Notes under the pieces: generated by a model
Database searches by the model: none
Seen by the model: the letters and a program-made list of their open reading frames with translations, nothing else
Told to the model about the DNA's origin: nothing
Made by a program: the position numbers and the translations under genes
DNA from: Rhodococcus globerulus NBRC 14531
GTDB lineage: Bacteria > Actinomycetota > Actinomycetes > Mycobacteriales > Mycobacteriaceae
Reading direction: 5' to 3'
DNA: 64,000 nt
Assembly (NCBI RefSeq): GCF_001894805.1
Contig: NZ_BCWX01000001.1
Span: 1,178,001 to 1,242,000 of the forward strand
Part shown: positions 1-64,000 of the stretch, one piece after another
Layout: every line of letters starts with the position of its first letter
How positions within the stretch are numbered: the first letter of the stretch is position 1

Positions 1-990
1 GATGCCAAAGGGGACAAGCCTTTTGCGCTGATCGTATCGTTCGTCAATCCGCACGACGTCCTTGCATATCCCCAGTCGTGGGATGCGATGAGTGGTACGT
101 GCGACAACTACGGGTCGGATGCGCCGGGAGCTTTCGAGCAGGGCATCGAACTCCCACCGACCTACGACGAAATCCTTGCCTTCAACTACAAACCGAGCGC
201 TCAGGTGCAGTCGGAATTGTTGCTCGCCGCCGGACTCGGTCCATTGCTCGGACCCGATCAGGCCAGGCGATACATCAACTTCTACGCCTACATGCACAAG
301 GTGGTGGATGAGCGCATCGGCAGTGTTCTCGACGCCTTGGAAGCCACTCCGGGGCTGCTCGACGATACCGTCATCGTGCGTATGTCCGATCACGGTGAGA
401 TGGGAATGTCGCACGGAGGCTTGCGGCAGAAGGTGTTCAACGCGTACGAGGAAACTCTGCGCGTCCCACTCGTGATCAGCAATCCGTTGTTGTTCCCGAA
501 GCCCGTTCAGACGGACGCGTTGGCGTCGTTGATCGACGTGATGCCCACTCTGGCCAACCTCGCGCAAGTGCCGGATCGTGCGTCGTGGAACTTTCTCGGC
601 ACCGATCTCACCCCCGTGCTCGTCGATGCGGCGGCGTATCCGGACGCACCAAGCGTGCACGTTCAGGACACGATTCTTTTCACGTACGACGATCAGAACT
701 GTGCGACGCCAGACGGTCAGAACATCGTCACGCAGCCGAACCATATTCGCTGCATTCGGGACAGCAGGTGGAAGTACACGATGTACTTCGACCCGGCGGG
801 AACTGCTGCGCCCCAATACGAACTGTACGACCTGATTGCCGATCCCCTGGAGACGAACAACCTGGCCAACCCGTTCAATTTTGCGTCCTACCAGCCCGCC
901 AAAGCCGCCGAGATGAACGCACAACTCTTTGCCGCGATGCAGGCAAAGGGTGTTTCGCTGGCAGAGTCGAGCAATATTCCGCAAAACTGA
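1..990 (+). CDS. Sulfatase family protein, C-terminal part (5' end outside window)
   Basis: The open frame runs in from base 1 without a start, so only the last 329 residues are visible. They look like the C-terminal half of an alkaline-phosphatase-superfamily sulfatase. A metal-site segment DHGEMGMSHGG (around residue 130) is followed by a Lys and by an ETLRVPLVI strand, and the end has the YELYDLIADPLETNNLANP segment typical of arylsulfatase and choline-sulfatase-type enzymes. The formylglycine Cys/Ser motif lies upstream and cannot be checked, so the substrate is unknown. The family hydrolyses sulfate (or phosphonate) monoesters. The next gene starts 66 bp downstream on the same strand with its own strong ribosome-binding site. 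Confidence 0.85.
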   Translation, partial: DAKGDKPFALIVSFVNPHDVLAYPQSWDAMSGTCDNYGSDAPGAFEQGIELPPTYDEILAFNYKPSAQVQSELLLAAGLGPLLGPDQARRYINFYAYMHKVVDERIGSVLDALEATPGLLDDTVIVRMSDHGEMGMSHGGLRQKVFNAYEETLRVPLVISNPLLFPKPVQTDALASLIDVMPTLANLAQVPDRASWNFLGTDLTPVLVDAAAYPDAPSVHVQDTILFTYDDQNCATPDGQNIVTQPNHIRCIRDSRWKYTMYFDPAGTAAPQYELYDLIADPLETNNLANPFNFASYQPAKAAEMNAQLFAAMQAKGVSLAESSNIPQN

Positions 991-1056
991 TTCACGACGG
1001 AGTTCTGCGGGCATTCCCCTCGGACATATGTCTTCGTTTCGGGAAGAAGGAATGTC

Positions 1057-2013
1057 ATGACCGTCACCTCGCCGGGGCGAGAAGGATTCAGTTCCCTCCG
1101 ATCAGGAGGGTTGAACTGGGATTGTTTTCCACTCCGATTGTTCGCCAAGGGAAATGCCAAATTTTGGAACCCGGCAGACCTCGATTTTTCGAAAGATGCT
1201 CGAGACTGGCAAGAGTTGACCAGCGAGCAGCAGCGCAGCGCGACGTATCTGTGCGCGCAGTTCATCGCCGGTGAAGAAGCAGTGACCGAGGACATCCAAC
1301 CGTTCATGCAGGCGATGTCCGCTGAAGGCAGGTTCAGCGACGAGATGTACCTGACCCAATTCTGTTTCGAGGAAGCCAAGCACACACAGGTTTTCCGGCT
1401 CTGGATGGATGAGGTCGGACTCACCGACGACCTGCATTCCTACGTCGCCGATAATCCGGACTACCGACAACTGTTCTACGAGGAGTTGCCGGCGTCGCTG
1501 CGGATTCTCCAGACCGACCCCAGCCCGGTCAACCAAGTGCGGGCGAGCGTCACCTACAACCATGTCATCGAAGGTAGCCTTGCGCTGACGGGTTACTACG
1601 CCTGGCAGAAGGTATGTGCCACAAGGGGAATCCTGCCCGGGATGCAGCAGTTGATCAAAAAGATCGGCGACGACGAGCGGCGCCACATGGCGTGGGGAAC
1701 CTTCACGTGCCGCCGACACGTGGCTGCGGACGACGCCCTGTGGGATGTAGTACAGGCGCGCATGGGCGAGTTGATGCCGATGGCTCTCGGTCTCATCAAC
1801 TGGGTCAACGATCAGTTCGAAGTCCAGCCCTTCGGTCTCGACAACCAGGAGTTTCTCGAGTACGCGGCTGATCGTGCTCAGCGACGGCTCTCGGCAATCG
1901 AGTCTGCGCGTGGGCGTGACGTGGCCGAGATCGACCTCGACTACTCACCCGAGACGCTCGAGGAGAAGTTCGGTGCCGAAGACGCCGCAGTGATGATTGA
2001 GGCCGGTAGCTAG
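1057..2013 (+). CDS. R2-like ligand-binding oxidase (R2lox, Mn/Fe)
   Basis: 318 residues with a ferritin-like ribonucleotide-reductase R2 fold, close in length to M. tuberculosis Rv0233 (314). All six carboxylate/His metal ligands expected for R2lox are present: E73, E106, H109, E172, E207 and H210, in the motifs [21 protein letters not shown] and DDERRH. The pair that forms the unusual Val-Tyr ether cross-link in R2lox is also conserved (V76 and Y167). It is therefore an R2lox and not a NrdF/NrdB radical subunit, despite frequent annotation as ribonucleotide reductase beta chain. The family binds a heterodinuclear Mn/Fe site and a long-chain fatty-acid-like ligand; its physiological substrate is unknown. 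AAGGA precedes the ATG. No nrdE-type gene is adjacent. Confidence 0.93.
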
Positions 2014-2117
2014 GTCAAAAGCTAAGCCGCCCTGAAGTTTCCAGTCAATATTCAGACTTTTCCGACTGGTTTCAAGGAGCCCTCGCAATCGAACAGGATT
2101 TCGATTAGGGTGGGGGA

Positions 2118-3632
2118 ATGTTCGATTCGGGGGTGGGAAGTTTCGGTATCTCAGCACAGCTGAGTGGTACCGAAACCGATTGCGCCCTCGTCGATTTGAT
2201 GGCCGAGTTGCATTCATGTGAAGCTATGCTGGTCGAGCGGAAACTGGCCGTGGTGGCGGAGTTCTTCACCCGCCGCAGCGCCGAGCATGTCGAGGGTGGC
2301 ACGTGGACGTCGTCGGCGCACGAGTTGGCGGAATCCGAGGTCGGCGCGGTCCTGACGATGGGGCGCGCTGCTGCCGGAAAACTCATCGGGTTGGGTTTTG
2401 CTTTGAAGACGCGGTTGCATCGCACAAGGGCCGCGATGGCCCGCGGTGAACTCGACTTCTACCGGGTCACGTTGATCGAGTCCGCGACCGCGAATGTCGG
2501 TGACGAGCTGATCGACGAGGTCGAACGCTTGCTGCTCGAGCAGGTTCTTGCCCCACCGGTGGACGGCGGTACCGGTTTGACGGGTCGGCGGTTGACGGCG
2601 GCGATCGACCGGATCGTGGCCCGCGTCGATCCGGAAGGGATGCGGGAACGACGACGCCGAGCCCTGGCGGACAGGTTTGTCGGCGTCAGTGCCGCCGAGG
2701 ACGGGATGGCCCGCATCCTGGGCAGTATCCCGGCGGAGCAGGCCCGCGCGTTCGATGGCCGGTTGCGGGAATTAGCGATGTCGGTGTGTCGCCGTGATTC
2801 CCGTACGTATGAGCAGCGTCGAGCGGATGCGTTGGGCGCGTTGGTGAGTGGTTCGACGGTGTTGGTGTGTGACTGCGACCGCGGTGATTGCCCGCAGGAC
2901 CGTAGTGGTCTCGTTATTGTTCGTAGGCCGTTGGTGCATGTGGTGATGCACGAATCCACCTTCGCCGGCAGCGATACTCCCGGCGGCGACGAACCCGCTC
3001 ACCTCGACGGGTACGGAGTGATCAGCGCCGAGCATGCCCGTGACATCGCAAAAGACGCTGCGATAAAAGAAGTCCGCGTACCCGCAGATCCCGAACCGAT
3101 ATCTGTGCCTGCGTCGGCATCGGTGTACCGCCCTGGCGCGGCACTCGATCGGTGGTTGCGGGTCAGCGCGGGCAGTTGCCAGTGGCCGCACTGCGATGTC
3201 CCGGTCTGGAATTGCGACCTCGACCATAACGATCCGTTCAACCACGCGGACCCTGCGAGCGGTGGGAAGACGGTTGCGTCGAATCTGAGTGCGTTCTGCC
3301 GCAACCATCACCGCCTCAAGCATTCCGGGAAGTGGCTGCTCGCCCCGAATCCGGATCGTAGTATCACCCTGACCTCGCAGACCGGGCATTGCTACCGGAC
3401 CAGGGCTGCCGGACTACTCGCCGGGATGCAGGAACCGCCGCCACCGGAAGGCGGCAAACCGCGACGAACTCGACTGGAGAACAAAGCTGCCCGCATCCGA
3501 AGCGAACGCAAACACCGGCACATCAAGATTCAACACCGGACGGCACAACTCTCCACACCCCGAAAGCATGTGCCCCGAAAGCACGTGCCCCACAGACCCG
3601 TCGACTACGGCAACGACCCACCACCGTTCTGA
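2118..3632 (+). CDS. DUF222 / HNH endonuclease domain protein (13E12 family)
   Basis: 504 residues. The N-terminal two thirds is the helical DUF222 domain typical of the 13E12 repeat family of mycobacteria and rhodococci. The C-terminal part has an HNH nuclease core: CQWPHCDVPVWNCDLDHNDPF, then SNLSAFCRNHHRLKH and GKWLL, giving two Cys pairs and the catalytic DH/HH. These genes are often multicopy and may have a mobile or recombination role, but function is unproven. The tail contains a small in-frame duplication (RKHVP twice) near 3562-3594. The 3' end overlaps the convergent hydrolase gene by 28 bp. Confidence 0.88.
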   Translation: MFDSGVGSFGISAQLSGTETDCALVDLMAELHSCEAMLVERKLAVVAEFFTRRSAEHVEGGTWTSSAHELAESEVGAVLTMGRAAAGKLIGLGFALKTRLHRTRAAMARGELDFYRVTLIESATANVGDELIDEVERLLLEQVLAPPVDGGTGLTGRRLTAAIDRIVARVDPEGMRERRRRALADRFVGVSAAEDGMARILGSIPAEQARAFDGRLRELAMSVCRRDSRTYEQRRADALGALVSGSTVLVCDCDRGDCPQDRSGLVIVRRPLVHVVMHESTFAGSDTPGGDEPAHLDGYGVISAEHARDIAKDAAIKEVRVPADPEPISVPASASVYRPGAALDRWLRVSAGSCQWPHCDVPVWNCDLDHNDPFNHADPASGGKTVASNLSAFCRNHHRLKHSGKWLLAPNPDRSITLTSQTGHCYRTRAAGLLAGMQEPPPPEGGKPRRTRLENKAARIRSERKHRHIKIQHRTAQLSTPRKHVPRKHVPHRPVDYGNDPPPF

Positions 3633-4435
3633 GTGCCTGCTGTGTTGCGGCTCAACCATGCCAAGCTGTAGTCCGCAATTTCACGCCAACCGTGATCGAT
3701 GGTGAGTGAGTGACCACGGTCGTCGAATACCTTGTACTCGTTGACCGTTGGCGCTTTGTGATACATCTTGAACGAACTGTCGGTGCTGGCTTTCGGGACC
3801 GTTCGATCTTGTCCGCCGCTGATCATCAGCAGCGGACCGCGTTCGGCGTTGAAGTCGACGTGGGCGGGGCTCCGGGGATTGAAGTTGGCGAGCGCAGCCT
3901 CGAAGAGTGGTTGCCCGGGTGCCGGAATTACGTATCGCTCGTAGAGCGCGTCTGATTCACTCTTGGTGATTGCACTCGCAAAGGATTTGTGAAAGGAATC
4001 TCTGGTGTGCGAGTAGGTCTTCCGATAGTTGGCGGGATTCGACAAGACCGGGAGAACGGTACGGAGCTGAACGAGGGGAAGTTTCAGGACACCTTTTGGT
4101 TGTGCGGGGTCGATTGCTATTGCAGCGGAAGCTAATTTCTGACACAGAAGTTTCTGTGCGATAAGCCCGCCGAAGGAATGGCCGACCACGATCGGTGGAG
4201 CATCCAAGTCGGCGATCACCTTGGCATAGTGTTCGGTGATCTCGTCGATTCCGTGTCCCGCAATGTTTTCGGGGTGTTCTCGGGATTCCCCGACGGTGGC
4301 GCCGTCGCCAGGCCAGCCGGGCGACATGGTGCCGTATCCGCGTTCGGCGAAGGCCTGGGCCCAGGGGTCCCACGCGCTGGGATGCATCCACAATCCGTGG
4401 ATGAAAAGTACCGTCGGTTTGGCGGCAGTGGGCAT
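3605..4435 (-). CDS. Alpha/beta hydrolase
   Basis: 276 residues, no signal peptide. The fold markers are VLFIHGLWMHPSAW (oxyanion-hole HG), the nucleophile elbow GHSFGG around residue 89, an acid in SGGQDRTVP and a catalytic His in DRGHSLTID near the C-terminus. This is a complete Ser-Asp-His set. The sequence resembles non-haem haloperoxidase/esterase-type hydrolases; substrate cannot be predicted. The gene converges on the DUF222 gene and is divergent from the 178-residue protein to its right. Confidence 0.88.
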   Translation of the reverse strand: MPTAAKPTVLFIHGLWMHPSAWDPWAQAFAERGYGTMSPGWPGDGATVGESREHPENIAGHGIDEITEHYAKVIADLDAPPIVVGHSFGGLIAQKLLCQKLASAAIAIDPAQPKGVLKLPLVQLRTVLPVLSNPANYRKTYSHTRDSFHKSFASAITKSESDALYERYVIPAPGQPLFEAALANFNPRSPAHVDFNAERGPLLMISGGQDRTVPKASTDSSFKMYHKAPTVNEYKVFDDRGHSLTIDHGWREIADYSLAWLSRNTAGTQNGGGSLP

Positions 4436-4551
4436 GAGGACTCCTGTGATCGATCAGTTCTGATCGTCAGGGAATGCCCATTTTTGTCCAAGTCATTCAC
4501 CCGGACGCCGCCACTGACGTGAAGCCGCACACAACTGGCAAGATTGCTGAC

Positions 4552-5088
4552 ATGTTCAGAACTTCGAATCAGCGATCCATGGCTGTGTGGTCTGCGGTAT
4601 TTGTTCTCTCCCAGGCGAATATCGTCAGACTTCTGGGGCCGGTGGGTCCGCGGGTTCTGGAGGTGCAGACGGCATTCTCCGCACGTCGGTACCGCGAGGT
4701 TCTGGCGAAGATGGACGGCGCGGAGACGGCGCGGTTCCGCAGTCACTACTACCCGGACTTTGTTCATCCGGCGATCTACGCGGTCGCATTGCGCGCCGCC
4801 GGCCGACGGTTGGGGGAGCGCACCCCGCTCTCGCCGACGGTTCGTAAGGCGCTTGCCGCGGCGCCGGTGTTGTCCGCTGCCGGTGACTACGTCGAGAACA
4901 TCGCCGGGCTGTATCTGCTCGATCATCGTGACAACATCACCGACAGGACGGTTCGGATCACCACAGCGGTGAGCATCAGCAAATGGGTGCTTGCACTGGG
5001 AACTCTCGGATATCTGTCGCAGGGATTTGTCAGAGTATGGGTAGCTCAGTGGCCGGGTGGCCGTAGGAATCGGGTAGAGGAGTACTGA
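4552..5088 (+). CDS. Conserved hypothetical protein with C-terminal hydrophobic segment
   Basis: 178 residues from the ATG at 4552. An upstream in-frame ATG at 4474 would leave almost no promoter room for the divergent hydrolase and has a poorly spaced ribosome-binding site, so it is not preferred. The protein has a hydrophobic N-terminal stretch (AVWSAVFVLSQANIVRLLG), a HYYPDFVHPAIYAVALR segment and a likely membrane span near the C-terminus (SISKWVLALGTLGYLSQGF). I do not recognise a named family. Its TGA overlaps the ATG of the next gene (TGATG), so the two are probably translated together. Confidence 0.7.
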   Translation: MFRTSNQRSMAVWSAVFVLSQANIVRLLGPVGPRVLEVQTAFSARRYREVLAKMDGAETARFRSHYYPDFVHPAIYAVALRAAGRRLGERTPLSPTVRKALAAAPVLSAAGDYVENIAGLYLLDHRDNITDRTVRITTAVSISKWVLALGTLGYLSQGFVRVWVAQWPGGRRNRVEEY

Positions 5089-5660
5089 TGGCGCCGGAAC
5101 TGGATATCGAATACTTTGCGGACGGCGCGGAATTCCGTCGGTGGTTATCCGAGAATTACGACGTGAGTCCAGGGGTGTGGCTGAAGATGGCCAAGAAATC
5201 ATCACCCCATTCGTCGATCGACTACGACCAGGCGCTCGATGTCGCCCTGTGTTTCGGGTGGATCGACAGTCTGCCGAGGAAGGTCGACGACAACTTTTTC
5301 TTGCGGAAGTTCTCGCCGCGCACGACGCGTAGCCCGTGGTCGAAACGCAACGTGGAGATTGTCGCGAGGCTCGAGAGCGAAGGATTGCTCGAACCCGCGG
5401 GCATTGCTGCAATCGAGAAAGCCAAAGCCGACGGCAGGTGGGAGCGCGCGTACGAAGGATCCGCGAAAGCCGAGGTGCCGCAGGATTTCCTCGACGCATT
5501 GGCCTTGAATCCCCAAGCACAGGCCTTCTACGAGACGTTGAATTCGACTAATCGGTTCGCGATCTTCTATCGCCTGTTGGAAGCGAAGCGCCCGGAGACC
5601 AGGACCCGCCGGATACAGAAGTTCATCAGCCAACTCGAGGAGGGTAAGAAGTTTCACTGA
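5088..5660 (+). CDS. YdeI/OmpD-associated family protein
   Basis: 190 residues. It has the family's conserved segments: an N-terminal FRRWLSENY-type helix, the central DYDQALDVALCFGWIDS block followed by FSPRTTRSPWSKRN, and a C-terminal TNRFAIFYRLLEAKRPETR..IQKFI segment. In other bacteria the family is annotated as bacteriocin-protection or YdeI/OmpD-associated, without a solid biochemical function. Start and stop overlap with the upstream gene as TGATG, implying a bicistron. Confidence 0.85.
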   Translation: MAPELDIEYFADGAEFRRWLSENYDVSPGVWLKMAKKSSPHSSIDYDQALDVALCFGWIDSLPRKVDDNFFLRKFSPRTTRSPWSKRNVEIVARLESEGLLEPAGIAAIEKAKADGRWERAYEGSAKAEVPQDFLDALALNPQAQAFYETLNSTNRFAIFYRLLEAKRPETRTRRIQKFISQLEEGKKFH

Positions 5661-5674
5661 CGAGGGCTGACACA

Positions 5675-6601
5675 ATGGCACTTGTGACCGAAGCCAAGAC
5701 CTGCTCAGCGTTGTCTGCCGTCGACGAACCGTTGGAAGGCACGGCGGCCGTTGTGCGTGGTTGGGTGTGCCTCGAGTTTGTCGGTGCCTGGGGTCGGGAT
5801 GTTCTCGACGGCACGGCTCTCGGGGAGGAACTTGCCACCGAATTGAGTCGACGCGCGGACGCTGCGGACGTGCGTGTGATGTTCATCAGACATCCCGGTC
5901 GAAACGAGACACTGTCTGCCGGTCGCGCACTGTCTGCCGGTCACACGGTGCTTCTTGCTCGTTCCGATCCCGATGATTCGTGGTGTGAACGACTGCAGAT
6001 CGATTCGCCGTTCGATCTTCTCGACATCGACTTCGCTCTGCTCAGTGGGCCGGCCCCAGGACTGGGTGTCAGGGTCGACGAACCCGTGGTGCTGGTGTGC
6101 GCGCACGGAAAACGTGATCAGTGTTGCGCAGTTCTGGGCAGGCCGATTGCGGCGGAGTTGGTTCCGGCGTTCGGTGAGAATGTATGGGAATGCTCGCATA
6201 CGGGTGGTCATCGGTTTGCGCCGTCGATGATCCTGTTGCCCAGTGGCTATACCTACGGCCGACTGTCCGGGGCGGAAAGCCTTGCGGCGGTGGAGTCAGC
6301 GGTTCGCGGTCAAGTTCATCTTCCCGGGTTGCGGGGCCGGAGTCCGTGGAACTCGGTGGGACAGGTCGCGGAAATTGCTGTCCGGCAGTACATTCCCTGC
6401 GGCATCGACGATCTGACTGTGGACGATCTGGGTGGTCAGCTGTGCATCGTCGAGCACGTCGACGGTCGGAGTTGGGAAGTGGAAACGCAGACGTCGGAGT
6501 TGGCTCCGCGTCCACCCAGCTGTGGGGCGGATCCCAAACCTGTTCGGCCCGTTGTTGCCACGTCCGTTCGCGAACTGGGTTCGGGCCTGATTCTTAATTA
6601 G
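5675..6601 (+). CDS. Sucrase/ferredoxin-like protein (thioredoxin-fold 2Fe-2S)
   Basis: 308 residues of the Suc_Fer-like family. The C-terminal half has the family signature VCAHGKRDQCCAVLGRP followed by WECSHTGGHRFAPS and LLPSGYTYGR. These supply the cysteines expected to hold a thioredoxin-like [2Fe-2S] cluster. The protein is probably a cytosolic electron carrier or redox sensor; the sucrase part of the family name has no demonstrated meaning in bacteria. It starts 14 bp after the YdeI-like gene and may be cotranscribed with it. Confidence 0.88.
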   Translation: MALVTEAKTCSALSAVDEPLEGTAAVVRGWVCLEFVGAWGRDVLDGTALGEELATELSRRADAADVRVMFIRHPGRNETLSAGRALSAGHTVLLARSDPDDSWCERLQIDSPFDLLDIDFALLSGPAPGLGVRVDEPVVLVCAHGKRDQCCAVLGRPIAAELVPAFGENVWECSHTGGHRFAPSMILLPSGYTYGRLSGAESLAAVESAVRGQVHLPGLRGRSPWNSVGQVAEIAVRQYIPCGIDDLTVDDLGGQLCIVEHVDGRSWEVETQTSELAPRPPSCGADPKPVRPVVATSVRELGSGLILN

Positions 6602-6614
6602 TCGCAGTCGTGCA

Positions 6615-6737
6615 TCAGTTCACCAGGATTCCGTCGTCGGCGTCGAAGTCCAGTCCCGCCGTGACGATGCCTGAGAACAGGAATGCCCCGCCGACGGCGA
6701 TGGCGGGGACGGTGAGAATCCACTCGAAAATTGTCAT
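6615..6737 (-). CDS. Small (40-residue) predicted membrane protein
   Basis: A complete short frame, ATG at 6737 and TGA at 6615. The product begins MTIFEWILTVPAIAVGG, is hydrophobic over residues 5-27 (one membrane span), and ends in the acidic tail DFDADDG. A weak GAAG precedes the start. It lies between two convergent neighbours and downstream of the perfect palindrome that ends the MMPL gene, so it may have its own promoter or be read through from mmpL. No family is recognised. The hydrophobic span followed by an acidic tail makes a random frame less likely. Confidence 0.5.
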   Translation of the reverse strand: MTIFEWILTVPAIAVGGAFLFSGIVTAGLDFDADDGILVN

Positions 6738-6794
6738 GCTTCAAGTCTGACGACCCTGGCGCCGAAGAACATCGCCCCAGAGATCCATATACGC

Positions 6795-6830
6795 GATCGG
6801 GTAGTCATCCTCGAGGATGACTACCCGATC
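6795..6830. terminator. Perfect 36-bp palindrome, probable bidirectional terminator
   Basis: Every base from 6795 to 6830 pairs with its partner. The arms start GATCGGGTAGTCATCC and the self-complementary centre is TCGA. It lies 19 bp beyond the stop codon of the MMPL gene and 57 bp before the small membrane ORF. There is no T-run on either side, which is common for actinobacterial terminators. A dimeric DNA-binding-protein site is an alternative. Confidence 0.65.
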
Positions 6831-6849
6831 GGGGAAAACCAGGAGCGGG

Positions 6850-8970
6850 TCAGTGCCCGATGCCGACCTTCGCGTGGATTTTCTTCATCCACTCCGGCGC
6901 CCACCAGTTTGCTTCGCCCATGAGCTTCACCAGGGACGGAACGAGGAGCATGCGGATGATGGTCGCGTCGACGATCAGTGCCACGATCATGCCGACTCCG
7001 AGGAACTTCATTACTCCAAGACCTGACATGGCAAAAGCGCCCGTCACGACGATGAGGAGGAGTGCCGCGGCCGTCACGATGCGGCCCGTTCGCTCGGTGC
7101 CGAACTTGACGGCCTCTTCCGTTGTCGCGCCGTCGTTCTTCGCTTCGACCATGCGTGACATGAGGAAAACCTCGTAGTCGGTGGACAGTCCGAAGACAAC
7201 GGCCAGGATCAGGACAACAAATGTTGCTTCGAGCGGTGTCTGGCTGACACCGAGAAGTTCGACGCCGTGGCCCTCCTGGAAGACGAAGGTGAGGACGCCG
7301 AAGGTGGTTGCCAAGCTCAAGGCAGCCATCAGCACAGCCTTGATGGGCAACACAATTGATCCGAAGGCGAGGAACAGCAGAATCAGGGTCGAACCGACCA
7401 TGATCAGAATCATGACCGGCAACCAGTGCAGGACAGCGTTGTTGCCGTCGTCGACGGTGGCTTGCCCGCCGCCGACCAATAATTCGGCGCCGTCGGGCGC
7501 AGGTATCTCGCGTAGGTCGGTGACAGCGTCACTTTGGGACTGCGGCGTGGATCCTTCGCTGTAGAACGCTTGGATTGCGATCAGCGAGTTGGTGCTCGCG
7601 ACGACGGTTGCCTGCGCGATGCCTTCGACTTGGCTTGCGGCTTCGGCTACTGCCGTGCCTTCGGCAGGGTTGAGCACGGTATCGCCCTCTGCCTGCAGTA
7701 TCAGTGTCGCGCCGTTCCCGGTTTGGGGAAATTCGTTGACCAGCGTGTCCATTGCAGTACGAGCGGGGTCGTCGGTGGGCAATGCGGTGTACGAGAGTTC
7801 GCCGAGTCGTGCGCCCAGCAGCGGCGACGCCAGTACGAGAAGCAGGGTGACAATCGTGATCGATACGGCAACAGGTCGTTTCATCACCCACGTGACGACG
7901 CGACCCCAGAACCTGCGTGAACGTTCTTCTCCGCGTTGGGCTGCGCCCTTGCGCCACGTCAACGAGTTGATGCGGTGGCCCAGAATGGCAAGCAAAGCGG
8001 GTACCGCGGTCAGCGACAGTACTGCCGCGCTCAGCACGGCGGCGATGGCGCCGAACCCGAGTGACCGAATCACAGCTTGTGGGAACACGAGCATGCCGCT
8101 GAACGCGCAGATCAGCAGCAGCCCCGAGAACATCACGGTACGACCGGCCGTCAGGACGGTGCGGGTGGCTGCGGCACCCGGTTCGGAACCGGAGTTCAGC
8201 TCCTCGCGGTATCGCCCGACGACAAACAATCCGTAGTCGATGGCAAGGCCGAGCCCCAGCAGTGAGGCCACGTTGATCGAGAACGAACTGACCTCGGTGA
8301 CCGACGTCAGAACTCGCAGTACGGCCAAGGCGCTCAGCACGCTCAAAACTCCGACAAAAACCGGTACGGCTGCAGCGACAAGACCGCCGAAGATGAAGAC
8401 CAACAACACGAGGGTGATCGGGATGGCTATGGCCTCCGCGACAACAAGATCCTTCTCCAGCGTGGTGTTGAAGGCGACACCGACTACCGTGTTTCCAGCG
8501 AATTGTGCTTGCGCGCCTTCCACTTCGAGCGTGGGGAGCAGATCGGAAAATGTGGCGGAGGTGACTCCGGAATCCGGTGCCAAGGTGATGGCAACCGCGC
8601 CCATCGTTCCGTCGTTGGAGACCAGATTTGCCTTGGTCGCGGCGTCGGCTGTCCAATACGACTTCACCGAGGCTGTCGGGACGTTGGCCGTGAATTCGTC
8701 GACGGTGGCTGTCACCGCCGGGCCGATGTCGTCGAGACTTCGGCCGTCGGTCGGTGTGTAGATCGCAATGATGTCCGCGGTTTGCGGTCCGAGGTTTTCC
8801 TCGACGATTGCTGCGACCTTCGCGGAGTCGCTACCCGGGTCGACAAACCCGCCTTGGCTGAGCTTTCCGAATACTCCGAGACCCCACACGCCACTGATCA
8901 GCACGATGAGAACTGCGAGCGAGAGCACCCACCATTTTCGGGAAACGACGGTTTGGGCCCAGCGTGTCAT
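6850..8970 (-). CDS. MMPL-family RND transporter
   Basis: 706 residues, the usual size for the shorter actinobacterial MMPL/YdfJ transporters (two internally repeated halves, about 12 membrane spans). After the first span (residues 13-33) there is a long external loop with FVDPGSDSAKVA. Then come clustered spans including the intramembrane GLGLAIDYGLFVVGRYREEL motif and its second-half equivalent FGLSTDYEVFLMSRMVEA. The Asp-Tyr pairs are the proton-relay signature of the family. Its substrate (lipid, siderophore or drug) cannot be told. It is a single gene ending at a perfect palindrome, with no adjacent MmpS partner. Confidence 0.92.
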   Translation of the reverse strand: MTRWAQTVVSRKWWVLSLAVLIVLISGVWGLGVFGKLSQGGFVDPGSDSAKVAAIVEENLGPQTADIIAIYTPTDGRSLDDIGPAVTATVDEFTANVPTASVKSYWTADAATKANLVSNDGTMGAVAITLAPDSGVTSATFSDLLPTLEVEGAQAQFAGNTVVGVAFNTTLEKDLVVAEAIAIPITLVLLVFIFGGLVAAAVPVFVGVLSVLSALAVLRVLTSVTEVSSFSINVASLLGLGLAIDYGLFVVGRYREELNSGSEPGAAATRTVLTAGRTVMFSGLLLICAFSGMLVFPQAVIRSLGFGAIAAVLSAAVLSLTAVPALLAILGHRINSLTWRKGAAQRGEERSRRFWGRVVTWVMKRPVAVSITIVTLLLVLASPLLGARLGELSYTALPTDDPARTAMDTLVNEFPQTGNGATLILQAEGDTVLNPAEGTAVAEAASQVEGIAQATVVASTNSLIAIQAFYSEGSTPQSQSDAVTDLREIPAPDGAELLVGGGQATVDDGNNAVLHWLPVMILIMVGSTLILLFLAFGSIVLPIKAVLMAALSLATTFGVLTFVFQEGHGVELLGVSQTPLEATFVVLILAVVFGLSTDYEVFLMSRMVEAKNDGATTEEAVKFGTERTGRIVTAAALLLIVVTGAFAMSGLGVMKFLGVGMIVALIVDATIIRMLLVPSLVKLMGEANWWAPEWMKKIHAKVGIGH

Positions 8971-9047
8971 TGATCAACTCCGGTGAAATTTTCGGACATG
9001 GCCGTACCGACTGTATCGGTGGGGAGGGATTCTGGGCATGACACACC

Positions 9048-9082
9048 GTTGCCGCTGAACGTATGTCACGTTCAGCGGCAAC
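9048..9082 (-). terminator. Hairpin terminator after the basic protein gene
   Basis: A 15-bp perfect stem (arm TTGCCGCTGAACGT at 9049-9062, complement at 9068-9081, plus one outer G-C pair) with loop ATGTC. It follows the stop of the leftward gene at 9108 by 25 bp. No T-run follows. Confidence 0.7.
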
Positions 9083-9107
9083 ATCGGCTAATACCTGGTG
9101 CGTGGAG

Positions 9108-9608
9108 TCAGCGATTGTCCTTCTTGGCCTGACGCCGTGCACCGGCGGCGATACTGGACGCTTCGAACTTCTTCTTGCCCGGAGAACTACGAGTTTCGTC
9201 GACCCGAGCCTTGCCCGCGGACGCGACCTTTCCGTTACCCGTGTCGATGTCGCTGAAGGACGGTGCGTCCTTGCGAGCGCGACCCAGCCGCTCGTCCTTG
9301 AGCTCTCGGGCGCTCTGGCGCGAGACCGCTGCCAGCCGGCGGCTCACTCTGCTGAGCGCGTCTTCGAAAACTTCTGCTTTGCCGGCGTTGCGCGCATTTG
9401 CCGACTTACCGGATCCGCGTCCCTTCTTCTCGGCCACTTTTGCCGAACCCGCACGTCGGTACAACTTCGTGTACTTGTTGCGGGCTCGACGAATGCGCGT
9501 GTGCAGGGCGATCAGTTCGTCTTCGTCGAGTTCGGCAATCTGATCCTTTTTGGTCTCGAGGATCAACACGTATTCGTCCTCGGAAAGGGAATTCAGAATC
9601 TTTTTCAC
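9108..9608 (-). CDS. Lys/Arg-rich conserved hypothetical protein
   Basis: 166 residues. The first 55 are a mixed-charge helical segment (LSEDEYVLILETKKDQIAEL, then ALHTRIRRARNKY). The rest is strongly basic and low in hydrophobics (RRAGSAK, EKKGRGSGKSANAR, SRRLAAVSR, GARRQAKKDNR), compatible with nucleic-acid binding and disorder. I recognise no named domain. It is monocistronic, diverges from the cobalamin-riboswitch operon and ends at a strong hairpin. Confidence 0.7.
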   Translation of the reverse strand: MKKILNSLSEDEYVLILETKKDQIAELDEDELIALHTRIRRARNKYTKLYRRAGSAKVAEKKGRGSGKSANARNAGKAEVFEDALSRVSRRLAAVSRQSARELKDERLGRARKDAPSFSDIDTGNGKVASAGKARVDETRSSPGKKKFEASSIAAGARRQAKKDNR

Positions 9609-9744
9609 GTCTATTCCGATCTGTCCAGAGTTTCCGAATTTCGGTGGTACCGCATGCTAATCCTTTTTCGAGGTCCGTGGCGGAATACCGTGCTCTGGAG
9701 AGAGTCCGGAATGTACGTGGCGAGGCCGCCTGCGATTCGGTTCG

Positions 9745-9960
9745 GATGTGTCAGGCATACTGCTGGAAGCACTTGCAAGCCATGCGTGTGGGGGAAGCCG
9801 GTCCAATTCCGGCGCTGACCCGCAACGGTAGGTTCATTCTCGAATCATCGAGAATGAATGAGCCCGAATGCCCGCCGCGTGGTGTGCGACATCCATTCGT
9901 CGTGGTCTACGAACCGGAAGTCCAGCGAGAGCACTGCCCGCGGATTCCCTATACGTGGTG
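9745..9960 (+). ncRNA. Cobalamin (B12) riboswitch
   Basis: The conserved cobalamin aptamer blocks occur in order: GCAAGCCATGCG at 9775-9786, the GGGGGAAGCCGGTCCAATTC block at about 9790-9809, CTGACCCGCAACGGTA at 9815-9830, and GAGCCCGAATGCCCGCC at 9860-9876. Between the last two is an 11-bp hairpin (9833-9843 with 9848-9858). Outer boundaries are approximate. It sits just before a BtuFCD-type operon, and the stretch up to the GTG at 10013 would be the expression platform. Known members repress expression when adenosyl- or other cobalamins bind. Confidence 0.93.
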
Positions 9961-10012
9961 GGTGTTCTCCCAGGATTCTCATTCGTGGCTCTGAGCCCTT
10001 TTGCGAGGTCCC

Positions 10013-11023
10013 GTGTCACTCAAGATTTCCCCCACCCGCGCCGTTGTCGTGTTGATCGCGACTGCGTTGATGGCCGCCGGTTGTTCGAAAGGTGAGGCAA
10101 CCGAAAACTCCGCGTCGACGGAGTCGTTCGCTCAGCCGGTCAGCATCACCAATTGCGACCGTGAACTGGTCTTCGATTCACCGCCGCAGAGAATTGTGTC
10201 CTTGAACGGCCATGTCACCGAAGCACTTATCGAGATCGGCGCGGGTGACCGCATTGTCGGACGGGCATACAGCGACAACCCGCCCACCGCGGAGACCGCC
10301 GAACAGTTCAACAAGATCCCCAGTCTGTCCGACACGTTCCCGAGTGCCGAGCAGATTCTTGACGTGGATCCCGACTTCGTTGTCGGCGGTATGACCAGCG
10401 CATTCAACGAGAAGCAGGGAAGATCACGCGACGCGTTTGCCGAGAAAGGGATCAATACCTTCCTCTTCTCGGAATACTGCGGCACCGGTTTCCCCGATAT
10501 CGGGCTGCTCGAGAACGACTACGCCCAACTCGGCCGGGTCTTGGGAGTCGAGGATTCCGCACGCGCCGTAGCCGAACAGATCAGCTCTGGCCTTGACGCA
10601 GTCCGCGCGTCGATCGGCGATGCCGCGCCGGTATCCGCGTTCTTCTACGACAGCGGTGAGGATGTTCCGACCACGATCGGTGGCGTCGGCGTCGGGCAAC
10701 TGGTTGCCGAGTACTCCGGCGTGACAAACATCTTCTCCGAAGGCGCCAAGCCCTACATCGATGCAAGCTGGGAGGCTGTTGCCGAGCGTGCGCCCCAGGC
10801 GATCGTCGTCATCGACTACGGAGACAAGACAGCGGATCAGAAGATCGACTTCCTGCGGTCGCAGCCGTTGATGGCAACCACTCCGGCCGTCGCGCAGAAC
10901 CGATTTGTCGTGGTGCCTCTTGCCGATCTCTTCGAGAGTTCCCGTTTGGTGCGCTCGGCACAGACCATTGCGAGCGCTTTCCATCCGAGTGCTGTTACTG
11001 CAGGCACTGACCCGGCGAAGTGA
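10013..11023 (+). CDS. Cobalamin/siderophore-type ABC transporter substrate-binding lipoprotein (BtuF-like)
   Basis: 336 residues from the GTG at 10013, preceded by GCGAGG at good spacing; a TTG four codons upstream is less likely. A lipoprotein signal peptide ends in MAAGC with the lipidated Cys at about residue 24. The mature part is a class III periplasmic-binding fold (PQRIVSLNGHVTEALIEIGAGDRIVG, then ILDVDPDFVVG) as in BtuF, FhuD and FecB. The upstream B12 riboswitch makes cobalamin or a corrinoid the most likely ligand. The stop overlaps the GTG of the permease gene by 4 bp. Confidence 0.88.
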   Translation: MSLKISPTRAVVVLIATALMAAGCSKGEATENSASTESFAQPVSITNCDRELVFDSPPQRIVSLNGHVTEALIEIGAGDRIVGRAYSDNPPTAETAEQFNKIPSLSDTFPSAEQILDVDPDFVVGGMTSAFNEKQGRSRDAFAEKGINTFLFSEYCGTGFPDIGLLENDYAQLGRVLGVEDSARAVAEQISSGLDAVRASIGDAAPVSAFFYDSGEDVPTTIGGVGVGQLVAEYSGVTNIFSEGAKPYIDASWEAVAERAPQAIVVIDYGDKTADQKIDFLRSQPLMATTPAVAQNRFVVVPLADLFESSRLVRSAQTIASAFHPSAVTAGTDPAK

Positions 11024-12060
11024 CACTTTCACGTTCCGGTTACGGCGCTCTGCTGGCCGGACTGCTGGTAGCCCTGGCAGCCATGCTGGGGTTGGCGGTG
11101 TCGTTCGGGTCGGTGCGCATTCCCGTCGGTGACGTGTGGGCGATAGTCGGAGCACGCTTGGCGCCAGGGACTTTCGAGACGTGGTGGACAGCGGCGCGGG
11201 AGTCGATAGTGATCGACTCCCGCCTGCCGCGCGCCCTCACCGCTGCCGTGGTGGGTGCGTCGTTGGCGCTCTCAGGTGCGGTGGCGCAGGCGGTCACCCG
11301 CAATCCTCTGGCCGATCCGTACCTTCTCGGCGTGTCGTCCGGCGCGGGCTTCATGGTGGTGCTGGTTTCCGTGCTGGGTATCGGTGTTGGTGTCCTGGGC
11401 GTTTTCACGATTCCCGTCGCGGCCTTTGTCGGCGCGATGATCCCGCTGTTCCTCGCCCTGGTGATCGGTGGCAGATACCCTCAGCCCACGGCGATCATCC
11501 TGGTGGGAGTTGCTCTGGCCCAGATCTTCTCGGCGCTCATCACGTTCTGCATTCTGGTTCTGGCCGACGATCGGCACGTGACGTCCGTGATGCACTGGAT
11601 AGCAGGCGGATTCGGCGATTCGAGATGGTCGACGCTGATCTTCCCGACCGTCGCGCTTGTTGTCGTCGGAGTCGCGTTGCTGCTCAGCGCGCGTTGGATG
11701 GACGTCCTGCAGACCGGCGACGACGGCGCCGCAGCCTTGGGTATGAACGTGCGACGCTTCCGCGTGTTGTCACTGCTTGCGGTGTCCGTCCTGGCCGGCG
11801 CTGCGGTGAGCGTCGCAGGCGGCATCGGTTTCATCGGATTGCTGATTCCGCACCTTGCGGGATTTGTGGTGGGTACCAGAGCAATCCGTCTGCTTCCCGC
11901 CGCCGCATTGCTGGGCGCAGTGGCGATGGTGGCTGCTGACACGGTGGCACGCTCGGTGTCGGAATCGACAGAGCTCCCGGTTGGTGTGATCACTGCCTTG
12001 GTGGGAGCGCCGATATTCGTCTGGATGCTCTACCGGCAGTACAGGAGGTTGGAGCAGTGA
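11020..12060 (+). CDS. FecCD/BtuC-type ABC transporter permease
   Basis: 346 residues, the standard length for the FecCD family, with about ten membrane spans. Family hallmarks are DSRLPRALTAAVVGASLALSG near the N-terminus, NPLADPYLLGVSSGAG, the coupling region ALGMNVRRFR and GGIGFIGLLIPHL near the C-terminus. It forms the channel of the importer with the ATPase encoded next. Start and stop overlap both neighbours (GTGA), so the three proteins are translationally coupled. Substrate is inferred from the riboswitch to be a corrinoid. Confidence 0.92.
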   Translation: MTLSRSGYGALLAGLLVALAAMLGLAVSFGSVRIPVGDVWAIVGARLAPGTFETWWTAARESIVIDSRLPRALTAAVVGASLALSGAVAQAVTRNPLADPYLLGVSSGAGFMVVLVSVLGIGVGVLGVFTIPVAAFVGAMIPLFLALVIGGRYPQPTAIILVGVALAQIFSALITFCILVLADDRHVTSVMHWIAGGFGDSRWSTLIFPTVALVVVGVALLLSARWMDVLQTGDDGAAALGMNVRRFRVLSLLAVSVLAGAAVSVAGGIGFIGLLIPHLAGFVVGTRAIRLLPAAALLGAVAMVAADTVARSVSESTELPVGVITALVGAPIFVWMLYRQYRRLEQ

Positions 12061-12824
12061 TTCTCGAACTCGTCGACACGCGGGCCCGTCTGGGAAGTCG
12101 TGAGGTGTTGCACGGCATAGGTTTCCAGGCTTCCGCAGGTGAGATTCTCGGTTTGGTCGGTCCCAACGGTAGTGGCAAGACGACGGCGCTGCGTTGCTGT
12201 TACAACGCGCTGACTCCCAGTGGTGGTGCGGTGCTGATCGATCGGGTGGACGCGACGGCATTGTCGCGCAGGGAGATTGCCCGAACCGTCTCGGCCAGCG
12301 TTCAGGAACCAGCGGTGTCCGGTGGGCTTTCGGTGCGTGAATCCGTTGCTCTCGGACGCACACCGCACCGAAATTGGCTGGACCGCACGACGGAGCGAGA
12401 CGGCAACATCGTGGATCGGTGCATTGCACAGGTCGGTCTCGAGGCACTGGCCGGTAGGGACGTCGCGACGCTCTCCGGTGGTGAGCGTCAGCGCGTGTCC
12501 ATTGCCCGGGCGCTGGCGCAGCAACCGAAGATCCTGTTGTTGGACGAGCCGACCAATCATCTGGATCTGCGGCATCAGCTGATCGTGATGGAGCTGCTCA
12601 CGGAGTTGGCGTCGCAGGGGTTGGCCGTCGTGGTCACGATGCATGATCTTCGCCTGGCCGTCGAATATTGCGATCGACTGGCGGTGCTCGAGGCGGGAAA
12701 CTTGCGGGCGTGTGGGCCCACCGCTGCGGTGCTGGAAGAATCGTTGCTGGCCGAGGTATTCGGGATCAAGGCCCGCGTGGAGCACGGGGTGCGTCCGCGG
12801 ATGGAGATTGTGGGGCTGGCGTGA
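12057..12824 (+). CDS. ABC transporter ATP-binding protein (BtuD-like)
   Basis: 255 residues, GTG start overlapping the permease stop. Walker A is GPNGSGKT (residues 35-42), the Q-loop is SVQEP near 84, the ABC signature LSGGE (139-143), Walker B ILLLDEP near 160 with D-loop NHLDLRH, and the switch His in TMHDLRLA. The FecE/BtuD subgroup fits the FecCD permease. It powers uptake at the inner face of the membrane. The stop overlaps the start of the FhuF-like gene by 4 bp. Confidence 0.93.
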   Translation: MILELVDTRARLGSREVLHGIGFQASAGEILGLVGPNGSGKTTALRCCYNALTPSGGAVLIDRVDATALSRREIARTVSASVQEPAVSGGLSVRESVALGRTPHRNWLDRTTERDGNIVDRCIAQVGLEALAGRDVATLSGGERQRVSIARALAQQPKILLLDEPTNHLDLRHQLIVMELLTELASQGLAVVVTMHDLRLAVEYCDRLAVLEAGNLRACGPTAAVLEESLLAEVFGIKARVEHGVRPRMEIVGLA

Positions 12825-13591
12825 ATGACGAGATAGGCGCGATCTACGCGCGGATGGCGGCGGCGGTTCCGTTTTTCGAAAGCCTCGACGCTTATCCGGC
12901 GACCATCCCGGCCGAGGTGATGACGGACCCGGACTGGATGGCAGCGCGCGTCGCGGATACGGCAAAGCGGTGGGGAAGTGACGAGAGCCGGGTCAACGGC
13001 ACTTTGTGGTGGTATTCGGCCAGTTCCACGTTGACCGGTATCCCGCTCGGAACGGGATTGGTCACCGGTTTTGCCGCCGATCCGTCGCTGTCCGGGGCCC
13101 GGATTTTCCTGCGTGACGACGGCTATCTCGGGGGATTTGTTGCTGCTTCTCTCATCCCGATCACTGTCGGTGTTGACGAGTTGGCTCGGGCGATGCACGA
13201 GGCATTGACGCCTGTCATCGAGGTGCTGGCCGAGGTGTCCGGAGTGCGCGCGAAGGCGTTGTGGGCGATCACCACCGATTCCATTGCCAACCGCGCGCTC
13301 GATGCGGCAGGCGTACGCCGTGAGCGCGGAAGTGCCTGCGCTGCTGGATTGATCGATGCCCTCCGTAGTGCGGGCGCGCCCATTCCGCGGCCTCGTTTTG
13401 TGGATGTGAACGCGGGGGCGAACGCCGCGCGAGTGGCGAATCCGTTGACATCGGTGCCGGCGGGTCGACGACGGTTCACCCAGCGTGCGTCGTGTTGCCT
13501 GATCTACGAGGTGCCAGGCGAAGCCAAGTGCACCAGTTGCCCCAAGCGTGCGCCCGAGGATCGTGTGGGGTTGCTTGCCGCTCTTGTTTGA
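12821..13591 (+). CDS. FhuF-like [2Fe-2S] protein, putative cobalamin- or siderophore-linked reductase
   Basis: 256 residues from the GTG at 12821, which overlaps the ATPase stop as GTGA; the frame remains open far upstream but that part lies inside the ATPase gene. The C-terminus has the FhuF iron-sulfur pattern C-C-x10-C-x2-C (C225, C226, C237, C240). FhuF proteins reduce ferric iron in imported hydroxamate siderophores. Here the gene is the last of a B12-riboswitch operon, so a role in reducing the imported corrinoid, or in releasing its metal, is a reasonable inference without direct proof. Confidence 0.85.
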   Translation: MNDEIGAIYARMAAAVPFFESLDAYPATIPAEVMTDPDWMAARVADTAKRWGSDESRVNGTLWWYSASSTLTGIPLGTGLVTGFAADPSLSGARIFLRDDGYLGGFVAASLIPITVGVDELARAMHEALTPVIEVLAEVSGVRAKALWAITTDSIANRALDAAGVRRERGSACAAGLIDALRSAGAPIPRPRFVDVNAGANAARVANPLTSVPAGRRRFTQRASCCLIYEVPGEAKCTSCPKRAPEDRVGLLAALV

Positions 13592-13624
13592 CGGATGGCG
13601 GGTGAGCTGCCAAACTTGGAGGCA

Positions 13625-13640
13625 TCGAACATAAGTTCGA
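13625..13640. promoter_or_regulatory. LexA/SOS box
   Basis: TCGAACATAAGTTCGA is a perfect match to the actinobacterial/Gram-positive SOS consensus (TCGAAC-N4-GTTCGA). It lies 72 bp before the dnaE2 start. dnaE2 of M. tuberculosis is a known LexA-regulated, damage-induced gene, so position and target agree. Its presence here also argues against starts for dnaE2 upstream of 13640. Confidence 0.93.
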
Positions 13641-13711
13641 TGCACGATGCGTCTTCCCTCCCAGCATCGCGACTGTTCGCAAAGGCACTGTTCGCAAGCG
13701 GTGAGGCAAGT

Positions 13712-16700
13712 ATGGGCTGGGGTAATGGACCGCCGACGTGGTCCGAGATGGAACGAGTTCTGTCGGGACGCGCCGGCCGAGTCGAGCACGAAGATCTGTT
13801 TCCCGGCGACGGAAACGACAGCCCGGCATGGTCACGCAAGCGTGGGGAGTACACCGCCGGTGAACTCGCTCGCGGCAACAGCACCGTGCCGTATGCCGAA
13901 CTTCACGCCCATTCTGCGTTCAGTTTTCTCGACGGCGCCTCACCTCCGGAAGAGTTGGTGGAGGAAGCCGTCCGACTGGGCCTGGAAGCTATTGCCGTCA
14001 CCGATCACGACGGTTTCTACGGAGTGGTGCGGTTTGCCGAGGCTGCTCGAGAATGGGGAATGCGGACGGTGTTCGGGGCGGAGTTGTCCTTGGACTCCAC
14101 ACCGCGAGTGGGGGCGGCCGATCCCGGTGGGACGCACCTGTTGGTTCTCGCGCGCGGGCAGGAAGGCTATCGCCGGCTCTCCCGTGAGATCGCGGCAGCT
14201 CACCTGGCCGGTGGTGAGAAAGGGAAGTTGCAGTACAACTTCGACACCTTGACCGAAGCTGCGGGTGGGCACTGGCAGATCCTGACCGGGTGTCGGAAAG
14301 GTCATGTGCGGCAAGCTCTCACCGCCGGCGGGAAAAGCAGCGCCGCTGCGGCTTTACGGGATCTGGTCGAGCGTTTCGGTGCCGACCGGGTGGCGGTGGA
14401 GCTCACCCATCACGGGTTGCCGGAGGACGACGAGCGCAATGCTGTTCTGGCACAGCTTGCCGCCGAACAGGGATTGCGAACCGTGGCGACCACGGCGGCG
14501 CATTTTGCGGCGCCCCCGCGTCGCCGGTTGGCCATGGCGATGGCTGCGGTTCGCTCCCGGCAGAGTCTGGACGACGCCGCCGGATGGTTGGCTCCGACGG
14601 GTGGGGCGCACTTGCGTTCGGGTGAGGAAATGGCGTCGTTGTTCTCGCTCTACCCGGAGGCGGTCAGCGGAGCTGCCGAACTGGCCCGTGAGTGCGCTTT
14701 CGATCTGAGGCTCATCGCCCCCAAACTGCCGCCGTTCGACGTACCGCCTGGCCGCACCGAGGCGTCGTGGTTGCGTGAGCTCACGATGGCGGGGGCGTTG
14801 GATCGTTACGGGCCGCCAGAGGGTGCGGAGAAGGCGTATCGACAACTCGAACACGAGCTGGCCGTCATCACGTCCTTGGACTTCCCCGGGTATTTCCTCG
14901 TTGTCCACGACATAGTTTCGTTCTGCAAGAACAACGACATCCTCTGTCAGGGAAGAGGTTCCGCGGCAAACTCGGCGGTGTGCTACGCCATCGGCATCAC
15001 CAACGTCGACCCGGTTCGTAACGAGCTCTTGTTCGAGAGATTCCTCGCACCCGAGCGCGACGGTCCGCCGGACATCGACGTGGACATCGAATCCGACCGC
15101 CGCGAAGAGGCAATCCAGCACGTGTACACCAAGTACGGCCGCGAGTATGCCGCACAGGTGGCCAACGTCATCACCTATCGAGGGAAATCGTCGGTGCGGG
15201 ATATGGCTCGGGCACTGGGCTTTTCGCAAGGACAGCAAGACGCGTGGAGTAAGCAGGTCGGACGGTGGGGCGGCATCGACAAGAACGCCGAGACGGATAT
15301 ACCGCGCCCGGTGCTGGAACTGGCCGCACAGATCGAGGGGTTTCCCCGGCACCTCGGTATCCACTCCGGCGGCATGGTCATCTGCGACCGCCCGATTGCC
15401 GACGTCTGCCCGGTGGAGTGGGCGCGCATGGCCAATCGCAGTGTCCTGCAGTGGGACAAAGACGACTGCGCTGCCGCAGGTCTGGTCAAATTCGACCTCT
15501 TGGGCCTGGGAATGCTCTCGGCCCTGCACTACATGATGGATCTGGTAGCCGAGCACAAAGGCGTCACCGTTGATCTGGCGCAGTTGGATCTGCAGGAAAC
15601 TGCGGTGTACGAGATGCTCCAGCGGGCAGATTCCGTGGGAGTGTTCCAGGTGGAATCGCGTGCGCAGATGGCGACGCTGCCGCGTCTCAAACCGCGGAAC
15701 TTCTACGATCTGGTCGTCGAGGTTGCCCTTATCCGGCCCGGTCCGATCCAAGGTGGGTCGGTGCACCCTTACATTCGTCGGCGCAACAAACTCGAACCCG
15801 TCACCTATGATCATCCCTCGCTCGAAAAGTCCCTGAAGCGCACACTCGGTGTTCCGTTGTTTCAGGAACAGTTGATGCAGATGGCCGTCGACGTCGCGGG
15901 ATTCACGCCGTCCGAGGCAGACCAACTGCGTCGAGCCATGGGGTCGAAGCGTTCCACCGAGAAGATGGAACAACTGCGAGCGCGGTTGTATCAGGGAATG
16001 CGCGACCTTCACGGAATCGATGACGCAGTTGCCGACCGTATCTACGAGAAGTTGTACGCCTTTGCCAATTTCGGTTTCCCGGAAAGTCATTCGCAGAGTT
16101 TTGCCGCACTCGTCTTCTACTCGTCGTGGTTCAAACTGCATCATCCGGCAGCGTTCTGCGCCGGACTGCTCCGGGCTCAACCGATGGGGTTCTATTCACC
16201 GCAATCGCTTGTCGCCGACGCCCGCAGGCACGGGGTGCGAGTGCACGGTGCGGACGTCAACGTCAGTCTGGCGCATGCCACCGTCGAAGCGGCGGGGCTC
16301 GAAGTGCGATTGGGGTTGGGCGACGTGCGCAGTATCGGTGACGCACTGGCCGAGAAGATCGTAGAACAGCGCACTCTCGGCGGGCGGTTCACGTCATTTC
16401 TCGATCTGACCGGAAGAGTGGAACTCACGACGGCACAAGCGGAATCGCTGGCGACGGCCGGTGCGCTCGGTAGTTTCGGAATTTCGCGAAGAGAAGCGTT
16501 ATGGGCTGCGGGCGCTGCAGCGGGGGAGCGCCCTGATCGACTACCCGGGATGGGGGCATCGGTCACTGCCCCCACCTTGCCCGGTATGAGCGACGTCGAA
16601 CTGGCGGCGGCCGACGTGTGGGCTACCGGAGTATCTCCCGACACTTATCCGACGCAGTTCCTCCGCCCGCAACTCGACGCACTTGGCGTGGTCCCGGCGT

Positions 16701-16999
16701 CCGGGCTGCTCGACGTTGCGGACGGTGATCGAGTGTTGGTCGGGGGAGCGGTCACCCACCGTCAACGCCCGGCAACCGCGGGGGGTGTTACGTTCATCAA
16801 CCTCGAAGACGAAACCGGGATGGTCAACGTGGTGTGTTCGGTGGGGTTGTGGGCCAAGTACCGAAAGCTGGCCAATACGGCGCCGGCGCTCCTCATCCGG
16901 GGGAGAGTGCAAAACGCAGAAGGCGCTGTGACCGTCGTGGCAGACCGGATGCAGCGCATGGACCTCCGTGTCACGGCGAAGTCTCGGGATTACTGCTGA
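13712..16999 (+). CDS. dnaE2: Error-prone DNA polymerase DnaE2
   Basis: 1095 residues from the ATG at 13712, giving the family N-terminus MGWGNGPPTWSEMERVL; the frame is open back to 13595, but that would put the LexA box inside the gene. The PHP domain begins AELHAHSAFSFLDGAS (about residue 64). The C-family polymerase core has PDIDVDIES with the catalytic Asp pair near residue 455, VFQVESRAQM and FPESHSQSFA, and a C-terminal OB-fold (about residues 1010-1060). It performs translesion synthesis and damage-induced mutagenesis, normally with ImuA' and ImuB. Those partners are not encoded nearby. It is controlled by the SOS box. Confidence 0.96.
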   Translation: MGWGNGPPTWSEMERVLSGRAGRVEHEDLFPGDGNDSPAWSRKRGEYTAGELARGNSTVPYAELHAHSAFSFLDGASPPEELVEEAVRLGLEAIAVTDHDGFYGVVRFAEAAREWGMRTVFGAELSLDSTPRVGAADPGGTHLLVLARGQEGYRRLSREIAAAHLAGGEKGKLQYNFDTLTEAAGGHWQILTGCRKGHVRQALTAGGKSSAAAALRDLVERFGADRVAVELTHHGLPEDDERNAVLAQLAAEQGLRTVATTAAHFAAPPRRRLAMAMAAVRSRQSLDDAAGWLAPTGGAHLRSGEEMASLFSLYPEAVSGAAELARECAFDLRLIAPKLPPFDVPPGRTEASWLRELTMAGALDRYGPPEGAEKAYRQLEHELAVITSLDFPGYFLVVHDIVSFCKNNDILCQGRGSAANSAVCYAIGITNVDPVRNELLFERFLAPERDGPPDIDVDIESDRREEAIQHVYTKYGREYAAQVANVITYRGKSSVRDMARALGFSQGQQDAWSKQVGRWGGIDKNAETDIPRPVLELAAQIEGFPRHLGIHSGGMVICDRPIADVCPVEWARMANRSVLQWDKDDCAAAGLVKFDLLGLGMLSALHYMMDLVAEHKGVTVDLAQLDLQETAVYEMLQRADSVGVFQVESRAQMATLPRLKPRNFYDLVVEVALIRPGPIQGGSVHPYIRRRNKLEPVTYDHPSLEKSLKRTLGVPLFQEQLMQMAVDVAGFTPSEADQLRRAMGSKRSTEKMEQLRARLYQGMRDLHGIDDAVADRIYEKLYAFANFGFPESHSQSFAALVFYSSWFKLHHPAAFCAGLLRAQPMGFYSPQSLVADARRHGVRVHGADVNVSLAHATVEAAGLEVRLGLGDVRSIGDALAEKIVEQRTLGGRFTSFLDLTGRVELTTAQAESLATAGALGSFGISRREALWAAGAAAGERPDRLPGMGASVTAPTLPGMSDVELAAADVWATGVSPDTYPTQFLRPQLDALGVVPASGLLDVADGDRVLVGGAVTHRQRPATAGGVTFINLEDETGMVNVVCSVGLWAKYRKLANTAPALLIRGRVQNAEGAVTVVADRMQRMDLRVTAKSRDYC

Positions 17000-17782
17000 C
17001 AGCGCAAACGATTAGCGTATCCAGCGCATGTTTGGCAATTTAGTTGATGAAATTCACCCCCGATATCACCCTTTTGGTGATTGGCGTCGACGTGGTGTCA
17101 TTCACCCCCGGTTTCATCCTTTCTTTCTCATTCTTTGCCTTGTTGTTCGAGTATCTTTTCGGTGTCCATGGACTCGTCGAGGCAACTGTGGGCGTCCGTC
17201 GGGAAATTTTCGTCGCAGCGCGCGCATGGTGAGGTTTCGGGCTTCCCGCTAGGGACCTTCGGCGATGGTCGACCGTTCGCGGTGGTGTGGTGCAGCGTGG
17301 TGTGCGGGTAAGTGGTCTTCGACCGAAATGCGGTTTAGCTGGTCTTTTAAGCGAAAATGCAGGACAACCCGGCGGCGAATATCAGTCCGATGGGCAGGCC
17401 GGAGTTGATACAGAAGTGAGTGTCGCCCAAAAAATGGGACGAAAGTCACATTGGCGGCAAATGGTCCTAAATCGGGCATGGGAGGAGACGATTCCTCTGG
17501 CAGTTGTCTGCGAGTTACCCGTGAATCTGCTGGCAGTGGGTATTTCTTGATAGCGCGTCGATTTGTGCGGAAAAGAAATACGGCACTCTTGGATTCTAAA
17601 CTTCTGGAATCGAGCAATTTTCGCGCTGGTTTTTTTAATAGGAACGACGTAGCGTCCATCCGTGCAATCAATCAGCTAGTTGAGTAGTGAAGTACAGGCA
17701 AGTGAAGTACAGGGCCGGGTTCCGGACTGGGGAAGCCGGAACACGGTGCGAAGGGGCGGGATTCATCCCGCGGAGGGAAATC
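17000..17782 (+). promoter_or_regulatory. 783-bp leader/intergenic region before the Pls-like synthetase
   Basis: No convincing gene. It is visibly more AT-rich than its surroundings, with runs such as GGTTTTTTTAATAGG near 17630. It contains a direct repeat ATTCACCCCC at 17052 and 17100; a short hairpin ATCACC-CTTTT-GGTGAT at 17065-17081 that may end dnaE2 transcription; a direct repeat of AGTGAAGTACAGG at 17686 and 17701; a stem GTTCCGG/CCGGAAC at 17719-17742; and a second stem GCGGGA-TTCA-TCCCGC at 17756-17771 that abuts the GGAGGG ribosome-binding site (17772-17777). The last two could gate translation of the synthetase. No known riboswitch class is recognised. Confidence 0.5.
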
Positions 17783-20700
17783 ATGTCGGAACACAAGGGC
17801 CTGTGGGCTGACGCCTGGTCCGGGTTGGGGACCACGCACGGCGCTCGGCCTATGGTTCGGCCTACACGGCCTCGCCGCCTGAATCACGTCTTCGAAGCAA
17901 GTGCGGACTCGGTTCCGGGCGCGATCGCGCTCGAGTGCGATGGATTTGCGATCACCTACCGCCAACTCGAAGACCGATCGAATCAGTTGGCGCACATGTT
18001 GATCGGTGAGGGTATCGGGGTTGGCTCACGCGTTGCGATCTTCCTGAACCGCTCGGTAGATACCTACGTAAGCCTATTGGGCGTGCTCAAAGCCGGCGCC
18101 ACCTTTGTGCCGATCGATCCAGGTGCACCGTCCGATCGGGTTGCGTACGTGGTCGAAGACGCCGGAGTTCAGCTTGTGCTGACCTCTACAGAGTTGGAGC
18201 CGAACGCCGAGGAATGCAACGTTGCGCGGCTCACCCTCGACACGAACGTGGCGGTGTTGAACTTCCAGCCGCAGCATCGGCCCGTCCTGGACCTTGCGTC
18301 GGACCCTGACCCGGCCTGCTACATCCTGTACACGTCTGGTTCGAGTGGTCGACCCAAAGGCGTCGAAGTTGCCCAGTCGAGTATCTGCAACTTTCTCGAC
18401 GTGGTTCCCGACGTCTACGATGTTCGGCCGAATGATCGTGTCTACCAGGGTATGACGATTTCCTTCGACTTCTCGATCGAGGAAATCTGGCCCACCTGGG
18501 CCCGCGGCGCAACCATCGTCGCCGGACCGACGGACAGTCGGCGACTTGGCGGCGAGTTGGCGGATTTCCTCGAAGAACGCGCCATTACGACGCTGTACTG
18601 CGTACCGACTCTGCTCGCCACGATCCCGCGCGATCTGCCCAAGATTCGAAATCTGCTGGTCGGCGGTGAAGCGTGCCCGCGTGAGCTGGTGGAACGGTGG
18701 GCGCGTCCGGGCCGCAAGATCCTCAACACGTACGGGCCCACCGAGGCAACGGTCACTGCAACGTGGGGTGAACTCCTGCCAGGTCGGACGGTGACGATCG
18801 GTCGCCCACTCCCGACGTACTCCGTCGTCATTCTCGACGAAGCTCGCGGGCTGGTACCCCACGGTGAGGTGGGCGAAATCTGCATCGGCGGACGCGGTGT
18901 TGCGCGTGGTTATGTCGGACGCCCCGACCTGACCGCCGACAAATTCATCGATCACTTTTCCGTGCCGGCGGGCCAGAAGCTCTACCGGACCGGCGATCTC
19001 GGACGCTGGACGTCCGACGGTGAGATCGAATATCTGGGCCGCGCCGACGCCGAGGTCAAGATTCGTGGTCACCGAGTTGATCTCGGTGAGATCGAAAGTG
19101 TTCTCCTGGAACACCCGTCGGTGTCGGAGGCCGTAGTGGCGCTGGTCGCCGCGTCGGAAAACGAGACGCCGTCGGAACTGTGCGCGTACATGGTGCTGGT
19201 CGACCCGATCGAGGACGAGTACCTGGTCGGGGAACTCGCGAAGGCTGTGTCGCAACGACTTCCGGCGTACATGGCGCCGGCGTTTGTCGACTTCATCCCC
19301 GCATTGCCCGTGATGCCCAGCGGCAAAGTAGATCGATCGAAGCTCCCGGAACCGACCCGGCGACGTTTCTCGGCTCCGACAGGCCCGGTAGTCGAACCCC
19401 GGAACGAGCAGGAAGTAGCGGTTCGCGATATTTGGGCGCGGGCGTTCGGCATACCCGCAGACGAGATGTCGGTCGAAGCGAACTTCTTCGAAGATCTTGG
19501 TGGCCATTCGCTGCTGGCAGCAACGGTTATCTCTGCCCTGCGCGAAAGTGGCATCGGCGCAACTCCCTCGATCCGAGATCTGTACAGCCATCCCACTGTT
19601 CGCTCGATCACGCACGCGCTGGCAGCAGTGGGCTCCCAGCATCCGATTGCCCCGAATGTTGCTGTCAAACACACGGATACGGAAGTGGCTCGCGCCGGGG
19701 GCATCCAGTTGGCAGTGATCTATGTGTTCCTGCTGATCACGACGCTTCCCGTCTCGTACGTCTACACGAAGAACGACGGTTTTGTGTCGGTGCCGGTTCT
19801 GTTCGAGATGTTGGCAGCCATCATGCTCACGTATCTCTGCGTGCGCTGGTTCCTGCCGGTCATCAGTGCGCGCCCACTTGCCGCAGGAATCAAGCCTGGG
19901 CGATACAAACTGTGGGGTCCGACGTATCTGCGGCTGTGGACACTAGACCTGCTCCTCGCGGTCGGTGCTTTGCCCGTGGTCAGCGGATCGCCGTTGATGT
20001 CGATCTATCTCCGCATTCTCGGTGCGCGCGTCGGGCATCGCACTACCATCGCGACGTCCTCGATCTCGTTGCCGACACTGGTCGAGATCGGTGACGGGGC
20101 GTCGATCGGTTACGGCGCGACCATCCGGCCGTGGCGCGTCGAATCCGGTTCGGTGACGGTGGGGAAGATCGTCATCGAATCAGGTGCATTTGTCGGTGCA
20201 AACGTGGTGCTCGAACCTGGATCGACCGTCGGGGTGCGCGCCGCACTCGGTGATCAGTCGCTGCTTCCGTCCGGGCACATCGTGCCGCAGGAGGCCAGGT
20301 GGGCAGGATCGCCGGCAGTGCCGACCGAGTTCTTGGATCCGGCGGTCGAAACCATGATGCGAGCCGAAAGTGTCCGTGCCCGTTGGAAAGTGCGTCATAT
20401 CCTGGCAGCACTCGCCGGTCTGACGGCACTCGAAGTGGGTGCCATCGCCCTGATGGTTCCCGGTATCGCACTGGTCTGGGGCGCCCTCCTGGCTTGGGGT
20501 GTTTTGGCGGGACTGGTGGCGACGTTGTTTACCGGACCGATTTTCGTGATCACTGTCTGTGTTTTTGTTGCAGTGAACAAACGACTCGTTCTTCGCAACG
20601 CGCCTGCCGGAATGCATCCTGTTCGCTCGGGTCTTGGTATCCGCAAGTGGATGGTCGACAAGTTGCTCGAGTTCAGTTTGCTGTTCACGAACTCGCTGTA

Positions 20701-21874
20701 CGCAACGCTGTACACCGCGCCGTGGTTGCGGTTGCTCGGGGCGGACATCGGTCGCGGAGCAGAAGTCTCCACCGTGTCGCATATCGACCCGGACATGCTC
20801 ACCGTCGGCAAGGACAGCTTCATCGCCGACATGGCCAGCGTGGGAAGTGCGAGCTTCGCAAACGGCCGGATCATGTTCCAGCCCACTCGAATCGGCGAAC
20901 GCACCTTCATCGGTAATGCCGCGGTTATCCCGTCGGGTATGGAGATCGGCGACAATGCGTTGATCGGTGTCGCGACGGTGCCGCCTGTGAACGGTGTTCC
21001 GGAAGGCACGTCGTGGCTCGGTTCGCCCGCTATCTACCTGCCGAACCGTCAGGACAGCGGAGATTACGACGACGCGCTCATCTATACGCCGCCGCAGGAT
21101 GTAGTGCGTGACCGCTACGTGATCGAGTTCTTTCGCGCCACCTTGCCACCCACAGTTCTCGGCGTGAGCTTCTACCTCTATCTGTTGGTCTTGTCCTCCT
21201 TGGCATTCGGGCGAGCACTTCCCGTTCCGGCCCTCGTTGCGCCGCTGGTCGCGATGGCGTCGAGCCTTGCGGTGATCGGATTCTGCGCGGCGGTGAAGCG
21301 AAATACTGTGGGTCGCTACGAACCTCGGGTTGAGCCGCTGTGGAGTAAGTTCGTCCGACGGTCCGAATTTGCGACCGGGCTCTACGAAAGTGCTGCCGTC
21401 CCGATTGGCGTCGGGATGCTGGTCGGTACCCCGTTCCTGCCGATGGTGCTGCGCTGGTTCGGCACGACAATCGGCAAGCGAGTGTGGTTCGGAACCACCT
21501 ATCTCACCGAATTCGATCTCGTCCACGTCGGCGACGACGCCACTATCGGAACCGAGTCGTCGCTGCAGACACACCTGTTCGAGGACCGTGTCATGAAGAT
21601 GTCCACGATCACCATCGGCGATGGCGCCAGCATCGGGACACGATCGATCATCCTCTACGACACGGTTGTCGGCGAGGAAGCCTCACTCAGTCCGCTGTCG
21701 TTGCTCATGAAGGGCGAAGAGCTTCCGGCGCGGACGAGTTGGCGCGGAATTCCCGCTGAGGGGATTCGCGCCGACGACAGCTCGACTGTTCTCCTCGAGA
21801 AAGCTGTCCTCGAGAAAGCTGTCACCGACCAAGCTGTCACCGACATCGTCGTCGCGCAAGGAGTGTCCGCATGA
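17783..21874 (+). CDS. Pls/PosA-type membrane NRPS (epsilon-poly-amino-acid synthetase-like)
   Basis: 1363 residues from the ATG at 17783 (GGAGGG upstream). Domain order: adenylation (about 30-530; YTSGSSGRPKG, FDFSIEEIW, NTYGPTEATV, YRTGDLGRW, K515); carrier domain with Ser576 in LGGHSLL; then three left-handed beta-helix acyltransferase-like domains (about 742-840, 982-1082, 1222-1326) separated by membrane spans. There is no condensation or thioesterase domain. This is the layout of Streptomyces epsilon-poly-L-lysine synthetase Pls, which joins one amino acid into a side-chain-linked homopolymer at the membrane. The binding pocket has an acidic residue (E233), compatible with a cationic amino acid. 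The C-terminal tail carries short repeats (LEKAV, LEKAV, TDQAV). Confidence 0.92.
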   Translation: MSEHKGLWADAWSGLGTTHGARPMVRPTRPRRLNHVFEASADSVPGAIALECDGFAITYRQLEDRSNQLAHMLIGEGIGVGSRVAIFLNRSVDTYVSLLGVLKAGATFVPIDPGAPSDRVAYVVEDAGVQLVLTSTELEPNAEECNVARLTLDTNVAVLNFQPQHRPVLDLASDPDPACYILYTSGSSGRPKGVEVAQSSICNFLDVVPDVYDVRPNDRVYQGMTISFDFSIEEIWPTWARGATIVAGPTDSRRLGGELADFLEERAITTLYCVPTLLATIPRDLPKIRNLLVGGEACPRELVERWARPGRKILNTYGPTEATVTATWGELLPGRTVTIGRPLPTYSVVILDEARGLVPHGEVGEICIGGRGVARGYVGRPDLTADKFIDHFSVPAGQKLYRTGDLGRWTSDGEIEYLGRADAEVKIRGHRVDLGEIESVLLEHPSVSEAVVALVAASENETPSELCAYMVLVDPIEDEYLVGELAKAVSQRLPAYMAPAFVDFIPALPVMPSGKVDRSKLPEPTRRRFSAPTGPVVEPRNEQEVAVRDIWARAFGIPADEMSVEANFFEDLGGHSLLAATVISALRESGIGATPSIRDLYSHPTVRSITHALAAVGSQHPIAPNVAVKHTDTEVARAGGIQLAVIYVFLLITTLPVSYVYTKNDGFVSVPVLFEMLAAIMLTYLCVRWFLPVISARPLAAGIKPGRYKLWGPTYLRLWTLDLLLAVGALPVVSGSPLMSIYLRILGARVGHRTTIATSSISLPTLVEIGDGASIGYGATIRPWRVESGSVTVGKIVIESGAFVGANVVLEPGSTVGVRAALGDQSLLPSGHIVPQEARWAGSPAVPTEFLDPAVETMMRAESVRARWKVRHILAALAGLTALEVGAIALMVPGIALVWGALLAWGVLAGLVATLFTGPIFVITVCVFVAVNKRLVLRNAPAGMHPVRSGLGIRKWMVDKLLEFSLLFTNSLYATLYTAPWLRLLGADIGRGAEVSTVSHIDPDMLTVGKDSFIADMASVGSASFANGRIMFQPTRIGERTFIGNAAVIPSGMEIGDNALIGVATVPPVNGVPEGTSWLGSPAIYLPNRQDSGDYDDALIYTPPQDVVRDRYVIEFFRATLPPTVLGVSFYLYLLVLSSLAFGRALPVPALVAPLVAMASSLAVIGFCAAVKRNTVGRYEPRVEPLWSKFVRRSEFATGLYESAAVPIGVGMLVGTPFLPMVLRWFGTTIGKRVWFGTTYLTEFDLVHVGDDATIGTESSLQTHLFEDRVMKMSTITIGDGASIGTRSIILYDTVVGEEASLSPLSLLMKGEELPARTSWRGIPAEGIRADDSSTVLLEKAVLEKAVTDQAVTDIVVAQGVSA

Positions 21875-22611
21875 AATGGGTATCGCTGTCTCAGAACAAG
21901 ACCCGTCGAAGCACGACCTACAGCACGCGGCCGCACCCGCGGGCGCTCGTGTACCGCGGCCCCGCGTCGTTACCGGGGTGCCCGGAAGCCGTCGCAGATC
22001 TGTTGTCGTCGAGCGCCTGGAACTTCGACGTGCGCTTCGTCGGACCGGACGAGGAGTTGCAGATCGACGATTCCACGCTCCATTCGGCGGCGCTGTACGC
22101 ACAACCCGGCGGCGGTGACCTGGACAGGGCGTTCACGCACCTGCGCCGCCATGTTCCGGCGATTCAGCAATTCGTCCGATCCGGTGGACGGTACTTGGGA
22201 TTCTGCCTCGGTGGTTACCTCGCGGGCCGCAGCCCCGGGTTCGAACTGTTTCCCGGTGATGCAGACCAGTACGTCGCGTTGCAGAACGCCGAAGTGCACG
22301 ACACAAAAGGTGCTGTACTCGAGGTGGATTGGAGCGGCCAGATCGAGGAAATGTACTTCCAGGACGGACCGTACTTCTCACTCGACCGGCATTACCGGGA
22401 TTACTACGATTCCGAGGCAGCGATTCTCGCGCGGTATCAGAACGGAAGTATCGCGGCTTTGAAGATCGACTACGGCAAAGGTCGGGTCGGGGTAGTCGGG
22501 CCGCATCCTGAAGCCGACGAATCCTGGTATCAGGGTGACGGTTTGCGGGCACCCGAGCACCTCGCCACCGACCTGGGGTACCGCTTGATCAACGCAGTGA
22601 TGACCCGATGA
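21871..22611 (+). CDS. BPL-N domain (amidotransferase-like) protein 1
   Basis: 246 residues, starting inside the synthetase stop (ATGA). The fold is the class I amidotransferase-like N-terminal domain of biotin-protein ligases (BPL-N). It has RALVYRGPASLPGCPEA, ALYAQPGGGDL, the nucleophile elbow YLGFCLGGYLAG with Cys112, YFQDGPYF, and a conserved GRVGVVGPHPEADESWY with a candidate catalytic His. No signal peptide is evident. Overlap with the synthetase suggests that it acts with it, for instance cleaving, capping or transferring the isopeptide polymer; that function is inferred. A paralogue with an export signal lies 1.2 kb away on the other strand. Confidence 0.85.
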   Translation: MKWVSLSQNKTRRSTTYSTRPHPRALVYRGPASLPGCPEAVADLLSSSAWNFDVRFVGPDEELQIDDSTLHSAALYAQPGGGDLDRAFTHLRRHVPAIQQFVRSGGRYLGFCLGGYLAGRSPGFELFPGDADQYVALQNAEVHDTKGAVLEVDWSGQIEEMYFQDGPYFSLDRHYRDYYDSEAAILARYQNGSIAALKIDYGKGRVGVVGPHPEADESWYQGDGLRAPEHLATDLGYRLINAVMTR

Positions 22612-23843
22612 CAGCCAGTCCGCTCGCGCCGACGGAGCAGATCCCGGTAGTGGAAAAACAGCGACTTCTCGGGATCGACGCCGCCCGCGGTATTGCCCTG
22701 CTTGGCATGATGGCCGTCCACTCACTGATCGCCGTGAGCGACGACGGATCGCCCACGCTGTCCTACGGCATTTCGGCAGGGCGATCGTCTGCGTTGTTCG
22801 CAGTCCTGGCCGGTGTGGGAATTGCCTTCACGACCGGGCGCGCGCGGGTGGAACGCGGTGATCGCGGTGCCACAGCAGCGTCACTGGCAGCGCGTGCAGC
22901 GGTGGTCGGCGTCATCGGATTGATCATGGGATACACGCACGCGGAGCTCGCCGTGGTGATCCTGCCGTACTACGCGATCCTTTTCCTTATCGCTATTCCG
23001 CTTGTCTTCTTGCCTACCCGTGCAGTTGCAGCGCTCGGCCTGCTGATCGCACTTGTCGTGCCGGCCGTCATCGAATTTTTCGGGACATCGCTCCCCGCAC
23101 CGAGCTTGGACAACCCGACGTTGGTCGGCATTATCGAGAATCCACTCGGATGGACCGTCGAACTGCTGTTGAACGGGGAGTTCCCGGCTCTTCCGTGGAC
23201 TGCGTACATCTGTGCCGGTATCGTCATCGGCCGGTTGAAGCTGACATCTGCGAACGTGGCCGGTTGCTTGTTGGTGTTCGGCGCTGCACTTGCAGTCGGC
23301 ACGCGAATTCTGTCCGAGGTCTTGATCTTTCATCTCGGCGGGCTGGAACACCTCATGGCGGGCAGCGAATTGTCGCGCGAGGAAATTCTCGACATCATCG
23401 CCTACGGCGCCGACGGTTCGGTGTTCGGTTCGACGTGGTGGTGGCTTGCCGTCGACGGCCCGCACAGCAGTACGCCGTTGGACCTGTTGGGGACGATAGG
23501 GTCGTCAATGGCCGTGATCGGGGCGATGCTGTTTCTCGGCCACCTGGCGGGGACAAAACTGGATACGTTGGTCAAGGTCGTGATGGTGCCCTTGGCTGCC
23601 GCCGGATCGATGACCTTGACGCTGTATGTGCTTCACATCTGGTTCATCAATTCGAACTACGACACGTACGGCGCGTGGACGGGGTACATCCTGCAGGTTC
23701 TGGCCGCTTTTGCCATCGGACTTTTTGTGAAGTTGACTACCGGGCGTGGACCGTTGGAAGCGTTTGTGACGATGGTGGCAAATCGAAGCAAGCGGGCTGT
23801 TACGGAGAGGGCGTCCACAACTGCTCCGGCGCACCACGCCTGA
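22608..23843 (+). CDS. Multi-span acyltransferase-like membrane protein (DUF418/HGSNAT type)
   Basis: 411 residues with about ten hydrophobic spans. The N-terminus RLLGIDAARGIALLGMMAVHSL is the D-x-x-R-G start shared by DUF418, DUF1624 (heparan-alpha-glucosaminide N-acetyltransferase-like) and acyltransferase-3 proteins. Later signatures are SALFAVLAGVGIAF, GSMTLTLYVLHIWF near residue 335 and a basic C-terminal tail. The family moves acyl groups across the membrane. Its ATG overlaps the stop of the upstream BPL-N gene, so the synthetase, BPL-N protein and this gene form one coupled operon. It could N-acylate the polymer; this is inference. The 3' end overlaps the convergent gene by 44 bp. Confidence 0.8.
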   Translation: MTASPLAPTEQIPVVEKQRLLGIDAARGIALLGMMAVHSLIAVSDDGSPTLSYGISAGRSSALFAVLAGVGIAFTTGRARVERGDRGATAASLAARAAVVGVIGLIMGYTHAELAVVILPYYAILFLIAIPLVFLPTRAVAALGLLIALVVPAVIEFFGTSLPAPSLDNPTLVGIIENPLGWTVELLLNGEFPALPWTAYICAGIVIGRLKLTSANVAGCLLVFGAALAVGTRILSEVLIFHLGGLEHLMAGSELSREEILDIIAYGADGSVFGSTWWWLAVDGPHSSTPLDLLGTIGSSMAVIGAMLFLGHLAGTKLDTLVKVVMVPLAAAGSMTLTLYVLHIWFINSNYDTYGAWTGYILQVLAAFAIGLFVKLTTGRGPLEAFVTMVANRSKRAVTERASTTAPAHHA

Positions 23844-24576
23844 CCGTGTCGACGAGGTCGTGGCCCAGGTCGAATCGGATTCCGTCCGGATTGGTGAGAC
23901 CGCGTGTGTACCAGGACCGCTCGGCTTCCGGGTGTGGTCCGACAACGCCGACGCGTCCGAGGCCGAAGTCGCTGACCACGGCTGCGATCTTCCCGTTGCG
24001 GTAGCGCGCCAAGACCTCCACCGGGGCATCCTCGCGCAGTACGAAGATAGGGCCGTCCTGGAAGAACATCGTGCGTTCCTCCTCGCGCCAGGTGACGTTC
24101 ACGATCGTGTTTCCTGTTGTGTCGATCTCGGACTTGCGGGACGAGATATATCGAGCGGTGTCTCCCGGCAGCAGTCCGAAACCCGGTGTGGCCCCGGCCA
24201 AGTAGCCGCCAAGGCAGAAGCCGAGATAGTGTCCGCCGGTTCGGACCCACTCCCGGATCGACTCCGCATGTTGTTCCATGTGGACCCATGCCGCCGTAAG
24301 TTCCCCGCCGCCGGGTTGTGCATAGAGCGATGCACTCGCCAACGCTGCTGTCGTCAACGGAACATCTTCGTCCGGACCGCAGAACGTCACGTCGTACGGA
24401 TCGGACGAGGATTCGAGTAACCGACCAACCGCCTCGGGACAACCGGGTGATGATGCCGGCCCGCGGTAGACCAAGGCGCGCCGGGGACGGATTCGGGTGG
24501 AATCGGCTGACGCGACAACAGTTCCGCCGATGGTGACCAGCGCAGCAGCCGAGACGAGGAAGGTGCGGCGATTCAT
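23800..24576 (-). CDS. BPL-N domain (amidotransferase-like) protein 2, Tat-exported
   Basis: 258 residues, clearly paralogous to the protein at 21871: the same RALVYRGPAS, CPEAV, LYAQPGGGEL, YLGFCLGGYLAG (Cys121) and GRVGVVGPHPEAERSWY segments. The difference is the N-terminus, MNRRTFLVSAAALVTIGGTVVAS, a twin-arginine (RRTFL) export signal with a Ser/Ala cleavage region. This copy should therefore act outside the membrane, as expected for an enzyme handling an exported polymer. It is transcribed towards the acyltransferase gene and overlaps it tail to tail. Confidence 0.85.
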   Translation of the reverse strand: MNRRTFLVSAAALVTIGGTVVASADSTRIRPRRALVYRGPASSPGCPEAVGRLLESSSDPYDVTFCGPDEDVPLTTAALASASLYAQPGGGELTAAWVHMEQHAESIREWVRTGGHYLGFCLGGYLAGATPGFGLLPGDTARYISSRKSEIDTTGNTIVNVTWREEERTMFFQDGPIFVLREDAPVEVLARYRNGKIAAVVSDFGLGRVGVVGPHPEAERSWYTRGLTNPDGIRFDLGHDLVDTVRRGAPEQLWTPSP

Positions 24577-24743
24577 CGCGTGATCAGTTCAGCTTCGCCC
24601 GGCAATCATGGGTTCACTTTATCGAACTCGTGGTTCGGCCAGGTCGTCGCGTCCGCTGCCGGAGGCACCCGCGTACCGTTACGGCAGAGCTAGGTTACCG
24701 AGGAAAGCCGGCAACGGCCGATACGAGAGTAGGACTGCGCACA

Positions 24744-25055
24744 ATGTTGGAAGTCGATATCACTGCACTGGAAGCGGCACTGGCGACAGGTGAGCCGTTG
24801 ATCGATGTGCGGGAGGCAGACGAGTTCGCCCAGGTGCGTGTCCCCGGTGCCGTACTGATCCCGATGAGCGAGTTCGTCTCGCGCATGGGCGAGATCCCCG
24901 ATGCCGAGACGGTGTACGTGATCTGCGCAGTCGGTGGCCGCAGTCTCCAGGTTGCCGAGTACCTCCAGGGCCGCGGCATCAACGCTGTTTCCGTACGTGG
25001 CGGAACGATGGAGTGGCACCAGTCCGGGCGCGAGGTCGAAACCGGAGCCGTCTAA
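24744..25055 (+). CDS. Rhodanese-like domain protein
   Basis: 103 residues, a single rhodanese domain. It has IDVREADEFAQVRVPGAVLIPMSEF, then the active-site loop CAVGGRS with Cys61, then the closing RGGTMEWHQSGR. The frame is open to 24630, but the ATG at 24744 gives the domain its usual boundary. Single-domain rhodaneses carry persulfide sulfur. The gene ends 4 bp inside the convergent transporter gene. Confidence 0.9.
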   Translation: MLEVDITALEAALATGEPLIDVREADEFAQVRVPGAVLIPMSEFVSRMGEIPDAETVYVICAVGGRSLQVAEYLQGRGINAVSVRGGTMEWHQSGREVETGAV

Positions 25056-26137
25056 GCGGGCGCGGGCAACGCTCCGCTACGGATGGAGTTCACGGTGCGC
25101 GCTGCCACTGTGGCCCAGATCGGGATGAGCGCAAGCAGCAGCGCAGCGGCAACCGCGAGGATCAGTTGTGAACCGGTGGCGATACCAAAAGCGTTGGCGC
25201 CGACGGCACAGGCCCCGATCGGGAAGGTGAAGCTCCACCAGCCGAGCGAGAACGACAACCCGCCTCGCAGGGCTCGGATCGTGACTGTCGTGACGGCGAT
25301 GAACGCCACCACGCCGAGTGCGCCGACTACGGTGCCGTACACAAGCCCGAAGGTGTGCAGGGCGTCGGCGGTGTCTGCGGCGACGGCGTGGCGCGCTGCG
25401 TCGGCCAGGAGATTGGCGGCGCCGATCGACTGGCCGATCACGCCGAGCGGGATCCACAGTGACGGAATGGCATTGAACGGAATTGCGTCGACGCCGCGAG
25501 CACGGTTGTCGGCGAACTGCCGAGCGACGGCTGTGGCGATGATCAGTGCGGCCGAGAGCGCCAGCGCGAACATCACGTAACAGAACACGAGAACCGACGT
25601 GCGGAGTGCACCTTCAGTCAGGTGTGTTGTCACCGCCGCTCCTGTCGTCGCGGAAACCATCGGCGGTACGACGGGCATGAGCCAGAACGGCATGGCCGTC
25701 GCCATGCCGGCGTCGCGGACCAGACGGACCATCATGACGACATAAGTGCACAAGCCCAGGGTTGTGCCCAGCACCCAGAGAGTTATCGAGATTGTCACCG
25801 CCGCGCTGTGGCCGAGATAGTTGGCGCCCGTGACGCCGGTCGCGGACCCGACTGTCACCAGGGCCATTGCCACCGCGCCGTAGAACGGGAACATCGCGGG
25901 GCTACGGAGGTAGGCGAGTGCGAGATCGCGGTGGGTGATCCAATGCGCGGCAAACGCGCCGATCAAAGCGATCAGGATGGCTGCGGCGAGGAACCAGAAG
26001 AGATCCGCCACCACGTGTAGTGCCGCGACCTCATTTTGGAGAGACGCCGCTGCCACCGACACGATTCCCGTTCCCATCGCCGCCGCAAACCAGTTCGGGG
26101 TGATGTGGGCAAATGCGGACGGGGTAGCGGTGCTCAT
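25052..26137 (-). CDS. TDT/SLAC1-family transporter
   Basis: 361 residues from the ATG at 26137; an upstream start at 26200 would lie in the divergent promoter. It opens with the family motif FAHITPNWFAAAMGTGIVSVA and has ten predicted spans, including FWLMPVVPPMVSATTG and LGWWSFTFPIGACAVG. Relatives include TehA, Mae1 (malate) and sulfite exporters; a tetrahedral-anion or C4-dicarboxylate substrate is likely but unspecified. It is divergent from a LysR gene with a dyad between them. Confidence 0.88.
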   Translation of the reverse strand: MSTATPSAFAHITPNWFAAAMGTGIVSVAAASLQNEVAALHVVADLFWFLAAAILIALIGAFAAHWITHRDLALAYLRSPAMFPFYGAVAMALVTVGSATGVTGANYLGHSAAVTISITLWVLGTTLGLCTYVVMMVRLVRDAGMATAMPFWLMPVVPPMVSATTGAAVTTHLTEGALRTSVLVFCYVMFALALSAALIIATAVARQFADNRARGVDAIPFNAIPSLWIPLGVIGQSIGAANLLADAARHAVAADTADALHTFGLVYGTVVGALGVVAFIAVTTVTIRALRGGLSFSLGWWSFTFPIGACAVGANAFGIATGSQLILAVAAALLLALIPIWATVAARTVNSIRSGALPAPA

Positions 26138-26193
26138 GCATTCCAGTGTGTCGGTGTCGGGTTTGCCGACGGTAGATGGCCTGTTGTTGAATG

Positions 26194-26214
26194 CCCACAA
26201 ATGGCGCTTGTGGG
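26194..26214. promoter_or_regulatory. Candidate LysR operator dyad
   Basis: The inverted repeat CCCACAA-N7-TTGTGGG lies in the 91-bp gap between the divergent TDT transporter and LysR genes, 14 bp before the LysR start. Size and place suit a LysR-type binding site that controls both genes. Confidence 0.55.
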
Positions 26215-26228
26215 TCTAATCTGAACGC

Positions 26229-27140
26229 ATGTCGCTGTCCCCGCGAGTCCCGGAACTCAGCGCCCTCGACGTCCTTCTGTCTGTGGGCCGCCTGGGAAGC
26301 ATGGGCGCTGCAGGTCGGGAGCACGGACTGAGTCAACAGGCGGTCAGCGCCCGGGTTCGATCGGTTGAACGCCAACTCGGGATCAAAGTCTTCGATCGTG
26401 CCGCAACCGGTGTTCGCCCGACGGCTGAAGGTGGGCTGATTCTCGAATGGGCCAGTCACATACTTGTCACCGCGGAAGAGATGGCGTCCGGTGTTGCGGC
26501 GCTGCGCGGCGAACGTGACGCGGCTGTCACGGTTGCGGCAAGTATGACCATTGCCGAGTACCTCGTGCCGGGGTGGACGGTAGCCATGCGCCACAAGTTC
26601 CCCAGCGTCGTGGCCTCGGTCAGCCTCCACAATTCTTCCGATGTCTCGGCGCAGGTTCAGGCCGGCCGAGCCGACATCGGTTTTGTCGAAGGTCCGGACG
26701 TGCCGAGCTCACTCGCGTCCTGTGAAGTGGCGCGTGACCATCTTGTTGTTGTTGTGCCGCCAAACCACGAATGGGCTAACGGCGCTCCCGTTCCGGTGGA
26801 GGAGTTGGCCCGCACACCGCTCATTCAACGGGAATCGGGATCCGGGACTCGAATGACACTCGAAAACGCCGTACCTGATTGTGCGCCACCACTTCTCGAG
26901 CTAACGTCGTGCACTGCCGTCAAGGCTGCTGTCGTTGCGGGCAACGCGCCGGCCGTGTTGTCGTCCTTGGCGGTTGCCGCTGATCTCACCGACGGCCGAT
27001 TGGTTGCCGTCACCGTCGAAGGTCTGCGGATGCCCCGCAGATTGCAGGCAGTCTGGGATCCGGTGCGAGGATTGCGCGGCGCGGCGCGGGATTTCCTCGA
27101 CATCGCGCTCGGTTCCAACACTGCTGTTCACTCGCGCTGA
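26229..27140 (+). CDS. LysR-family transcriptional regulator
   Basis: 303 residues. The winged HTH is at about 10-70 (LSALDVLLSVGRLGSMGAAGREHGLSQQAVSARVRSVERQLG, in two conserved helices), followed by an effector domain with VAASMTIAEYLVPGW, QAGRADIGFVEGP and RESGSGTR. It resembles regulators beside TDT or YeiH-type exporters. Divergent arrangement suggests that it controls the TDT transporter; the effector is unknown. Confidence 0.92.
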   Translation: MSLSPRVPELSALDVLLSVGRLGSMGAAGREHGLSQQAVSARVRSVERQLGIKVFDRAATGVRPTAEGGLILEWASHILVTAEEMASGVAALRGERDAAVTVAASMTIAEYLVPGWTVAMRHKFPSVVASVSLHNSSDVSAQVQAGRADIGFVEGPDVPSSLASCEVARDHLVVVVPPNHEWANGAPVPVEELARTPLIQRESGSGTRMTLENAVPDCAPPLLELTSCTAVKAAVVAGNAPAVLSSLAVAADLTDGRLVAVTVEGLRMPRRLQAVWDPVRGLRGAARDFLDIALGSNTAVHSR

Positions 27141-27143
27141 GGC

Positions 27144-27611
27144 TCAGACAGCACCCTTGAATCCGTGTTGACGCCACGCTTCATAGGTGACCAACGCCGC
27201 TGCGTTGGAGAGATTGAGTGAGCGTCGGCCGGGGAGCATCGGGATACGCAGACGCTCGGTGATGTGCTCGTCAGCCAGGACTTCCTCGGACAAACCCGTC
27301 GGTTCGGGACCGAAGAGCAGAACGTCGCCGGGTTCGTACGCGATATCGGTATACGGGACGGTTGCATGTGCGGTGAAGGCAAACACCCGTGCCGGGGTTA
27401 CGGCCTCCCACGCTGCAGTTAGGTTCTCGTGGACAGTCACGGTCGCCAAGTCGTGGTAGTCCAACCCCGCTCGCTTGAGCTTCGGTTCGGACAGGTCGAA
27501 CCCGAGTGGGCCCACCAGGTGTAGTTCACAACCGGTTCCCGCGACCATGCGGATCGCGTTACCGGTATTGGGTGGAATGCGGGGCTCGTGGAACATGACT
27601 CGGAACACCAC
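27144..27611 (-). CDS. trmL: tRNA (cytidine(34)-2'-O)-methyltransferase (TrmL-like)
   Basis: 155 residues, the length of TrmL/YibK. It starts MVFRVMFHEPRIPPNTGNAIRM and has the SPOUT knot motifs LLFGPEPTGLSEEV and RIPMLPGRRSLNLSNAAALVTYE. It methylates the wobble nucleotide of some Leu tRNAs in homologues. GTG start at 27611 (another GTG is the next codon). Convergent with the LysR gene, 3 bp apart. M. tuberculosis carries the orthologous gene as spoU in the same region. Confidence 0.93.
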   Translation of the reverse strand: MVFRVMFHEPRIPPNTGNAIRMVAGTGCELHLVGPLGFDLSEPKLKRAGLDYHDLATVTVHENLTAAWEAVTPARVFAFTAHATVPYTDIAYEPGDVLLFGPEPTGLSEEVLADEHITERLRIPMLPGRRSLNLSNAAALVTYEAWRQHGFKGAV

Positions 27612-27726
27612 AAAACCCTACCGCGCATGCCATTGGCGGCCGCGATGTCGGGGTTTTTCCCATTCAGTTACCAAACTGCAAAGTTTGTGGGAATCTGATT
27701 GCCGCATTCTTCTCAGAACGGACAAA

Positions 27727-28377
27727 ATGAACACTCCTGCCGGTTGGAATCCCGACCCCTTCGATCCGACGATCGACCGCTACTGGGACGGCCAGCAGTG
27801 GACGGCTCAAACCCGTCCCAAAATTGTCGACGCCCCGACGCAGGTGTTCGGAGCACCAGGCTCGCCGCGGCAGGATCCCACCGCACCGGACGATCAGAAA
27901 CGCCGCAAGTGGCCGTGGATCGCGGGCGTTGCCGCAGCCGGGGTTGCGGTAATCGGAATTGCGGCAGGGACGGGAGGCTCCGAAGAGTCGAAGACCCCGG
28001 CGGCGACTTCCTCGACGACAGTGGCAGCGACAACTACGCAGGCAACGACAACGACCACAGTCAAGCCCACAACCACGACCGTCGCGCCGGCGACCACCAC
28101 GACGGTGGCTCCGACTACGACGACAACACTCGCCATAGTCCCGTTAGTTCCGCAAGTAACCACAACGACCCAGTACGTTCCACCGCCTCCCGCCTACGTG
28201 CCGCCGAAGACGACTGAGCCCGCGTACATTCCGCCGCCGGTCAAGGTGCCTGATGCCGGGGTGTATTACGCGAACTGCTCAGCGGTAAAGGCTGCTGGTG
28301 CAGCGCCGATCTACCGCGGTGACCCGGGCTATTCCTCGAAGCTCGACCGTGACAACGACGGCGTGGCCTGCGAGTAG
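27727..28377 (+). CDS. DUF2510 / excalibur domain protein
   Basis: 216 residues from the ATG at 27727. N-terminal DUF2510 (PAGWNPDPFDPTIDRYWDGQQWT), then a membrane span (about 62-80), a Thr-rich linker of roughly 60 residues (TTTT, TVAP repeats), a Pro-rich stretch and a C-terminal excalibur domain with the calcium-loop sequence LDRDNDGVACE. The N-terminus should be cytoplasmic and the excalibur domain outside. Surface anchoring or Ca-binding is suggested by the domains, with no known function. A 6-bp dyad CAAACT-GCAA-AGTTTG lies 40 bp upstream. Confidence 0.9.
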   Translation: MNTPAGWNPDPFDPTIDRYWDGQQWTAQTRPKIVDAPTQVFGAPGSPRQDPTAPDDQKRRKWPWIAGVAAAGVAVIGIAAGTGGSEESKTPAATSSTTVAATTTQATTTTTVKPTTTTVAPATTTTVAPTTTTTLAIVPLVPQVTTTTQYVPPPPAYVPPKTTEPAYIPPPVKVPDAGVYYANCSAVKAAGAAPIYRGDPGYSSKLDRDNDGVACE

Positions 28378-28422
28378 TAGGCGGTCGAGTTGCTGTCGGT
28401 AGTGCGGGGCAGTATGTAGGTC

Positions 28423-29031
28423 ATGCCCCTCGAAGAATCCGACAACGTAGTCGGCGAAGACTATTCCGATGCTCGATTGCCGGGAAAGGTGTGGCGCCAG
28501 CGCACGTTCACCAATTGTGTGTTCCGTGACGCAGACCTGACTGGCATGACGACGGAATCGGTGGTCTTCGACAATTGTGACTTCACCGGCGCAGATCTGG
28601 GGGAGTCGGAGCACATCGGTAGCGCGTTCCGTTCGTGCAACTTCGCGCGGACCAGCCTGTGGCACAGCACTTTCCGAAACTGCACTTTGATGGGCTCGAC
28701 GTTCGACGGATGTCGCATCCGGCCGTTGACGCTCGACGAGGTGGACTTCTCGCTCACCTCGTTGGGCGGCGCGGATCTGCGGAGGATCGACTTCACGTCA
28801 TGCCGCTTCCGCGAAGCGAATCTCGTGCGCACGGATATGCGTGATGCGATTCTGGTATCGGCGGATCTGTCGGGCGCTCGTACCGGTGGACTCAAACTCG
28901 ACGGCGCGGACCTGCGCGGCGCGCGCGTCGATCCGGGTCTGTGGACGTCTGCAGTCGTGGCAAACGCCAAGATCGAATTGATGCAGGCGGTGGCGTACGC
29001 GTCGGCGCACGGTTTGGTTGTCGACCTGTAG
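28423..29031 (+). CDS. Pentapeptide-repeat protein
   Basis: 202 residues made almost entirely of A(D/N)LxX-type five-residue repeats (FRDADLTGM, FDNCDFTGADLG, DLRRIDFTSCRFREANLV, DLSGARTGGLKLDGADLRGARV). They would fold as a right-handed quadrilateral helix. Some members (MfpA, Qnr) mimic DNA and protect gyrase; nothing here shows that activity. It ends with a short helix. Confidence 0.9.
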   Translation: MPLEESDNVVGEDYSDARLPGKVWRQRTFTNCVFRDADLTGMTTESVVFDNCDFTGADLGESEHIGSAFRSCNFARTSLWHSTFRNCTLMGSTFDGCRIRPLTLDEVDFSLTSLGGADLRRIDFTSCRFREANLVRTDMRDAILVSADLSGARTGGLKLDGADLRGARVDPGLWTSAVVANAKIELMQAVAYASAHGLVVDL

Positions 29032-29054
29032 ATGCAACCGGTCAACAGCGGGAG

Positions 29055-29330
29055 TTACCGCTCCAGGCGTTCCTCGAGCCGAACCGTCACGACGTCACCG
29101 ACGTCCTTGCCGATAGCTGTGCGGATGTCGGCCTTGACCGGGAGCTTGTGAGTGCCGTCGCCCAAGGCCATGAACGAACTCTGAAACGGATGCCCGTCGA
29201 TAGTTCCGCGCACCTTGACCAGTCCACGGGTACGGAAGTATTCGGCGGACTCCGGCCAGATCACGTATGTCCAGCCACCTTTCGCGTCACTTTTGCGCAG
29301 TGTGGCGGTGAATACCTTGTCCAAAAACAT
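29055..29330 (-). CDS. DUF1905 domain protein
   Basis: 91 residues covering a complete DUF1905 domain: [56 protein letters not shown] is split over the core strands, and DVVTVRLE closes it. Function unknown; the domain forms a small beta barrel in known members. It lies 22 bp after the GNAT gene on the same strand and is probably cotranscribed. Confidence 0.88.
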
Positions 29331-29352
29331 GGTGGCATGCCCTTTCGGTTGG

Positions 29353-29865
29353 TCAGCGAATGAACTCTCGGGCCAGCAGATCCATGAGCAGTCCGTCCTT
29401 CCACTCGCCGTGACGATCGCGTGAGTACTCGCGCATCACCCCGACGTCCCTGAACCCGACCGATCGATAACACGCGATTGCCGCCGTGTTCTCCACTTCC
29501 GGATCGATGATCAATCGGTGGAACTTCAGATCGTCGATCAGGTGCGCACACAGAACGCGTATCGCCTCACGACCGAATCCGCGGCCGTGGACAGCCGGAT
29601 CGAGAAAGAGATCGAGACCGGCGTGGCGGAAGTCCGGGTTGTCGTCGTCGGCGTACCACTGAATGAATCCGATCAGGTTCCCGTCGTGGAAAATGCTGTA
29701 GCGAATGGTGCCGGGCTCCGGAGCGGCAGGCCAGTCGTCGGCTGGATTCTGCCACCATTCGGCCACATCGGGATGCAGATGGATGGCCCGCAGACGGGCA
29801 TGATGATCGGCGGCGACGGGTGCAAGATCCACCCTCGGACCGCGTAGTTCCGGAGCCGTTGTCAC
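29353..29865 (-). CDS. GNAT-family N-acetyltransferase
   Basis: 170 residues of the RimJ/Acetyltransf_3 type. It begins with a substrate half ([23 protein letters not shown]). The acetyl-CoA site follows: [25 protein letters not shown] with the R/Q-x-x-G-x-G/A pattern, then [22 protein letters not shown]. It resembles aminoglycoside 6'-acetyltransferase-like enzymes, but acceptor specificity cannot be assigned. Divergent from folD, 22 bp apart. Confidence 0.88.
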
Positions 29866-29887
29866 GCATCGACCCTAACCTGGAACA

Positions 29888-30754
29888 ATGGTCGCCGTGA
29901 CTGCAACGATCCTGGACGGTAAAGCTACCCGCGACGAAATTTTCGAAGACCTGAAGGTGCGGGTGAACGCGCTGAAGGCAGCGGGTATCACGCCCGGACT
30001 TGGCACCATTCTCGTTGGTGACGACCCGGGATCCGCAGCGTACGTGCGCGGCAAGCACAACGACTGCGCCAAGGTCGGCATCAACTCCCTGCGCCGTGAC
30101 CTGCCTGCCGACATCACACAGGAGCAGCTCAACGCCACAATCGACGAACTCAACGCCAATCCCGAGTGCACCGGATACATCGTGCAGTTGCCGCTGCCCA
30201 AGCACCTCGACGAGAACGCGGCGCTCGAGCGCATCGATCCCGACAAGGATGCCGACGGCTTGCACCCGGTGAACCTCGGCCGTCTGGTTCTCGGCAAGGA
30301 AGCTCCGCTGCCGTGTACGCCGCGCGGAATCCTGCACCTGCTTCGCCGCTACGAGGTGCCGATCGCCGGCGCTCACGTCGTTGTTGTCGGCCGCGGTGTC
30401 ACCGTCGGCCGCCCTATCGGACTGTTGCTGACGCGTCGTAGCGAAAACGCCACCGTCACGCTGTGCCATACCGGTACCCGCGATCTGGCTGCTGAGGTTC
30501 GTCGTGCAGACATCGTCGTTGCGGCCGCCGGCGTTCCCGGACTCATCACCGCCGACATGGTCAAGCCGGGCGCTGCTGTGCTCGACGTCGGAGTCAGCCG
30601 CACCGACGACGGTTTGCGTGGTGACGTTGCTGCCGACGTCAACGACGTTGCGGGCTTCGTCTCGCCCAATCCCGGTGGAGTGGGCCCGCTGACCAGGGCG
30701 TTCCTGATCACCAACGTGGTGGAGCGCTCCGAGCGAGTTCTGGCCGGAGCCTGA
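29888..30754 (+). CDS. folD: Methylenetetrahydrofolate dehydrogenase/cyclohydrolase FolD
   Basis: 288 residues. It interconverts 5,10-methylene-, methenyl- and 10-formyl-THF using NADP. Visible signatures: [18 protein letters not shown] with the catalytic Tyr and Lys, [11 protein letters not shown], the nucleotide-binding [11 protein letters not shown] and the C-terminal [15 protein letters not shown] at 29897 is a plausible alternative start. It is followed 4 bp later by a DUF3017 gene, a pairing widespread in Actinobacteria. Confidence 0.96.
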
Positions 30755-30758
30755 CGAC

Positions 30759-31043
30759 ATGACCTCACCGGTTGGCCTCGTGAAGAAGAATTTGCCGATG
30801 ATCACGGTTCTCGCCGTGATCGCAGCCGCGGTTGTTCTTGTCCTGGCCGACCGGTGGCGTCGCGGTTCGCTGGTCTTGGGGGTGGCGGTCATTATCGGTG
30901 CAGCTGCCCGCTGGTGTTTCCCACAGAATCGCGTGGGGCTGCTCGCGGTGCGCGGCAAGAAGTTCGACACGGCGGCCATGGGCGTCATGGGTGCGTTGAT
31001 CGTCTCGCTTGCTCTGACCATCGATCCGCTCGGCACGGACTGA
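30759..31043 (+). CDS. DUF3017 small membrane protein
   Basis: 94 residues with three hydrophobic segments: LPMITVLAVIAAAVVLVLA, SLVLGVAVIIGAAARWCF and the C-terminal AAMGVMGALIVSLALTID. It matches the actinobacterial DUF3017 proteins that follow folD. Function unknown. After the stop a short duplication (GGCACGGACTGAGTCAGT twice, 31033-31071) extends into the tail of the convergent SWIM gene. Confidence 0.85.
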   Translation: MTSPVGLVKKNLPMITVLAVIAAAVVLVLADRWRRGSLVLGVAVIIGAAARWCFPQNRVGLLAVRGKKFDTAAMGVMGALIVSLALTIDPLGTD

Positions 31044-31068
31044 GTCAGTCCACTGGGCACGGACTGAG

Positions 31069-31641
31069 TCAGTTGTAGAACGACCCGACGTCTATCTCGC
31101 GCAACGGAATCCACTCTCCCTGTGGTTTCTTTGCGGCGGAGTTCCGCCTTTTCGCCTGTTTGGTTCGAAGCGTGACGGCTAGTGCAGGTTCTTCGTCGAT
31201 CCGGCCCGCCAGTGCGTAGATCGCAGCAAGATGGTGAACGCAGGGCGTGCGCCGACTCGAACAGTCACACGTGGCCGTGCATTCGGAAAGATTCACGGCC
31301 ACAGTGATATCGCGCGCCTGTAGATCCGCGACGACGCTGTCCGGTAGCTCTCCGGCCGATACGGACCGGTTCGTGGTGCCTAGCGCCCGAATCATGCGGG
31401 CCGCGGTGTCGGATTGTGTCTTGTCCCAGAGCGGTACGGTGACAACAACAGTCGAGGTCTTACCCTTGGCGGTGACCTGGGCGGAAACCGTACCGGCAGA
31501 AATGTCCGTGAAGGTGACACCACCGTTGCGGGCCAGTGTGCGTGCGGTGGGCAAGGCGGGGTTTCGTCCGGATGTCGACGTTTGCTCAACCGTCCGCAAC
31601 CACACACGGCCCCATGCGGTCACTCCGAATTCGGTAGCCAT
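31069..31641 (-). CDS. SWIM zinc-finger protein
   Basis: 190 residues. The SWIM motif is CTATCDCSSRRTPCVHH (C-x-C-x6-C-x-H) at about residues 122-138, preceded by a strand-rich region (GTVSAQVTAKGK, VVVTVPLWD). SWIM domains bind DNA or protein. Its ATG overlaps the last base of the SNF2 helicase gene, the usual partner of this protein in Actinobacteria (as for M. tuberculosis Rv2101-Rv2102). Confidence 0.9.
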   Translation of the reverse strand: MATEFGVTAWGRVWLRTVEQTSTSGRNPALPTARTLARNGGVTFTDISAGTVSAQVTAKGKTSTVVVTVPLWDKTQSDTAARMIRALGTTNRSVSAGELPDSVVADLQARDITVAVNLSECTATCDCSSRRTPCVHHLAAIYALAGRIDEEPALAVTLRTKQAKRRNSAAKKPQGEWIPLREIDVGSFYN

Positions 31642-33422
31642 CAGATGATCACCGCGCCGTCGAGTTCGAGCAGTTCACGTAGTTCGCTGTCGGGAAGGTT
31701 TGCGAGGGCTCCTTCGGAGTTTCCGGAAATCGACTCGGCTACAGCTCTTTTGGATTCGTGCATGGCGGCGATGTGATCTTCGACGGTTCCTCCGGTGACC
31801 AGGGTGTGGACGTTGACGGTGCGCTGCTGGCCGATTCGATGGGCGCGGTCGGTGGCCTGATCTTCGACGGCAGGGTTCCACCACCTGTCGTAGTGAACGA
31901 CGTGACTGGCGCGGGTGAGATTGAGTCCGAACCCGGCCGCGCGCAGGCTCAGAATGAGAATGGGCGAGGACGTGTCGTCGGTTTGGAAGGCATCGACCAT
32001 GGCGTCGCGACTGGCAACGTTGAGACCGCCGTGGAGAAAAGGAACGTCTGCGATGCCCAGTTCGGCCGCGAGGTGTTTCGACAGTAGTTCGCCCATTGTG
32101 CGGTACTGCGTGAACACCAGGGCCCGATCACCGTCGTCGACGATCTCTGCAAGCATTTCGGTTGCGCGATCGAACTTTCCGGAACGGCCACGGAGATCCT
32201 CGCTGTCGCCGGTGACCTGAGCGGGGTGGTTGCATACCTGCTTGAGAGTGGTGAGCAGTGCAAGGACGTTGCCGCGTCGGGCAATTCCGGTGCCCAGTCC
32301 GGTATCGAACGCGTCCGCGACCGCCGCCCGGTAGATTCGCGCCTGTTCCGACGTGAGGGTGCATGCGACGGTCGAGAACTGCTTCGGCGGAAGATCCTTG
32401 GCAACAGCATCTTTGGTTCGGCGCAGCACGTATGGCTCGATGATCGTCGCCAACCTCGATGCGGCGGACGCCGAGCGGCCGGATTCGATCGGGACGGCAA
32501 AACGCTGCCGAAAGCGTGCACGAGTTCCCAGTACAGCCGGATTGGCGACGTGGAACAAACTCCACAACTCTTCGAGACGGTTCTCGACCGGCGTGCCGGT
32601 CATCGCAACTTTGACGGTGGCATTCAGTTGCATTGCAGCTTTGGCGGCCAGCGACGACGGATTCTTGATCTGCTGCGCTTCGTCGAAGATGGCCGACGCC
32701 CACTGCGGCGTCTCCAGTTCGGCTGTGTCCGAACGTAAGACGCTGTAACTGGTGAGTACCACGGTGCCTTTACCTAGTTCCGCAGGCAGTGTGCGGCCGG
32801 ACCCGTGATGAATGTGAAGGCTCAGGTGCGGCGCAAACCGCTCGATCTCGCGTCGCCAGTTTCCGATCACCGACGTCGGGCAGACAACAAGATGCGGGCC
32901 GTCTGCGGCTCTGATCGCGATCATCGAAATGGCTTGAAGCGTTTTACCCAGACCCATTTCGTCGGCGAGTATGCCGCCACCCGTCTCGGTCAGCGACGTC
33001 AACCACTCCACGCCAAGAACCTGGTACGGGCGCAAAGTCGCTTGAACCCGTGCATGATCGAGTGCGTCCACCAGAGTCTGTGCGTGGGTGAAACGCTGCA
33101 CCACCGCGGCAGCACTTCTGATGACAGTGTCGCCGCGGTAGAGAGCGGCGTGCCCGGCTGGTGGCATGGTGCCGTGTTCGCCGCCCCCGATCACCCGCTT
33201 CCAGGCGCGCACCGACTCTCCGATACCTGGTTGATCCACGTTCGCAACCTGCAATGCCGTTACCACGTCGGCGAATTCGACAGTCCGAATATCGACGTCG
33301 ACGGGCGTGATGACGCTGTCGACGGGTACAGCCATTCGGGCGACGGCGGCGCTGCCGGTAGGGAGCCCCAACTCCGCGAGATGCCCGGCTGTATCCGGCA
33401 CACCCCAGAACCCGAACGCCAT
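31641..33422 (-). CDS. SNF2-family helicase (HelZ-like)
   Basis: 593 residues from the ATG at 33422. The frame continues to a GTG at 33653, but that extension would leave 18 bp to the divergent gene's ATG, has weaker coding character and lacks family similarity at its start. The core has Walker A ILADEMGLGKT, DEAQQIKN (DEAH-like), a C-terminal helicase half with LSLRAAGFGLNLT and DRAHRIGQQRTVNVH. About 150 residues precede the core, fewer than in roughly 1000-residue HelZ proteins. It is a DNA-dependent ATPase expected to remodel protein-DNA complexes with its SWIM partner. Confidence 0.9.
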   Translation of the reverse strand: MAFGFWGVPDTAGHLAELGLPTGSAAVARMAVPVDSVITPVDVDIRTVEFADVVTALQVANVDQPGIGESVRAWKRVIGGGEHGTMPPAGHAALYRGDTVIRSAAAVVQRFTHAQTLVDALDHARVQATLRPYQVLGVEWLTSLTETGGGILADEMGLGKTLQAISMIAIRAADGPHLVVCPTSVIGNWRREIERFAPHLSLHIHHGSGRTLPAELGKGTVVLTSYSVLRSDTAELETPQWASAIFDEAQQIKNPSSLAAKAAMQLNATVKVAMTGTPVENRLEELWSLFHVANPAVLGTRARFRQRFAVPIESGRSASAASRLATIIEPYVLRRTKDAVAKDLPPKQFSTVACTLTSEQARIYRAAVADAFDTGLGTGIARRGNVLALLTTLKQVCNHPAQVTGDSEDLRGRSGKFDRATEMLAEIVDDGDRALVFTQYRTMGELLSKHLAAELGIADVPFLHGGLNVASRDAMVDAFQTDDTSSPILILSLRAAGFGLNLTRASHVVHYDRWWNPAVEDQATDRAHRIGQQRTVNVHTLVTGGTVEDHIAAMHESKRAVAESISGNSEGALANLPDSELRELLELDGAVII

Positions 33423-33671
33423 GTTCTCGGGAAGGTAGGTCGCCTGCAGCTGATCCGGGCACGGTTGAGTCACGAGCGCCGATGGTAGCCGTGATCGATG
33501 ACCGCGGGCCACCGGATACGTCCCCAAAAACCGCAGATCAGTTGTGGTTCTCCCGACATTGACGGGAGGCGACGAGTCCGCTCTGACGGAGAACCGGACA
33601 TTTCCTTCCTCGGACGTGATAGTCATTGTCCGTAGATCCGCAGTACCTGACACTTGCGAATAAGGAACCCA

Positions 33672-34664
33672 ATGAAGCGACGAAAAAATCTCTCAGGTAG
33701 GCACTTTCGACTGCTCGTCGCTGCTGTCGGTGTGGGAGTGCTGGCACTTGCCACCGCAACGGGTGCCGCCGCCGCGCCGGTAGGTGTTCCCGTTACGAGT
33801 CCTGGCGGCGTCACCATGTGGGGCGGGGCCGACGACAATCAGCGCGATGCTGTCCCGACTCGGGGCAGCATCGCCGCGATTGCCGCCGGCGACCATCATT
33901 CGGTGGCGTTGACCACCGACGGCCACATCACCGCGTGGGGACACAGTGCGTGGGGAGAGCGTGACGGAGTTCCGACCGGTGGTGGTTTCACCGCGATCGC
34001 GGCGGGTGAGGACCACGCGGTAGCGCTTACTGCCGACGGACACATTGCTGCGTGGGGAAGTTCCGAATTCGGGCAACAGGACGATCTCCCGGCACGTGGT
34101 GGGTTCACCAGGATTGCTGCCGGTACGTACCACGGGTTGGCGTTGACTCCTGAAGGAACAATCGTGGACTGGGGCAGCGAGGAGTACGGTCAGCGGACCG
34201 ATGTCCCGACCGATGGCGGGTTCACCGCGATCGCCGCCGGTAACTTCCATTCGCTGGCGCTCACGACCGACGGTCACATCACCATGTGGGGCGGGAGTGC
34301 CGAAGGGCAGCGCGACGGGCTACCGACCGAAGGTGGGTTCACCGCGATCGCTGCCGGCGAGGACCATTCGCTCGCGTTGACCGCCGACGGTCACATCGTG
34401 ATCTGGGGCAGCAACGAGTACGGGCAGCGCACCGGTACTCCGACCGGCGGCGGGTTCACCGCGATCGCCGGCGGCTTCCGCCATTCGGTGGCGCTGTCTG
34501 CCGACGGCACGATCACTGCCTGGGGTAACAACGAGAACGGGCAACTGGGCGGTGTCCCGACCGGAGACGGATATACCGCCGTCGCGGCCGGGGCCTATCA
34601 CTCGATAGCCCTCGGCGCGCAGACGGCGTCGACCGGATCGCTCGGAAGTCTGACCGGAAGCTGA
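33672..34664 (+). CDS. Secreted RCC1-repeat protein
   Basis: 330 residues from the ATG at 33672, preceded by AAGGAA. A signal peptide (KRRKN, then hydrophobic LLVAAVGVGVLALATA, cleavage near AAAAP) is followed by seven near-identical repeats of 39 residues. Each reads roughly GxFTAIAAGxxHSxALTxDGHIxxWGxxEYGQxDGxPT, as in RCC1/BLIP-II beta propellers. Seven blades could close a ring. There is no membrane anchor. Function unknown; candidate roles are binding a surface ligand or inhibiting an enzyme, by analogy with BLIP-II. Confidence 0.88.
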   Translation: MKRRKNLSGRHFRLLVAAVGVGVLALATATGAAAAPVGVPVTSPGGVTMWGGADDNQRDAVPTRGSIAAIAAGDHHSVALTTDGHITAWGHSAWGERDGVPTGGGFTAIAAGEDHAVALTADGHIAAWGSSEFGQQDDLPARGGFTRIAAGTYHGLALTPEGTIVDWGSEEYGQRTDVPTDGGFTAIAAGNFHSLALTTDGHITMWGGSAEGQRDGLPTEGGFTAIAAGEDHSLALTADGHIVIWGSNEYGQRTGTPTGGGFTAIAGGFRHSVALSADGTITAWGNNENGQLGGVPTGDGYTAVAAGAYHSIALGAQTASTGSLGSLTGS

Positions 34665-34668
34665 ATGC

Positions 34669-35808
34669 TCAGCGCGTCGTGCGCGCCAATTCCATTGTGC
34701 GGCGCAACAGTTTTGCTACAGCGTCGGCTTCGGTGAGGAACCCGTCGTGCCCGTCCTTGGAATTCAGGATTTCGAGGCCGGTGCATGTCGGGATTCCGGC
34801 GGCGATCTCTTCCTGCAGGCGCAGCGGGTAGAGACGATCGGAATCGACTCCACCGACAACGACCGGCACGGTGATGGACGCCAAAGCCGCTGCGACACCA
34901 CCGCGTCCGCGGCCGATGTCGTGACGGTTCATAGCCTCGGTCAACAGCACGTAGGTGCTGGGATCAAATCGCGACACGAGCTTGTCTGCCTGATGTTCCA
35001 GGTAGCTTTGAACCGCGTATCGTCCACCGTTCCAGGGGTTTTCATTTCCCTGGGCGGTGTTCTCGAAACGTGTGTCGAGTTCCGATTCGGCGCGGTAGGT
35101 GAGGTGCGCAATGCGTCTCGCGATACCGAGGCCGGCCCGGGGTGTGCGCCCGGTTCCGTGGTAATTGCCGCCCTGCCAATCGGGGTCGGACATGATGGCG
35201 GCGATTTGTGTTGTCTGTGTACCGATTTGATCGGCTGTCGCGCGTGAACCCGTAGCCAGTACCAATGCGGAGTTCAGATTCTCGGGGTACGACACAGCCC
35301 ATTCGAGGGTGCGCATACCGCCCATGGAGCCGCCGACTACCGAAGCCAGTCGATCGATGCCGAGCAGGTCGATCAGCTTCTTCTCGGCTGCGACCTGATC
35401 GCGAATGGAGATGCCCGGAAACCGGCTACCCCACGGTTTGCCGTCCTCGGCAAGGGAACTCGGGCCGGTGGTGCCACGACAACCGCCCAGAACATTGGTC
35501 GCAATGACACACCATTCGCCCGTGTCGACAGGTTCGCCCGGGCCGACCATTCCGTTCCACCAACCGGGTGACGGCTGATTTTCGGACGCCGGACCGGTGA
35601 CGTGTGAGTCCCCGGTCAGGGCATGTTCCACGAGCACGACGTTGTCGCGGTTCGGGGACAGCGCGCCCCACCGTTGAACCGCAAGCGATACCGACGGCAG
35701 CACGGCGCCGTTCTCGAGTTGCAGCGAGCCGATGTCGACGGTTCCGACTCGGCCGTCCGGCGGCGGCAGGATATCCGCGACCGCCGTCTGAGCTTCGTTG
35801 ACGGTCAA
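34669..35808 (-). CDS. metX: Homoserine O-acetyltransferase MetX
   Basis: 379 residues, alpha/beta-hydrolase fold. It acetylates homoserine with acetyl-CoA in the first committed step of methionine synthesis. Features: [15 protein letters not shown], the nucleophile elbow [14 protein letters not shown] (Ser), and the C-terminal acid/His pair in [12 protein letters not shown] and [10 protein letters not shown]. Its ATG overlaps the metY stop by 4 bp. The pair is under the SAM-IV riboswitch upstream of metY. Confidence 0.96.
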
Positions 35809-37100
35809 GACGTTGCCGCCGCGGTGAGGCCGGTTTCGAGGTCGGCGAGGATGTCGGCGATGCCTTCGATTCCGACGGCGAGGCGAACGAGACCTGGGGT
35901 GACGCCGGCTGCGAGTTGTTCCTCGGGGGTGAGCTGGGCGTGAGTGGTGGAGGCGGGGTGGATGACGAGGGAGCGGACGTCACCGATGTTGGCGACGTGG
36001 CTGTGCAGAGTAAGGGCGTTGACAAACTTCTTGCCGGCATCGATGCCGCCGGGCAGTTCGAAGGTGACGATGGCGCCGGTTCCCTTGGGGGTCAGCTGCT
36101 TTCCGCGTTCGTACCACGGTGAGGAGGGGAGTCCGGCGTAGGAGACGGACGCGACGGCGGTGTGGCCTTCGAGGAATTCGGCCACCTGCTGGGCGTTGGC
36201 GACGTGGCGCTCGATGCGCAGGCTCAAGGTTTCGATGCCCTGGGCGATGAGGAACGCGTTGAACGGTGCGACGGCGGAGCCGAGGTCGCGCAGGAGTTGT
36301 ACACGCGCCTTGAGAGCGTAGGCGGGTGCGCCGAGGTCGGCGAATGTGACGCCGTGGTAGCTCGGATCGGGGGTGGTGAAGTTGGTGTGTCTGCCTTGCG
36401 TCCAGTCGAAAGTGCCGCCGTCTACGATGACGCCGGCGATGGCCGTGCCGTGTCCGCCGAGATATTTGGTGGCGGAGTGCAGCACGATGTCGGCGCCGTG
36501 TTCGAGGGGGCGGAGCAAGTACGGCGTCGCGACGGTGTTGTCGACGATCAGGGGGAGGCCGTTCTCATGAGCCACCGCTGAGATCCCGGGGATGTCGAGG
36601 ATGTGGTTCTTGGGATTGGCGATGGTTTCGCCGAAGAAGGCCTTGGTGTTGGGGCGGATGGCTTCGCGCCAGTGGTCGAGGTTGTCGGGATCCTCGACGA
36701 ACGTGACTTCGATGCCGAGCTTGCGAAGCGTGTAGTGCAGGAGGTTGTACGTGCCGCCGTACAGGTAGGGGCTGGCGACGATGTGGTCTCCGGCCTCCGC
36801 GATGTTGAGGATCGCGAGGGTTTCGGCGGCCTGACCCGAGGACAGGAGGAGTGCCGCGACACCGCCTTCGAGTGCAGCAATGCGCTGCTCGACGGCGTCC
36901 TGCGTTGGATTCATGATGCGCGTGTAGATGTTGCCCGGCTCAGCAAGGCCGAACAGCGCGGCGGCGTGGTCGGTGCTGTCGAAGACGTAGCTGGTGGTCT
37001 GGTAGATCGGCAGTGCGCGCGCGTTGGTGGCGGTGTCTGCGGTTTGTCCGGCGTGGACCTGCTTGGTCTCGAAGGACCAGTTAGCTGAGATGTCGGTCAT
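35805..37100 (-). CDS. metY: O-acetylhomoserine sulfhydrylase MetY
   Basis: 431 residues, a Cys/Met-metabolism PLP enzyme. It converts O-acetylhomoserine and sulfide (or methanethiol) to homocysteine (or methionine). Signatures: [27 protein letters not shown] split over the N-terminus, the PLP lysine in [16 protein letters not shown] and [11 protein letters not shown]. The length (about 430) fits MetY better than MetB/MetZ (about 390). Translation is coupled to metX (ATGA). Confidence 0.95.
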
Positions 37101-37224
37101 GATTTGTGTACTCCAGTGGTCTGACGGATAGCTGTCGGACGGGGGCGAATGATCGCCGCCCCGTGCTGGGGTCTATCTACAAGTGCGACACATACTGAAA
37201 AACCTCCGTGGGGCTCGGCCCGGT

Positions 37225-37390
37225 CTGGGGTCCGTCCCTGTCGGACCCGCGCTTGTCGCCTGGAAATCCGGTGAAGCTGCAATTGCGCAGTTTCGCCTCG
37301 AGGCGACCTGGTCATCACCCGGGGCACCCCACCGCGGTTGGAGGGTTGCCGTCCAGCGAGCCGGGGCTTGACGCTGGTACTCATGACCGA
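37225..37390 (-). ncRNA. SAM-IV riboswitch
   Basis: Read on the minus strand from 37388, the sequence opens GGTCATGAGTACCAGCGTCA, then has GCCCCGGCTCGCTGGACGGC, AACCCTCCAACCGCGGTGGGG and TGCCCCGGGTGATGACCAGG (each quoted in part), the conserved actinobacterial SAM-IV core. It ends with GCGACAAGCGCGGGTCCG. A 7-bp hairpin GGGTCCG/CGGACCC (37228-37248) at its 3' side may be the expression platform. It lies about 125 bp before metY. SAM binding should turn metY-metX off. Confidence 0.93.
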
Positions 37391-37632
37391 GCTGAATTCT
37401 ACCGGGAGTGAAGCCGAAGGATGACGCGGGTCGAAGTGTGCGGCGTCACCAGTCGCCATTCGACGCGACGGTGCCCACTAGCAGGCAAAAGTTACCGGTG
37501 AGTAGTGACTCGGAGGAGGGGCTGCCGGTTGCGGCCCCCAGCGTTAGCAGTACGCTTGTCTTGTTTGGGACTCATCTCCCGGGATCAGTCCACACAGTCT
37601 AGGTTTGATAATCGAACCGTTCGCGGACTCAC

Positions 37633-37645
37633 TCACAAAGTGTGA
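37633..37645. promoter_or_regulatory. Candidate regulator dyad upstream of icd
   Basis: TCACA-AAG-TGTGA is a perfect 5-bp dyad 50 bp before the icd start, in the leader. It uses the TGTGA half-site common to CRP/FNR-type regulators such as GlxR/Crp, but the spacer (3 bp) is shorter than the usual 6, so the assignment is weak. Confidence 0.3.
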
Positions 37646-37694
37646 CCGCAACCGTGTAACCAGGGGAAACTTCCTAGGAGGACGCGAAGCACCC

Positions 37695-38918
37695 ATGTCC
37701 AAAATAAAGGTTGAGGGCACCGTCGTCGAACTCGACGGCGACGAGATGACACGCATTATCTGGCAGTTCATCAAAGACAAGTTGATCCACCCGTACCTCG
37801 ATGTGAACCTCGAGTACTACGACCTCGGTATCGAGTACCGCGACGAGACGGATGACCAGGTCACCATCGACGCCGCACACGCGATCCAGAAGCACGGCGT
37901 GGGCGTCAAGTGCGCCACCATCACGCCGGACGAGGCTCGTGTCGAGGAATTCGGTCTCAAGAAGATGTGGCGTTCCCCGAACGGAACGATCCGCAACATT
38001 CTCGGCGGCACGATCTTCCGCGCACCGATCATCATCTCGAACGTTCCGCGACTCGTCCCGGGCTGGACCAAGCCGATCATCATCGGCCGTCACGCATTCG
38101 GTGACCAGTACCGCGCCACAGACTTCAAGGTTCCCGGCCCCGGCAAGGTGATGATCACCTACACGCCTGAGGACGGAAGCGCACCGATCGAGCACGAACT
38201 GGTCAACTTCCCCGAAGAGGGCGGCGTCGTCCAGGGGCAGTACAACTTCACCACGTCCATCCGTGACTTCGCTCGCGCGTCGCTCACCTACGGACTGCAG
38301 CAGAACTACCCGGTGTACCTGTCCACCAAGAACACCATTCTCAAGGCGTACGACGGTGCCTTCAAGGACATCTTCCAGCACGTCTACGAGACCGAGTTCA
38401 AGGCCGAGTTCGATGCCGCAGGTCTGACCTACGAGCACCGCCTCATCGACGACATGGTCGCTTCCGCACTCAAGTGGGAGGGCGGCTACGTCTGGGCATG
38501 CAAGAACTACGACGGCGACGTCCAGTCCGACACCGTGGCTCAGGGCTTCGGCTCGCTCGGCCTCATGACGTCGGTTCTCCTGACACCGGACGGAAAGACC
38601 TGTGAGGCAGAGGCTGCTCACGGCACCGTCACGCGTCACTACCGTCAGCACCAGCAGGGCAAGCCCACCTCGACCAACCCGATCGCGTCCATCTTCGCGT
38701 GGACCCGTGGGCTCGAGCACCGTGGCAAGCTCGACAACACCCCTGAGGTCATCGGCTTCGCGCAGCAGCTCGAAGACGTTGTCATCAAGACCGTCGAAAG
38801 CGGCCAGATGACCAAGGACCTCTCGATGCTGGTCGGCGGCGACCAGGGTTACCTGACCACCGAAGAATTCCTCGGTGCGCTCGACGTGAACCTGCAGAAG
38901 TCGATGGCAGCCAAGTAG
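37695..38918 (+). CDS. icd: NADP-dependent isocitrate dehydrogenase
   Basis: 407 residues from the ATG at 37695; AGGAGG lies 13 bp upstream. It oxidises isocitrate to 2-oxoglutarate in the TCA cycle. It is the homodimeric eukaryote-like (subfamily II) type found in mycobacteria as Icd1: [53 protein letters not shown] (the substrate-binding S/N/R set) and [13 protein letters not shown] strong hairpin terminator follows. Confidence 0.97.
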
Positions 38919-38944
38919 TAAAAGTTCCACAGCTTCACTTTCAG

Positions 38945-38975
38945 ATGGGACGCCCGGGCACTCCGGGCGTCCCAT
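38945..38975 (+). terminator. icd terminator
   Basis: A 13-bp perfect stem (ATGGGACGCCCGG, loop GCACT, then its complement) followed by TTTGTGT, 27 bp after the icd stop. Confidence 0.88.
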
Positions 38976-39065
38976 TTGTGTCTGCTCTGTGCCTGCGGTC
39001 TCACGTGAGCGAACTCACCTGCTCTCACTTGGAAGTTCAACCAAGGGTGCGACCACAATTGACCA

Positions 39066-40274
39066 GTGACTTCGTCTACCCTTTCCCGCCCTGACGCCCC
39101 GACATCCGGGGTTCGCTCTGCCAGAGGCCCGGCGATGCTCGCGTTGGCGCTCGGCGGATTCGGAATCGGCACCACCGAGTTCGTGGCGATGGGTCTCCTG
39201 CCGGAGATGGCAACCGGGCTGGGCGTATCCGAGCCCACCGCCGGTCATGTCATCTCCGCCTATGCGCTCGGCGTTGTGGTCGGTGCGCCGCTCATCGCGG
39301 CCCTGACTGCTCGGATCCCGCGGCGCACATTGTTGATCGCGCTCATGATCGCGTTCACGGTGGGCAATGCCGCGTCGGTGTTCGCGCCGTCGTACACCAC
39401 GCTGATGCTCGCCCGGTTTGTCGCCGGGTTGCCGCACGGTGCCTACTTCGGTGTTGCCGCCCTCGTTGCGGCGCATCTGGCTGAACCGGGTAAACGTGCC
39501 AAAGCCGTTGCCATGGTGATGATGGGTCTTTCCGTTGCCAACGTCGTCGGTGTGCCGGCTGCCGCGTGGCTCGGGCAGACCGTGGGATGGCGGAGTGCAT
39601 TCGCACTGGTCGCAGTCATCGGTGCCGTCACCGTGGCGTCGCTGCTCGTCTGGATCCCGCGCCTCGACGCTATGCCGATCACCAACCCGATCACCGAACT
39701 CAGGGCGCTGGGCCACATCCAGGTGTGGATGACTCTGATCGTCGGCATGGTCGGATTCGGCGGCATGTTTGCCGTGTACACGTACATCAGCACGACGTTG
39801 ACCGACGTGTCCGGTCTGGGTGCGTCGTTTGTTCCGCTGGCGCTCATGCTCTACGGGCTGGGCATGGTGGCCGGCAACTTCGTCGGTGGCTACCTCGCTG
39901 ACCGGGCGCTCATGAAGGGCCTGTTCGTATCGATGGCGTCGCTGGCGATCATTCTCGCGATCTTTGTTCTCGCCGTTCGCAACCCGTATACGGCGTTGCT
40001 CTTCGTCTTCCTCATCGGGCTGGCCGGTGCGTCCATGGTTCCGGGGCTGCAGACCCGCTTGATGGACGTTGCCGAGGACGCCCAGACCTTGGCCGCATCG
40101 CTCAACCACGCCGCCCTCAACATCGCGAACGCGTTCGGAGCCTGGATCGGTGGGGTAGTGATCGCCGCCGGTTTCGGTTACACAGCGCCCGCCGCCGTCG
40201 GTTCGCTCCTCGGCGTCGCGGGGCTCGGTGTCCTGGTGGTTGCGGTGATCCTGCAGCGTAGAGCCGCGAACTGA
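39066..40274 (+). CDS. MFS transporter (AraJ/Cmx-like drug exporter family)
   Basis: 402 residues, 12 predicted spans. The N-terminal half has GGFGIGTTEFVAMGLLPEMA, typical of the DHA12/AraJ branch, with GHVISAYALGVVVGAPLIAAL and the loop 2-3 motif TARIPRRTLLIALM. Relatives include the Cmx/CmlR chloramphenicol exporters of Corynebacterium and Rhodococcus and sugar-efflux proteins. Substrate unassigned. GTG start. Monocistronic after the icd terminator. Confidence 0.88.
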   Translation: MTSSTLSRPDAPTSGVRSARGPAMLALALGGFGIGTTEFVAMGLLPEMATGLGVSEPTAGHVISAYALGVVVGAPLIAALTARIPRRTLLIALMIAFTVGNAASVFAPSYTTLMLARFVAGLPHGAYFGVAALVAAHLAEPGKRAKAVAMVMMGLSVANVVGVPAAAWLGQTVGWRSAFALVAVIGAVTVASLLVWIPRLDAMPITNPITELRALGHIQVWMTLIVGMVGFGGMFAVYTYISTTLTDVSGLGASFVPLALMLYGLGMVAGNFVGGYLADRALMKGLFVSMASLAIILAIFVLAVRNPYTALLFVFLIGLAGASMVPGLQTRLMDVAEDAQTLAASLNHAALNIANAFGAWIGGVVIAAGFGYTAPAAVGSLLGVAGLGVLVVAVILQRRAAN

Positions 40275-40299
40275 GAACACGTCGGCATCATCGGCTACG

Positions 40300-41145
40300 G
40301 TGCTTGCCGTGCCACAAACAGCTGACTCTCATATTCTCGCGCCTCACACGATCACGTCGGTGAACGTCAACGGCATTCGTGCCGCAGCCCGCAAGGGTAT
40401 GACCGAATGGCTCGAGAAGACCGACGCGGATTTCATCTGTCTGCAGGAAACCCGAGCATCCGACAAGCAGTTGCACGAGACTCTCGAACCCGCTCTGTCG
40501 AACGGCTGGTTCCTCGTTTCGGCCGAGCCGTCGGCGAAAGGCCGCAACGGCGTCGCAGTCCTGTCCCGGGTCGAAGCCGATGCCGTCCGTATCGGTTTCG
40601 GTGACGACGAATTTCAGGACGCCGGACGCTACATCGAAGCGGATTTTGCCGACCTCACGGTGGCAAGTCTCTACCTACCGACCGGGGAGGCGCTGACCCC
40701 GAAGCAAGAGGCGAAAGAACGGTTCATGAGTTCGTTCGCGGCTCACCTCGCGGTCACCGCTGCCGCAGCCGAGACGGCCGGGCGACACGTTGTGGTCAGT
40801 GGTGACTGGAACATCGCGCACAACGAAGCCGACCTGAAGAACTGGAAGGGAAACAAGAAGTCCTCCGGCTTCCTGCCCAGCGAGCGTGAGTGGATGGACG
40901 TCCTGTTTGCGGACGAGTCCCCGTGGGTCGACGTGTTCCGGGCATTGCATCCGGGCGTCGAAGGACCGTACTCGTGGTGGTCGTACCGCGGTAAGGCATT
41001 CGACAACGACTCCGGTTGGCGCATCGACTACCAGGTGGCGACCCGAGCGTTTGCCGAGCGCGCCAAGGCAGGGTTGATCGAACGCGCGGAATCCTACGAT
41101 CTGCGTTGGTCAGATCACGCTCCCGTCACCGTCTCCTACCGGTAG
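40300..41145 (+). CDS. xthA: Exodeoxyribonuclease III
   Basis: 281 residues (a GTG at 40309 is an equally good start). This Mg-dependent AP endonuclease/3'-exonuclease acts in base-excision repair. Motifs: TSVNVNGIRAAARKG, the metal Glu in FICLQETRA, VVSGDWNIAHNEADLKNWK, the FLPSEREWMD helix and the terminal SDHAPVTV with catalytic Asp-His. The next gene follows 9 bp downstream. Confidence 0.94.
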   Translation: MLAVPQTADSHILAPHTITSVNVNGIRAAARKGMTEWLEKTDADFICLQETRASDKQLHETLEPALSNGWFLVSAEPSAKGRNGVAVLSRVEADAVRIGFGDDEFQDAGRYIEADFADLTVASLYLPTGEALTPKQEAKERFMSSFAAHLAVTAAAAETAGRHVVVSGDWNIAHNEADLKNWKGNKKSSGFLPSEREWMDVLFADESPWVDVFRALHPGVEGPYSWWSYRGKAFDNDSGWRIDYQVATRAFAERAKAGLIERAESYDLRWSDHAPVTVSYR

Positions 41146-41154
41146 GCATCGGAT

Positions 41155-41658
41155 ATGCCCAGTGCCAAGACACTCAAGGCTTTAGGCACCGTCGTCGTTG
41201 CCGTGATCGCCGTCGTACTCGCGATGGTGCTGTCCTCTCAGGACTCCGACAGTTCGGCGACGGCGGGCTCGGCTACTTCGAGCACGTCGACTTCTGCGGC
41301 TACGTCAACTCAGGTCAAGCCCGGGGCGACCACCAAGGCGGCGCAGTCGACGTCGGCCCAGAAGCCGGTGAGCAGTGATGCGCCTACGCGGGTACTCGCT
41401 ACGTTGGTCGAGATCGACGCCGGACGGTGGCCGGACTCCGCGAATGCGGTGGGAACCAAGGGCGGCGTTACCTTCCGTAACAGCGAGGGCAGGTTGCCGG
41501 CAGTCGGCGCCGGCGGTGGCCGCGTTGTCTATCAGGAGTGGGACGTCAATCCGAAGAAGAGTGGTCAGGGCCGTGATGCCGAGCGGATCGTCACCGGAAA
41601 CGACGGTTCCGCGTGGTACACCCTCGATCACTACGAGACCTTCACAAGGATTCGCTGA
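41155..41658 (+). CDS. Secreted guanyl-specific RNase (RNase Sa/barnase type)
   Basis: 167 residues. A single N-terminal membrane/signal segment (LGTVVVAVIAVVLAMVLSS) is followed by a Ser/Thr/Ala-rich linker of about 50 residues and a C-terminal domain of about 90 residues with microbial-RNase features: GGVTFRNSEGRLP, YQEWDVNPKK, RDAERIVTGNDGSAWYTLDHYETFTRIR. The Glu, Arg and His in this block match the catalytic set of RNase Sa/barnase. It probably cleaves RNA 3' of guanosine. The adjacent barstar-like gene would protect the cytoplasm. Confidence 0.88.
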   Translation: MPSAKTLKALGTVVVAVIAVVLAMVLSSQDSDSSATAGSATSSTSTSAATSTQVKPGATTKAAQSTSAQKPVSSDAPTRVLATLVEIDAGRWPDSANAVGTKGGVTFRNSEGRLPAVGAGGGRVVYQEWDVNPKKSGQGRDAERIVTGNDGSAWYTLDHYETFTRIR

Positions 41659-41688
41659 TGGATAGTTCGCTGATGGATAGGTTCGCTG

Positions 41689-41691
<3 letters not shown>
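41651..41691 (+). repeat. Triplicated RNase/barstar stop-start junction
   Basis: The 15-bp unit TTCGCTGATGGATAG occurs twice in tandem (41651-41665, 41666-41680), and its first ten bases occur again at 41682-41691. Each copy contains TGATG: the first holds the RNase stop codon, the last holds the barstar ATG. A single ancestral TGATG overlap expanded by duplication is the simplest reading. Confidence 0.8.
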
Positions 41692-43244
<1,553 letters not shown>

Positions 43245-43303
43245 GCACGGCGCAAGTGAACGGCTGACACGAAACAGGTCGATACAGAAATAGGGGGACA
43301 TCT

Positions 43304-44335
43304 GTGGCTGAATCAGTTGTCGTAGAGGAGCCGAGCTTTCTCGACAAGCAGCGGGCAGCGCGGCCGTGGCTCGATCACCTTGTTCGAGCGGGTATGCGAT
43401 TCCAGAACCAGAAGGGCGACTACTACGCCGCCGGGATCACGTACTTCAGCGTCCTCGCTTTGATTCCGATCATGATGGTTGCGTTCGCGGTGGCCGGTTT
43501 TGTATTGGCCGGCCACCCCGAATACCTGACTTCGATTCAGGAAGAGATCACCAAATCCATCCCCGGCAGCCTCGGTGACACCATCAACAGCTTGATCGAC
43601 TCGGCAATCGACTCTCGCGCCAGTGTTGGTGCGGTCGGCCTTCTGGTCGCGTCGTACGCGGGTCTCGGCTGGATGGCCAATGTCCGCGACGCGCTCACCG
43701 CGATGTGGGAGAGCAAGCGTGACTCCAAAGGGTTTGTCAGAACCAAAGTCGGCGATATCGGGGCACTGCTCGGTCTGGGCGCAGCCTTGGTTATTTCACT
43801 CGGCATGTCGGCGCTCAGCAGTGGGCCGGTAGCGCGTCAGGTTGTCGTGTGGCTCAACCTCGAGAACATCACCGGCGTCGGCGTCGGACTGCGAGTCTTG
43901 TCGACGGTGCTGTCGATCCTGGCAACCTGGGCGGTGTTCCTGTGGGTGATCGCACGCTTGCCCCGTGAACCGGTGAATCTACGCAGCGCCGCCAGTGCGG
44001 CACTGATGGCAGCTCTGGTATTCGAAGTGTTCAAACAGGTTGGTGCGATCTATCTTTCGGCGGTCAGTAGTGGCCCGGCCGGCGTCGCATTCGGGCCGAT
44101 TATCGGTTTGCTCGTATTCGTGTTCACCGCTTCGCGCATGCTGCTGTTCTGCACCGCCTGGGCTGCGACGACCAAGAAAAGCATGGCACTGGCCTACATT
44201 CCGCCGCCCGATCCGGCGATCATCGCGCCGCGGGTTGTCGTCAGCGAAGGGATGTCACCGTCACGCGCAGCGGCATTGATCGGAACGGGCGCTTTGGCCG
44301 GTCTCGGACTGTCGGGGCTTTTGCGCCGCCGATAA
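43304..44335 (+). CDS. YihY/BrkB-family inner-membrane protein
   Basis: 343 residues, GTG start. Six or more spans. The family motif YYAAGITYFSVLALIPIMMV is in the first span, followed by SYAGLGWMANVRDALTAMW and GVAFGPIIGLLVFVFTASRMLLFCTAW. Formerly called ribonuclease BN; no nuclease activity belongs to this family. The function is uncertain (transport or envelope). Its place after trpS matches M. tuberculosis (Rv3335c beside trpS). Confidence 0.92.
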   Translation: MAESVVVEEPSFLDKQRAARPWLDHLVRAGMRFQNQKGDYYAAGITYFSVLALIPIMMVAFAVAGFVLAGHPEYLTSIQEEITKSIPGSLGDTINSLIDSAIDSRASVGAVGLLVASYAGLGWMANVRDALTAMWESKRDSKGFVRTKVGDIGALLGLGAALVISLGMSALSSGPVARQVVVWLNLENITGVGVGLRVLSTVLSILATWAVFLWVIARLPREPVNLRSAASAALMAALVFEVFKQVGAIYLSAVSSGPAGVAFGPIIGLLVFVFTASRMLLFCTAWAATTKKSMALAYIPPPDPAIIAPRVVVSEGMSPSRAAALIGTGALAGLGLSGLLRRR

Positions 44336-44440
44336 CGTTGAGCGCCGCTCAGAGTTTCCGCAGACCTCGAAGTACCTGCATCAACGGCAGCGATGAAGCC
44401 AACCCGGTGCGGAATTTCGGATGAAGACCACCCAGGTTCA

Positions 44441-45493
44441 TCAACACTGCATAGCGGACCCGTGGTCACGCCAGACACTCATCTTGTCGATGATTTCGGA
44501 AGGTCTTCCAGTCAAGTAGATGTCGCGGACTAACCCGTCCGGTACGAGTCGCGAGTATTTCAACGCGGTCGATTCGTCGATGGTGTGCGGAACCAAGTCC
44601 TGCGCACCGGAGAAGTCACTTCCCATAGGATGCTGCACGCCGTGCCTGGCCCAGGCGTCGGCCGGGGCACCGAGAGTAAACGAACGTGTGCCCACCGACT
44701 CGACCATCTCATCCACCTCGTTGCTGCTTCGTGATGTCAGGACAAAGAAGTATGCGGCGGGAGTTATGGCCTCTGGGTCTCGGCTGAAGTCGGATGCTGC
44801 GGACCGGATACGGTCGAGTTTGTCTCGATACTGTGCGGGCAATTGCGCAAACGCGGGGAACCAGGCGTTTGCGTACTTTCCGGCGAGTTTCAGCATTCGC
44901 GGCCCGTGGGCGGCGACCCACATCGGTGGTCTGCCATTCCTATGGGGTGGGATTTCGAACACTGCGTTACGCAACGGGAAGTACGGCGAATCACGCGTGA
45001 CAGGCTCTCCGCCCGAGTCCCACAACGCGCGGATGGTTGCAAGGGCTTCCTCGAAGCGTGAAACCGGAGCGCTCCATTCGACGCCGTAAGGTTCATTGCC
45101 TTCGCGCTCACCGGGCCCTATGCCGAGAATTGCTCGTCCTCGGCTCAGGTGATGAAGAGTGGCTGCTGCCTGTGCTGTCACCGCCGGGTTGCGTCGGCCG
45201 GCGTCGGTGACACCGACGCCGAGTTGAAGTCGGGTGAAACGATTGTGGGCAGCGATGTTTCCCAGGACAGTCCAGGGTTCGTAATACGCATTGGCGAACG
45301 GCGCGACCTTGCTCGCGCCGACGTACTGCGATTTCCAGATCGAGGTGGGGAACAGTCCGTTGAGATGGTCGGGAATCCAGATGGAGTCTGCGCCGCTGGC
45401 GGCGGCTATCTGGCGGGTGGTCCGCATCATGAAATCGGGTGTGTACCTCGTGTGAAGCGCCGCATCCATGACACCGGTTTTGAAGCCGTTCAC
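44441..45493 (-). CDS. F420-type LLM oxidoreductase (phthiodiolone ketoreductase-like), C-terminal frameshift
   Basis: 350 residues from the GTG at 45493 (AAGGGA upstream); an ATG at 45469 is an alternative. It is a luciferase-like F420 enzyme closely resembling M. tuberculosis Rv2951c: ADSIWIPDHLNGLFP, LQLGVGVTDAGRRNPAVTAQ, GRAILGIGPGEREGNEPYGVEW, WVAAHGPRML. The frame ends abruptly after VWRDHG with SAMQC. Restoring one base at the GGG run (44459-44461) lets the other frame continue RYAVLMNLGGLHPKF to VLRGLRKL, stop at 44349, as in the homologue. So the gene is frameshifted, or the sequence has a one-base error. Confidence 0.85.
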   Translation of the reverse strand: MNGFKTGVMDAALHTRYTPDFMMRTTRQIAAASGADSIWIPDHLNGLFPTSIWKSQYVGASKVAPFANAYYEPWTVLGNIAAHNRFTRLQLGVGVTDAGRRNPAVTAQAAATLHHLSRGRAILGIGPGEREGNEPYGVEWSAPVSRFEEALATIRALWDSGGEPVTRDSPYFPLRNAVFEIPPHRNGRPPMWVAAHGPRMLKLAGKYANAWFPAFAQLPAQYRDKLDRIRSAASDFSRDPEAITPAAYFFVLTSRSSNEVDEMVESVGTRSFTLGAPADAWARHGVQHPMGSDFSGAQDLVPHTIDESTALKYSRLVPDGLVRDIYLTGRPSEIIDKMSVWRDHGSAMQC

Positions 45494-45624
45494 GGTGAGA
45501 TCCCTTCGAGCAACGGACTCGGGCAAGCAGGCCGCTGCCGGGTTGCGTTCAAAGGTGGTCTGTCCGTGCCAATGATCCTCCCCAGCATGTGCGATGTCAC
45601 TGTTTGCGCTGCGCGGCGAACTGG

Positions 45625-46920
45625 CTAACGGCGTCGACGGCTCATCACGATCGCCCCGAGAATCAGGCCGATGACGACAACGGTCCCGCCGACGGCGACG
45701 GCAGTGCGTGCCGTCGAGCTGAATCCGGCGTCCGGGGACGTGCCGGCCGCGGACACTGCGGCGGGTGCCCCCGGCGTCGTGGCGGCGGTGACCTTCGGTT
45801 GGCTGCGGTCGGTCGAGGTATCGGTCAGCGTTCCGACGGTCATGGTGGAGGACATGCCGAATCCGTAGTCGAGAAGGCGGGCTGCCTGCTCCCACGGACG
45901 GATAGGTTGTGCTTCGCCGCCCATCAACGTGACCAGTAGGGTTCGGCCGTTCCGCTCGGCCGCACCGACGTAGGTATGACGGGCGTCGTCGGTGAAGCCG
46001 GTCTTGCCGCCCAGCGCTCCGTCGTAGTTGTAGAGCAGTTGGTTGTCGTTCGCGAGGGTGAAGCCTGGCCGGTCCTGATCGTCGGGGATCGTGGGGTCCT
46101 TCGGGAAGCCCGGAAATTGAACCGTCTCGGTGTGGATCAACTCGGCGAACGTCGGATTCTGCAGTGCCGCATGGAATATCACCGCAAGGTCGTAGGGGGA
46201 GCTGCTCATTCCCGGGCCGTCCAGACCGGAGGGTGTCGCGGTGCGGGTGTCGAGTGCACCGAGTTCCAGGGCCAGGGCGTTCATCTTCTTCACGGCGGCG
46301 TCGTCACCCCCGAGCTGACGGGCCAGGGCGTGGGCGGCGTCGTTGCCCGACGCCATCACCAGCCCCTGCATGAGCTGCCGGTTGGTGTAGGTGCCGTCTT
46401 TGCCGAGTCCGACGGCGCTGCCTTCGGCATTTGCGTCCTCCGCGGTGGCGGTGACGACGGTATCGAGATTCAACGTGTCGAGCGCGACGAGCGCCAGAAG
46501 CATCTTGATGGTGCTTGCGGGACGGTACCGGCCGTGCGGATCTTTAGCGGCGAGCACTTCACCGGTTGCCGCGTCGGCGACCACCCAACCGGAGGCGGCG
46601 ATGTCTGCGGGCAGTGGCGGCGCGCCGGCCGGCAGGACGACCCCGCAACCGCCGAGTCGATCCCCGCCAACCGGTTCGTCCGGTACCGGCACGGGGGCGG
46701 GCACGGTTGTTCCGGGCGCGGGAACCTCCGAGAGGTCTACAGCGGGAGCCGGCAGGCTCGTGAACGGGCAACTATCGGTATTGGGCGTGGTGAACGGTGC
46801 CGACGTTGTCGGTGGTGGTACCGGTTGGGCGAGTGCAGTACCTGCAATTCCAGACATTCCTCCGATTCCGGAGATCACTGTTCCGGCAACAACCACTGCA
46901 CACGCTCGACGCCACATCAT
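45625..46920 (-). CDS. dacB: D-alanyl-D-alanine carboxypeptidase (PBP5-type, S11)
   Basis: 431 residues from the ATG at 46920; the frame is open far upstream but that part is antisense to the DHFR-like gene. Signal peptide (MMWRRACAVVVAGTVISG, cleavage near ALAQP), a Pro-rich linker, then the peptidase S11 domain with all three motifs: STIK (active Ser), ASGND and GGKTGFT. A C-terminal span (AVAVGGTVVVIGLILGAIV) with RRRR tail anchors it outside the membrane. It trims pentapeptide D-Ala from peptidoglycan. Its location after trpS-YihY corresponds to M. tuberculosis dacB1. Confidence 0.94.
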   Translation of the reverse strand: MMWRRACAVVVAGTVISGIGGMSGIAGTALAQPVPPPTTSAPFTTPNTDSCPFTSLPAPAVDLSEVPAPGTTVPAPVPVPDEPVGGDRLGGCGVVLPAGAPPLPADIAASGWVVADAATGEVLAAKDPHGRYRPASTIKMLLALVALDTLNLDTVVTATAEDANAEGSAVGLGKDGTYTNRQLMQGLVMASGNDAAHALARQLGGDDAAVKKMNALALELGALDTRTATPSGLDGPGMSSSPYDLAVIFHAALQNPTFAELIHTETVQFPGFPKDPTIPDDQDRPGFTLANDNQLLYNYDGALGGKTGFTDDARHTYVGAAERNGRTLLVTLMGGEAQPIRPWEQAARLLDYGFGMSSTMTVGTLTDTSTDRSQPKVTAATTPGAPAAVSAAGTSPDAGFSSTARTAVAVGGTVVVIGLILGAIVMSRRRR

Positions 46921-47031
46921 CGTTATCCGAGGGTAGGCGCATTGCGCGTAACCGCCGAATCGCCGTGCCGTCTGCCACAGTGGAAGGGTCAGTTTTCGAT
47001 CGGTGCATAACGTCAAGGGCAGGGGATCGGT

Positions 47032-47604
47032 ATGGGCAAGATTGTGGTGACGGAGTTCGTGTCCCTGGACATGGTCATGGAGGCGCCAGGCGGTGAACCG
47101 GGCTACGCGCACACAGGCTGGGTCTTTCCGTATCAGGAAGGCGACCAGATGAAGTTCAAACTCGACGAAACCCTCGCCGCGGACGTTCTCCTGCTCGGTC
47201 GCCGGACCTACGAGAGTTTTGCCGGCGCGTGGCCTGAGCGTGAAGACGACCAAGGCTTCGCCGACAAGATGAACGAGATGCCCAAGTACGTTGTCACAAG
47301 CAGCTCGGAGCCACTCGAATGGAACAACTCGACGGCGCTCGAGGGCCCCATCGAGGAGTCGGTGCCGAAGCTCAAGGAACAGATCGACGGCGAAATCCTG
47401 GTAGCGGGAAGCCGGACTCTCGTTCACGCATTGCTGTTGGCCGGCCTGGTCGACGAGCTGCGCCTGATGGTTTTCCCGGTCATCCTCGGGTCCGGCGGGA
47501 AGGTGTTCCCCGAATCGGAGGACAAGATCGTGCTCGAGTTGGTGGAGGACCGTCGCTACGAATCCGGCGTGCAAGTTCTGACCTATCACCCGAAGGTCGC
47601 TTAA
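47032..47604 (+). CDS. Dihydrofolate-reductase/RibD-C family protein
   Basis: 190 residues, a complete RibD C-terminal/DHFR-like fold: VVTEFVSLDMVMEAPGG, DVLLLGRRTYESFAGAWP, KYVVTSSSEP, GEILVAGSRTLVHALLLAGLVDELRLMVFPVILGSGGKVF (in parts). This is the YwjB/YyaP group that binds NADPH; its substrate is unknown and it is not expected to be the essential DHFR. It has its own ATG after AGGGGATCGGT and ends at a shared terminator. Confidence 0.9.
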   Translation: MGKIVVTEFVSLDMVMEAPGGEPGYAHTGWVFPYQEGDQMKFKLDETLAADVLLLGRRTYESFAGAWPEREDDQGFADKMNEMPKYVVTSSSEPLEWNNSTALEGPIEESVPKLKEQIDGEILVAGSRTLVHALLLAGLVDELRLMVFPVILGSGGKVFPESEDKIVLELVEDRRYESGVQVLTYHPKVA

Positions 47605-47615
47605 CCGGCAACAAA

Positions 47616-47647
47616 AAATGCCCCTCCCGAAGACGGGAGGGGCATTT
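47616..47647. terminator. Bidirectional terminator between the DHFR-like gene and sdhB
   Basis: A 14-bp perfect stem AAATGCCCCTCCCG, loop AAGA, and its complement. It is preceded by an A-run and followed by TTTC, so it has a T-rich tail in both directions. It serves both convergent genes. Confidence 0.92.
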
Positions 47648-47662
47648 CTCTGTTCGAAAGAT

Positions 47663-48430
47663 CTAGCGAGCGAACAGCAGCGCGCGCTTCACTTCCTGAA
47701 TCGCCTTTGTCACCTGGATGCCACGGGGGCATGCGTCGGTGCAGTTGAACGTCGTGCGGCAGCGCCACACGCCGTCCTTGTCGTTCAGGATGTCGAGACG
47801 CTCGGAAGCGGCCTCGTCACGGCTGTCGAAGATGAACCGGTGTGCGTTCACGATGGCAGCGGGACCGAAGTAGCTGCCGTCGCTCCAGTACACGGGGCAC
47901 GACGTGGTGCAGCATGCGCACAGGATGCACTTGGTGGTGTCGTCGAAACGAGCACGGTCGTGCTGGCTCTGGATGCGCTCACGGGTGGGCTCGTTGCCAC
48001 TGGTGATGAGGAACGGCTTCACGGCGCGGAACGCGTCGAAGAAGGGTTCCATGTCGACAACGAGGTCCTTCTCCACCGGCAAGCCGCGAATGGGCTCGAT
48101 GGTGATGGTGACCGGCTTGCCGTCCTTGGGGAGCATGTCCTTCATCAGGATCTTGCACGCCAGGCGGTTGACGCCGTTGATGCGCATGGCGTCGGAGCCG
48201 CAGACACCGTGTGCGCAGCTACGACGGAACGTGAGGGTGCCGTCGAGGTAGCCCTTCACGTACAGCAGCAGGTTGAGCATGCGGTCGGTGGGCAGAGCTG
48301 GGACCTGGAAGCTGTCCCAGTGCTGACCGTCGCCCGATTCCGGGTTCATCCGCGCGATCTTGAGGGTCACCATGACGGCGCCTTCGGGGACCGGGGGGAG
48401 GGCTGGTGCTTCTACAGCAGGCGCAGACAT
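47663..48430 (-). CDS. sdhB: Succinate dehydrogenase iron-sulfur subunit
   Basis: 255 residues. It passes electrons from the flavoprotein to quinone. The plant-type [2Fe-2S] cysteines are in SCAHGVCGSDAM and VNRLAC, the [4Fe-4S]/[3Fe-4S] set in CILCACCTTSCPVYW and FNCTDACPRGI. Its start overlaps the stop of sdhA by one base. Last gene of sdhCDAB. Confidence 0.97.
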   Translation of the reverse strand: MSAPAVEAPALPPVPEGAVMVTLKIARMNPESGDGQHWDSFQVPALPTDRMLNLLLYVKGYLDGTLTFRRSCAHGVCGSDAMRINGVNRLACKILMKDMLPKDGKPVTITIEPIRGLPVEKDLVVDMEPFFDAFRAVKPFLITSGNEPTRERIQSQHDRARFDDTTKCILCACCTTSCPVYWSDGSYFGPAAIVNAHRFIFDSRDEAASERLDILNDKDGVWRCRTTFNCTDACPRGIQVTKAIQEVKRALLFAR

Positions 48431-50181
48431 CAGTACTTACGCTCCATCGGCTCGTAGCGGGTCTGTACCACCGGCTTGTAGTCCAGACGGATGTCGGAGA
48501 GCAGGCCGTCGCCCTCCTTGTATGCCATCGTGTGCTTCATGTACTCGGCATCGTTGCGATCCGGGAAGTCCTCACGAGCGTGGCCGCCGCGTGATTCCTT
48601 GCGGTTGAGCGCACCGACGACGGTGACCTCTGCCATTTCGAGCAGGAAGCCCAGTTCGATGGCTTCGAGCAGGTCGCTGTTGTAGCGCTTGCCCTTGTCC
48701 TGAACCGTGATGTGGTTGTAGCGCTCCTTGAGAGCACGCACGTCCTTGAGTGCCTGGGTGAGGCGCTCTTCGGTACGGAACACGGATGCGTTGTTGTCCA
48801 TCGACTGCTGGAGTTCGGAGCGGATGTCCGCAACGCGCTCGTGGCCGTGATCGGACAGGATGACGCCGACCCAGTCCTCGACCATGGTGGCCGGGGCTTC
48901 GGGCATGTCGACGAACTCGGTGGAGTTCGCGTACTCGGCGGCAGCGATGCCGGCGCGACGGCCGAACACGTTGATGTCGAGGAGCGAGTTGGTGCCGAGA
49001 CGGTTTGCGCCGTGCACGGAGACGCAGGCGCATTCGCCGGCGGCGTACAGGCCCTTGACGACCTCGTCGTTGTTGCGCAGAACCTCACCGTTGATCTTGG
49101 TGGGGATACCGCCCATGACGTAGTGGCACGTCGGGTAAACGGGCACGGGCTCCTTGACGGGGTCCACGCCGAGGTAGGTGCGCGAGAACTCCATGATGTC
49201 GGGGAGCTTCTCGTCGAGAACTTCCTCGGGGATGTGTGTCACGTCGATGTAGACGTAGTCCTTGTTGGGGCCGGCGCCGCGGCCTTCGAGGACTTCGAGA
49301 ACCATCGAGCGGGCGACGATGTCACGCGGCGCGAGGTCCTTGATCGTGGGGGCGTAGCGCTCCATGAAGCGCTCACCGTCGGCATTACGGAGAATGCCGC
49401 CTTCACCACGAACAGCTTCCGAGATCAGGATGCCGAGTCCGGCGAGTCCTGTCGGGTGGAACTGGTGGAACTCCATGTCCTCGAGGGGAAGTCCCTTGCG
49501 GAAGATGATGCCCATGCCGTCACCGGTGAGGGTGTGTGCGTTGGACGTCGTCTTGTACATGCGTCCCGAGCCGCCGGTCGCGAAGATGATCGACTTGGCG
49601 TGGAAGATGTGCAGTTCGCCGGTCGAGAGTTCGTAGGCGATGACGCCGGTGGCAACCGGGCCGTCCTCGGTCTCGGTGATGGCGATGTCGAGTGCGTAGA
49701 ACTCGTTGTAGAACTCGACGTCGTGCTTGACGCAGTTCTGGTAGAGCGTCTGCAGGATCATGTGACCGGTGCGGTCGGCGGCGTAGCACGCGCGGCGAAC
49801 CGGGGCCTTGCCGTGATCGCGGGTGTGGCCACCGAAGCGACGCTGGTCGATCTTGCCTTCGGGCGTGCGGTTGAACGGCAGGCCCATCTTCTCGAGGTCG
49901 AGCACCGCATCGATGGCTTCTTTTGCCATGATCTCGACGGCGTCCTGGTCGGCGAGGTAGTCGCCACCCTTGACGGTGTCGAAGGTGTGCCACTCCCAGT
50001 TGTCTTCCTCCACGTTCGCCAGTGCGGCGCACATGCCGCCCTGGGCCGCGCCGGTGTGGCTGCGGGTGGGGTAGAGCTTGGTCAGTACGGCCGTGCGGGC
50101 GCGGGGGCCAGCCTCGATTGCCGCACGCATGCCGGCGCCGCCGGCACCGACGATGACCACGTCATAACGATGTTCCTGCAT
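48430..50181 (-). CDS. sdhA: Succinate dehydrogenase flavoprotein subunit
   Basis: 583 residues. N-terminal FAD-binding VVIVGAGGAGMRAAIEA, the covalent-FAD His in RSHTGAAQGGMCAAL, the active-site TARGEGG-equivalent SEAVRGEGGIL, and HYVMGGIPT near the substrate site. The C-terminus has the RYEPMERKY end typical of SdhA. It oxidises succinate in the TCA cycle. Cotranscribed 15 bp after sdhD. Confidence 0.97.
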   Translation of the reverse strand: MQEHRYDVVIVGAGGAGMRAAIEAGPRARTAVLTKLYPTRSHTGAAQGGMCAALANVEEDNWEWHTFDTVKGGDYLADQDAVEIMAKEAIDAVLDLEKMGLPFNRTPEGKIDQRRFGGHTRDHGKAPVRRACYAADRTGHMILQTLYQNCVKHDVEFYNEFYALDIAITETEDGPVATGVIAYELSTGELHIFHAKSIIFATGGSGRMYKTTSNAHTLTGDGMGIIFRKGLPLEDMEFHQFHPTGLAGLGILISEAVRGEGGILRNADGERFMERYAPTIKDLAPRDIVARSMVLEVLEGRGAGPNKDYVYIDVTHIPEEVLDEKLPDIMEFSRTYLGVDPVKEPVPVYPTCHYVMGGIPTKINGEVLRNNDEVVKGLYAAGECACVSVHGANRLGTNSLLDINVFGRRAGIAAAEYANSTEFVDMPEAPATMVEDWVGVILSDHGHERVADIRSELQQSMDNNASVFRTEERLTQALKDVRALKERYNHITVQDKGKRYNSDLLEAIELGFLLEMAEVTVVGALNRKESRGGHAREDFPDRNDAEYMKHTMAYKEGDGLLSDIRLDYKPVVQTRYEPMERKY

Positions 50182-50196
50182 GAAGTCTGTGCTCCC

Positions 50197-50652
50197 CTAG
50201 CTCGCCGAGATATTGGGGTCGAAGGTGAAGATGACGTACGTGCCCAGGGCCATGATCAGGATCATCGAGAGTACGAGGATCGTGGTCAGCCAGAAGCGCG
50301 TGGAGTCCTTGCGGGAGTAGTCCGCGATGACCGTGCGCAGACCGTTACCGCCGTGCAACTGTGCCAGCCAGAGCATCGTCAGATCCCAGATCTGCCAGAA
50401 CGGGCTGGACCAGCGGCCTGCGACGAATGCGAAGTTCAGACGGTGAACACCACCGTCGAGCATCAGCATGATGAACATGTGGCCCAGGACCAGGACGATC
50501 AGGGCAACGCCGGAGAAACGCATGAACAGCCATGCGTACAGCTCGAAGTTGTTCCGCGCCTTGGCCCGCGGCGAACGCGGGTTGTCCAGGCTGGCAGGAC
50601 GGTCGTATGAGGTACCGAGGCTCTTGGCTTCGGGTCCGTGAGTAGTCGCCAT
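50197..50652 (-). CDS. sdhD: Succinate dehydrogenase membrane anchor SdhD
   Basis: 151 residues from the ATG at 50652 (an in-frame start five codons upstream overlaps sdhC). Three membrane spans, the first in LFMRFSGVALIVLVLGHMFIML with the haem/quinone-side R-x-S-G and His, then WDLTMLWLAQLHGGNGLR and TILVLSMILIMALGTYV. It forms the membrane part of complex II with SdhC. Confidence 0.95.
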   Translation of the reverse strand: MATTHGPEAKSLGTSYDRPASLDNPRSPRAKARNNFELYAWLFMRFSGVALIVLVLGHMFIMLMLDGGVHRLNFAFVAGRWSSPFWQIWDLTMLWLAQLHGGNGLRTVIADYSRKDSTRFWLTTILVLSMILIMALGTYVIFTFDPNISAS

Positions 50653-50653
50653 G

Positions 50654-51058
50654 TCAGTGCTCCGCAAACATGTTGATGAGGATGCGTCCGGCGCCCGGGA
50701 TCATCACCAGGAACCAGATCGCCAGAATGGTCCAGAGCATGACGCGCTGGTACTTCGGGCCCTTCGACCAGAAATCCACGAGCATCACGCGCACGCCGTT
50801 GAGGGCGTGGTAAAGGACCACACCGACGAGGCCGATCTCCATGAGACCGACGACGGGGTTTTTGTACGTGTCGATGACAGCGTCATACGTGTCGGGGTTA
50901 ACCCGCACGAGAGCCGTATCGAGAACGTGTACGAATAGGAAGAAGAAAGTTGCGACGCCTGTGATCCGGTGTAGAACCCAGGACCACATTCCGGGGTCGC
51001 CCCGGTAAAGCGACCTCGTGCGCTCCTTCTGAGGAGCGGCTTCAGTCGTAGTACTCAT
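50654..51058 (-). CDS. sdhC: Succinate dehydrogenase cytochrome b subunit SdhC
   Basis: 134 residues from the ATG at 51058 (GGAGG 11 bp upstream). Three spans; the conserved start WSWVLHRITGVATFFFLFVHVLD contains the Ser/Arg quinone-site pattern, and LYHALNGVRVML carries the haem His. First gene of the sdhCDAB operon, 1 bp before sdhD. Confidence 0.95.
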   Translation of the reverse strand: MSTTTEAAPQKERTRSLYRGDPGMWSWVLHRITGVATFFFLFVHVLDTALVRVNPDTYDAVIDTYKNPVVGLMEIGLVGVVLYHALNGVRVMLVDFWSKGPKYQRVMLWTILAIWFLVMIPGAGRILINMFAEH

Positions 51059-51310
51059 CGAGTGCTGTGCCTCCAACGTCATTGGTGGACGCGCCGAGCC
51101 TGCAGAGAGCTTCGAGGTACTCAGCCCGGGCTCGACGGGATCCTGAACCGACTTGACTCAGACTCTAAACCCTGGTGAATCCGGGAACTAATCAGATGCG
51201 GGATTCGTACACCTACCAAACTCTTTGTAAGGTTTGCCTTTCCAATCTTCATACCGGCCGTATCGTGTCGTTTCTGCATGCATTCAGTTGGCGTGATTGG
51301 ATTGTGAACC

Positions 51311-51715
51311 ATGGGTGAAATCGACTGGAAGTTGTTGCGCCACAACGCGCAAGTGGTGATGCGTCGGGCCTATGCCCCGTACTCCGGATATGCGGTAGGT
51401 GCCGCGGCCCTGGTGGACGATGGTCGAATCGTCTCAGGATGCAATGTGGAAAATGTCTCATACGGTTTGAGTCTGTGTGCCGAATGTGGACTGGTGAGTA
51501 ACTTAGCGGCCACCGGCGGAGGACGCTTGATTGCCTTCTCGTGCGTCGACGCGGACGGCGCAATACTGATGCCGTGCGGACGGTGCCGACAGCTCCTACT
51601 CGAGCACGGTGGCGGAGAACTTCTGGTCGACACCTCACAAGGGCCGCGCCCACTCGCGGAATTACTCCCGGACGCTTTCGGGCCGGAACAAGCGGAAGGA
51701 CTTCGCCATGTTTGA
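51311..51715 (+). CDS. cdd: Cytidine deaminase
   Basis: 134 residues, tetrameric-type cytidine deaminase that converts (deoxy)cytidine to (deoxy)uridine. Zinc ligands and catalytic Glu are in LCAECGLVSNL (Cys-Ala-Glu) and PCGRCRQLL. APYSGYAVGAA and NVENVSYGLS are the substrate-binding segments. It overlaps deoA by 8 bp. The 252-bp gap to sdhC holds the divergent promoters; no known motif was recognised there. Confidence 0.96.
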   Translation: MGEIDWKLLRHNAQVVMRRAYAPYSGYAVGAAALVDDGRIVSGCNVENVSYGLSLCAECGLVSNLAATGGGRLIAFSCVDADGAILMPCGRCRQLLLEHGGGELLVDTSQGPRPLAELLPDAFGPEQAEGLRHV

Positions 51716-53003
51716 CGCCGTGTCGATCATCAGAGCAAAACGTGACGGTCGGGAGCTCTCGGGCACCGAGATCGATTGGATCGTGCAGGCGTTCACCGCG
51801 GGAGTTGTGCCGGACGAGCAGATGGCGGCCCTCGCGATGGCGATCTACTTCCGCGGGATGACGCGCTCGGAGACCGGCCGCTGGACGCGGGCGATGATCG
51901 AATCCGGCGGCACCATGGACTTTTCGGACTTACCGATGGCGACGGTCGACAAGCATTCGACCGGTGGTGTGGGAGACAAGATCACTCTTCCGCTGGTACC
52001 TCTGGTCGCCGCGTGCGGTCTTGCTGTTCCGCAGCTGTCGGGGCGTGGACTCGGCCATGCCGGTGGAACTCTCGACAAGCTCGAGGCGATCGCAGGTTGG
52101 CGTGCGGACCTCACCGCGGCCGAGATGGTGGAGATCCTCGCGAACCCGAAGATCGGTGCGGTCATCTGTGCTGCGGGAGCGAATCTCGCGCCGGCGGACA
52201 AGAAGCTCTATGCCCTACGTGACGTGACCGGATCGGTGGAATCCATTCCGCTGATCGCGAGTTCGATCATGAGCAAGAAGATCGCCGAAGGAACCGGTGC
52301 TCTCGTGCTGGACGTGAAGGTCGGTTCGGGTGCGTATATGAAGGAACTCGGTGACGCGCGGGAGTTGGCGCGCACCATGGTCGAACTGGGCAACGACGCC
52401 GGTATGCGCACAACGGCATTCATCACCGAGATGGGTACGCCACTCGGCTTGACCGCTGGCAATGCACTCGAGGTGCGCGAATCCGTCGAGGTGCTGGCGG
52501 GCGGCGGACCTGCCGACGTCGTCGAGCTCACCCTCCTCTTGGCTCGGGAAATGTTGTCGGCGGCCGGAATCGACGATGTCGATCCCGCGCAGAAGCTGGC
52601 CGACGGCAGTGCGATGGATCGGTGGCGCGCCATGATCGACGCGCAGGGCGGCGATCCGGATGCGGACTTGCCCGTGGCTCGACACACCGAAGTCGTCACT
52701 GCCGACCGCGACGGCGTCCTCACTCGACTGGACGCCATGGGCGTCGGTATCGCAGCGTGGAAACTCGGAGCGGGGCGCGAGCGCCAAGGTGACGCAGTAC
52801 AAGCCGGTGCGGGTGTGCAGATGCATGCAAAGCCTGGTGACGTGGTCCGTGCCGGTCAGAAGCTACTGACACTGCACACGGACACACCCGAACGATTCGA
52901 TGCCGCACGCCGGAGTCTCGACGGCAGTTGGGCAATCGGGTCCGAATCCGACACAGTGTCGCGACCGCTGCTCATCGAGCGAATTGTGGGTGACTCGCGT
53001 TAG
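51708..53003 (+). CDS. deoA: Thymidine phosphorylase
   Basis: 431 residues from the ATG at 51708, inside the end of cdd. It splits thymidine and deoxyuridine to base and deoxyribose 1-phosphate. It has the phosphate site [33 protein letters not shown], and [10 protein letters not shown]. Translation probably couples to cdd. Next in line is add, 10 bp on. Confidence 0.96.
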
Positions 53004-53013
53004 CTTATGTTGC

Positions 53014-54096
53014 ATGAACGCACCGGTGTTGAACTCGATTCGTAGCGCGCCCAAAGTTCTACTGCACGACCACCTCGACGGTGGTCTGCGTCCGCAGACA
53101 ATCCTGGAACTGGCAGAAAATTGCGGATACACGGATCTGCCGGCACATACTGCTGCCGAACTCGCCCAGTGGTTTCGAACCGCCGCTGACAGCGGTTCGC
53201 TCGAGCTGTACCTCGAGACGTTCGCGCACACCGTGGCCGTCATGCAGACTGCCGAGGGACTCTCGCGCGTGGCACAGGAATGTGCCGAGGATCTGGCCGA
53301 CGACAACGTGGTTTACGCGGAGGTGCGGTTTGCACCCGAACAGCACCTCGAACAGGGCCTGACGCTCGACGAGGTAGTCGAGCACGTACTCGAAGGATTC
53401 CGGGCGGGGGAGTCCGCGGCCCAGGCCCAGGGGCGCAAGATTCAGATCGGTTGCTTGCTGACTGCCATGCGTCATGCCGCCAGGTCCCGCGAAATCGCCG
53501 AACTTGCCGTGCGATTCCGTGACCGCGGTGTCGTCGGGTTCGACATCGCGGGTGCCGAGGCCGGGAATCCGCCGAGTCGCCATCTTGACGCCTTCGAGTA
53601 CATGCGGGATGCTAACGCGCACTTCACCATCCATGCCGGTGAAGCATTCGGGTTGCCGTCGATTCACGAAGCTATCGCATTTTGTGGAGCCGACAGGTTG
53701 GGGCATGGTGTGCGCATCGTGGACGACGTCACTGCCGTCGACGGTAGCCACGAGCTGGGCAGGCTCGCGAACTTCGTTCGAGACATGCGCATCCCGCTGG
53801 AGTTGTGCCCGAGCTCGAACGTCCAGACCGGCGCCGTGGCTGCCCTGGCCGATCATCCGTTCGGACTGTTGGCAGACCTACGGTTCCGGGTCACCGTCAA
53901 CACCGACAATCGGCTCATGGGTGATACCAGCATGAGTCGCGAAATGGCGGCGCTCGTCGAAACATTCGGTTACGGCTGGACCGACCTCGAACGATTCACG
54001 ATCAACGCCATGAAGTCTGCGTTCATCCCGTTCGACCAGCGTCTGGCGTACATCGACGACGTCATCAAGCCCGGATACGCAGTTTTGGTCGGCTGA
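53014..54096 (+). CDS. add: Adenosine deaminase
   Basis: 360 residues from the ATG at 53014. TIM-barrel metalloenzyme deaminating (deoxy)adenosine. Metal and catalytic residues: [10 protein letters not shown] near the start, [22 protein letters not shown] and [15 protein letters not shown]. The cdd-deoA-add order equals that of M. tuberculosis Rv3315c-Rv3313c. Confidence 0.96.
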
Positions 54097-54136
54097 CAGT
54101 GTTGGTCGGGTAGCAGTACTGATCAGCCGACGCCGT

Positions 54137-55375
54137 TTACTCGGGACGCAGGCGTGTCTCGAACTCACGCTCGAGTTCGCGCCACCCCTCGGATTCCTTG
54201 GTGAACGGCGCACTGGGAGCCATCCGGGACGGATCGGGATTGAGAAGGTACGAGACGTACCACCCGAGCTCGTTCGACGCGGACAGCGCTTCCTCGGTGG
54301 AGTCGTCGTCCGCGAAATCGGCTGCATCGGTGAACAATTCGACAGCTAGTTCGAGTTGTTCGACGTCGACGGCGTCCGGGCCCTGGGCAAGGTCGTCGGC
54401 GATGCCGGGGAGAACGTAGACATTTTCGTCGGTGACCTCGATGTCGAGTGAACCGTCGACGGCGGCATTCTGGATCACGCCGTACGTGCTGACCTGTGAC
54501 AGATCGTGCTCGTGATTGTCGGCAAGGTAGCGGCCGAGTGCGCGCTCGGACCGGAAGACGGTGATCAACCCGTCCTTTCCGAGGAAGATTGCCTGGTCAC
54601 CCATGTAGCAACGAAGGGTGTAGAAGGTGTCGCCGGAGGTGATGATGCGGACCGGATCGACGCCGACCTCGCCCCAGAACGTCTCGATCTCGTCGTCGTC
54701 CTCGTCGAGTTCGTCTTCGTCGAATTCCTCGTCCTCGCCTTCCTCGGCGACGTCGTCCGCATCGACGGTGTTCTCGGCGGCTGCGAGGAGTTCGGCTTCG
54801 GCGACTGCGACGGCAGCGGCATCAACCTTGGGCGATGTCACGACGGTGTCGATCGCGTCGAGAACCTTGTCCCAGTCCTTGGCGATGGCTGCGCCGACCT
54901 GGTCCCAGATCTCGAGTCCTTCACGACCCTCGAAGGCGCTCGCGCCCGTCGCGAGTGCACCCAGGATCGGGTGGCCGCTGAAGAACCGGATCACGGAATC
55001 GAGTTCGCAGACCTCGCCGATATTGCGGGCCATGTTCAGGGTGTCTTCGAGTTCGGAGACAACCAGCGGTTCCGGGTCCCCGGCAGCAAGTTCCGGTACT
55101 CCGACGAAGTCGAACGTGAAGTTCTCCTCCGGTTCGAGTTCCGCGGCGGAGAGACCGGCAACAACACTCCAAGCGGGGTGGTCGACCAAATCGTTGTCGG
55201 TATCGGTGCGGATGAATGCGGCGAGTTCCGCGACCGAGGCAAACCCGTACAGGTCTTCCTCATGACCGAGGAAGGCCTCCCATTCGTCGTCGCCCTCACG
55301 CCACCGCGGCGCCCACAACGTGACGAGGTCTCCACTTGTGAGACCGATTTCGATCGGGACGATATCTCCAGCCAT
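54137..55375 (-). CDS. Conserved acidic hypothetical protein (Rv3311-like)
   Basis: 412 residues from the ATG at 55375. Soluble and acidic, with a run of about 20 Asp/Glu-rich residues in the middle (EEGEDEEFDEDELDEDDDE, residues about 213-231) between two better-ordered halves (ALFGHEEDLYGFASVAELAAF-type N half; TFYTLRCYMGDQAIFLGKDG in the C half). It sits where M. tuberculosis has the unknown Rv3311. It is codirectional with the four genes upstream, 47 bp after the YbaB-like gene. Function unknown; some databases call relatives primosomal protein without evidence. Confidence 0.8.
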   Translation of the reverse strand: MAGDIVPIEIGLTSGDLVTLWAPRWREGDDEWEAFLGHEEDLYGFASVAELAAFIRTDTDNDLVDHPAWSVVAGLSAAELEPEENFTFDFVGVPELAAGDPEPLVVSELEDTLNMARNIGEVCELDSVIRFFSGHPILGALATGASAFEGREGLEIWDQVGAAIAKDWDKVLDAIDTVVTSPKVDAAAVAVAEAELLAAAENTVDADDVAEEGEDEEFDEDELDEDDDEIETFWGEVGVDPVRIITSGDTFYTLRCYMGDQAIFLGKDGLITVFRSERALGRYLADNHEHDLSQVSTYGVIQNAAVDGSLDIEVTDENVYVLPGIADDLAQGPDAVDVEQLELAVELFTDAADFADDDSTEEALSASNELGWYVSYLLNPDPSRMAPSAPFTKESEGWRELEREFETRLRPE

Positions 55376-55422
55376 GGGCGGAAGCCTATCGACCCGACCG
55401 CCCTGCGTATAGCGCGGGTTAC

Positions 55423-55722
55423 TCACACCTCGCCGAGTGAGCGACCCAGTTGATTCATCAGACGTTCGCGTTCGACGTTGCTGCGGTGAACTGCCTGGTG
55501 GATGGTGGCGATAGTCAGTGCCGCGACGGCCTTCGGTTCCATAGTGGTTACGGCGTCGGTGATGGTCAGTTCGACCAGCGCGCCCATTCCGTCGACACAG
55601 GCGACAACCGTGCCGTCGGCGCTCGCGGCGGTCGCCCGGATGGCGTCGACGTCACCGACCGCATCCTGCATGAATCCGCACTGACTCTTGGCGCGCTCCA
55701 TGATTCGGTCCATTTCGTTCAT
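55423..55722 (-). CDS. YbaB/EbfC-like small protein
   Basis: 99 residues. The pattern of an N-terminal helix, a hairpin (GTVVACVDGMGALVELTITDA) and a long C-terminal helix (PKAVAALTIATIHQAVHRSNVERERLMNQL) matches the YbaB/EbfC fold. This divergent subgroup is common in operons with type VII secretion-associated genes. DNA-binding is not shown. Its start overlaps the upstream stop by 4 bp. Confidence 0.75.
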   Translation of the reverse strand: MNEMDRIMERAKSQCGFMQDAVGDVDAIRATAASADGTVVACVDGMGALVELTITDAVTTMEPKAVAALTIATIHQAVHRSNVERERLMNQLGRSLGEV

Positions 55723-56063
55723 ATCGATCGCATCCAGGTAGTGGGGGCTGTGTCGGTGTGCTCTTCGGCAGCTTGGGCGTCGGCCAATTGCTCACGTGTT
55801 GCGAGTCCCAGGGCATTCACGATGTCGGCCGGAACCCCATCGGCTTCCAATTCGAGGCGGTGGCGGACGCCGGCCTCCATGGCGGCCCGGGCAGAGAGGG
55901 CCATGATCTCGGTGGCCAGGCGAGCACCGCCATAGCGTAATTCGCTGTGATGGATACGGATGTCGATGGGAATGCCCTGTTCGGTGGCCCGTAAGGCGAT
56001 GGTTCCGCGGCGATTTGCCGCCACTGCGGTGATGACGCTCGGTGGGCGCGGTGTGTCCTGCAT
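55719..56063 (-). CDS. Small conserved hypothetical protein of the EspC/NlpC operon
   Basis: 114 residues. It has two short strand-rich segments (ANRRGTIALRATEQGIPIDI, HHSELRYGGARLATEIMAL) and helices rich in Ala, with no signal peptide or membrane span. It resembles a second YbaB-like hairpin-helix protein, but I cannot assign it. It overlaps the YbaB-like gene downstream and starts 13 bp after the NlpC/P60 gene. Confidence 0.65.
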   Translation of the reverse strand: MQDTPRPPSVITAVAANRRGTIALRATEQGIPIDIRIHHSELRYGGARLATEIMALSARAAMEAGVRHRLELEADGVPADIVNALGLATREQLADAQAAEEHTDTAPTTWMRSI

Positions 56064-56076
56064 ATTCGTGCTCGTT

Positions 56077-57069
56077 TCACTCTGTGGGTCGGTAGAAGCC
56101 GTGAAATCCCATGCCGATGTTGGATGTTCGGACGGGGCTGACGCTGACCGGGTCTCCGGCTTCGACCATCTGGCCGTTGCCGATCACCATGGCAACGTGG
56201 CCGTCCCAGACTGCGAGGTCGCCCGGCAGAAGTTCGGACTGATCGACGGGGCTGCCGATGCCTTGTTCCTGGGCAAGGCGCGGAATATCGACGCCCGCTT
56301 GTCCGTAGGCCCACTGCGTCAAACCACTGCAGTCGAGGCCAACTCCAGGTGAGGTGCCGCCCCACTCGTATGGCACTCCTTGCTGGGTGAGTGCGTTGCG
56401 CACCGCTGCAGCGGCTTCGGCGTTGGGGGCGGTCGCAACAGAACCGTCTGGCAGGTCGATCTGCAACCCCGCCGCACCGCCGGTACTACCAGCACTGCCG
56501 GTACGCGCAACAGAACCGGTTGACGATTCCGGATTCGTGGCCCCGGGCGCGGGATCCGGCAGCGGGACCGACGGCACCAGAGCGGACATCTTGTCGGTGG
56601 ACCCGGAGAGATCGCCGCGCATTCTCTCGACGACGGATATTGCCTGCCCAAGATGCTCGAATGCAGCTGCAACGAGCATCAATTGGCCCGGCGGCGTCAG
56701 TAGGGCCGGACCGGCTTTGGCAGCGATCCCGAGAAACGACTGCAAGATGCCGTTCAGTTCGTTGATCCCGGCGGACACCGTCATGGTGGCCTCGTCGACA
56801 ATTCCGGCGATGTCGGTGCCTTTATCGGTGAGTGTTCGAGTTGCCGCTTGGGTCTGTTCGGTCATTGTTGTCGCGGCGCTCATGCCCGCGGTGGATGTTC
56901 CGCCGCCGGACAGTTCCCCCAGTGCAGCGGTACCCAGTTGGTAGGCGATCTCCAGTACGTCCGACGCGATGCGGAGTCCGACTTCGGGTCCGTTCGAGTC
57001 GGTGACGCCAGAACCAAGGGTTGCCACCAGGTCGATGATCGGCCGGGCAAGGGCCTCGACGGGGATCAT
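56077..57069 (-). CDS. NlpC/P60 (C40) cell-wall hydrolase with helical N-terminal domain
   Basis: 330 residues from the ATG at 57069, which overlaps the stop of the EspC-like gene. The first 190 residues are helical with no classical signal peptide. A Pro/Ser/Gly linker follows, then a C-terminal NlpC/P60 domain: YEWGGTSPGVGLDCSGLTQW (catalytic Cys), LPGDLAVWDGHVAMVIG (His). The domain cleaves peptidoglycan stem peptides (RipA-like). Without a Sec signal but with an EspC-like partner, export by a type VII system is a plausible inference. Confidence 0.88.
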   Translation of the reverse strand: MIPVEALARPIIDLVATLGSGVTDSNGPEVGLRIASDVLEIAYQLGTAALGELSGGGTSTAGMSAATTMTEQTQAATRTLTDKGTDIAGIVDEATMTVSAGINELNGILQSFLGIAAKAGPALLTPPGQLMLVAAAFEHLGQAISVVERMRGDLSGSTDKMSALVPSVPLPDPAPGATNPESSTGSVARTGSAGSTGGAAGLQIDLPDGSVATAPNAEAAAAVRNALTQQGVPYEWGGTSPGVGLDCSGLTQWAYGQAGVDIPRLAQEQGIGSPVDQSELLPGDLAVWDGHVAMVIGNGQMVEAGDPVSVSPVRTSNIGMGFHGFYRPTE

Positions 57070-57380
57070 GTCCGCGCCGCTTCGACGATGGTGCTGCGAA
57101 CCAACTCGTCTGTGCCCAGGTACAGGTCGCGGGCGCTGTGTGTGGCGGCTGCGGCACTGGACACAACGGCGGCAAGACGGCCGAGATCGTCGATGTGAGT
57201 CTGTTGGGCTTCGCCGGTGACTCGGACGAAGTCCTCCGCAATCAATCCCAGGACTGCGCCGAGCGCAGTGTGATCGTGACGGGCCGCGTCGGCCTGGGCG
57301 CGGGCCACGGTGTCGGCGACGACGGCCAAGCGTGAACCGAAGTCTGTGATGTCTTCTGTGTGAGCTAGAAAATTGTCCAA
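57066..57380 (-). CDS. EspC-like type VII secretion substrate (WXG100-related)
   Basis: 104 residues, TTG start at 57380 preceded by GGGGGAAGAGAAG. Almost wholly helical, the size of an ESX-associated EspC-family protein. A C-terminal YLGTD (Y87-D91) matches the general YxxxD/E type VII export signal. It is the first gene of a codirectional five-gene run. Its partner in a secretion dimer could be the helical N-terminus of the NlpC/P60 protein. No ESX core gene (EccA-E) lies in the window. Confidence 0.75.
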
Positions 57381-57462
57381 CTTCTCTTCCCCCCGTTGCG
57401 CTTACTCCTTTCTTGGACGCCGCCCGGGGCCGCTCGGTTCCCGAGGAACTATCCTCATGGTC

Positions 57463-58086
57463 ATGCAAACGCACGTAGTCGACCATCCGCTGGCAGCGGC
57501 ACTCCTGACGACAATGCGTGATGCACGCAGCGACAATGCGACATTCCGGTCGGCTCTGCGTCGGCTCACGCACATGCTCGTGTACGAGGCAATGCGCGAC
57601 GCCGAGATCGAAGAGTTCCCCGTCGACACGCCGGTGGCAGCGACAACGGGAATTCGTCTGGCCAAGCCTCCGTTGCTGGTCCCGGTGCTGCGCGCCGGTC
57701 TGGGCATGGTCGAGCAGGCCAGTGCGTTGATACCGTCGGCTGGTGTCGGCTTTGTGGGAATGGCGCGCGACGAGAAGACCCACGCGCCCGTTCCGTACCT
57801 CGAATCGCTCCCGGCTGATCTCTCCGGAATCCCGGTATTCGTACTCGATCCGATGCTGGCAACCGGTGGATCGATGGTTCACACGATCGACCTGCTCGTT
57901 GCGCGCGGAGCAACCGACGTGACAGCGGTGTGTGTTGTCGCGGCACCGCGTGGCGTCGACGCGCTTGCGGAGTCCGGCCACCCGGTTCGCCTGGTTCTGG
58001 CGAGCATCGACGACGGCTTGGACGAGAACGCTTTCATCGTGCCGGGCCTCGGCGACGCGGGCGATCGGCAGTTCGGACCGCGCTAG
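57463..58086 (+). CDS. upp: Uracil phosphoribosyltransferase
   Basis: 207 residues from the ATG at 57463 (a second ATG at 57457). It converts uracil and PRPP to [18 protein letters not shown] start, [16 protein letters not shown], the PRPP loop [12 protein letters not shown] and the C-terminal [15 protein letters not shown]-type end (here [17 protein letters not shown]). It converges on pmmB with a single-base gap. Confidence 0.96.
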
Positions 58087-58087
58087 C

Positions 58088-59695
58088 CTACAAATTTTCT
58101 GCGAAGGCCCGGAGTTGTCTTGTCCGGGTCTTCGCTGCTGCCTGGGCGCCGGCGAGTTCGCTGCGGTTCGCTACCGGAATCACGACCTCGAGATAACACT
58201 TGAGCTTGGGCTCGGTGCCGGACGGGCGGACGACGATGCGCGTCGTCGCGCCGGTGAAGACCACCGCGTCGGTGCGCAGTGGCGAACCGACCGTCGCCAG
58301 ATCTTCGAAAGCAGCCAGATCTTCGAAAGCAACTGCCTCGCCGCAGATTTCGTGCGGTGGATTGCTCCGAACGCGGTCCATGATCGTGGCGATGTCGGCA
58401 ACGTCGTCGACTCTGCGGGAAACTTGGTCCCCGTGGTGGTAGCCGAATTCGAGGGCGTAGTCGTCGAGCACATCCAGCACGGTTCGGTCGGTGTCGGCAA
58501 GAGTGGCAACCAGATCGGCGACCAGGACGGCGGCCGAGATTCCGTCCTTGTCTCGGACGGCGTCGGGGTCGACGCAGTGGCCGATCGCCTCCTCGTAGGC
58601 GTAGACAAGACCGTCGCCCGCGCGGGTCAGCCACTTGAATCCGGTGAGGGTGCAGGCGAATCGAGCGCCGCGAGTGGGAGCCAGTTTCGAGAGCAGAGTA
58701 GACGACACGATGGTGGTCGCTACGAGGGAATTCGGCCGAGCCGCGGTGAGGACGTGGTCGGCGAGCAGCACGCCCGTCTCGTCTCCGCGAAGCATTCGCC
58801 ACCTGTCGCCGTCACGTACCCCGACGGCGCAGCGGTCGGCGTCCGGATCGAGAGCGATCGCGAGATCGGCGTTCACCGTGTCGGCCAGATCGAGAAGCGC
58901 ATCGGTGGCACCGGGTTCTTCCGGATTGGGAAAGGCGACAGTCGGGAAATCGGGATCGGGATCGAATTGCCCGGCGACTACGTGGACGTCGGTGAAACCG
59001 GCGGCGTGCAACGCGGCCAGTGCGGTGTCTCCGCCCACGCCGTGTAGCGGTGTCAGTGCGATGCGAATGTTGCGGGCTTGCCCGTGCGGAAGCGTTGCGA
59101 CGCGTCGTACGTAGTTTTCGATCACGGAGTTGCCCACCGGCGTCACCGGAGTTCTGGCAATGCTCGACGCGCCGCCGACCTTCGCGATCGCGCTTTCGAT
59201 CTCGCGATCCGCCGGTGAGACCAGTTGGGATCCACCGTCGAGGTACACCTTGTAGCCGTTGTCCGCGGCGGGGTTGTGCGACGCGGTGATCTGGATTCCG
59301 GCGCTGGCGCCGAGTGCCCGAACGGCAAATGCGAGCACCGGTGTCGGTAGCGGGCGGGGGAGAAGAGTGACCTCGAATCCGGCGGCGGCCAGGACCTCGG
59401 CGCCGGCAGTGGCAAATGCTTCGGAACCATGGCGGGCGTCGCGGCCGACAACGATGTGAGAGCCGCTGTGGCCGTGCGCGTTCAGCCACGCTGCGAGTCC
59501 GGCGGTGGTGCGGATGACAACAGCTACGTTCATCCCGTTGGGGCCGCCTCGCACCGGTCCGCGCAACCCCGCTGTGCCGAATGTCAGTGGAGCGGAAAAA
59601 CGTTCGGCCAGTTCATGTTCGGAGAGCGATGCGAGTTCGCGCCTGGTGGCCGGGTCGGGATCGGAGTTGATCCACTCCTGCGCCGCCAGGATCAC
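58088..59695 (-). CDS. pmmB: Phosphomannomutase/phosphoglucomutase family protein (PmmB)
   Basis: 535 residues, GTG start overlapping punA by 4 bp. Alpha-D-phosphohexomutase with the phosphoserine loop [16 protein letters not shown], the metal loop [10 protein letters not shown], the sugar-binding [12 protein letters not shown] and a phosphate-binding [10 protein letters not shown] near the end. Length and neighbours match M. tuberculosis pmmB; beside deoD/punA it may act on (deoxy)ribose 1-phosphate in salvage. Confidence 0.94.
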
Positions 59696-60477
59696 AGTTC
59701 GCGGACCAGTTGGCGCAGCAGCGTTCCCACTCGGGTCGCGGACGCCTTGCCTGCCGCGAGTACTTCCTGATGATCGAGTGGTGCGCCGGTGATGCCCGCG
59801 GCAAGATTGGTGACCATCGAGATGCCCAACACCCGTGCGCCCAGAGCGCGAGCCGCGATGGTCTCGTGGACCGTCGACATGCCTACGAGATCGGCGCCGA
59901 GGGTGCGCAGCATCCGGATTTCGGCAGGCGTTTCGTAATGGGGCCCGGGTAGCCCGGCGTATACGCCTTCGGTGAGTTCGGGGTCGATGGAGCGAGCGAG
60001 TGCTCGAAGTTCGGGGGAGTAGGCGTCGACGAGATCGACGAATTCCGCGCCCACCAACGGCGAGCGGGCCGTCAGGTTGAGGTGGTCACTGATCAGGACC
60101 GGCTGACCGACGGCGTAGTCCTCGCGGATACCGCCGGCGGCATTGGTGAGGATCACGGTGTCCGCGCCCGCTGCGATGGCGGTGCGAACGGGATGGACCA
60201 CGGAGCTGAGTTCATGGCCTTCGTACGCGTGGGTGCGTCCGAGAAGCAACAGGACCTGGGTATCGCCGACGGTGACGGTTCGGATCCTTCCGGCGTGGCC
60301 GAGAGCCGACGGCGGAGCGAAGCCAGGTAGGTCGGCCATCGACACCTCGGCGGTGGGCTCACCGAACTGGTCGGCAGCGTCGGTCCACCCTGAACCGAGG
60401 ACTACGGCGACGGAGGGCGGCGCGCTTCCGGTCATGGCGGACAGAGCGGCAGCGGCGGCTTCGGCGATCGTTCCCAT
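59692..60477 (-). CDS. punA: Purine nucleoside phosphorylase
   Basis: 261 residues from the ATG at 60477; the frame continues to 60546 but would collide with the divergent gene. Trimeric PNP type: VVLGSGW, the phosphate-binding [43 protein letters not shown] and [14 protein letters not shown]. It yields base plus (deoxy)ribose 1-phosphate from (deoxy)guanosine/inosine. This is the gene called deoD (Rv3307) in M. tuberculosis. Confidence 0.95.
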
Positions 60478-60544
60478 GTGCGTTACCTTACTGACGAGTC
60501 GGGTCGGTTCGTCGGATGACCTACCGGCCATTACGCTGCCCTTC

Positions 60545-61243
60545 ATGCCTTATCTCGAACGCGACGGCGACGTATTCATCCTGTACCTCGGAAACGAGGG
60601 TGAAACTGACAACGAGAACCGTTTCACCCCTGATTGGATCGACTCGGTGCACAGCGCACTCGACGAGGTCGAAGCGCACGAGGGGCCGGCTGCCCTGGTC
60701 ACCACGGCGACGGGCAAGTTCTACACGAACGGCCTGGACACCACGTGGATCTTTGCCAACATCGACGGTCTTCCCGGGTACCTCGACAAGGTACACACGC
60801 TGTACACCCGCTTGCTGACATTCCCGATGGCGACGGTCGCGGCGATCGGTGGCCACGCCTTCGGAGCGGGCGCGATGCTCGCGACGTCGCACGACTTCCA
60901 GATCATGCGCGCCGACCGCGGTTTCTACTGCCTGCCAGAGGTGAGCCTGAACATGCCGTTCACCGTTGGCATGTCGGCCCTGCTGAACAGCAGACTCCCC
61001 AAGCAAGCGGCCGTGGAGGCAATGACCACCGGGCGCCGATTCGGTGGCGCCGACGCACTGTCTGCCGGAATTGTCCAGGAAACCGTCGAGGGTGATTCGG
61101 TGCTCGCGACCGCGGTGGCCAAGGCCGCTGCGCTCACCGCGACACACGGACCGAACCTGGCCGGAATCAAGGCCGGGATTCATCGAGACCTGTTGGTTGA
61201 TCTTGGACGGGTGACTGACAAGAGCAACTTCTCGTTCGGGTGA
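60545..61243 (+). CDS. Enoyl-CoA hydratase/isomerase family protein
   Basis: 232 residues from the ATG at 60545. Short crotonase-fold protein: [16 protein letters not shown] (oxyanion-hole segment), [19 protein letters not shown] and the C-terminal [13 protein letters not shown]. The typical hydratase Glu pair is not obvious; the form resembles plant peroxisomal delta3,delta2-enoyl-CoA isomerases. It has no counterpart at this place in M. tuberculosis as I recall it. Divergent from punA with 67 bp between. Confidence 0.87.
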
Positions 61244-61255
61244 GACAATGATTCG

Positions 61256-62416
61256 GTGAATCATGAAGTCGACGGCGTAGTCAGGTCTGTGGAGACCGAT
61301 CTGATTGCGCTGTCGCATTCGATTCACGGTGATCCGGAGCTTGCATTCGAGGAATTCCGCAGCAGCGCCAAGGTGTCCGAACTGCTGGAGCAGCACGGCT
61401 TCGCGATCACTCGCGGTCTGGTCGATCTACCCACGGCGTTCGATGCGACGTACGGCAGCGGAGAGCTGGTCATCGCGATCTGCGCCGAGTACGACGCTCT
61501 TCCGGACATCGGCCACGCCTGTGGGCACAACATCATCGCTGCGGCGGCGGTAGGTGCCGGTATCGCCTTGGCGTCTGTGGCGGACCAACTCGGCATCACT
61601 GTTCGGGTGATCGGAACTCCGGCCGAGGAAACCGGTGGCGGCAAAGTGCTGATGCTCGAGCGCGGGGCGTTCGACGGCGTCGGCGCCGCGATGATGGTTC
61701 ACCCTGGCCCGATCGACATCATCGGTGCGACGTCGCTGGCCTTGGCCGATATCGCCGTCAGCTACCACGGACGGGAGGCTCACGCGTCCGCCGCACCGGA
61801 GTTCGGACTCAATGCCGCCGACGCGGCAACCCTGGCTCAGGTGGCAGTGGGGTTGTTGCGCCAGCACCTGCTCCCCGGTCAGCAGATTCACGGCATCGTC
61901 AGTGACGGTGGAACCGCCCCCAACATCGTGCCGGCGCGTTCGGAGCTGTTGTATTACTTGCGGGCGGAGACCGCCGCGTCGTTGGCCAATCTGTCGGAGC
62001 GGTCGAATGCCTGTTTTGCAGCCGGCGCTCTTGGCACCGGTTGCACTCACGAGATCCGCACCGTATCGCCGACCTACACCGAATTGACGCCTGATCCGTG
62101 GCTCGCTGACGTGTACCGCGAACAGATCCTGGACCTGGGCCGGGTGCCGTTGGCACCTGAATGGGAGCGTTCTCGTCCGCTCGGAAGTACCGACATGGGT
62201 AATGTCACCAACGTGATTCCTGGAATTCATCCTGTGATCGGTTTGGATTCAGCTGGGGCAGTGACACATCAGCCGGAGTTCGCTGCTGCGTGTGTCACGG
62301 AATCTGCTGATCGCGCCGTTGTAGACGGCGCAATAGCCTTGGCTCGCACTGCTGTCCGGGTAGCGTCCGATCCTTCGGAACGCGCCCGTCTGTTGGAAGG
62401 AGTAGATCGCCGGTGA
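61256..62416 (+). CDS. amiB1: M20-family amidohydrolase (AmiB1-like)
   Basis: 386 residues, GTG start. M20/peptidase family with DPELAFEEFRSS, the metal-binding CGHNIIAAAAVGAG, GTPAEETGGGKVLM and a dimerisation domain ending with HPVIGL. Relatives remove acyl or aminoacyl groups (aminoacylase or p-aminobenzoyl-glutamate hydrolase type). It overlaps the next, paralogous gene by 4 bp; both match M. tuberculosis Rv3306c-Rv3305c. Confidence 0.92.
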   Translation: MNHEVDGVVRSVETDLIALSHSIHGDPELAFEEFRSSAKVSELLEQHGFAITRGLVDLPTAFDATYGSGELVIAICAEYDALPDIGHACGHNIIAAAAVGAGIALASVADQLGITVRVIGTPAEETGGGKVLMLERGAFDGVGAAMMVHPGPIDIIGATSLALADIAVSYHGREAHASAAPEFGLNAADAATLAQVAVGLLRQHLLPGQQIHGIVSDGGTAPNIVPARSELLYYLRAETAASLANLSERSNACFAAGALGTGCTHEIRTVSPTYTELTPDPWLADVYREQILDLGRVPLAPEWERSRPLGSTDMGNVTNVIPGIHPVIGLDSAGAVTHQPEFAAACVTESADRAVVDGAIALARTAVRVASDPSERARLLEGVDRR

Positions 62417-63561
62417 ACGCGGCAATCGATACTTGGATTCACGCGCATACCGACGATCTGGTCGCGTGGCGACGGCACATTCACGCCAACCCCGAATTGG
62501 CGCGCCATGAATACGCGACAACGGAATTTGTCGCGACGCGGCTCATCGAAGCTGGACTTTCACCGAAGGTGCTTCCCGGCGGCACGGGGTTGACGTGCGA
62601 TATCGGTCCGGACGGACCCCGCATTGCCCTGCGCGCCGACATGGATGCACTGCCGATGCAGGAGGCGACGGGTGCGACGTACTCGTCCACGGTCCCTGGT
62701 GTTTCCCACGCTTGTGGGCACGACGCGCACACCACGATCCTGTTGGGCGTTGGTGTGGCCTTGGCGTCGTTGCCGGAACTTCCGGTCGGAGTTCGGTTGA
62801 TCTTCCAGCCTGCCGAAGAAGTGATGCCGGGCGGTGCGCTCGACGTCATCGCGGCCGGTGCGCTCGACGGTGTTTCGAGAATCTTTGCTCTGCATTGTGA
62901 TCCGCGCCTGGAAGCGGGTCAGGTCGGTGTGAGACTCGGTGCGATCACGTCCGCAGCCGATACCGTCGAAGTGGTTCTGGATTCGCCGGGAGGCCATACG
63001 TCGCGGCCTCACCTGACAACCGATCTCATCTACGCGCTCGGAACTGTTGTCACCGGATTGCCCGGAATGCTCAGCCGCCGTATCGATCCGCGCACCGGCA
63101 CCGTCATGGTGTGGGGCGCGGTCAGCGCCGGTCAAGCGCCCAACGCGATCCCACAGACCGGCATGATGACGGGCACGGTCCGAACGGGCGATCACGAAAC
63201 GTGGGAACTGCTCGAACCTCTTGTGGAGGAGATCGTGCACGGACTGCTCGCACCGACAGGTGTCCGCTACCAACTGAACTACCGCCGCGGTGTCCCGCCC
63301 GTCGTCAATGACGAGGTCTCGACGCGTATGTTCGAGGACGCCATCGCCAGCGTCGGGCAGGATGCCTTGGCTGACACACCACAATCCGGTGGTGGAGAAG
63401 ACTTTTCGTGGTACCTCGAGACCGTCCCTGGTGCAATGGCCAGGTTGGGTGTGTGGTCCGGCGAAGGTGAACAACTCGATATCCATCAACCCACATTCGA
63501 TCTCGACGAGCGCGCGCTCGGTGTGGGCGTGAAGGTTCTCACAAGCCTCGTTCTCGGTTAG
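62413..63561 (+). CDS. amiA1: M20-family amidohydrolase (AmiA1-like)
   Basis: 382 residues, GTG start inside the amiB1 stop (GTGA). N-acyl-amino-acid/hippurate hydrolase type: HANPELARHEYATTEF, ALRADMDALPMQEATG, SHACGHDAHTTILLGV, QPAEEVMPGGAL, and SGGGEDFSWYLE with the late metal ligand. Its substrate is unproven. Probably acts on the same class of amide as its upstream paralogue. Confidence 0.93.
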   Translation: MNAAIDTWIHAHTDDLVAWRRHIHANPELARHEYATTEFVATRLIEAGLSPKVLPGGTGLTCDIGPDGPRIALRADMDALPMQEATGATYSSTVPGVSHACGHDAHTTILLGVGVALASLPELPVGVRLIFQPAEEVMPGGALDVIAAGALDGVSRIFALHCDPRLEAGQVGVRLGAITSAADTVEVVLDSPGGHTSRPHLTTDLIYALGTVVTGLPGMLSRRIDPRTGTVMVWGAVSAGQAPNAIPQTGMMTGTVRTGDHETWELLEPLVEEIVHGLLAPTGVRYQLNYRRGVPPVVNDEVSTRMFEDAIASVGQDALADTPQSGGGEDFSWYLETVPGAMARLGVWSGEGEQLDIHQPTFDLDERALGVGVKVLTSLVLG

Positions 63562-63616
63562 TTCCGGTTCCCGTCGGGGGCACCGTTTTTCGTAAGGTTC
63601 GAGTGAAGGTACGGGC

Positions 63617-64000
63617 ATGTCCATAGGTGTGGGAGTGCGAATCGGCACAGTGGTGTCGACGGCAGTGGTCGCGTCGAACGATCCAGGTTCGGCTGATCCG
63701 GTGGTAATCGTTCGCGATACGGTTCTCAATCAGCGCAAGGACGGCACCACCGTGCTCGGCGGCGAGTCGGAGTTGGGCGGCGGCCGCGAGTTCACAGAAA
63801 GCTGGACGGGCTTTGTCGCCCGCGTCGGCGATCCGAGCGGTGTTGCCGGAACCGCTGATACCCGTTATCGCGCTGAAGATTTGGTGGCAACGTCCATCCG
63901 CTGCCTGCTACAGGAATGCGAGCCGCTGCCCGATCGTGGGGGTAAGGACGGCGGCGCGCCCGACATCGTGGCGACGTACCCGTCACGCTGGGATTCCTCG
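63617..64000 (+). CDS. Hsp70/actin-like family protein, N-terminal part (runs off window)
   Basis: 128 codons from the ATG at 63617, open to the end of the window. The start SIGVGVRIGTVVSTAVV resembles the phosphate-1 loop of Hsp70/actin-fold ATPases (G-I-D-x-G-T-x-x-S). DIVATYPSRWDSS near the visible end resembles the segment where DnaK-like proteins read V-x-T-V-P-A. Mycobacteria and rhodococci encode such Hsp70-like membrane proteins; only the first quarter is seen here. Confidence 0.6.
   Translation, partial: MSIGVGVRIGTVVSTAVVASNDPGSADPVVIVRDTVLNQRKDGTTVLGGESELGGGREFTESWTGFVARVGDPSGVAGTADTRYRAEDLVATSIRCLLQECEPLPDRGGKDGGAPDIVATYPSRWDSS

Follow-up and report, generated by a model that had tools for sequence, protein, structure and literature searches.

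Polylysine, a food preservative, is the best-studied relative of the polymers considered here, and cationic homopolymers of this kind are antimicrobial and in industrial use. To our knowledge, the cutting and release of such chains are known mainly for polylysine. In Streptomyces albulus, the genes pls and pldII share 4 nt (PMC4361855, available text). In the available part of PMC9223678, pldII is translationally coupled, and its product, located outside the membrane, is described as pivotal to self-protection. According to the available text of PMC10522769, position 2 of the substrate pocket is alanine in Pls and phenylalanine in the PDAP and PDAB synthetases.

The window analyzed in this study, i.e., the whole stretch of 64,000 nucleotides from Rhodococcus globerulus NBRC 14531 (genome size, 6.73 Mb), carries a synthetase gene of this kind together with three further genes (Table 1). 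The first-pass annotation had reported these four genes, and each was recovered at the same position with a profile match. The two junctions on the + strand (P0001/P0002 and P0002/P0003) are ATGA overlaps of 4 nt, which bears out the coupling by ATG/stop overlaps that had been proposed for the synthetase, the BPL_N protein, and the acyltransferase; the P0001 frame is also open from an upstream GTG at 17687. P0003 and P0004 are convergent, and by their coordinates the 3' ends overlap by 44 nt. P0004 carries NRRTFL and a hydrophobic segment, a twin-arginine-like signal (motif found by eye), in agreement with the description of a second, tail-to-tail BPL_N protein with a Tat signal. The gene on the left flank is presumably dnaE2, a name that stems from the earlier annotation and was tracked by similarity alone, and the flank gene labeled trmL gives a SpoU_methylase match.

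Table 1. Genes of the cassette and the genes that flank it in the window
Gene	Position	Strand	Properties
Left-flanking dnaE2-like gene	13595-16999	+	Similarity across genomes
P0001, Pls/PosA-type isopeptide homopolymer synthetase	17783-21874	+	1363 aa; adenylation and carrier domains, then membrane polymerization domain
P0002, BPL_N protein 1	21871-22611	+	BPL_N, 61.9 bits (cutoff, 24.2); no signal-like start
P0003, HGSNAT_cat-like multi-span putative acyltransferase	22608-23843	+	HGSNAT_cat, 38 bits (cutoff, 22)
P0004, BPL_N protein 2	23800-24576	-	BPL_N, 61.9 bits; twin-arginine-like signal
Right-flanking rhodanese-domain gene	24630-25055	+	Rhodanese match

P0001 gives Pfam matches to AMP-binding, AMP-binding_C, PP-binding, and hexapeptide profiles, and its residues 644 to 1325 match TIGR02353 ("Pls/PosA family") with 576.9 bits against a curated cutoff of 423.1; with the adenylation and carrier domains present, the assignment to the Pls/PosA type stands. 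The three predicted β-helix domains are compatible with the hexapeptide and TIGR02353 matches. Simple hydropathy yields eight segments, a crude count in which some overlap, and the family plan is six transmembrane helices (three pairs, arranged around C1-C3). The pocket residues of P0001 were located by the spacing of Asp217, Met218, Glu221, His260, Asn280, Thr304, Val312, and Ser313 of PosA, as given in the available text of PMC10522769, and the spacing of the eight corresponding residues is identical. Asp229 and Glu233 of P0001, which are predicted to bind the two amines, are thus spaced like Asp217 and Glu221 of PosA (PMC10522769, available text). The resulting code is DFEYLGTVTK (residues 229, 230, 233, 272, 292, 294, 316, 324, 325, and 515).

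Among 116 distinct synthetase sequences, in which that of the window is counted twice, 44 read DAESIGTVVK, 70 begin with DFE, and 2 are incomplete. DFEYxGTVTK is found in 68 of the 70, and the remaining two are DFECLGTVTK (locus L169) and DFECLSAVTK (L176). The latter locus, from Streptomyces griseocarneus, lies on a long branch beside the window's clade and has no BPL_N gene within its short flank. On a quick synthetase tree, the DFE and DAES groups are separated by one change. Because the codes are split between DFEYxGTVTK here and DAESIGTVVK in the classical clade, the monomer of P0001 is predicted to be diaminobutyrate or diaminopropionate, not lysine. The first-pass annotation had drawn an analogy with epsilon-poly-lysine, which fails on three points: the lysine code DAESIGTVVK is absent from P0001, position 2 is phenylalanine as in the PDAP and PDAB synthetases (PMC10522769, available text), and the genome holds a separate lysine-type synthetase (contig 10, L185; DAESIGTVVK) with an adjoining M1 peptidase. 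A lysine polymer from P0001 was rejected on the difference between the two codes. A diaminobutyrate transaminase profile is matched in the genome with 462.3 bits (cutoff, 401.6), and no SbnB-family enzyme in the genome is above the cutoff, the best match having 133.3 bits against 326.9, so the predicted monomer leans to diaminobutyrate. Approximately 6 kb separates the transaminase from the weak SbnB-family match (G000:C2:144564-153073); the two are perhaps part of another pathway. No genes for Dap or Dab synthesis were recognized by eye among the 25 neighbor families listed for the cluster, some ORFs of which are in wrong frames.

P0003 resembles HGSNAT (heparan-alpha-glucosaminide N-acetyltransferase) in that it is above the cutoff of PF07786 (38 against 22 bits), whereas the relation is distant; its Acyl_transf_3 score of 22.3 bits is below the cutoff of 31. 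Arg19, Asp24, Arg27, His38, His286, and His343 are conserved in 97% or more of 50 sequences. From the HGSNAT match and these conserved residues, we infer that P0003 would be the acyltransferase of the polymer.

The borders of the cassette are visible in related genomes. The trmL region was read in 18 genomes of the genus (27 others were found); in 16 of them dnaE2, the rhodanese gene, a SLAC1-type transporter gene, and trmL are present without the cassette, and in two all four cassette genes are present. Genome G165 also has the cassette at the same place. The whole cassette, with its gene arrangement and the convergent BPL_N gene preserved, is also located on plasmid pR8L1 of Rhodococcus sp. 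008, next to an IS256 transposase gene, and two other Rhodococcus plasmids that were read carry the first three; there is only one BPL_N place on three of four close Rhodococcus plasmids. The synthetase of the window groups with those of Pseudonocardiaceae rather than, G165 excepted, with the other members of its own family recovered in the search of 201 genomes (quick tree, support of 85). The empty sites in relatives, the plasmid copy near IS256, and this grouping suggest that the cassette was transferred between lineages.

The membrane domain of the synthetase was searched against 201 genomes of the same family, and the clade of the window comprises 15 loci in 14 genomes with identities of 57 to 100%, followed by 37% and below among the matches listed; one of these loci (genome G193) is fragmented, with identities of 54 and 64% for its pieces. 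A BPL_N gene lies directly downstream of the synthetase in 14 of the 15 loci. The exception is G154 (L184), whose sole BPL_N match is on another contig. None of the 17 classical Pls loci read out contains BPL_N, and by eye no classical synthetase is located within 100 kb of a BPL_N gene among the matches listed for both. Across 396 genomes of the phylum, BPL_N relatives (E ≤ 1e-15) occur in three, two of which adjoin a synthetase of the window's type. When species genomes were scanned with the BPL_N alignment, 76 distinct loci were kept as the best of 221 relatives; 67 contain a synthetase, and among the 9 without one, several are short contigs or are truncated where a contig ends. On the other hand, BPL_N occurs away from any synthetase of the clade in 6 of 19 BPL_N-bearing genomes, G154 among them, and without a clade synthetase in the regions that were read from Rhodococcus ruber and from Burkholderia and Agrobacterium plasmids. 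A chance neighborhood is rejected by the linkage within the clade and by the cassette borders across genomes; the synthetase and BPL_N are a real unit. The genome survey that the first-pass annotation had named as its own refuting test, i.e., whether the BPL_N and acyltransferase genes ever travel with the synthetase, came out in its support. In the titles and abstract openings listed by the literature searches, no BPL_N protein is mentioned together with a polymer synthetase.

The partner genes were counted over 75 clade loci, 74 of which were retrieved via BPL_N and therefore say nothing about BPL_N linkage: the acyltransferase is present in 50, a second BPL_N in 34, a DDAH-like gene in 14, and an M1 peptidase in 12. 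The DDAH-like gene is situated between the synthetase and BPL_N, mostly in Micromonosporaceae (L098, L099, L102, L103, L107, L108, L110, L111, L112, L115, L116, L130, L149, and L154), and the one checked in Pfam matches DDAH_eukar with 35.1 bits; its product might act on the chain at amino or guanidino groups. In plasmid pKVP2 of Streptomyces viridifaciens (L094), BPL_N is located approximately 7.5 kb from a gene whose annotation is that of an adenylation-domain protein and whose product is similar to the synthetase at its end. Five loci from two genera of the family (L075, L077, L081, L084, and L085) have a BPL_N protein whose start looks lipoprotein-like by eye, in a neighborhood that lacks a Pls-type synthetase; the BPL_N gene in L077 is broken.

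BPL_N is the sole Pfam match of both P0002 and P0004 at E ≤ 0.01, a cutoff at which no M1 peptidase domain is found in either, and the nearest named relatives of the window's BPL_N protein are from Rhodococcus. The name is Pfam's only; a role as biotin ligase was rejected, since no ligase domain is matched. Neither protein has a match in PHROGs. In the BPL_N alignment, Cys112, Glu214, and Gly80-Gly81 are invariant, and His212 is present in 38 of 39 sequences, the one without it coming from the damaged G193 locus. Cys112, His212, and Glu214 correspond to a G-x-C-x-G elbow with a His-x-Glu motif, which we take to be the signature of the class I glutamine amidotransferase-like superfamily. The PDB matches are weak (E values of 0.064 and 0.074), and in them the nucleophile motif aligns with a glutamine amidotransferase chain and HisH; one distant relative has a GATase_3 match just above the cutoff. 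Homology to Peptidase_C26 (gamma-glutamyl hydrolase type) was not detected, as the hhalign profile comparison gave a probability of 0.3%, no better than the 0.5% of an unrelated control. Because this comparison is negative and the PDB matches are weak, it is the Pfam match and the motifs that support the catalytic reading.

The hydrophobicity before the BPL_N core was compared between copies with trimmed queries at a threshold of 1.6, lowered from 1.9. It is exceeded by 0 of 73 first-downstream copies, whose upstream residues, read without assigned start codons, may be partly untranslated, and by 28 of 29 second copies, one of which (in the broken cluster L154) is doubtful; a twin-arginine motif is present in the remaining second copy (1.52). 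The groups are barely separated, the first copies reaching 1.56 and the second copies starting at 1.52; the threshold of 1.9 is passed by 0 of 73 first copies and by 21 of 29 second copies. The threshold of 1.6 is also passed by 11 of 13 upstream or other-strand copies and by 8 of 16 copies in synthetase-free loci. The placement of one BPL_N protein inside and one outside the cell, which had been read from the window, thus holds as a rule across loci. The exported copies retain the same predicted catalytic residues as the first copies. On a quick tree of 129 sequences, one change separates the first-downstream from the linked signal-bearing copies; with the unlinked copies added, the first-downstream group requires five changes and the exported group two. 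This fits an old inside/outside pair, and the tree gives no direction.

In the classical loci, an M1 peptidase of the PldII type follows the synthetase in 14 of the 17 selected (three checked in Pfam), and this slot is taken by BPL_N in the clade of the window. In several loci of the window's family (L185 and L192-L194), the classical M1 partners have no signal-like start by eye, in contrast to PldII, described as outside the membrane; that of Streptomyces noursei (L199) has one. Twelve of the 75 clade loci (nine from Microbispora and three from Streptomyces) have the order synthetase, BPL_N, M1 peptidase, with five of the peptidases checked in Pfam and all 12 beginning with a signal-like segment as judged by eye. 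None of these 12 has a second BPL_N or an acyltransferase; conversely, the acyltransferase accompanies the second BPL_N in all 34 clade loci that contain the latter, and M1 is present in none of the 34. The exclusion between M1 and the second BPL_N gives p = 0.0003, a value that overstates the effect because the exchange follows kinship. The exported M1 peptidase of the PldII kind and the exported BPL_N look like alternatives, to a weight that the kinship of the 12 loci limits.

Our main reading, to which we assign a probability of roughly 0.58, is that the window holds a self-contained cassette for a cationic isopeptide homopolymer and that its BPL_N pair consists of cysteine hydrolases of the polymer that take the place of PldII, one within the cell and the other outside it. 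From its pocket code and domains, the synthetase would activate 2,4-diaminobutyrate most likely, or else 2,3-diaminopropionate, load it on the carrier domain, and polymerize it via the side-chain amine in the membrane domain. The HGSNAT-like protein would add acetyl or other acyl groups to amines of the chain and tune its charge. Both BPL_N proteins would cut the polymer with Cys112 as the nucleophile together with His212 and Glu214; the coupled cytosolic copy may clear or trim chains inside, and the exported copy may degrade or recycle the chain outside and protect the producer, as PldII does for epsilon-polylysine. Hydrolysis is favored because the 4-nt overlap places BPL_N where pldII lies, because BPL_N alternates with M1, and because Cys112, His212, and Glu214 are conserved; position and alternation are what suggest that it would work like PldII. 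The first-pass annotation had spoken of hydrolase or transferase tailoring enzymes, of which the hydrolase half is retained and the open-ended tailoring is better replaced by polymer hydrolases in the PldII slot. A wider proposal is that the BPL_N proteins form a new family of hydrolases that cut isopeptide polymers by means of a cysteine, that the inside/outside pair is old and serves the whole poly-Dab/Dap synthetase clade across actinobacteria, and that its inner copy is also the missing chain-release factor; this is speculative, and we consider it unlikely.

The coupled cytosolic BPL_N could instead be a chain-release enzyme, i.e., a thioesterase in trans that frees the polymer from the carrier, with the exported copy left to degrade it. 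BPL_N is indeed the steady partner of the synthetase, whereas the acyltransferase, the second BPL_N, M1, and the DDAH-like gene come and go, and release from the PDAP synthetase, which has no thioesterase domain, is unexplained in the available text of PMC4668381. However, the classical Pls and PosA work without BPL_N, the posA of A. baumannii being a single-gene unit in the available text of PMC10522769. The exported copies, moreover, keep their catalytic residues where no carrier domain is expected, and we find chain release by the inner copy doubtful. Cysteine acyl-enzymes can transfer acyl groups to amines, and one copy is outside the cell, so that BPL_N might move the polymer onto the cell wall or other amines; nothing specific counts against such transfer, no wall genes were recognized by eye among the neighbor families listed, and we hold it to be quite improbable. 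Amidotransferases work with an ATP-using partner, which is not to be expected at the extracellular site of the second copy, and this makes it very unlikely that the BPL_N proteins produce ammonia from glutamine, e.g., for a chain-end amide or diamino acid supply, even with the nucleophile alignments and the GATase_3 match described above in its favor.

If the reading as PldII-like hydrolases is correct, a clade-wide BPL_N partner family that extends from Streptomyces to Rhodococcus and onto plasmids would provide a handle on chain release, self-protection, and acylation. The sequence rule that DFE... synthetases go with BPL_N and DAES... synthetases with M1 would predict the type of product from genome data.

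In comparison with the described systems, the locus shares with Pls and PldII of S. albulus the synthetase architecture (TIGR02353) and a partner gene that overlaps by 4 nt (PMC4361855, available text). It differs from the lysine-type Pls in the pocket code, in the membrane domain, which is 28 to 34% identical, and in the partner, BPL_N in place of the usual M1 peptidase, a comparison for which S. noursei was used. The PDAP and PDAB synthetases of S. albulus PD-1 and others have phenylalanine at pocket position 2, as in the window (PMC10522769, available text). S. noursei A-2-1 has two family members at E ≤ 1e-50, one of lysine type with M1 and one with the code DFEYVGTVTK and BPL_N, a pair that recalls Pls and PDAPs of S. 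albulus PD-1. The PDAP synthetase gene of PD-1 has 4,338 bp in the available text of PMC4668381, i.e., 25 residues more than the 1420-aa frame of S. noursei, and our guess, by elimination, is that the DFEYVGTVTK synthetase is orthologous to PDAPs. PosA, the delta-poly-L-ornithine synthetase, belongs to the same family and shares the spacing between the Asp and the Glu of the pocket, whereas its code is DMEHNGTVSK and its gene stands singly (PMC10522769, available text), compared with DFEYLGTVTK and a four-gene cassette in the window.

Follow-up and report, generated by a model that had tools for sequence, protein, structure and literature searches.

Gene content and genomic setting

The window analysed here (the whole stretch of 64,000 nucleotides) contains a cluster of four genes that encode a large membrane synthetase, a BPL_N protein and a multi-span HGSNAT-like protein on the forward strand, and a second BPL_N protein on the reverse strand. 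These genes and the domains of the synthetase are listed below, with the basis of each assignment in brackets.

17783..21874, + strand: Pls/PosA-family membrane NRPS, 1363 aa, ATG to stop, code DFEYLGTVTK (ORF, Pfam, NCBIfam)
17891..19327, + strand: adenylation domain, residues 37-515, AMP-binding and AMP-binding_C (Pfam; coordinates computed from residues)
19418..19621, + strand: carrier (thiolation) domain, residues 546-613 (Pfam PP-binding)
19712..21757, + strand: C-terminal membrane polymerisation region, residues 644-1325 (TIGR02353, hydrophobic segments)
21871..22611, + strand: BPL_N protein 1, 246 aa, signal peptide not seen (Pfam, alignment, predicted fold, hydropathy)
22608..23843, + strand: HGSNAT-like multi-span acyltransferase, 411 aa (Pfam, alignment, predicted fold, hydropathy)
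23800..24576, - strand: BPL_N protein 2, 258 aa, Tat-like signal (Pfam, hydropathy)

The three forward genes are joined by 4-bp ATGA overlaps of the translational-coupling type, at 21871-21874 between the synthetase and BPL_N 1 and at 22608-22611 between BPL_N 1 and the HGSNAT-like gene, and the 3' ends of the latter and of the BPL_N 2 gene overlap tail to tail. The original prediction had described this coupled order, the converging second BPL_N gene and a location between dnaE2 and trmL, and all three were recovered. The upstream neighbour of the synthetase is an error-prone DnaE2 (NCBIfam), and rhodanese, SLAC1-type and LysR genes follow downstream, ahead of a trmL-like SpoU methylase gene (27144-27611). 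An Rfam search of positions 13000-30000 gave zero matches. Of the named relatives, Rhodococcus sp. IEGM 1379 and ARC_M6 are nearest at this locus. Among the 23 Rhodococcus genomes with both flanking genes on one contig, the dnaE2-trmL interval spans about 10 kb in four carriers (G004, G010, G021 and G000, the 6.73-Mb genome of the window). It is shorter in 15 others (2.5-3.4 kb) and longer in the remaining four (12.9-14.6 kb), and the cluster has the appearance of an insertion into a variable dnaE2-trmL site.

Architecture and substrate code of the synthetase

Pfam assigns to the synthetase an AMP-binding domain (residues 37-377, 269.5 bits), AMP-binding_C (436-515), PP-binding (546-613) and Hexapep repeats (62.7 bits), with neither a condensation nor a thioesterase domain in the Pfam table. 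The Pls/PosA model TIGR02353 matches residues 644-1325 with 576.9 bits (cut-off 423.1), covering model positions 12-695 of 695, and a simple hydropathy scan reveals seven membrane-like segments. The protein thus combines adenylation and carrier domains with a membrane terminal domain of some 700 residues, which is the architecture of Pls and PosA and confirms the predicted assignment. The three-fold beta-helix plan proposed for the terminal domain rests on the Hexapep matches and on the published PosA model, as given in the available text of PMC10522769, and should be read as probable.

The substrate pocket reads DFEYLGTVTK, its positions having been set from GrsA motifs and then checked on HMMER alignments to PosA (8g95) and Pls (7wew). 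D229, F230, E233, Y272, L292, T316, V324 and T325 align with the PosA code letters published in the available part of PMC10522769, and D229 and E233 fall on PosA Asp217 and Glu221, suggesting that they may form the Asp and Glu pair that binds the alpha- and side-chain amines in Pls/PosA enzymes. The same available text assigns Phe to pocket position 2 of PDAP and PDAB synthetases, whereas PosA has Met there and Pls has Ala. The Phe found here is hence that of the PDAP type, a trait common to PDAB synthetases, and not the Ala of epsilon-polylysine synthetases; in addition, no match to an M1 peptidase, the partner of the epsilon-polylysine type, was found within the window.

The D-F-E and G-T-V-T-K letters are present in 80/80 named relatives of the synthetase and in 118 of the best 120 of 5,994 matches to the S. 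noursei protein, the two exceptions being a sequence that lacks positions 1-3 and another in which I replaces V. It is therefore likely that DFE-type synthetases use one narrow substrate class. The code fits 2,3-diaminopropionate (DAP) or 2,4-diaminobutyrate (DAB) and disfavours lysine and ornithine; of the Lys/Orn/Dab homopolymer originally suggested as the product to look for, only the Dab option fits the code, and DAP joins it as a candidate.

The BPL_N and HGSNAT-like proteins

Both BPL_N proteins score 61.9 bits against the Pfam family (cut-off 24.2), share 52% identity and carry the same motifs. Cys112, His212 and Glu214 of BPL_N 1 are invariant in the family alignment, Cys-His-Glu being the catalytic triad of the class I GATase family. 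The predicted model has the class I glutamine amidotransferase fold, its nearest solved folds being glutaminase subunits (Pdx2/YaaE, HisH), and homoserine acyltransferases that share the fold (2vdj, 7cbe) are among the Foldseek matches as well; a BPL_N profile search of PDB sequences returned no match. Conservation and predicted fold together point to a class I GATase-fold protein. BPL_N 2 begins MNRRTFLVSAAALVTIGGTVVASADS, which by eye is a Tat-like twin-arginine start, and has one hydrophobic segment. Hydropathy shows an export-type signal on this copy only, in agreement with the anticipated division into an intracellular and an exported protein. The two had been foreseen as hydrolase or transferase tailoring enzymes; the most plausible role is that of a hydrolase, rather than of a tailoring enzyme in general. 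The GATase fold alone is no proof of hydrolase activity, and this counts against our best reading. None of the best 120 of 2,441 matches to the BPL_N subfamily is named after an enzyme that has been assayed.

For the third protein, the Pfam match is HGSNAT_cat with 38 bits (cut-off 22), Acyl_transf_3 scoring below its own cut-off. Across 41 aligned HGSNAT-like proteins His38 and His286 never vary and Arg27 hardly does; the Arg27-x10-His38 spacing resembles the R-x10-H motif of membrane acyltransferases. Its predicted model (pLDDT 91.7) has human HGSNAT (8vli_B) as a top but weak PDB match (TM 0.52, E 2e-4), and a profile search of PDB sequences gave no match. The domain match and the predicted multi-span fold argue for an HGSNAT-like protein, in line with the acyltransferase initially proposed.

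Conservation of the gene partnership

A scan of genome contigs yielded 394 encoding stretches, the best 80 of which, spanning 24 genus-level names, were taken as relatives. Neighbouring genes were predicted with a caller trained on the codon use of the synthetase, and their families were counted with profiles built from neighbour clusters, each named by one representative. Across the 80 loci these profiles detect BPL_N in 65 (including L072, whose BPL_N gene is in pieces and was scored as present), an HGSNAT-like protein in 49, an M1 peptidase in 28, a DDAH/arginine-dihydrolase-like protein in 15 and a phosphopantetheinyl transferase in 12. BPL_N lies inside the co-directional run behind the synthetase in 64/80 loci, 86 of the 89 BPL_N genes are on the synthetase strand, and 99/164 gaps between family genes in the run do not exceed 10 bp when stop codons are left outside the genes. 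BPL_N occurs in 21 of the 24 genus-level names, and BPL_N and HGSNAT-like genes share a locus in 18 of them (one name being a family-level bin). Since 15/80 relatives lack BPL_N, it is not essential to the operon; in three of these loci (L045, L056 and L086) the contig stops no more than 0.8 kb from the synthetase. The HGSNAT-like gene is an optional rather than a core part, because none of the 17 Streptomyces and four Microbispora loci has it in the stretch fetched. Such a gene also follows a DAB-type synthetase without BPL_N (S. celluloflavus, L139).

The partnership also holds in the reverse direction. BPL_N is present in 15/200 genomes of the order and, leaving out the genome of the window, in 12 of 14 it lies in the synthetase cluster; the other two, from one genus, have a lone BPL_N with a Tat-lipoprotein-like start in genomes with other Pls genes. 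This test partly overlaps the 80 named loci and represents a second direction, not an independent sample. In a survey of 296 genomes of the phylum, 22 genomes besides that of the window have weak or partial BPL_N matches (18-34 bits) and none of them a TIGR02353 match at E 1e-80, nor was BPL_N found in the 14 other genomes that have such a match. By this survey, specificity for the synthetase operons lies with the close subfamily and not with the Pfam BPL_N family at large.

A lysine-type control

The genome of the window encodes a second Pls-type gene (G000:C10:6598-10422, locus L132) with the code DAESIGTVVK, the letters of Pls (7wew) at the aligned positions. A control set of 17 such Lys-code paralogue loci was drawn from 33 full-length loci of low identity, with about 8 kb fetched on each side (cut by the contig start in the locus from the genome of the window). 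The code DAESIGTVVK and an M1 peptidase are found in 17/17, BPL_N and the acyltransferase in 0/17. A set of 25 paralogue loci with 1.5-kb flanks, comprising largely the same genes, shows M1 in 25/25 and BPL_N and HGSNAT-like genes in 0/25 each, and the Lys-type loci of S. noursei (L141) and S. celluloflavus (L140) follow the same pattern. S. noursei A-2-1 has two TIGR02353 genes: one is the Lys-code gene with its M1 neighbour, and the other has the code DFEYVGTVTK and a BPL_N start within 10 bp (L083). The S. noursei M1 protein matches 20/20 control M1 proteins (itself included) and 28/28 from DFE-type loci, and HExxH is present in all of these (20/20 and 28/28). According to the available texts of PMC9223678 and PMC8117764, PldII of S. 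albulus is translationally coupled to pls, lies outside the membrane and is the major epsilon-polylysine-degrading enzyme; we assign it to the M1 family because an M1 gene adjoins the Lys-type synthetase of S. noursei.

The claim that BPL_N and acyltransferase genes travel with the synthetase, which a survey never finding them together would have overturned, is thus borne out by 65 and 49 of 80 loci against 0/17 Lys-code loci. That they merely adjoin it by chance might be suggested by the dnaE2-trmL interval, whose size differs between genomes of the genus in the manner of an insertion hotspot. We give this explanation almost no credence: it is contradicted by the census of 80 loci and the Lys-type control, by the nearly uniform strand of the BPL_N genes and by the short gaps between family genes.

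An exported-type BPL_N copy is found in 21/80 loci at a hydropathy threshold of 1.5, which was lowered from 1.9 (14 loci) after the values had been seen. It never shares a locus with an M1 peptidase (0/21 at 1.5 and also 0/14 at 1.9), but this exclusivity is not significant on independent tree pairs, which are too few (median p 1, range 0.25-1; tree without L045, L056, L072 and L086). Neither protein is present in 31/80 loci.

Proposed function and alternative explanations

Tentatively, and with somewhat less than even confidence, we propose that the four genes work as a single functional unit. Its product would be a cationic homopolymer in which a short diamino acid, with L-2,3-diaminopropionate as the likeliest candidate, is joined by isopeptide bonds, and which the BPL_N proteins cut and the HGSNAT-like protein acetylates. 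The synthetase would activate the amino acid by adenylation and load it onto its carrier domain, and its membrane domain would link the residues via the amine of the side chain, the mode of joining reported for Pls, PosA and PDAP synthetase. Both BPL_N proteins would act as Cys-His-Glu amide hydrolases of the class I GATase fold that cut or trim the polymer, a job paralleling that of the M1 peptidase PldII on epsilon-polylysine. BPL_N 1, in the cytosol, might clear or release polymer formed inside, and BPL_N 2, exported via the Tat route, might serve self-protection, chain length or recycling. The HGSNAT-like protein may transfer acetyl groups from acetyl-CoA in the cytosol to amines at the outer face, so that the polymer or its termini become less charged. 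Gene content, coupling, conservation, code, predicted fold and triad are seen in the sequences; the substrate, the hydrolase and acetylation activities and the biological role are inferred from them. A weak point of the proposal is that no SbnA/SbnB-type DAP synthase exceeds its cut-off in the genome of the window. The loci that lack BPL_N or the HGSNAT-like gene, the HGSNAT-like gene beside a DAB-type synthetase and the weak HGSNAT fold match also count against it.

The monomer could be another small diamino acid (DAB or an unreported one), with the rest of the scheme unchanged, which we regard as unlikely but worth serious consideration. PDAP and PDAB synthetases stand together under Phe at position 2 in the available text of PMC10522769, and DAP supply genes are rare in carriers: no SbnA/SbnB-type DAP synthase exceeds its cut-off in the genome of the window (best SbnA 255.6 against 349.95, best SbnB 133.3 against 326.9), and SbnB does so in only 6/22 carrier genomes searched. 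Nonetheless, the one DAB-type locus examined, S. celluloflavus L139 with its transaminase and aspartokinase neighbours, has the different code DFECLSAVTK, and neither a transaminase nor an aspartokinase occurs among the nine neighbour clusters that are frequent in the 80 loci, each of them annotated by a single representative. Since the 16/22 carriers negative for SbnB include S. noursei, the SbnA/SbnB test neither supports nor excludes DAP and the pair is not a firm defining feature of PDAP-type synthetases; its absence is also not decisive because the available text of PMC4668381 gives an alternative DAP route from Ser and Orn.

Two further explanations concern the partner proteins, and we consider each of them improbable, to a similar degree. 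BPL_N could be a true glutamine amidotransferase, freeing ammonia for diaminopropionate synthesis or for chain release as a C-terminal amide; this would agree with its predicted fold, its triad and its glutaminase-like structural neighbours, with ammonia as the nucleophile proposed for DAP in S. albulus PD-1 (available text of PMC4668381) and with the lack of SbnA/SbnB above cut-off in the genome of the window. However, the closely similar BPL_N 2 has an export signal and exported copies recur in other loci, a glutamine pool is not expected outside the cell, and no acceptor synthase subunit was recognised beside BPL_N. Alternatively, BPL_N and the HGSNAT-like protein could attach or decorate the chain by transamidation or acyl transfer, so that the polymer is anchored to the wall or to lipid rather than degraded. 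The homoserine acyltransferases sharing the BPL_N fold and the acyltransferase present in 46/65 BPL_N loci are consistent with this, but 14/17 Streptomyces and 4/4 Microbispora loci have BPL_N without the acyltransferase in their fetched stretches, and the precedent beside a related synthetase, PldII, is a hydrolase.

Should the make-modify-degrade reading be true, it would answer how chains are released and kept short, both of which are stated as unknown for PDAP synthetase in the available text of PMC4668381. A putative nucleophilic-cysteine enzyme in most operons of one substrate class is a concrete candidate for release or length control, and its inside and outside versions are separately testable. 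It would also provide the first function for the BPL_N subfamily and enzymes for adjusting antimicrobial cationic polymers, and would direct attention to numerous potential producers other than Streptomyces. More broadly, and with somewhat greater doubt, every type of cationic homopolymer synthetase may be accompanied by a polymer hydrolase dedicated to it. Synthetases of the diaminopropionate type would have new GATase-fold cysteine isopeptidases, paired as cytosolic and Tat-exported forms with the exported one replacing the zinc M1 peptidase, plus trans-membrane polymer acetylation, making up an undescribed make-modify-degrade system in some twenty actinobacterial genera. The synthetase is already known in kind; the operon is widely conserved and apparently undescribed. 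Among the papers listed in searches of the open-access literature, which is thin in chemistry journals, none described the operon or BPL_N partnered with Pls-type synthetases; the original prediction likewise knew of no description of this partner type.

Comparison with known systems

S. albulus PD-1 is presumably a close relative of S. noursei, and we infer that its PDAP synthetase (record EXU85975.1) belongs to the DFE-type clade. This strain makes epsilon-polylysine and PDAP, the synthetase of the latter having been shown by disruption and heterologous expression (available text of PMC4668381). The likeness to our locus lies in the Pls/PosA architecture, in Phe at position 2 (PMC10522769, available text) and in the probable S. 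noursei orthologue, L083, with BPL_N next door. On the other hand, the available text of PMC4668381 mentions no BPL_N neighbour and reports a gene of 4,338 bp, longer than the 4,266-bp S. noursei open frame.

The gamma-poly-L-diaminobutyrate operon (pldA, dat, ask) also has Phe at position 2. In S. celluloflavus, genes for a class III aminotransferase, an aspartokinase and an HGSNAT/DUF418-like protein lie behind the third synthetase gene (L139), the first two matching the dat and ask named beside pldA in the available text of PMC8117764. It differs from our locus in these two biosynthetic genes, in its code, in its identity (45%) and in a fetched stretch without BPL_N. For PDB entry 8www, the code was not found in the open-access literature searched.

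Class I GATases (Pdx2/YaaE, HisH) and the gamma-glutamyl peptidase GGP1 resemble BPL_N in predicted fold and Cys-His-Glu motif, but at 11-20% identity, and BPL_N has an exported isoform and no recognised synthase partner. Human HGSNAT, a transmembrane amine N-acetyltransferase, likewise resembles the third protein in the Pfam domain and the best fold matches, but at a TM of about 0.5 and 12-15% identity. A functional parallel would be epsilon-poly-L-lysine Pls with PldII, in which a synthetase is coupled to a polymer-degrading enzyme, and a Lys-code copy with its M1 gene resides elsewhere in the genome of the window. The two systems differ in code (DAESIGTVVK against DFEYLGTVTK, at 29-36% identity) and in the partner, which is a zinc M1 peptidase there and a cysteine GATase-fold protein here.

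Partner genes of the synthetase loci

A gene encoding a DDAH/arginine-dihydrolase-like pentein is found in 15 of the 80 synthetase loci (the best 80 of 394 related stretches), usually between the synthetase and BPL_N genes, as exemplified by locus L036:

L036:13034-13840, DDAH/arginine-dihydrolase-like pentein

This protein scores 200 of 300 bits against NCBIfam dimethylargininase and 140 against arginine dihydrolase. The pentein might be a source of ornithine or ammonia for diaminopropionate. An acyltransferase gene is also present in a diaminobutyrate-type locus of S. celluloflavus, and this partner is hence wider in range than BPL_N:

L139:13071-14300, HGSNAT/DUF418-like gene

BPL_N copies with export signals lie 5' of the synthetase in loci L050, L053, L055 and L057, with three exported copies in total in L053. 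The 440-residue BPL_N protein P0002 of Dactylosporangium maewongense (556 bits) is possibly a fusion of two BPL_N domains.

Genomic context and a second synthetase

In four other Rhodococcus genomes (G009, G014, G016 and G017) the dnaE2-trmL interval is filled with 12.9-14.6 kb of different content, making this site a possible insertion hotspot. The appearance of locus L034 (Rhodococcus sp. IEGM 1379) in the tree as genus Gloeocapsa is a naming artefact. The R. globerulus NBRC 14531 genome harbors a second synthetase, adjoined by an M1 peptidase gene:

G000:C10:6598-10422 (L132), Pls-type synthetase, epsilon-polylysine-type code DAESIGTVVK

This gene content suggests that a single bacterium may produce two cationic polymers, as does S. 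albulus PD-1 (PMC4668381).
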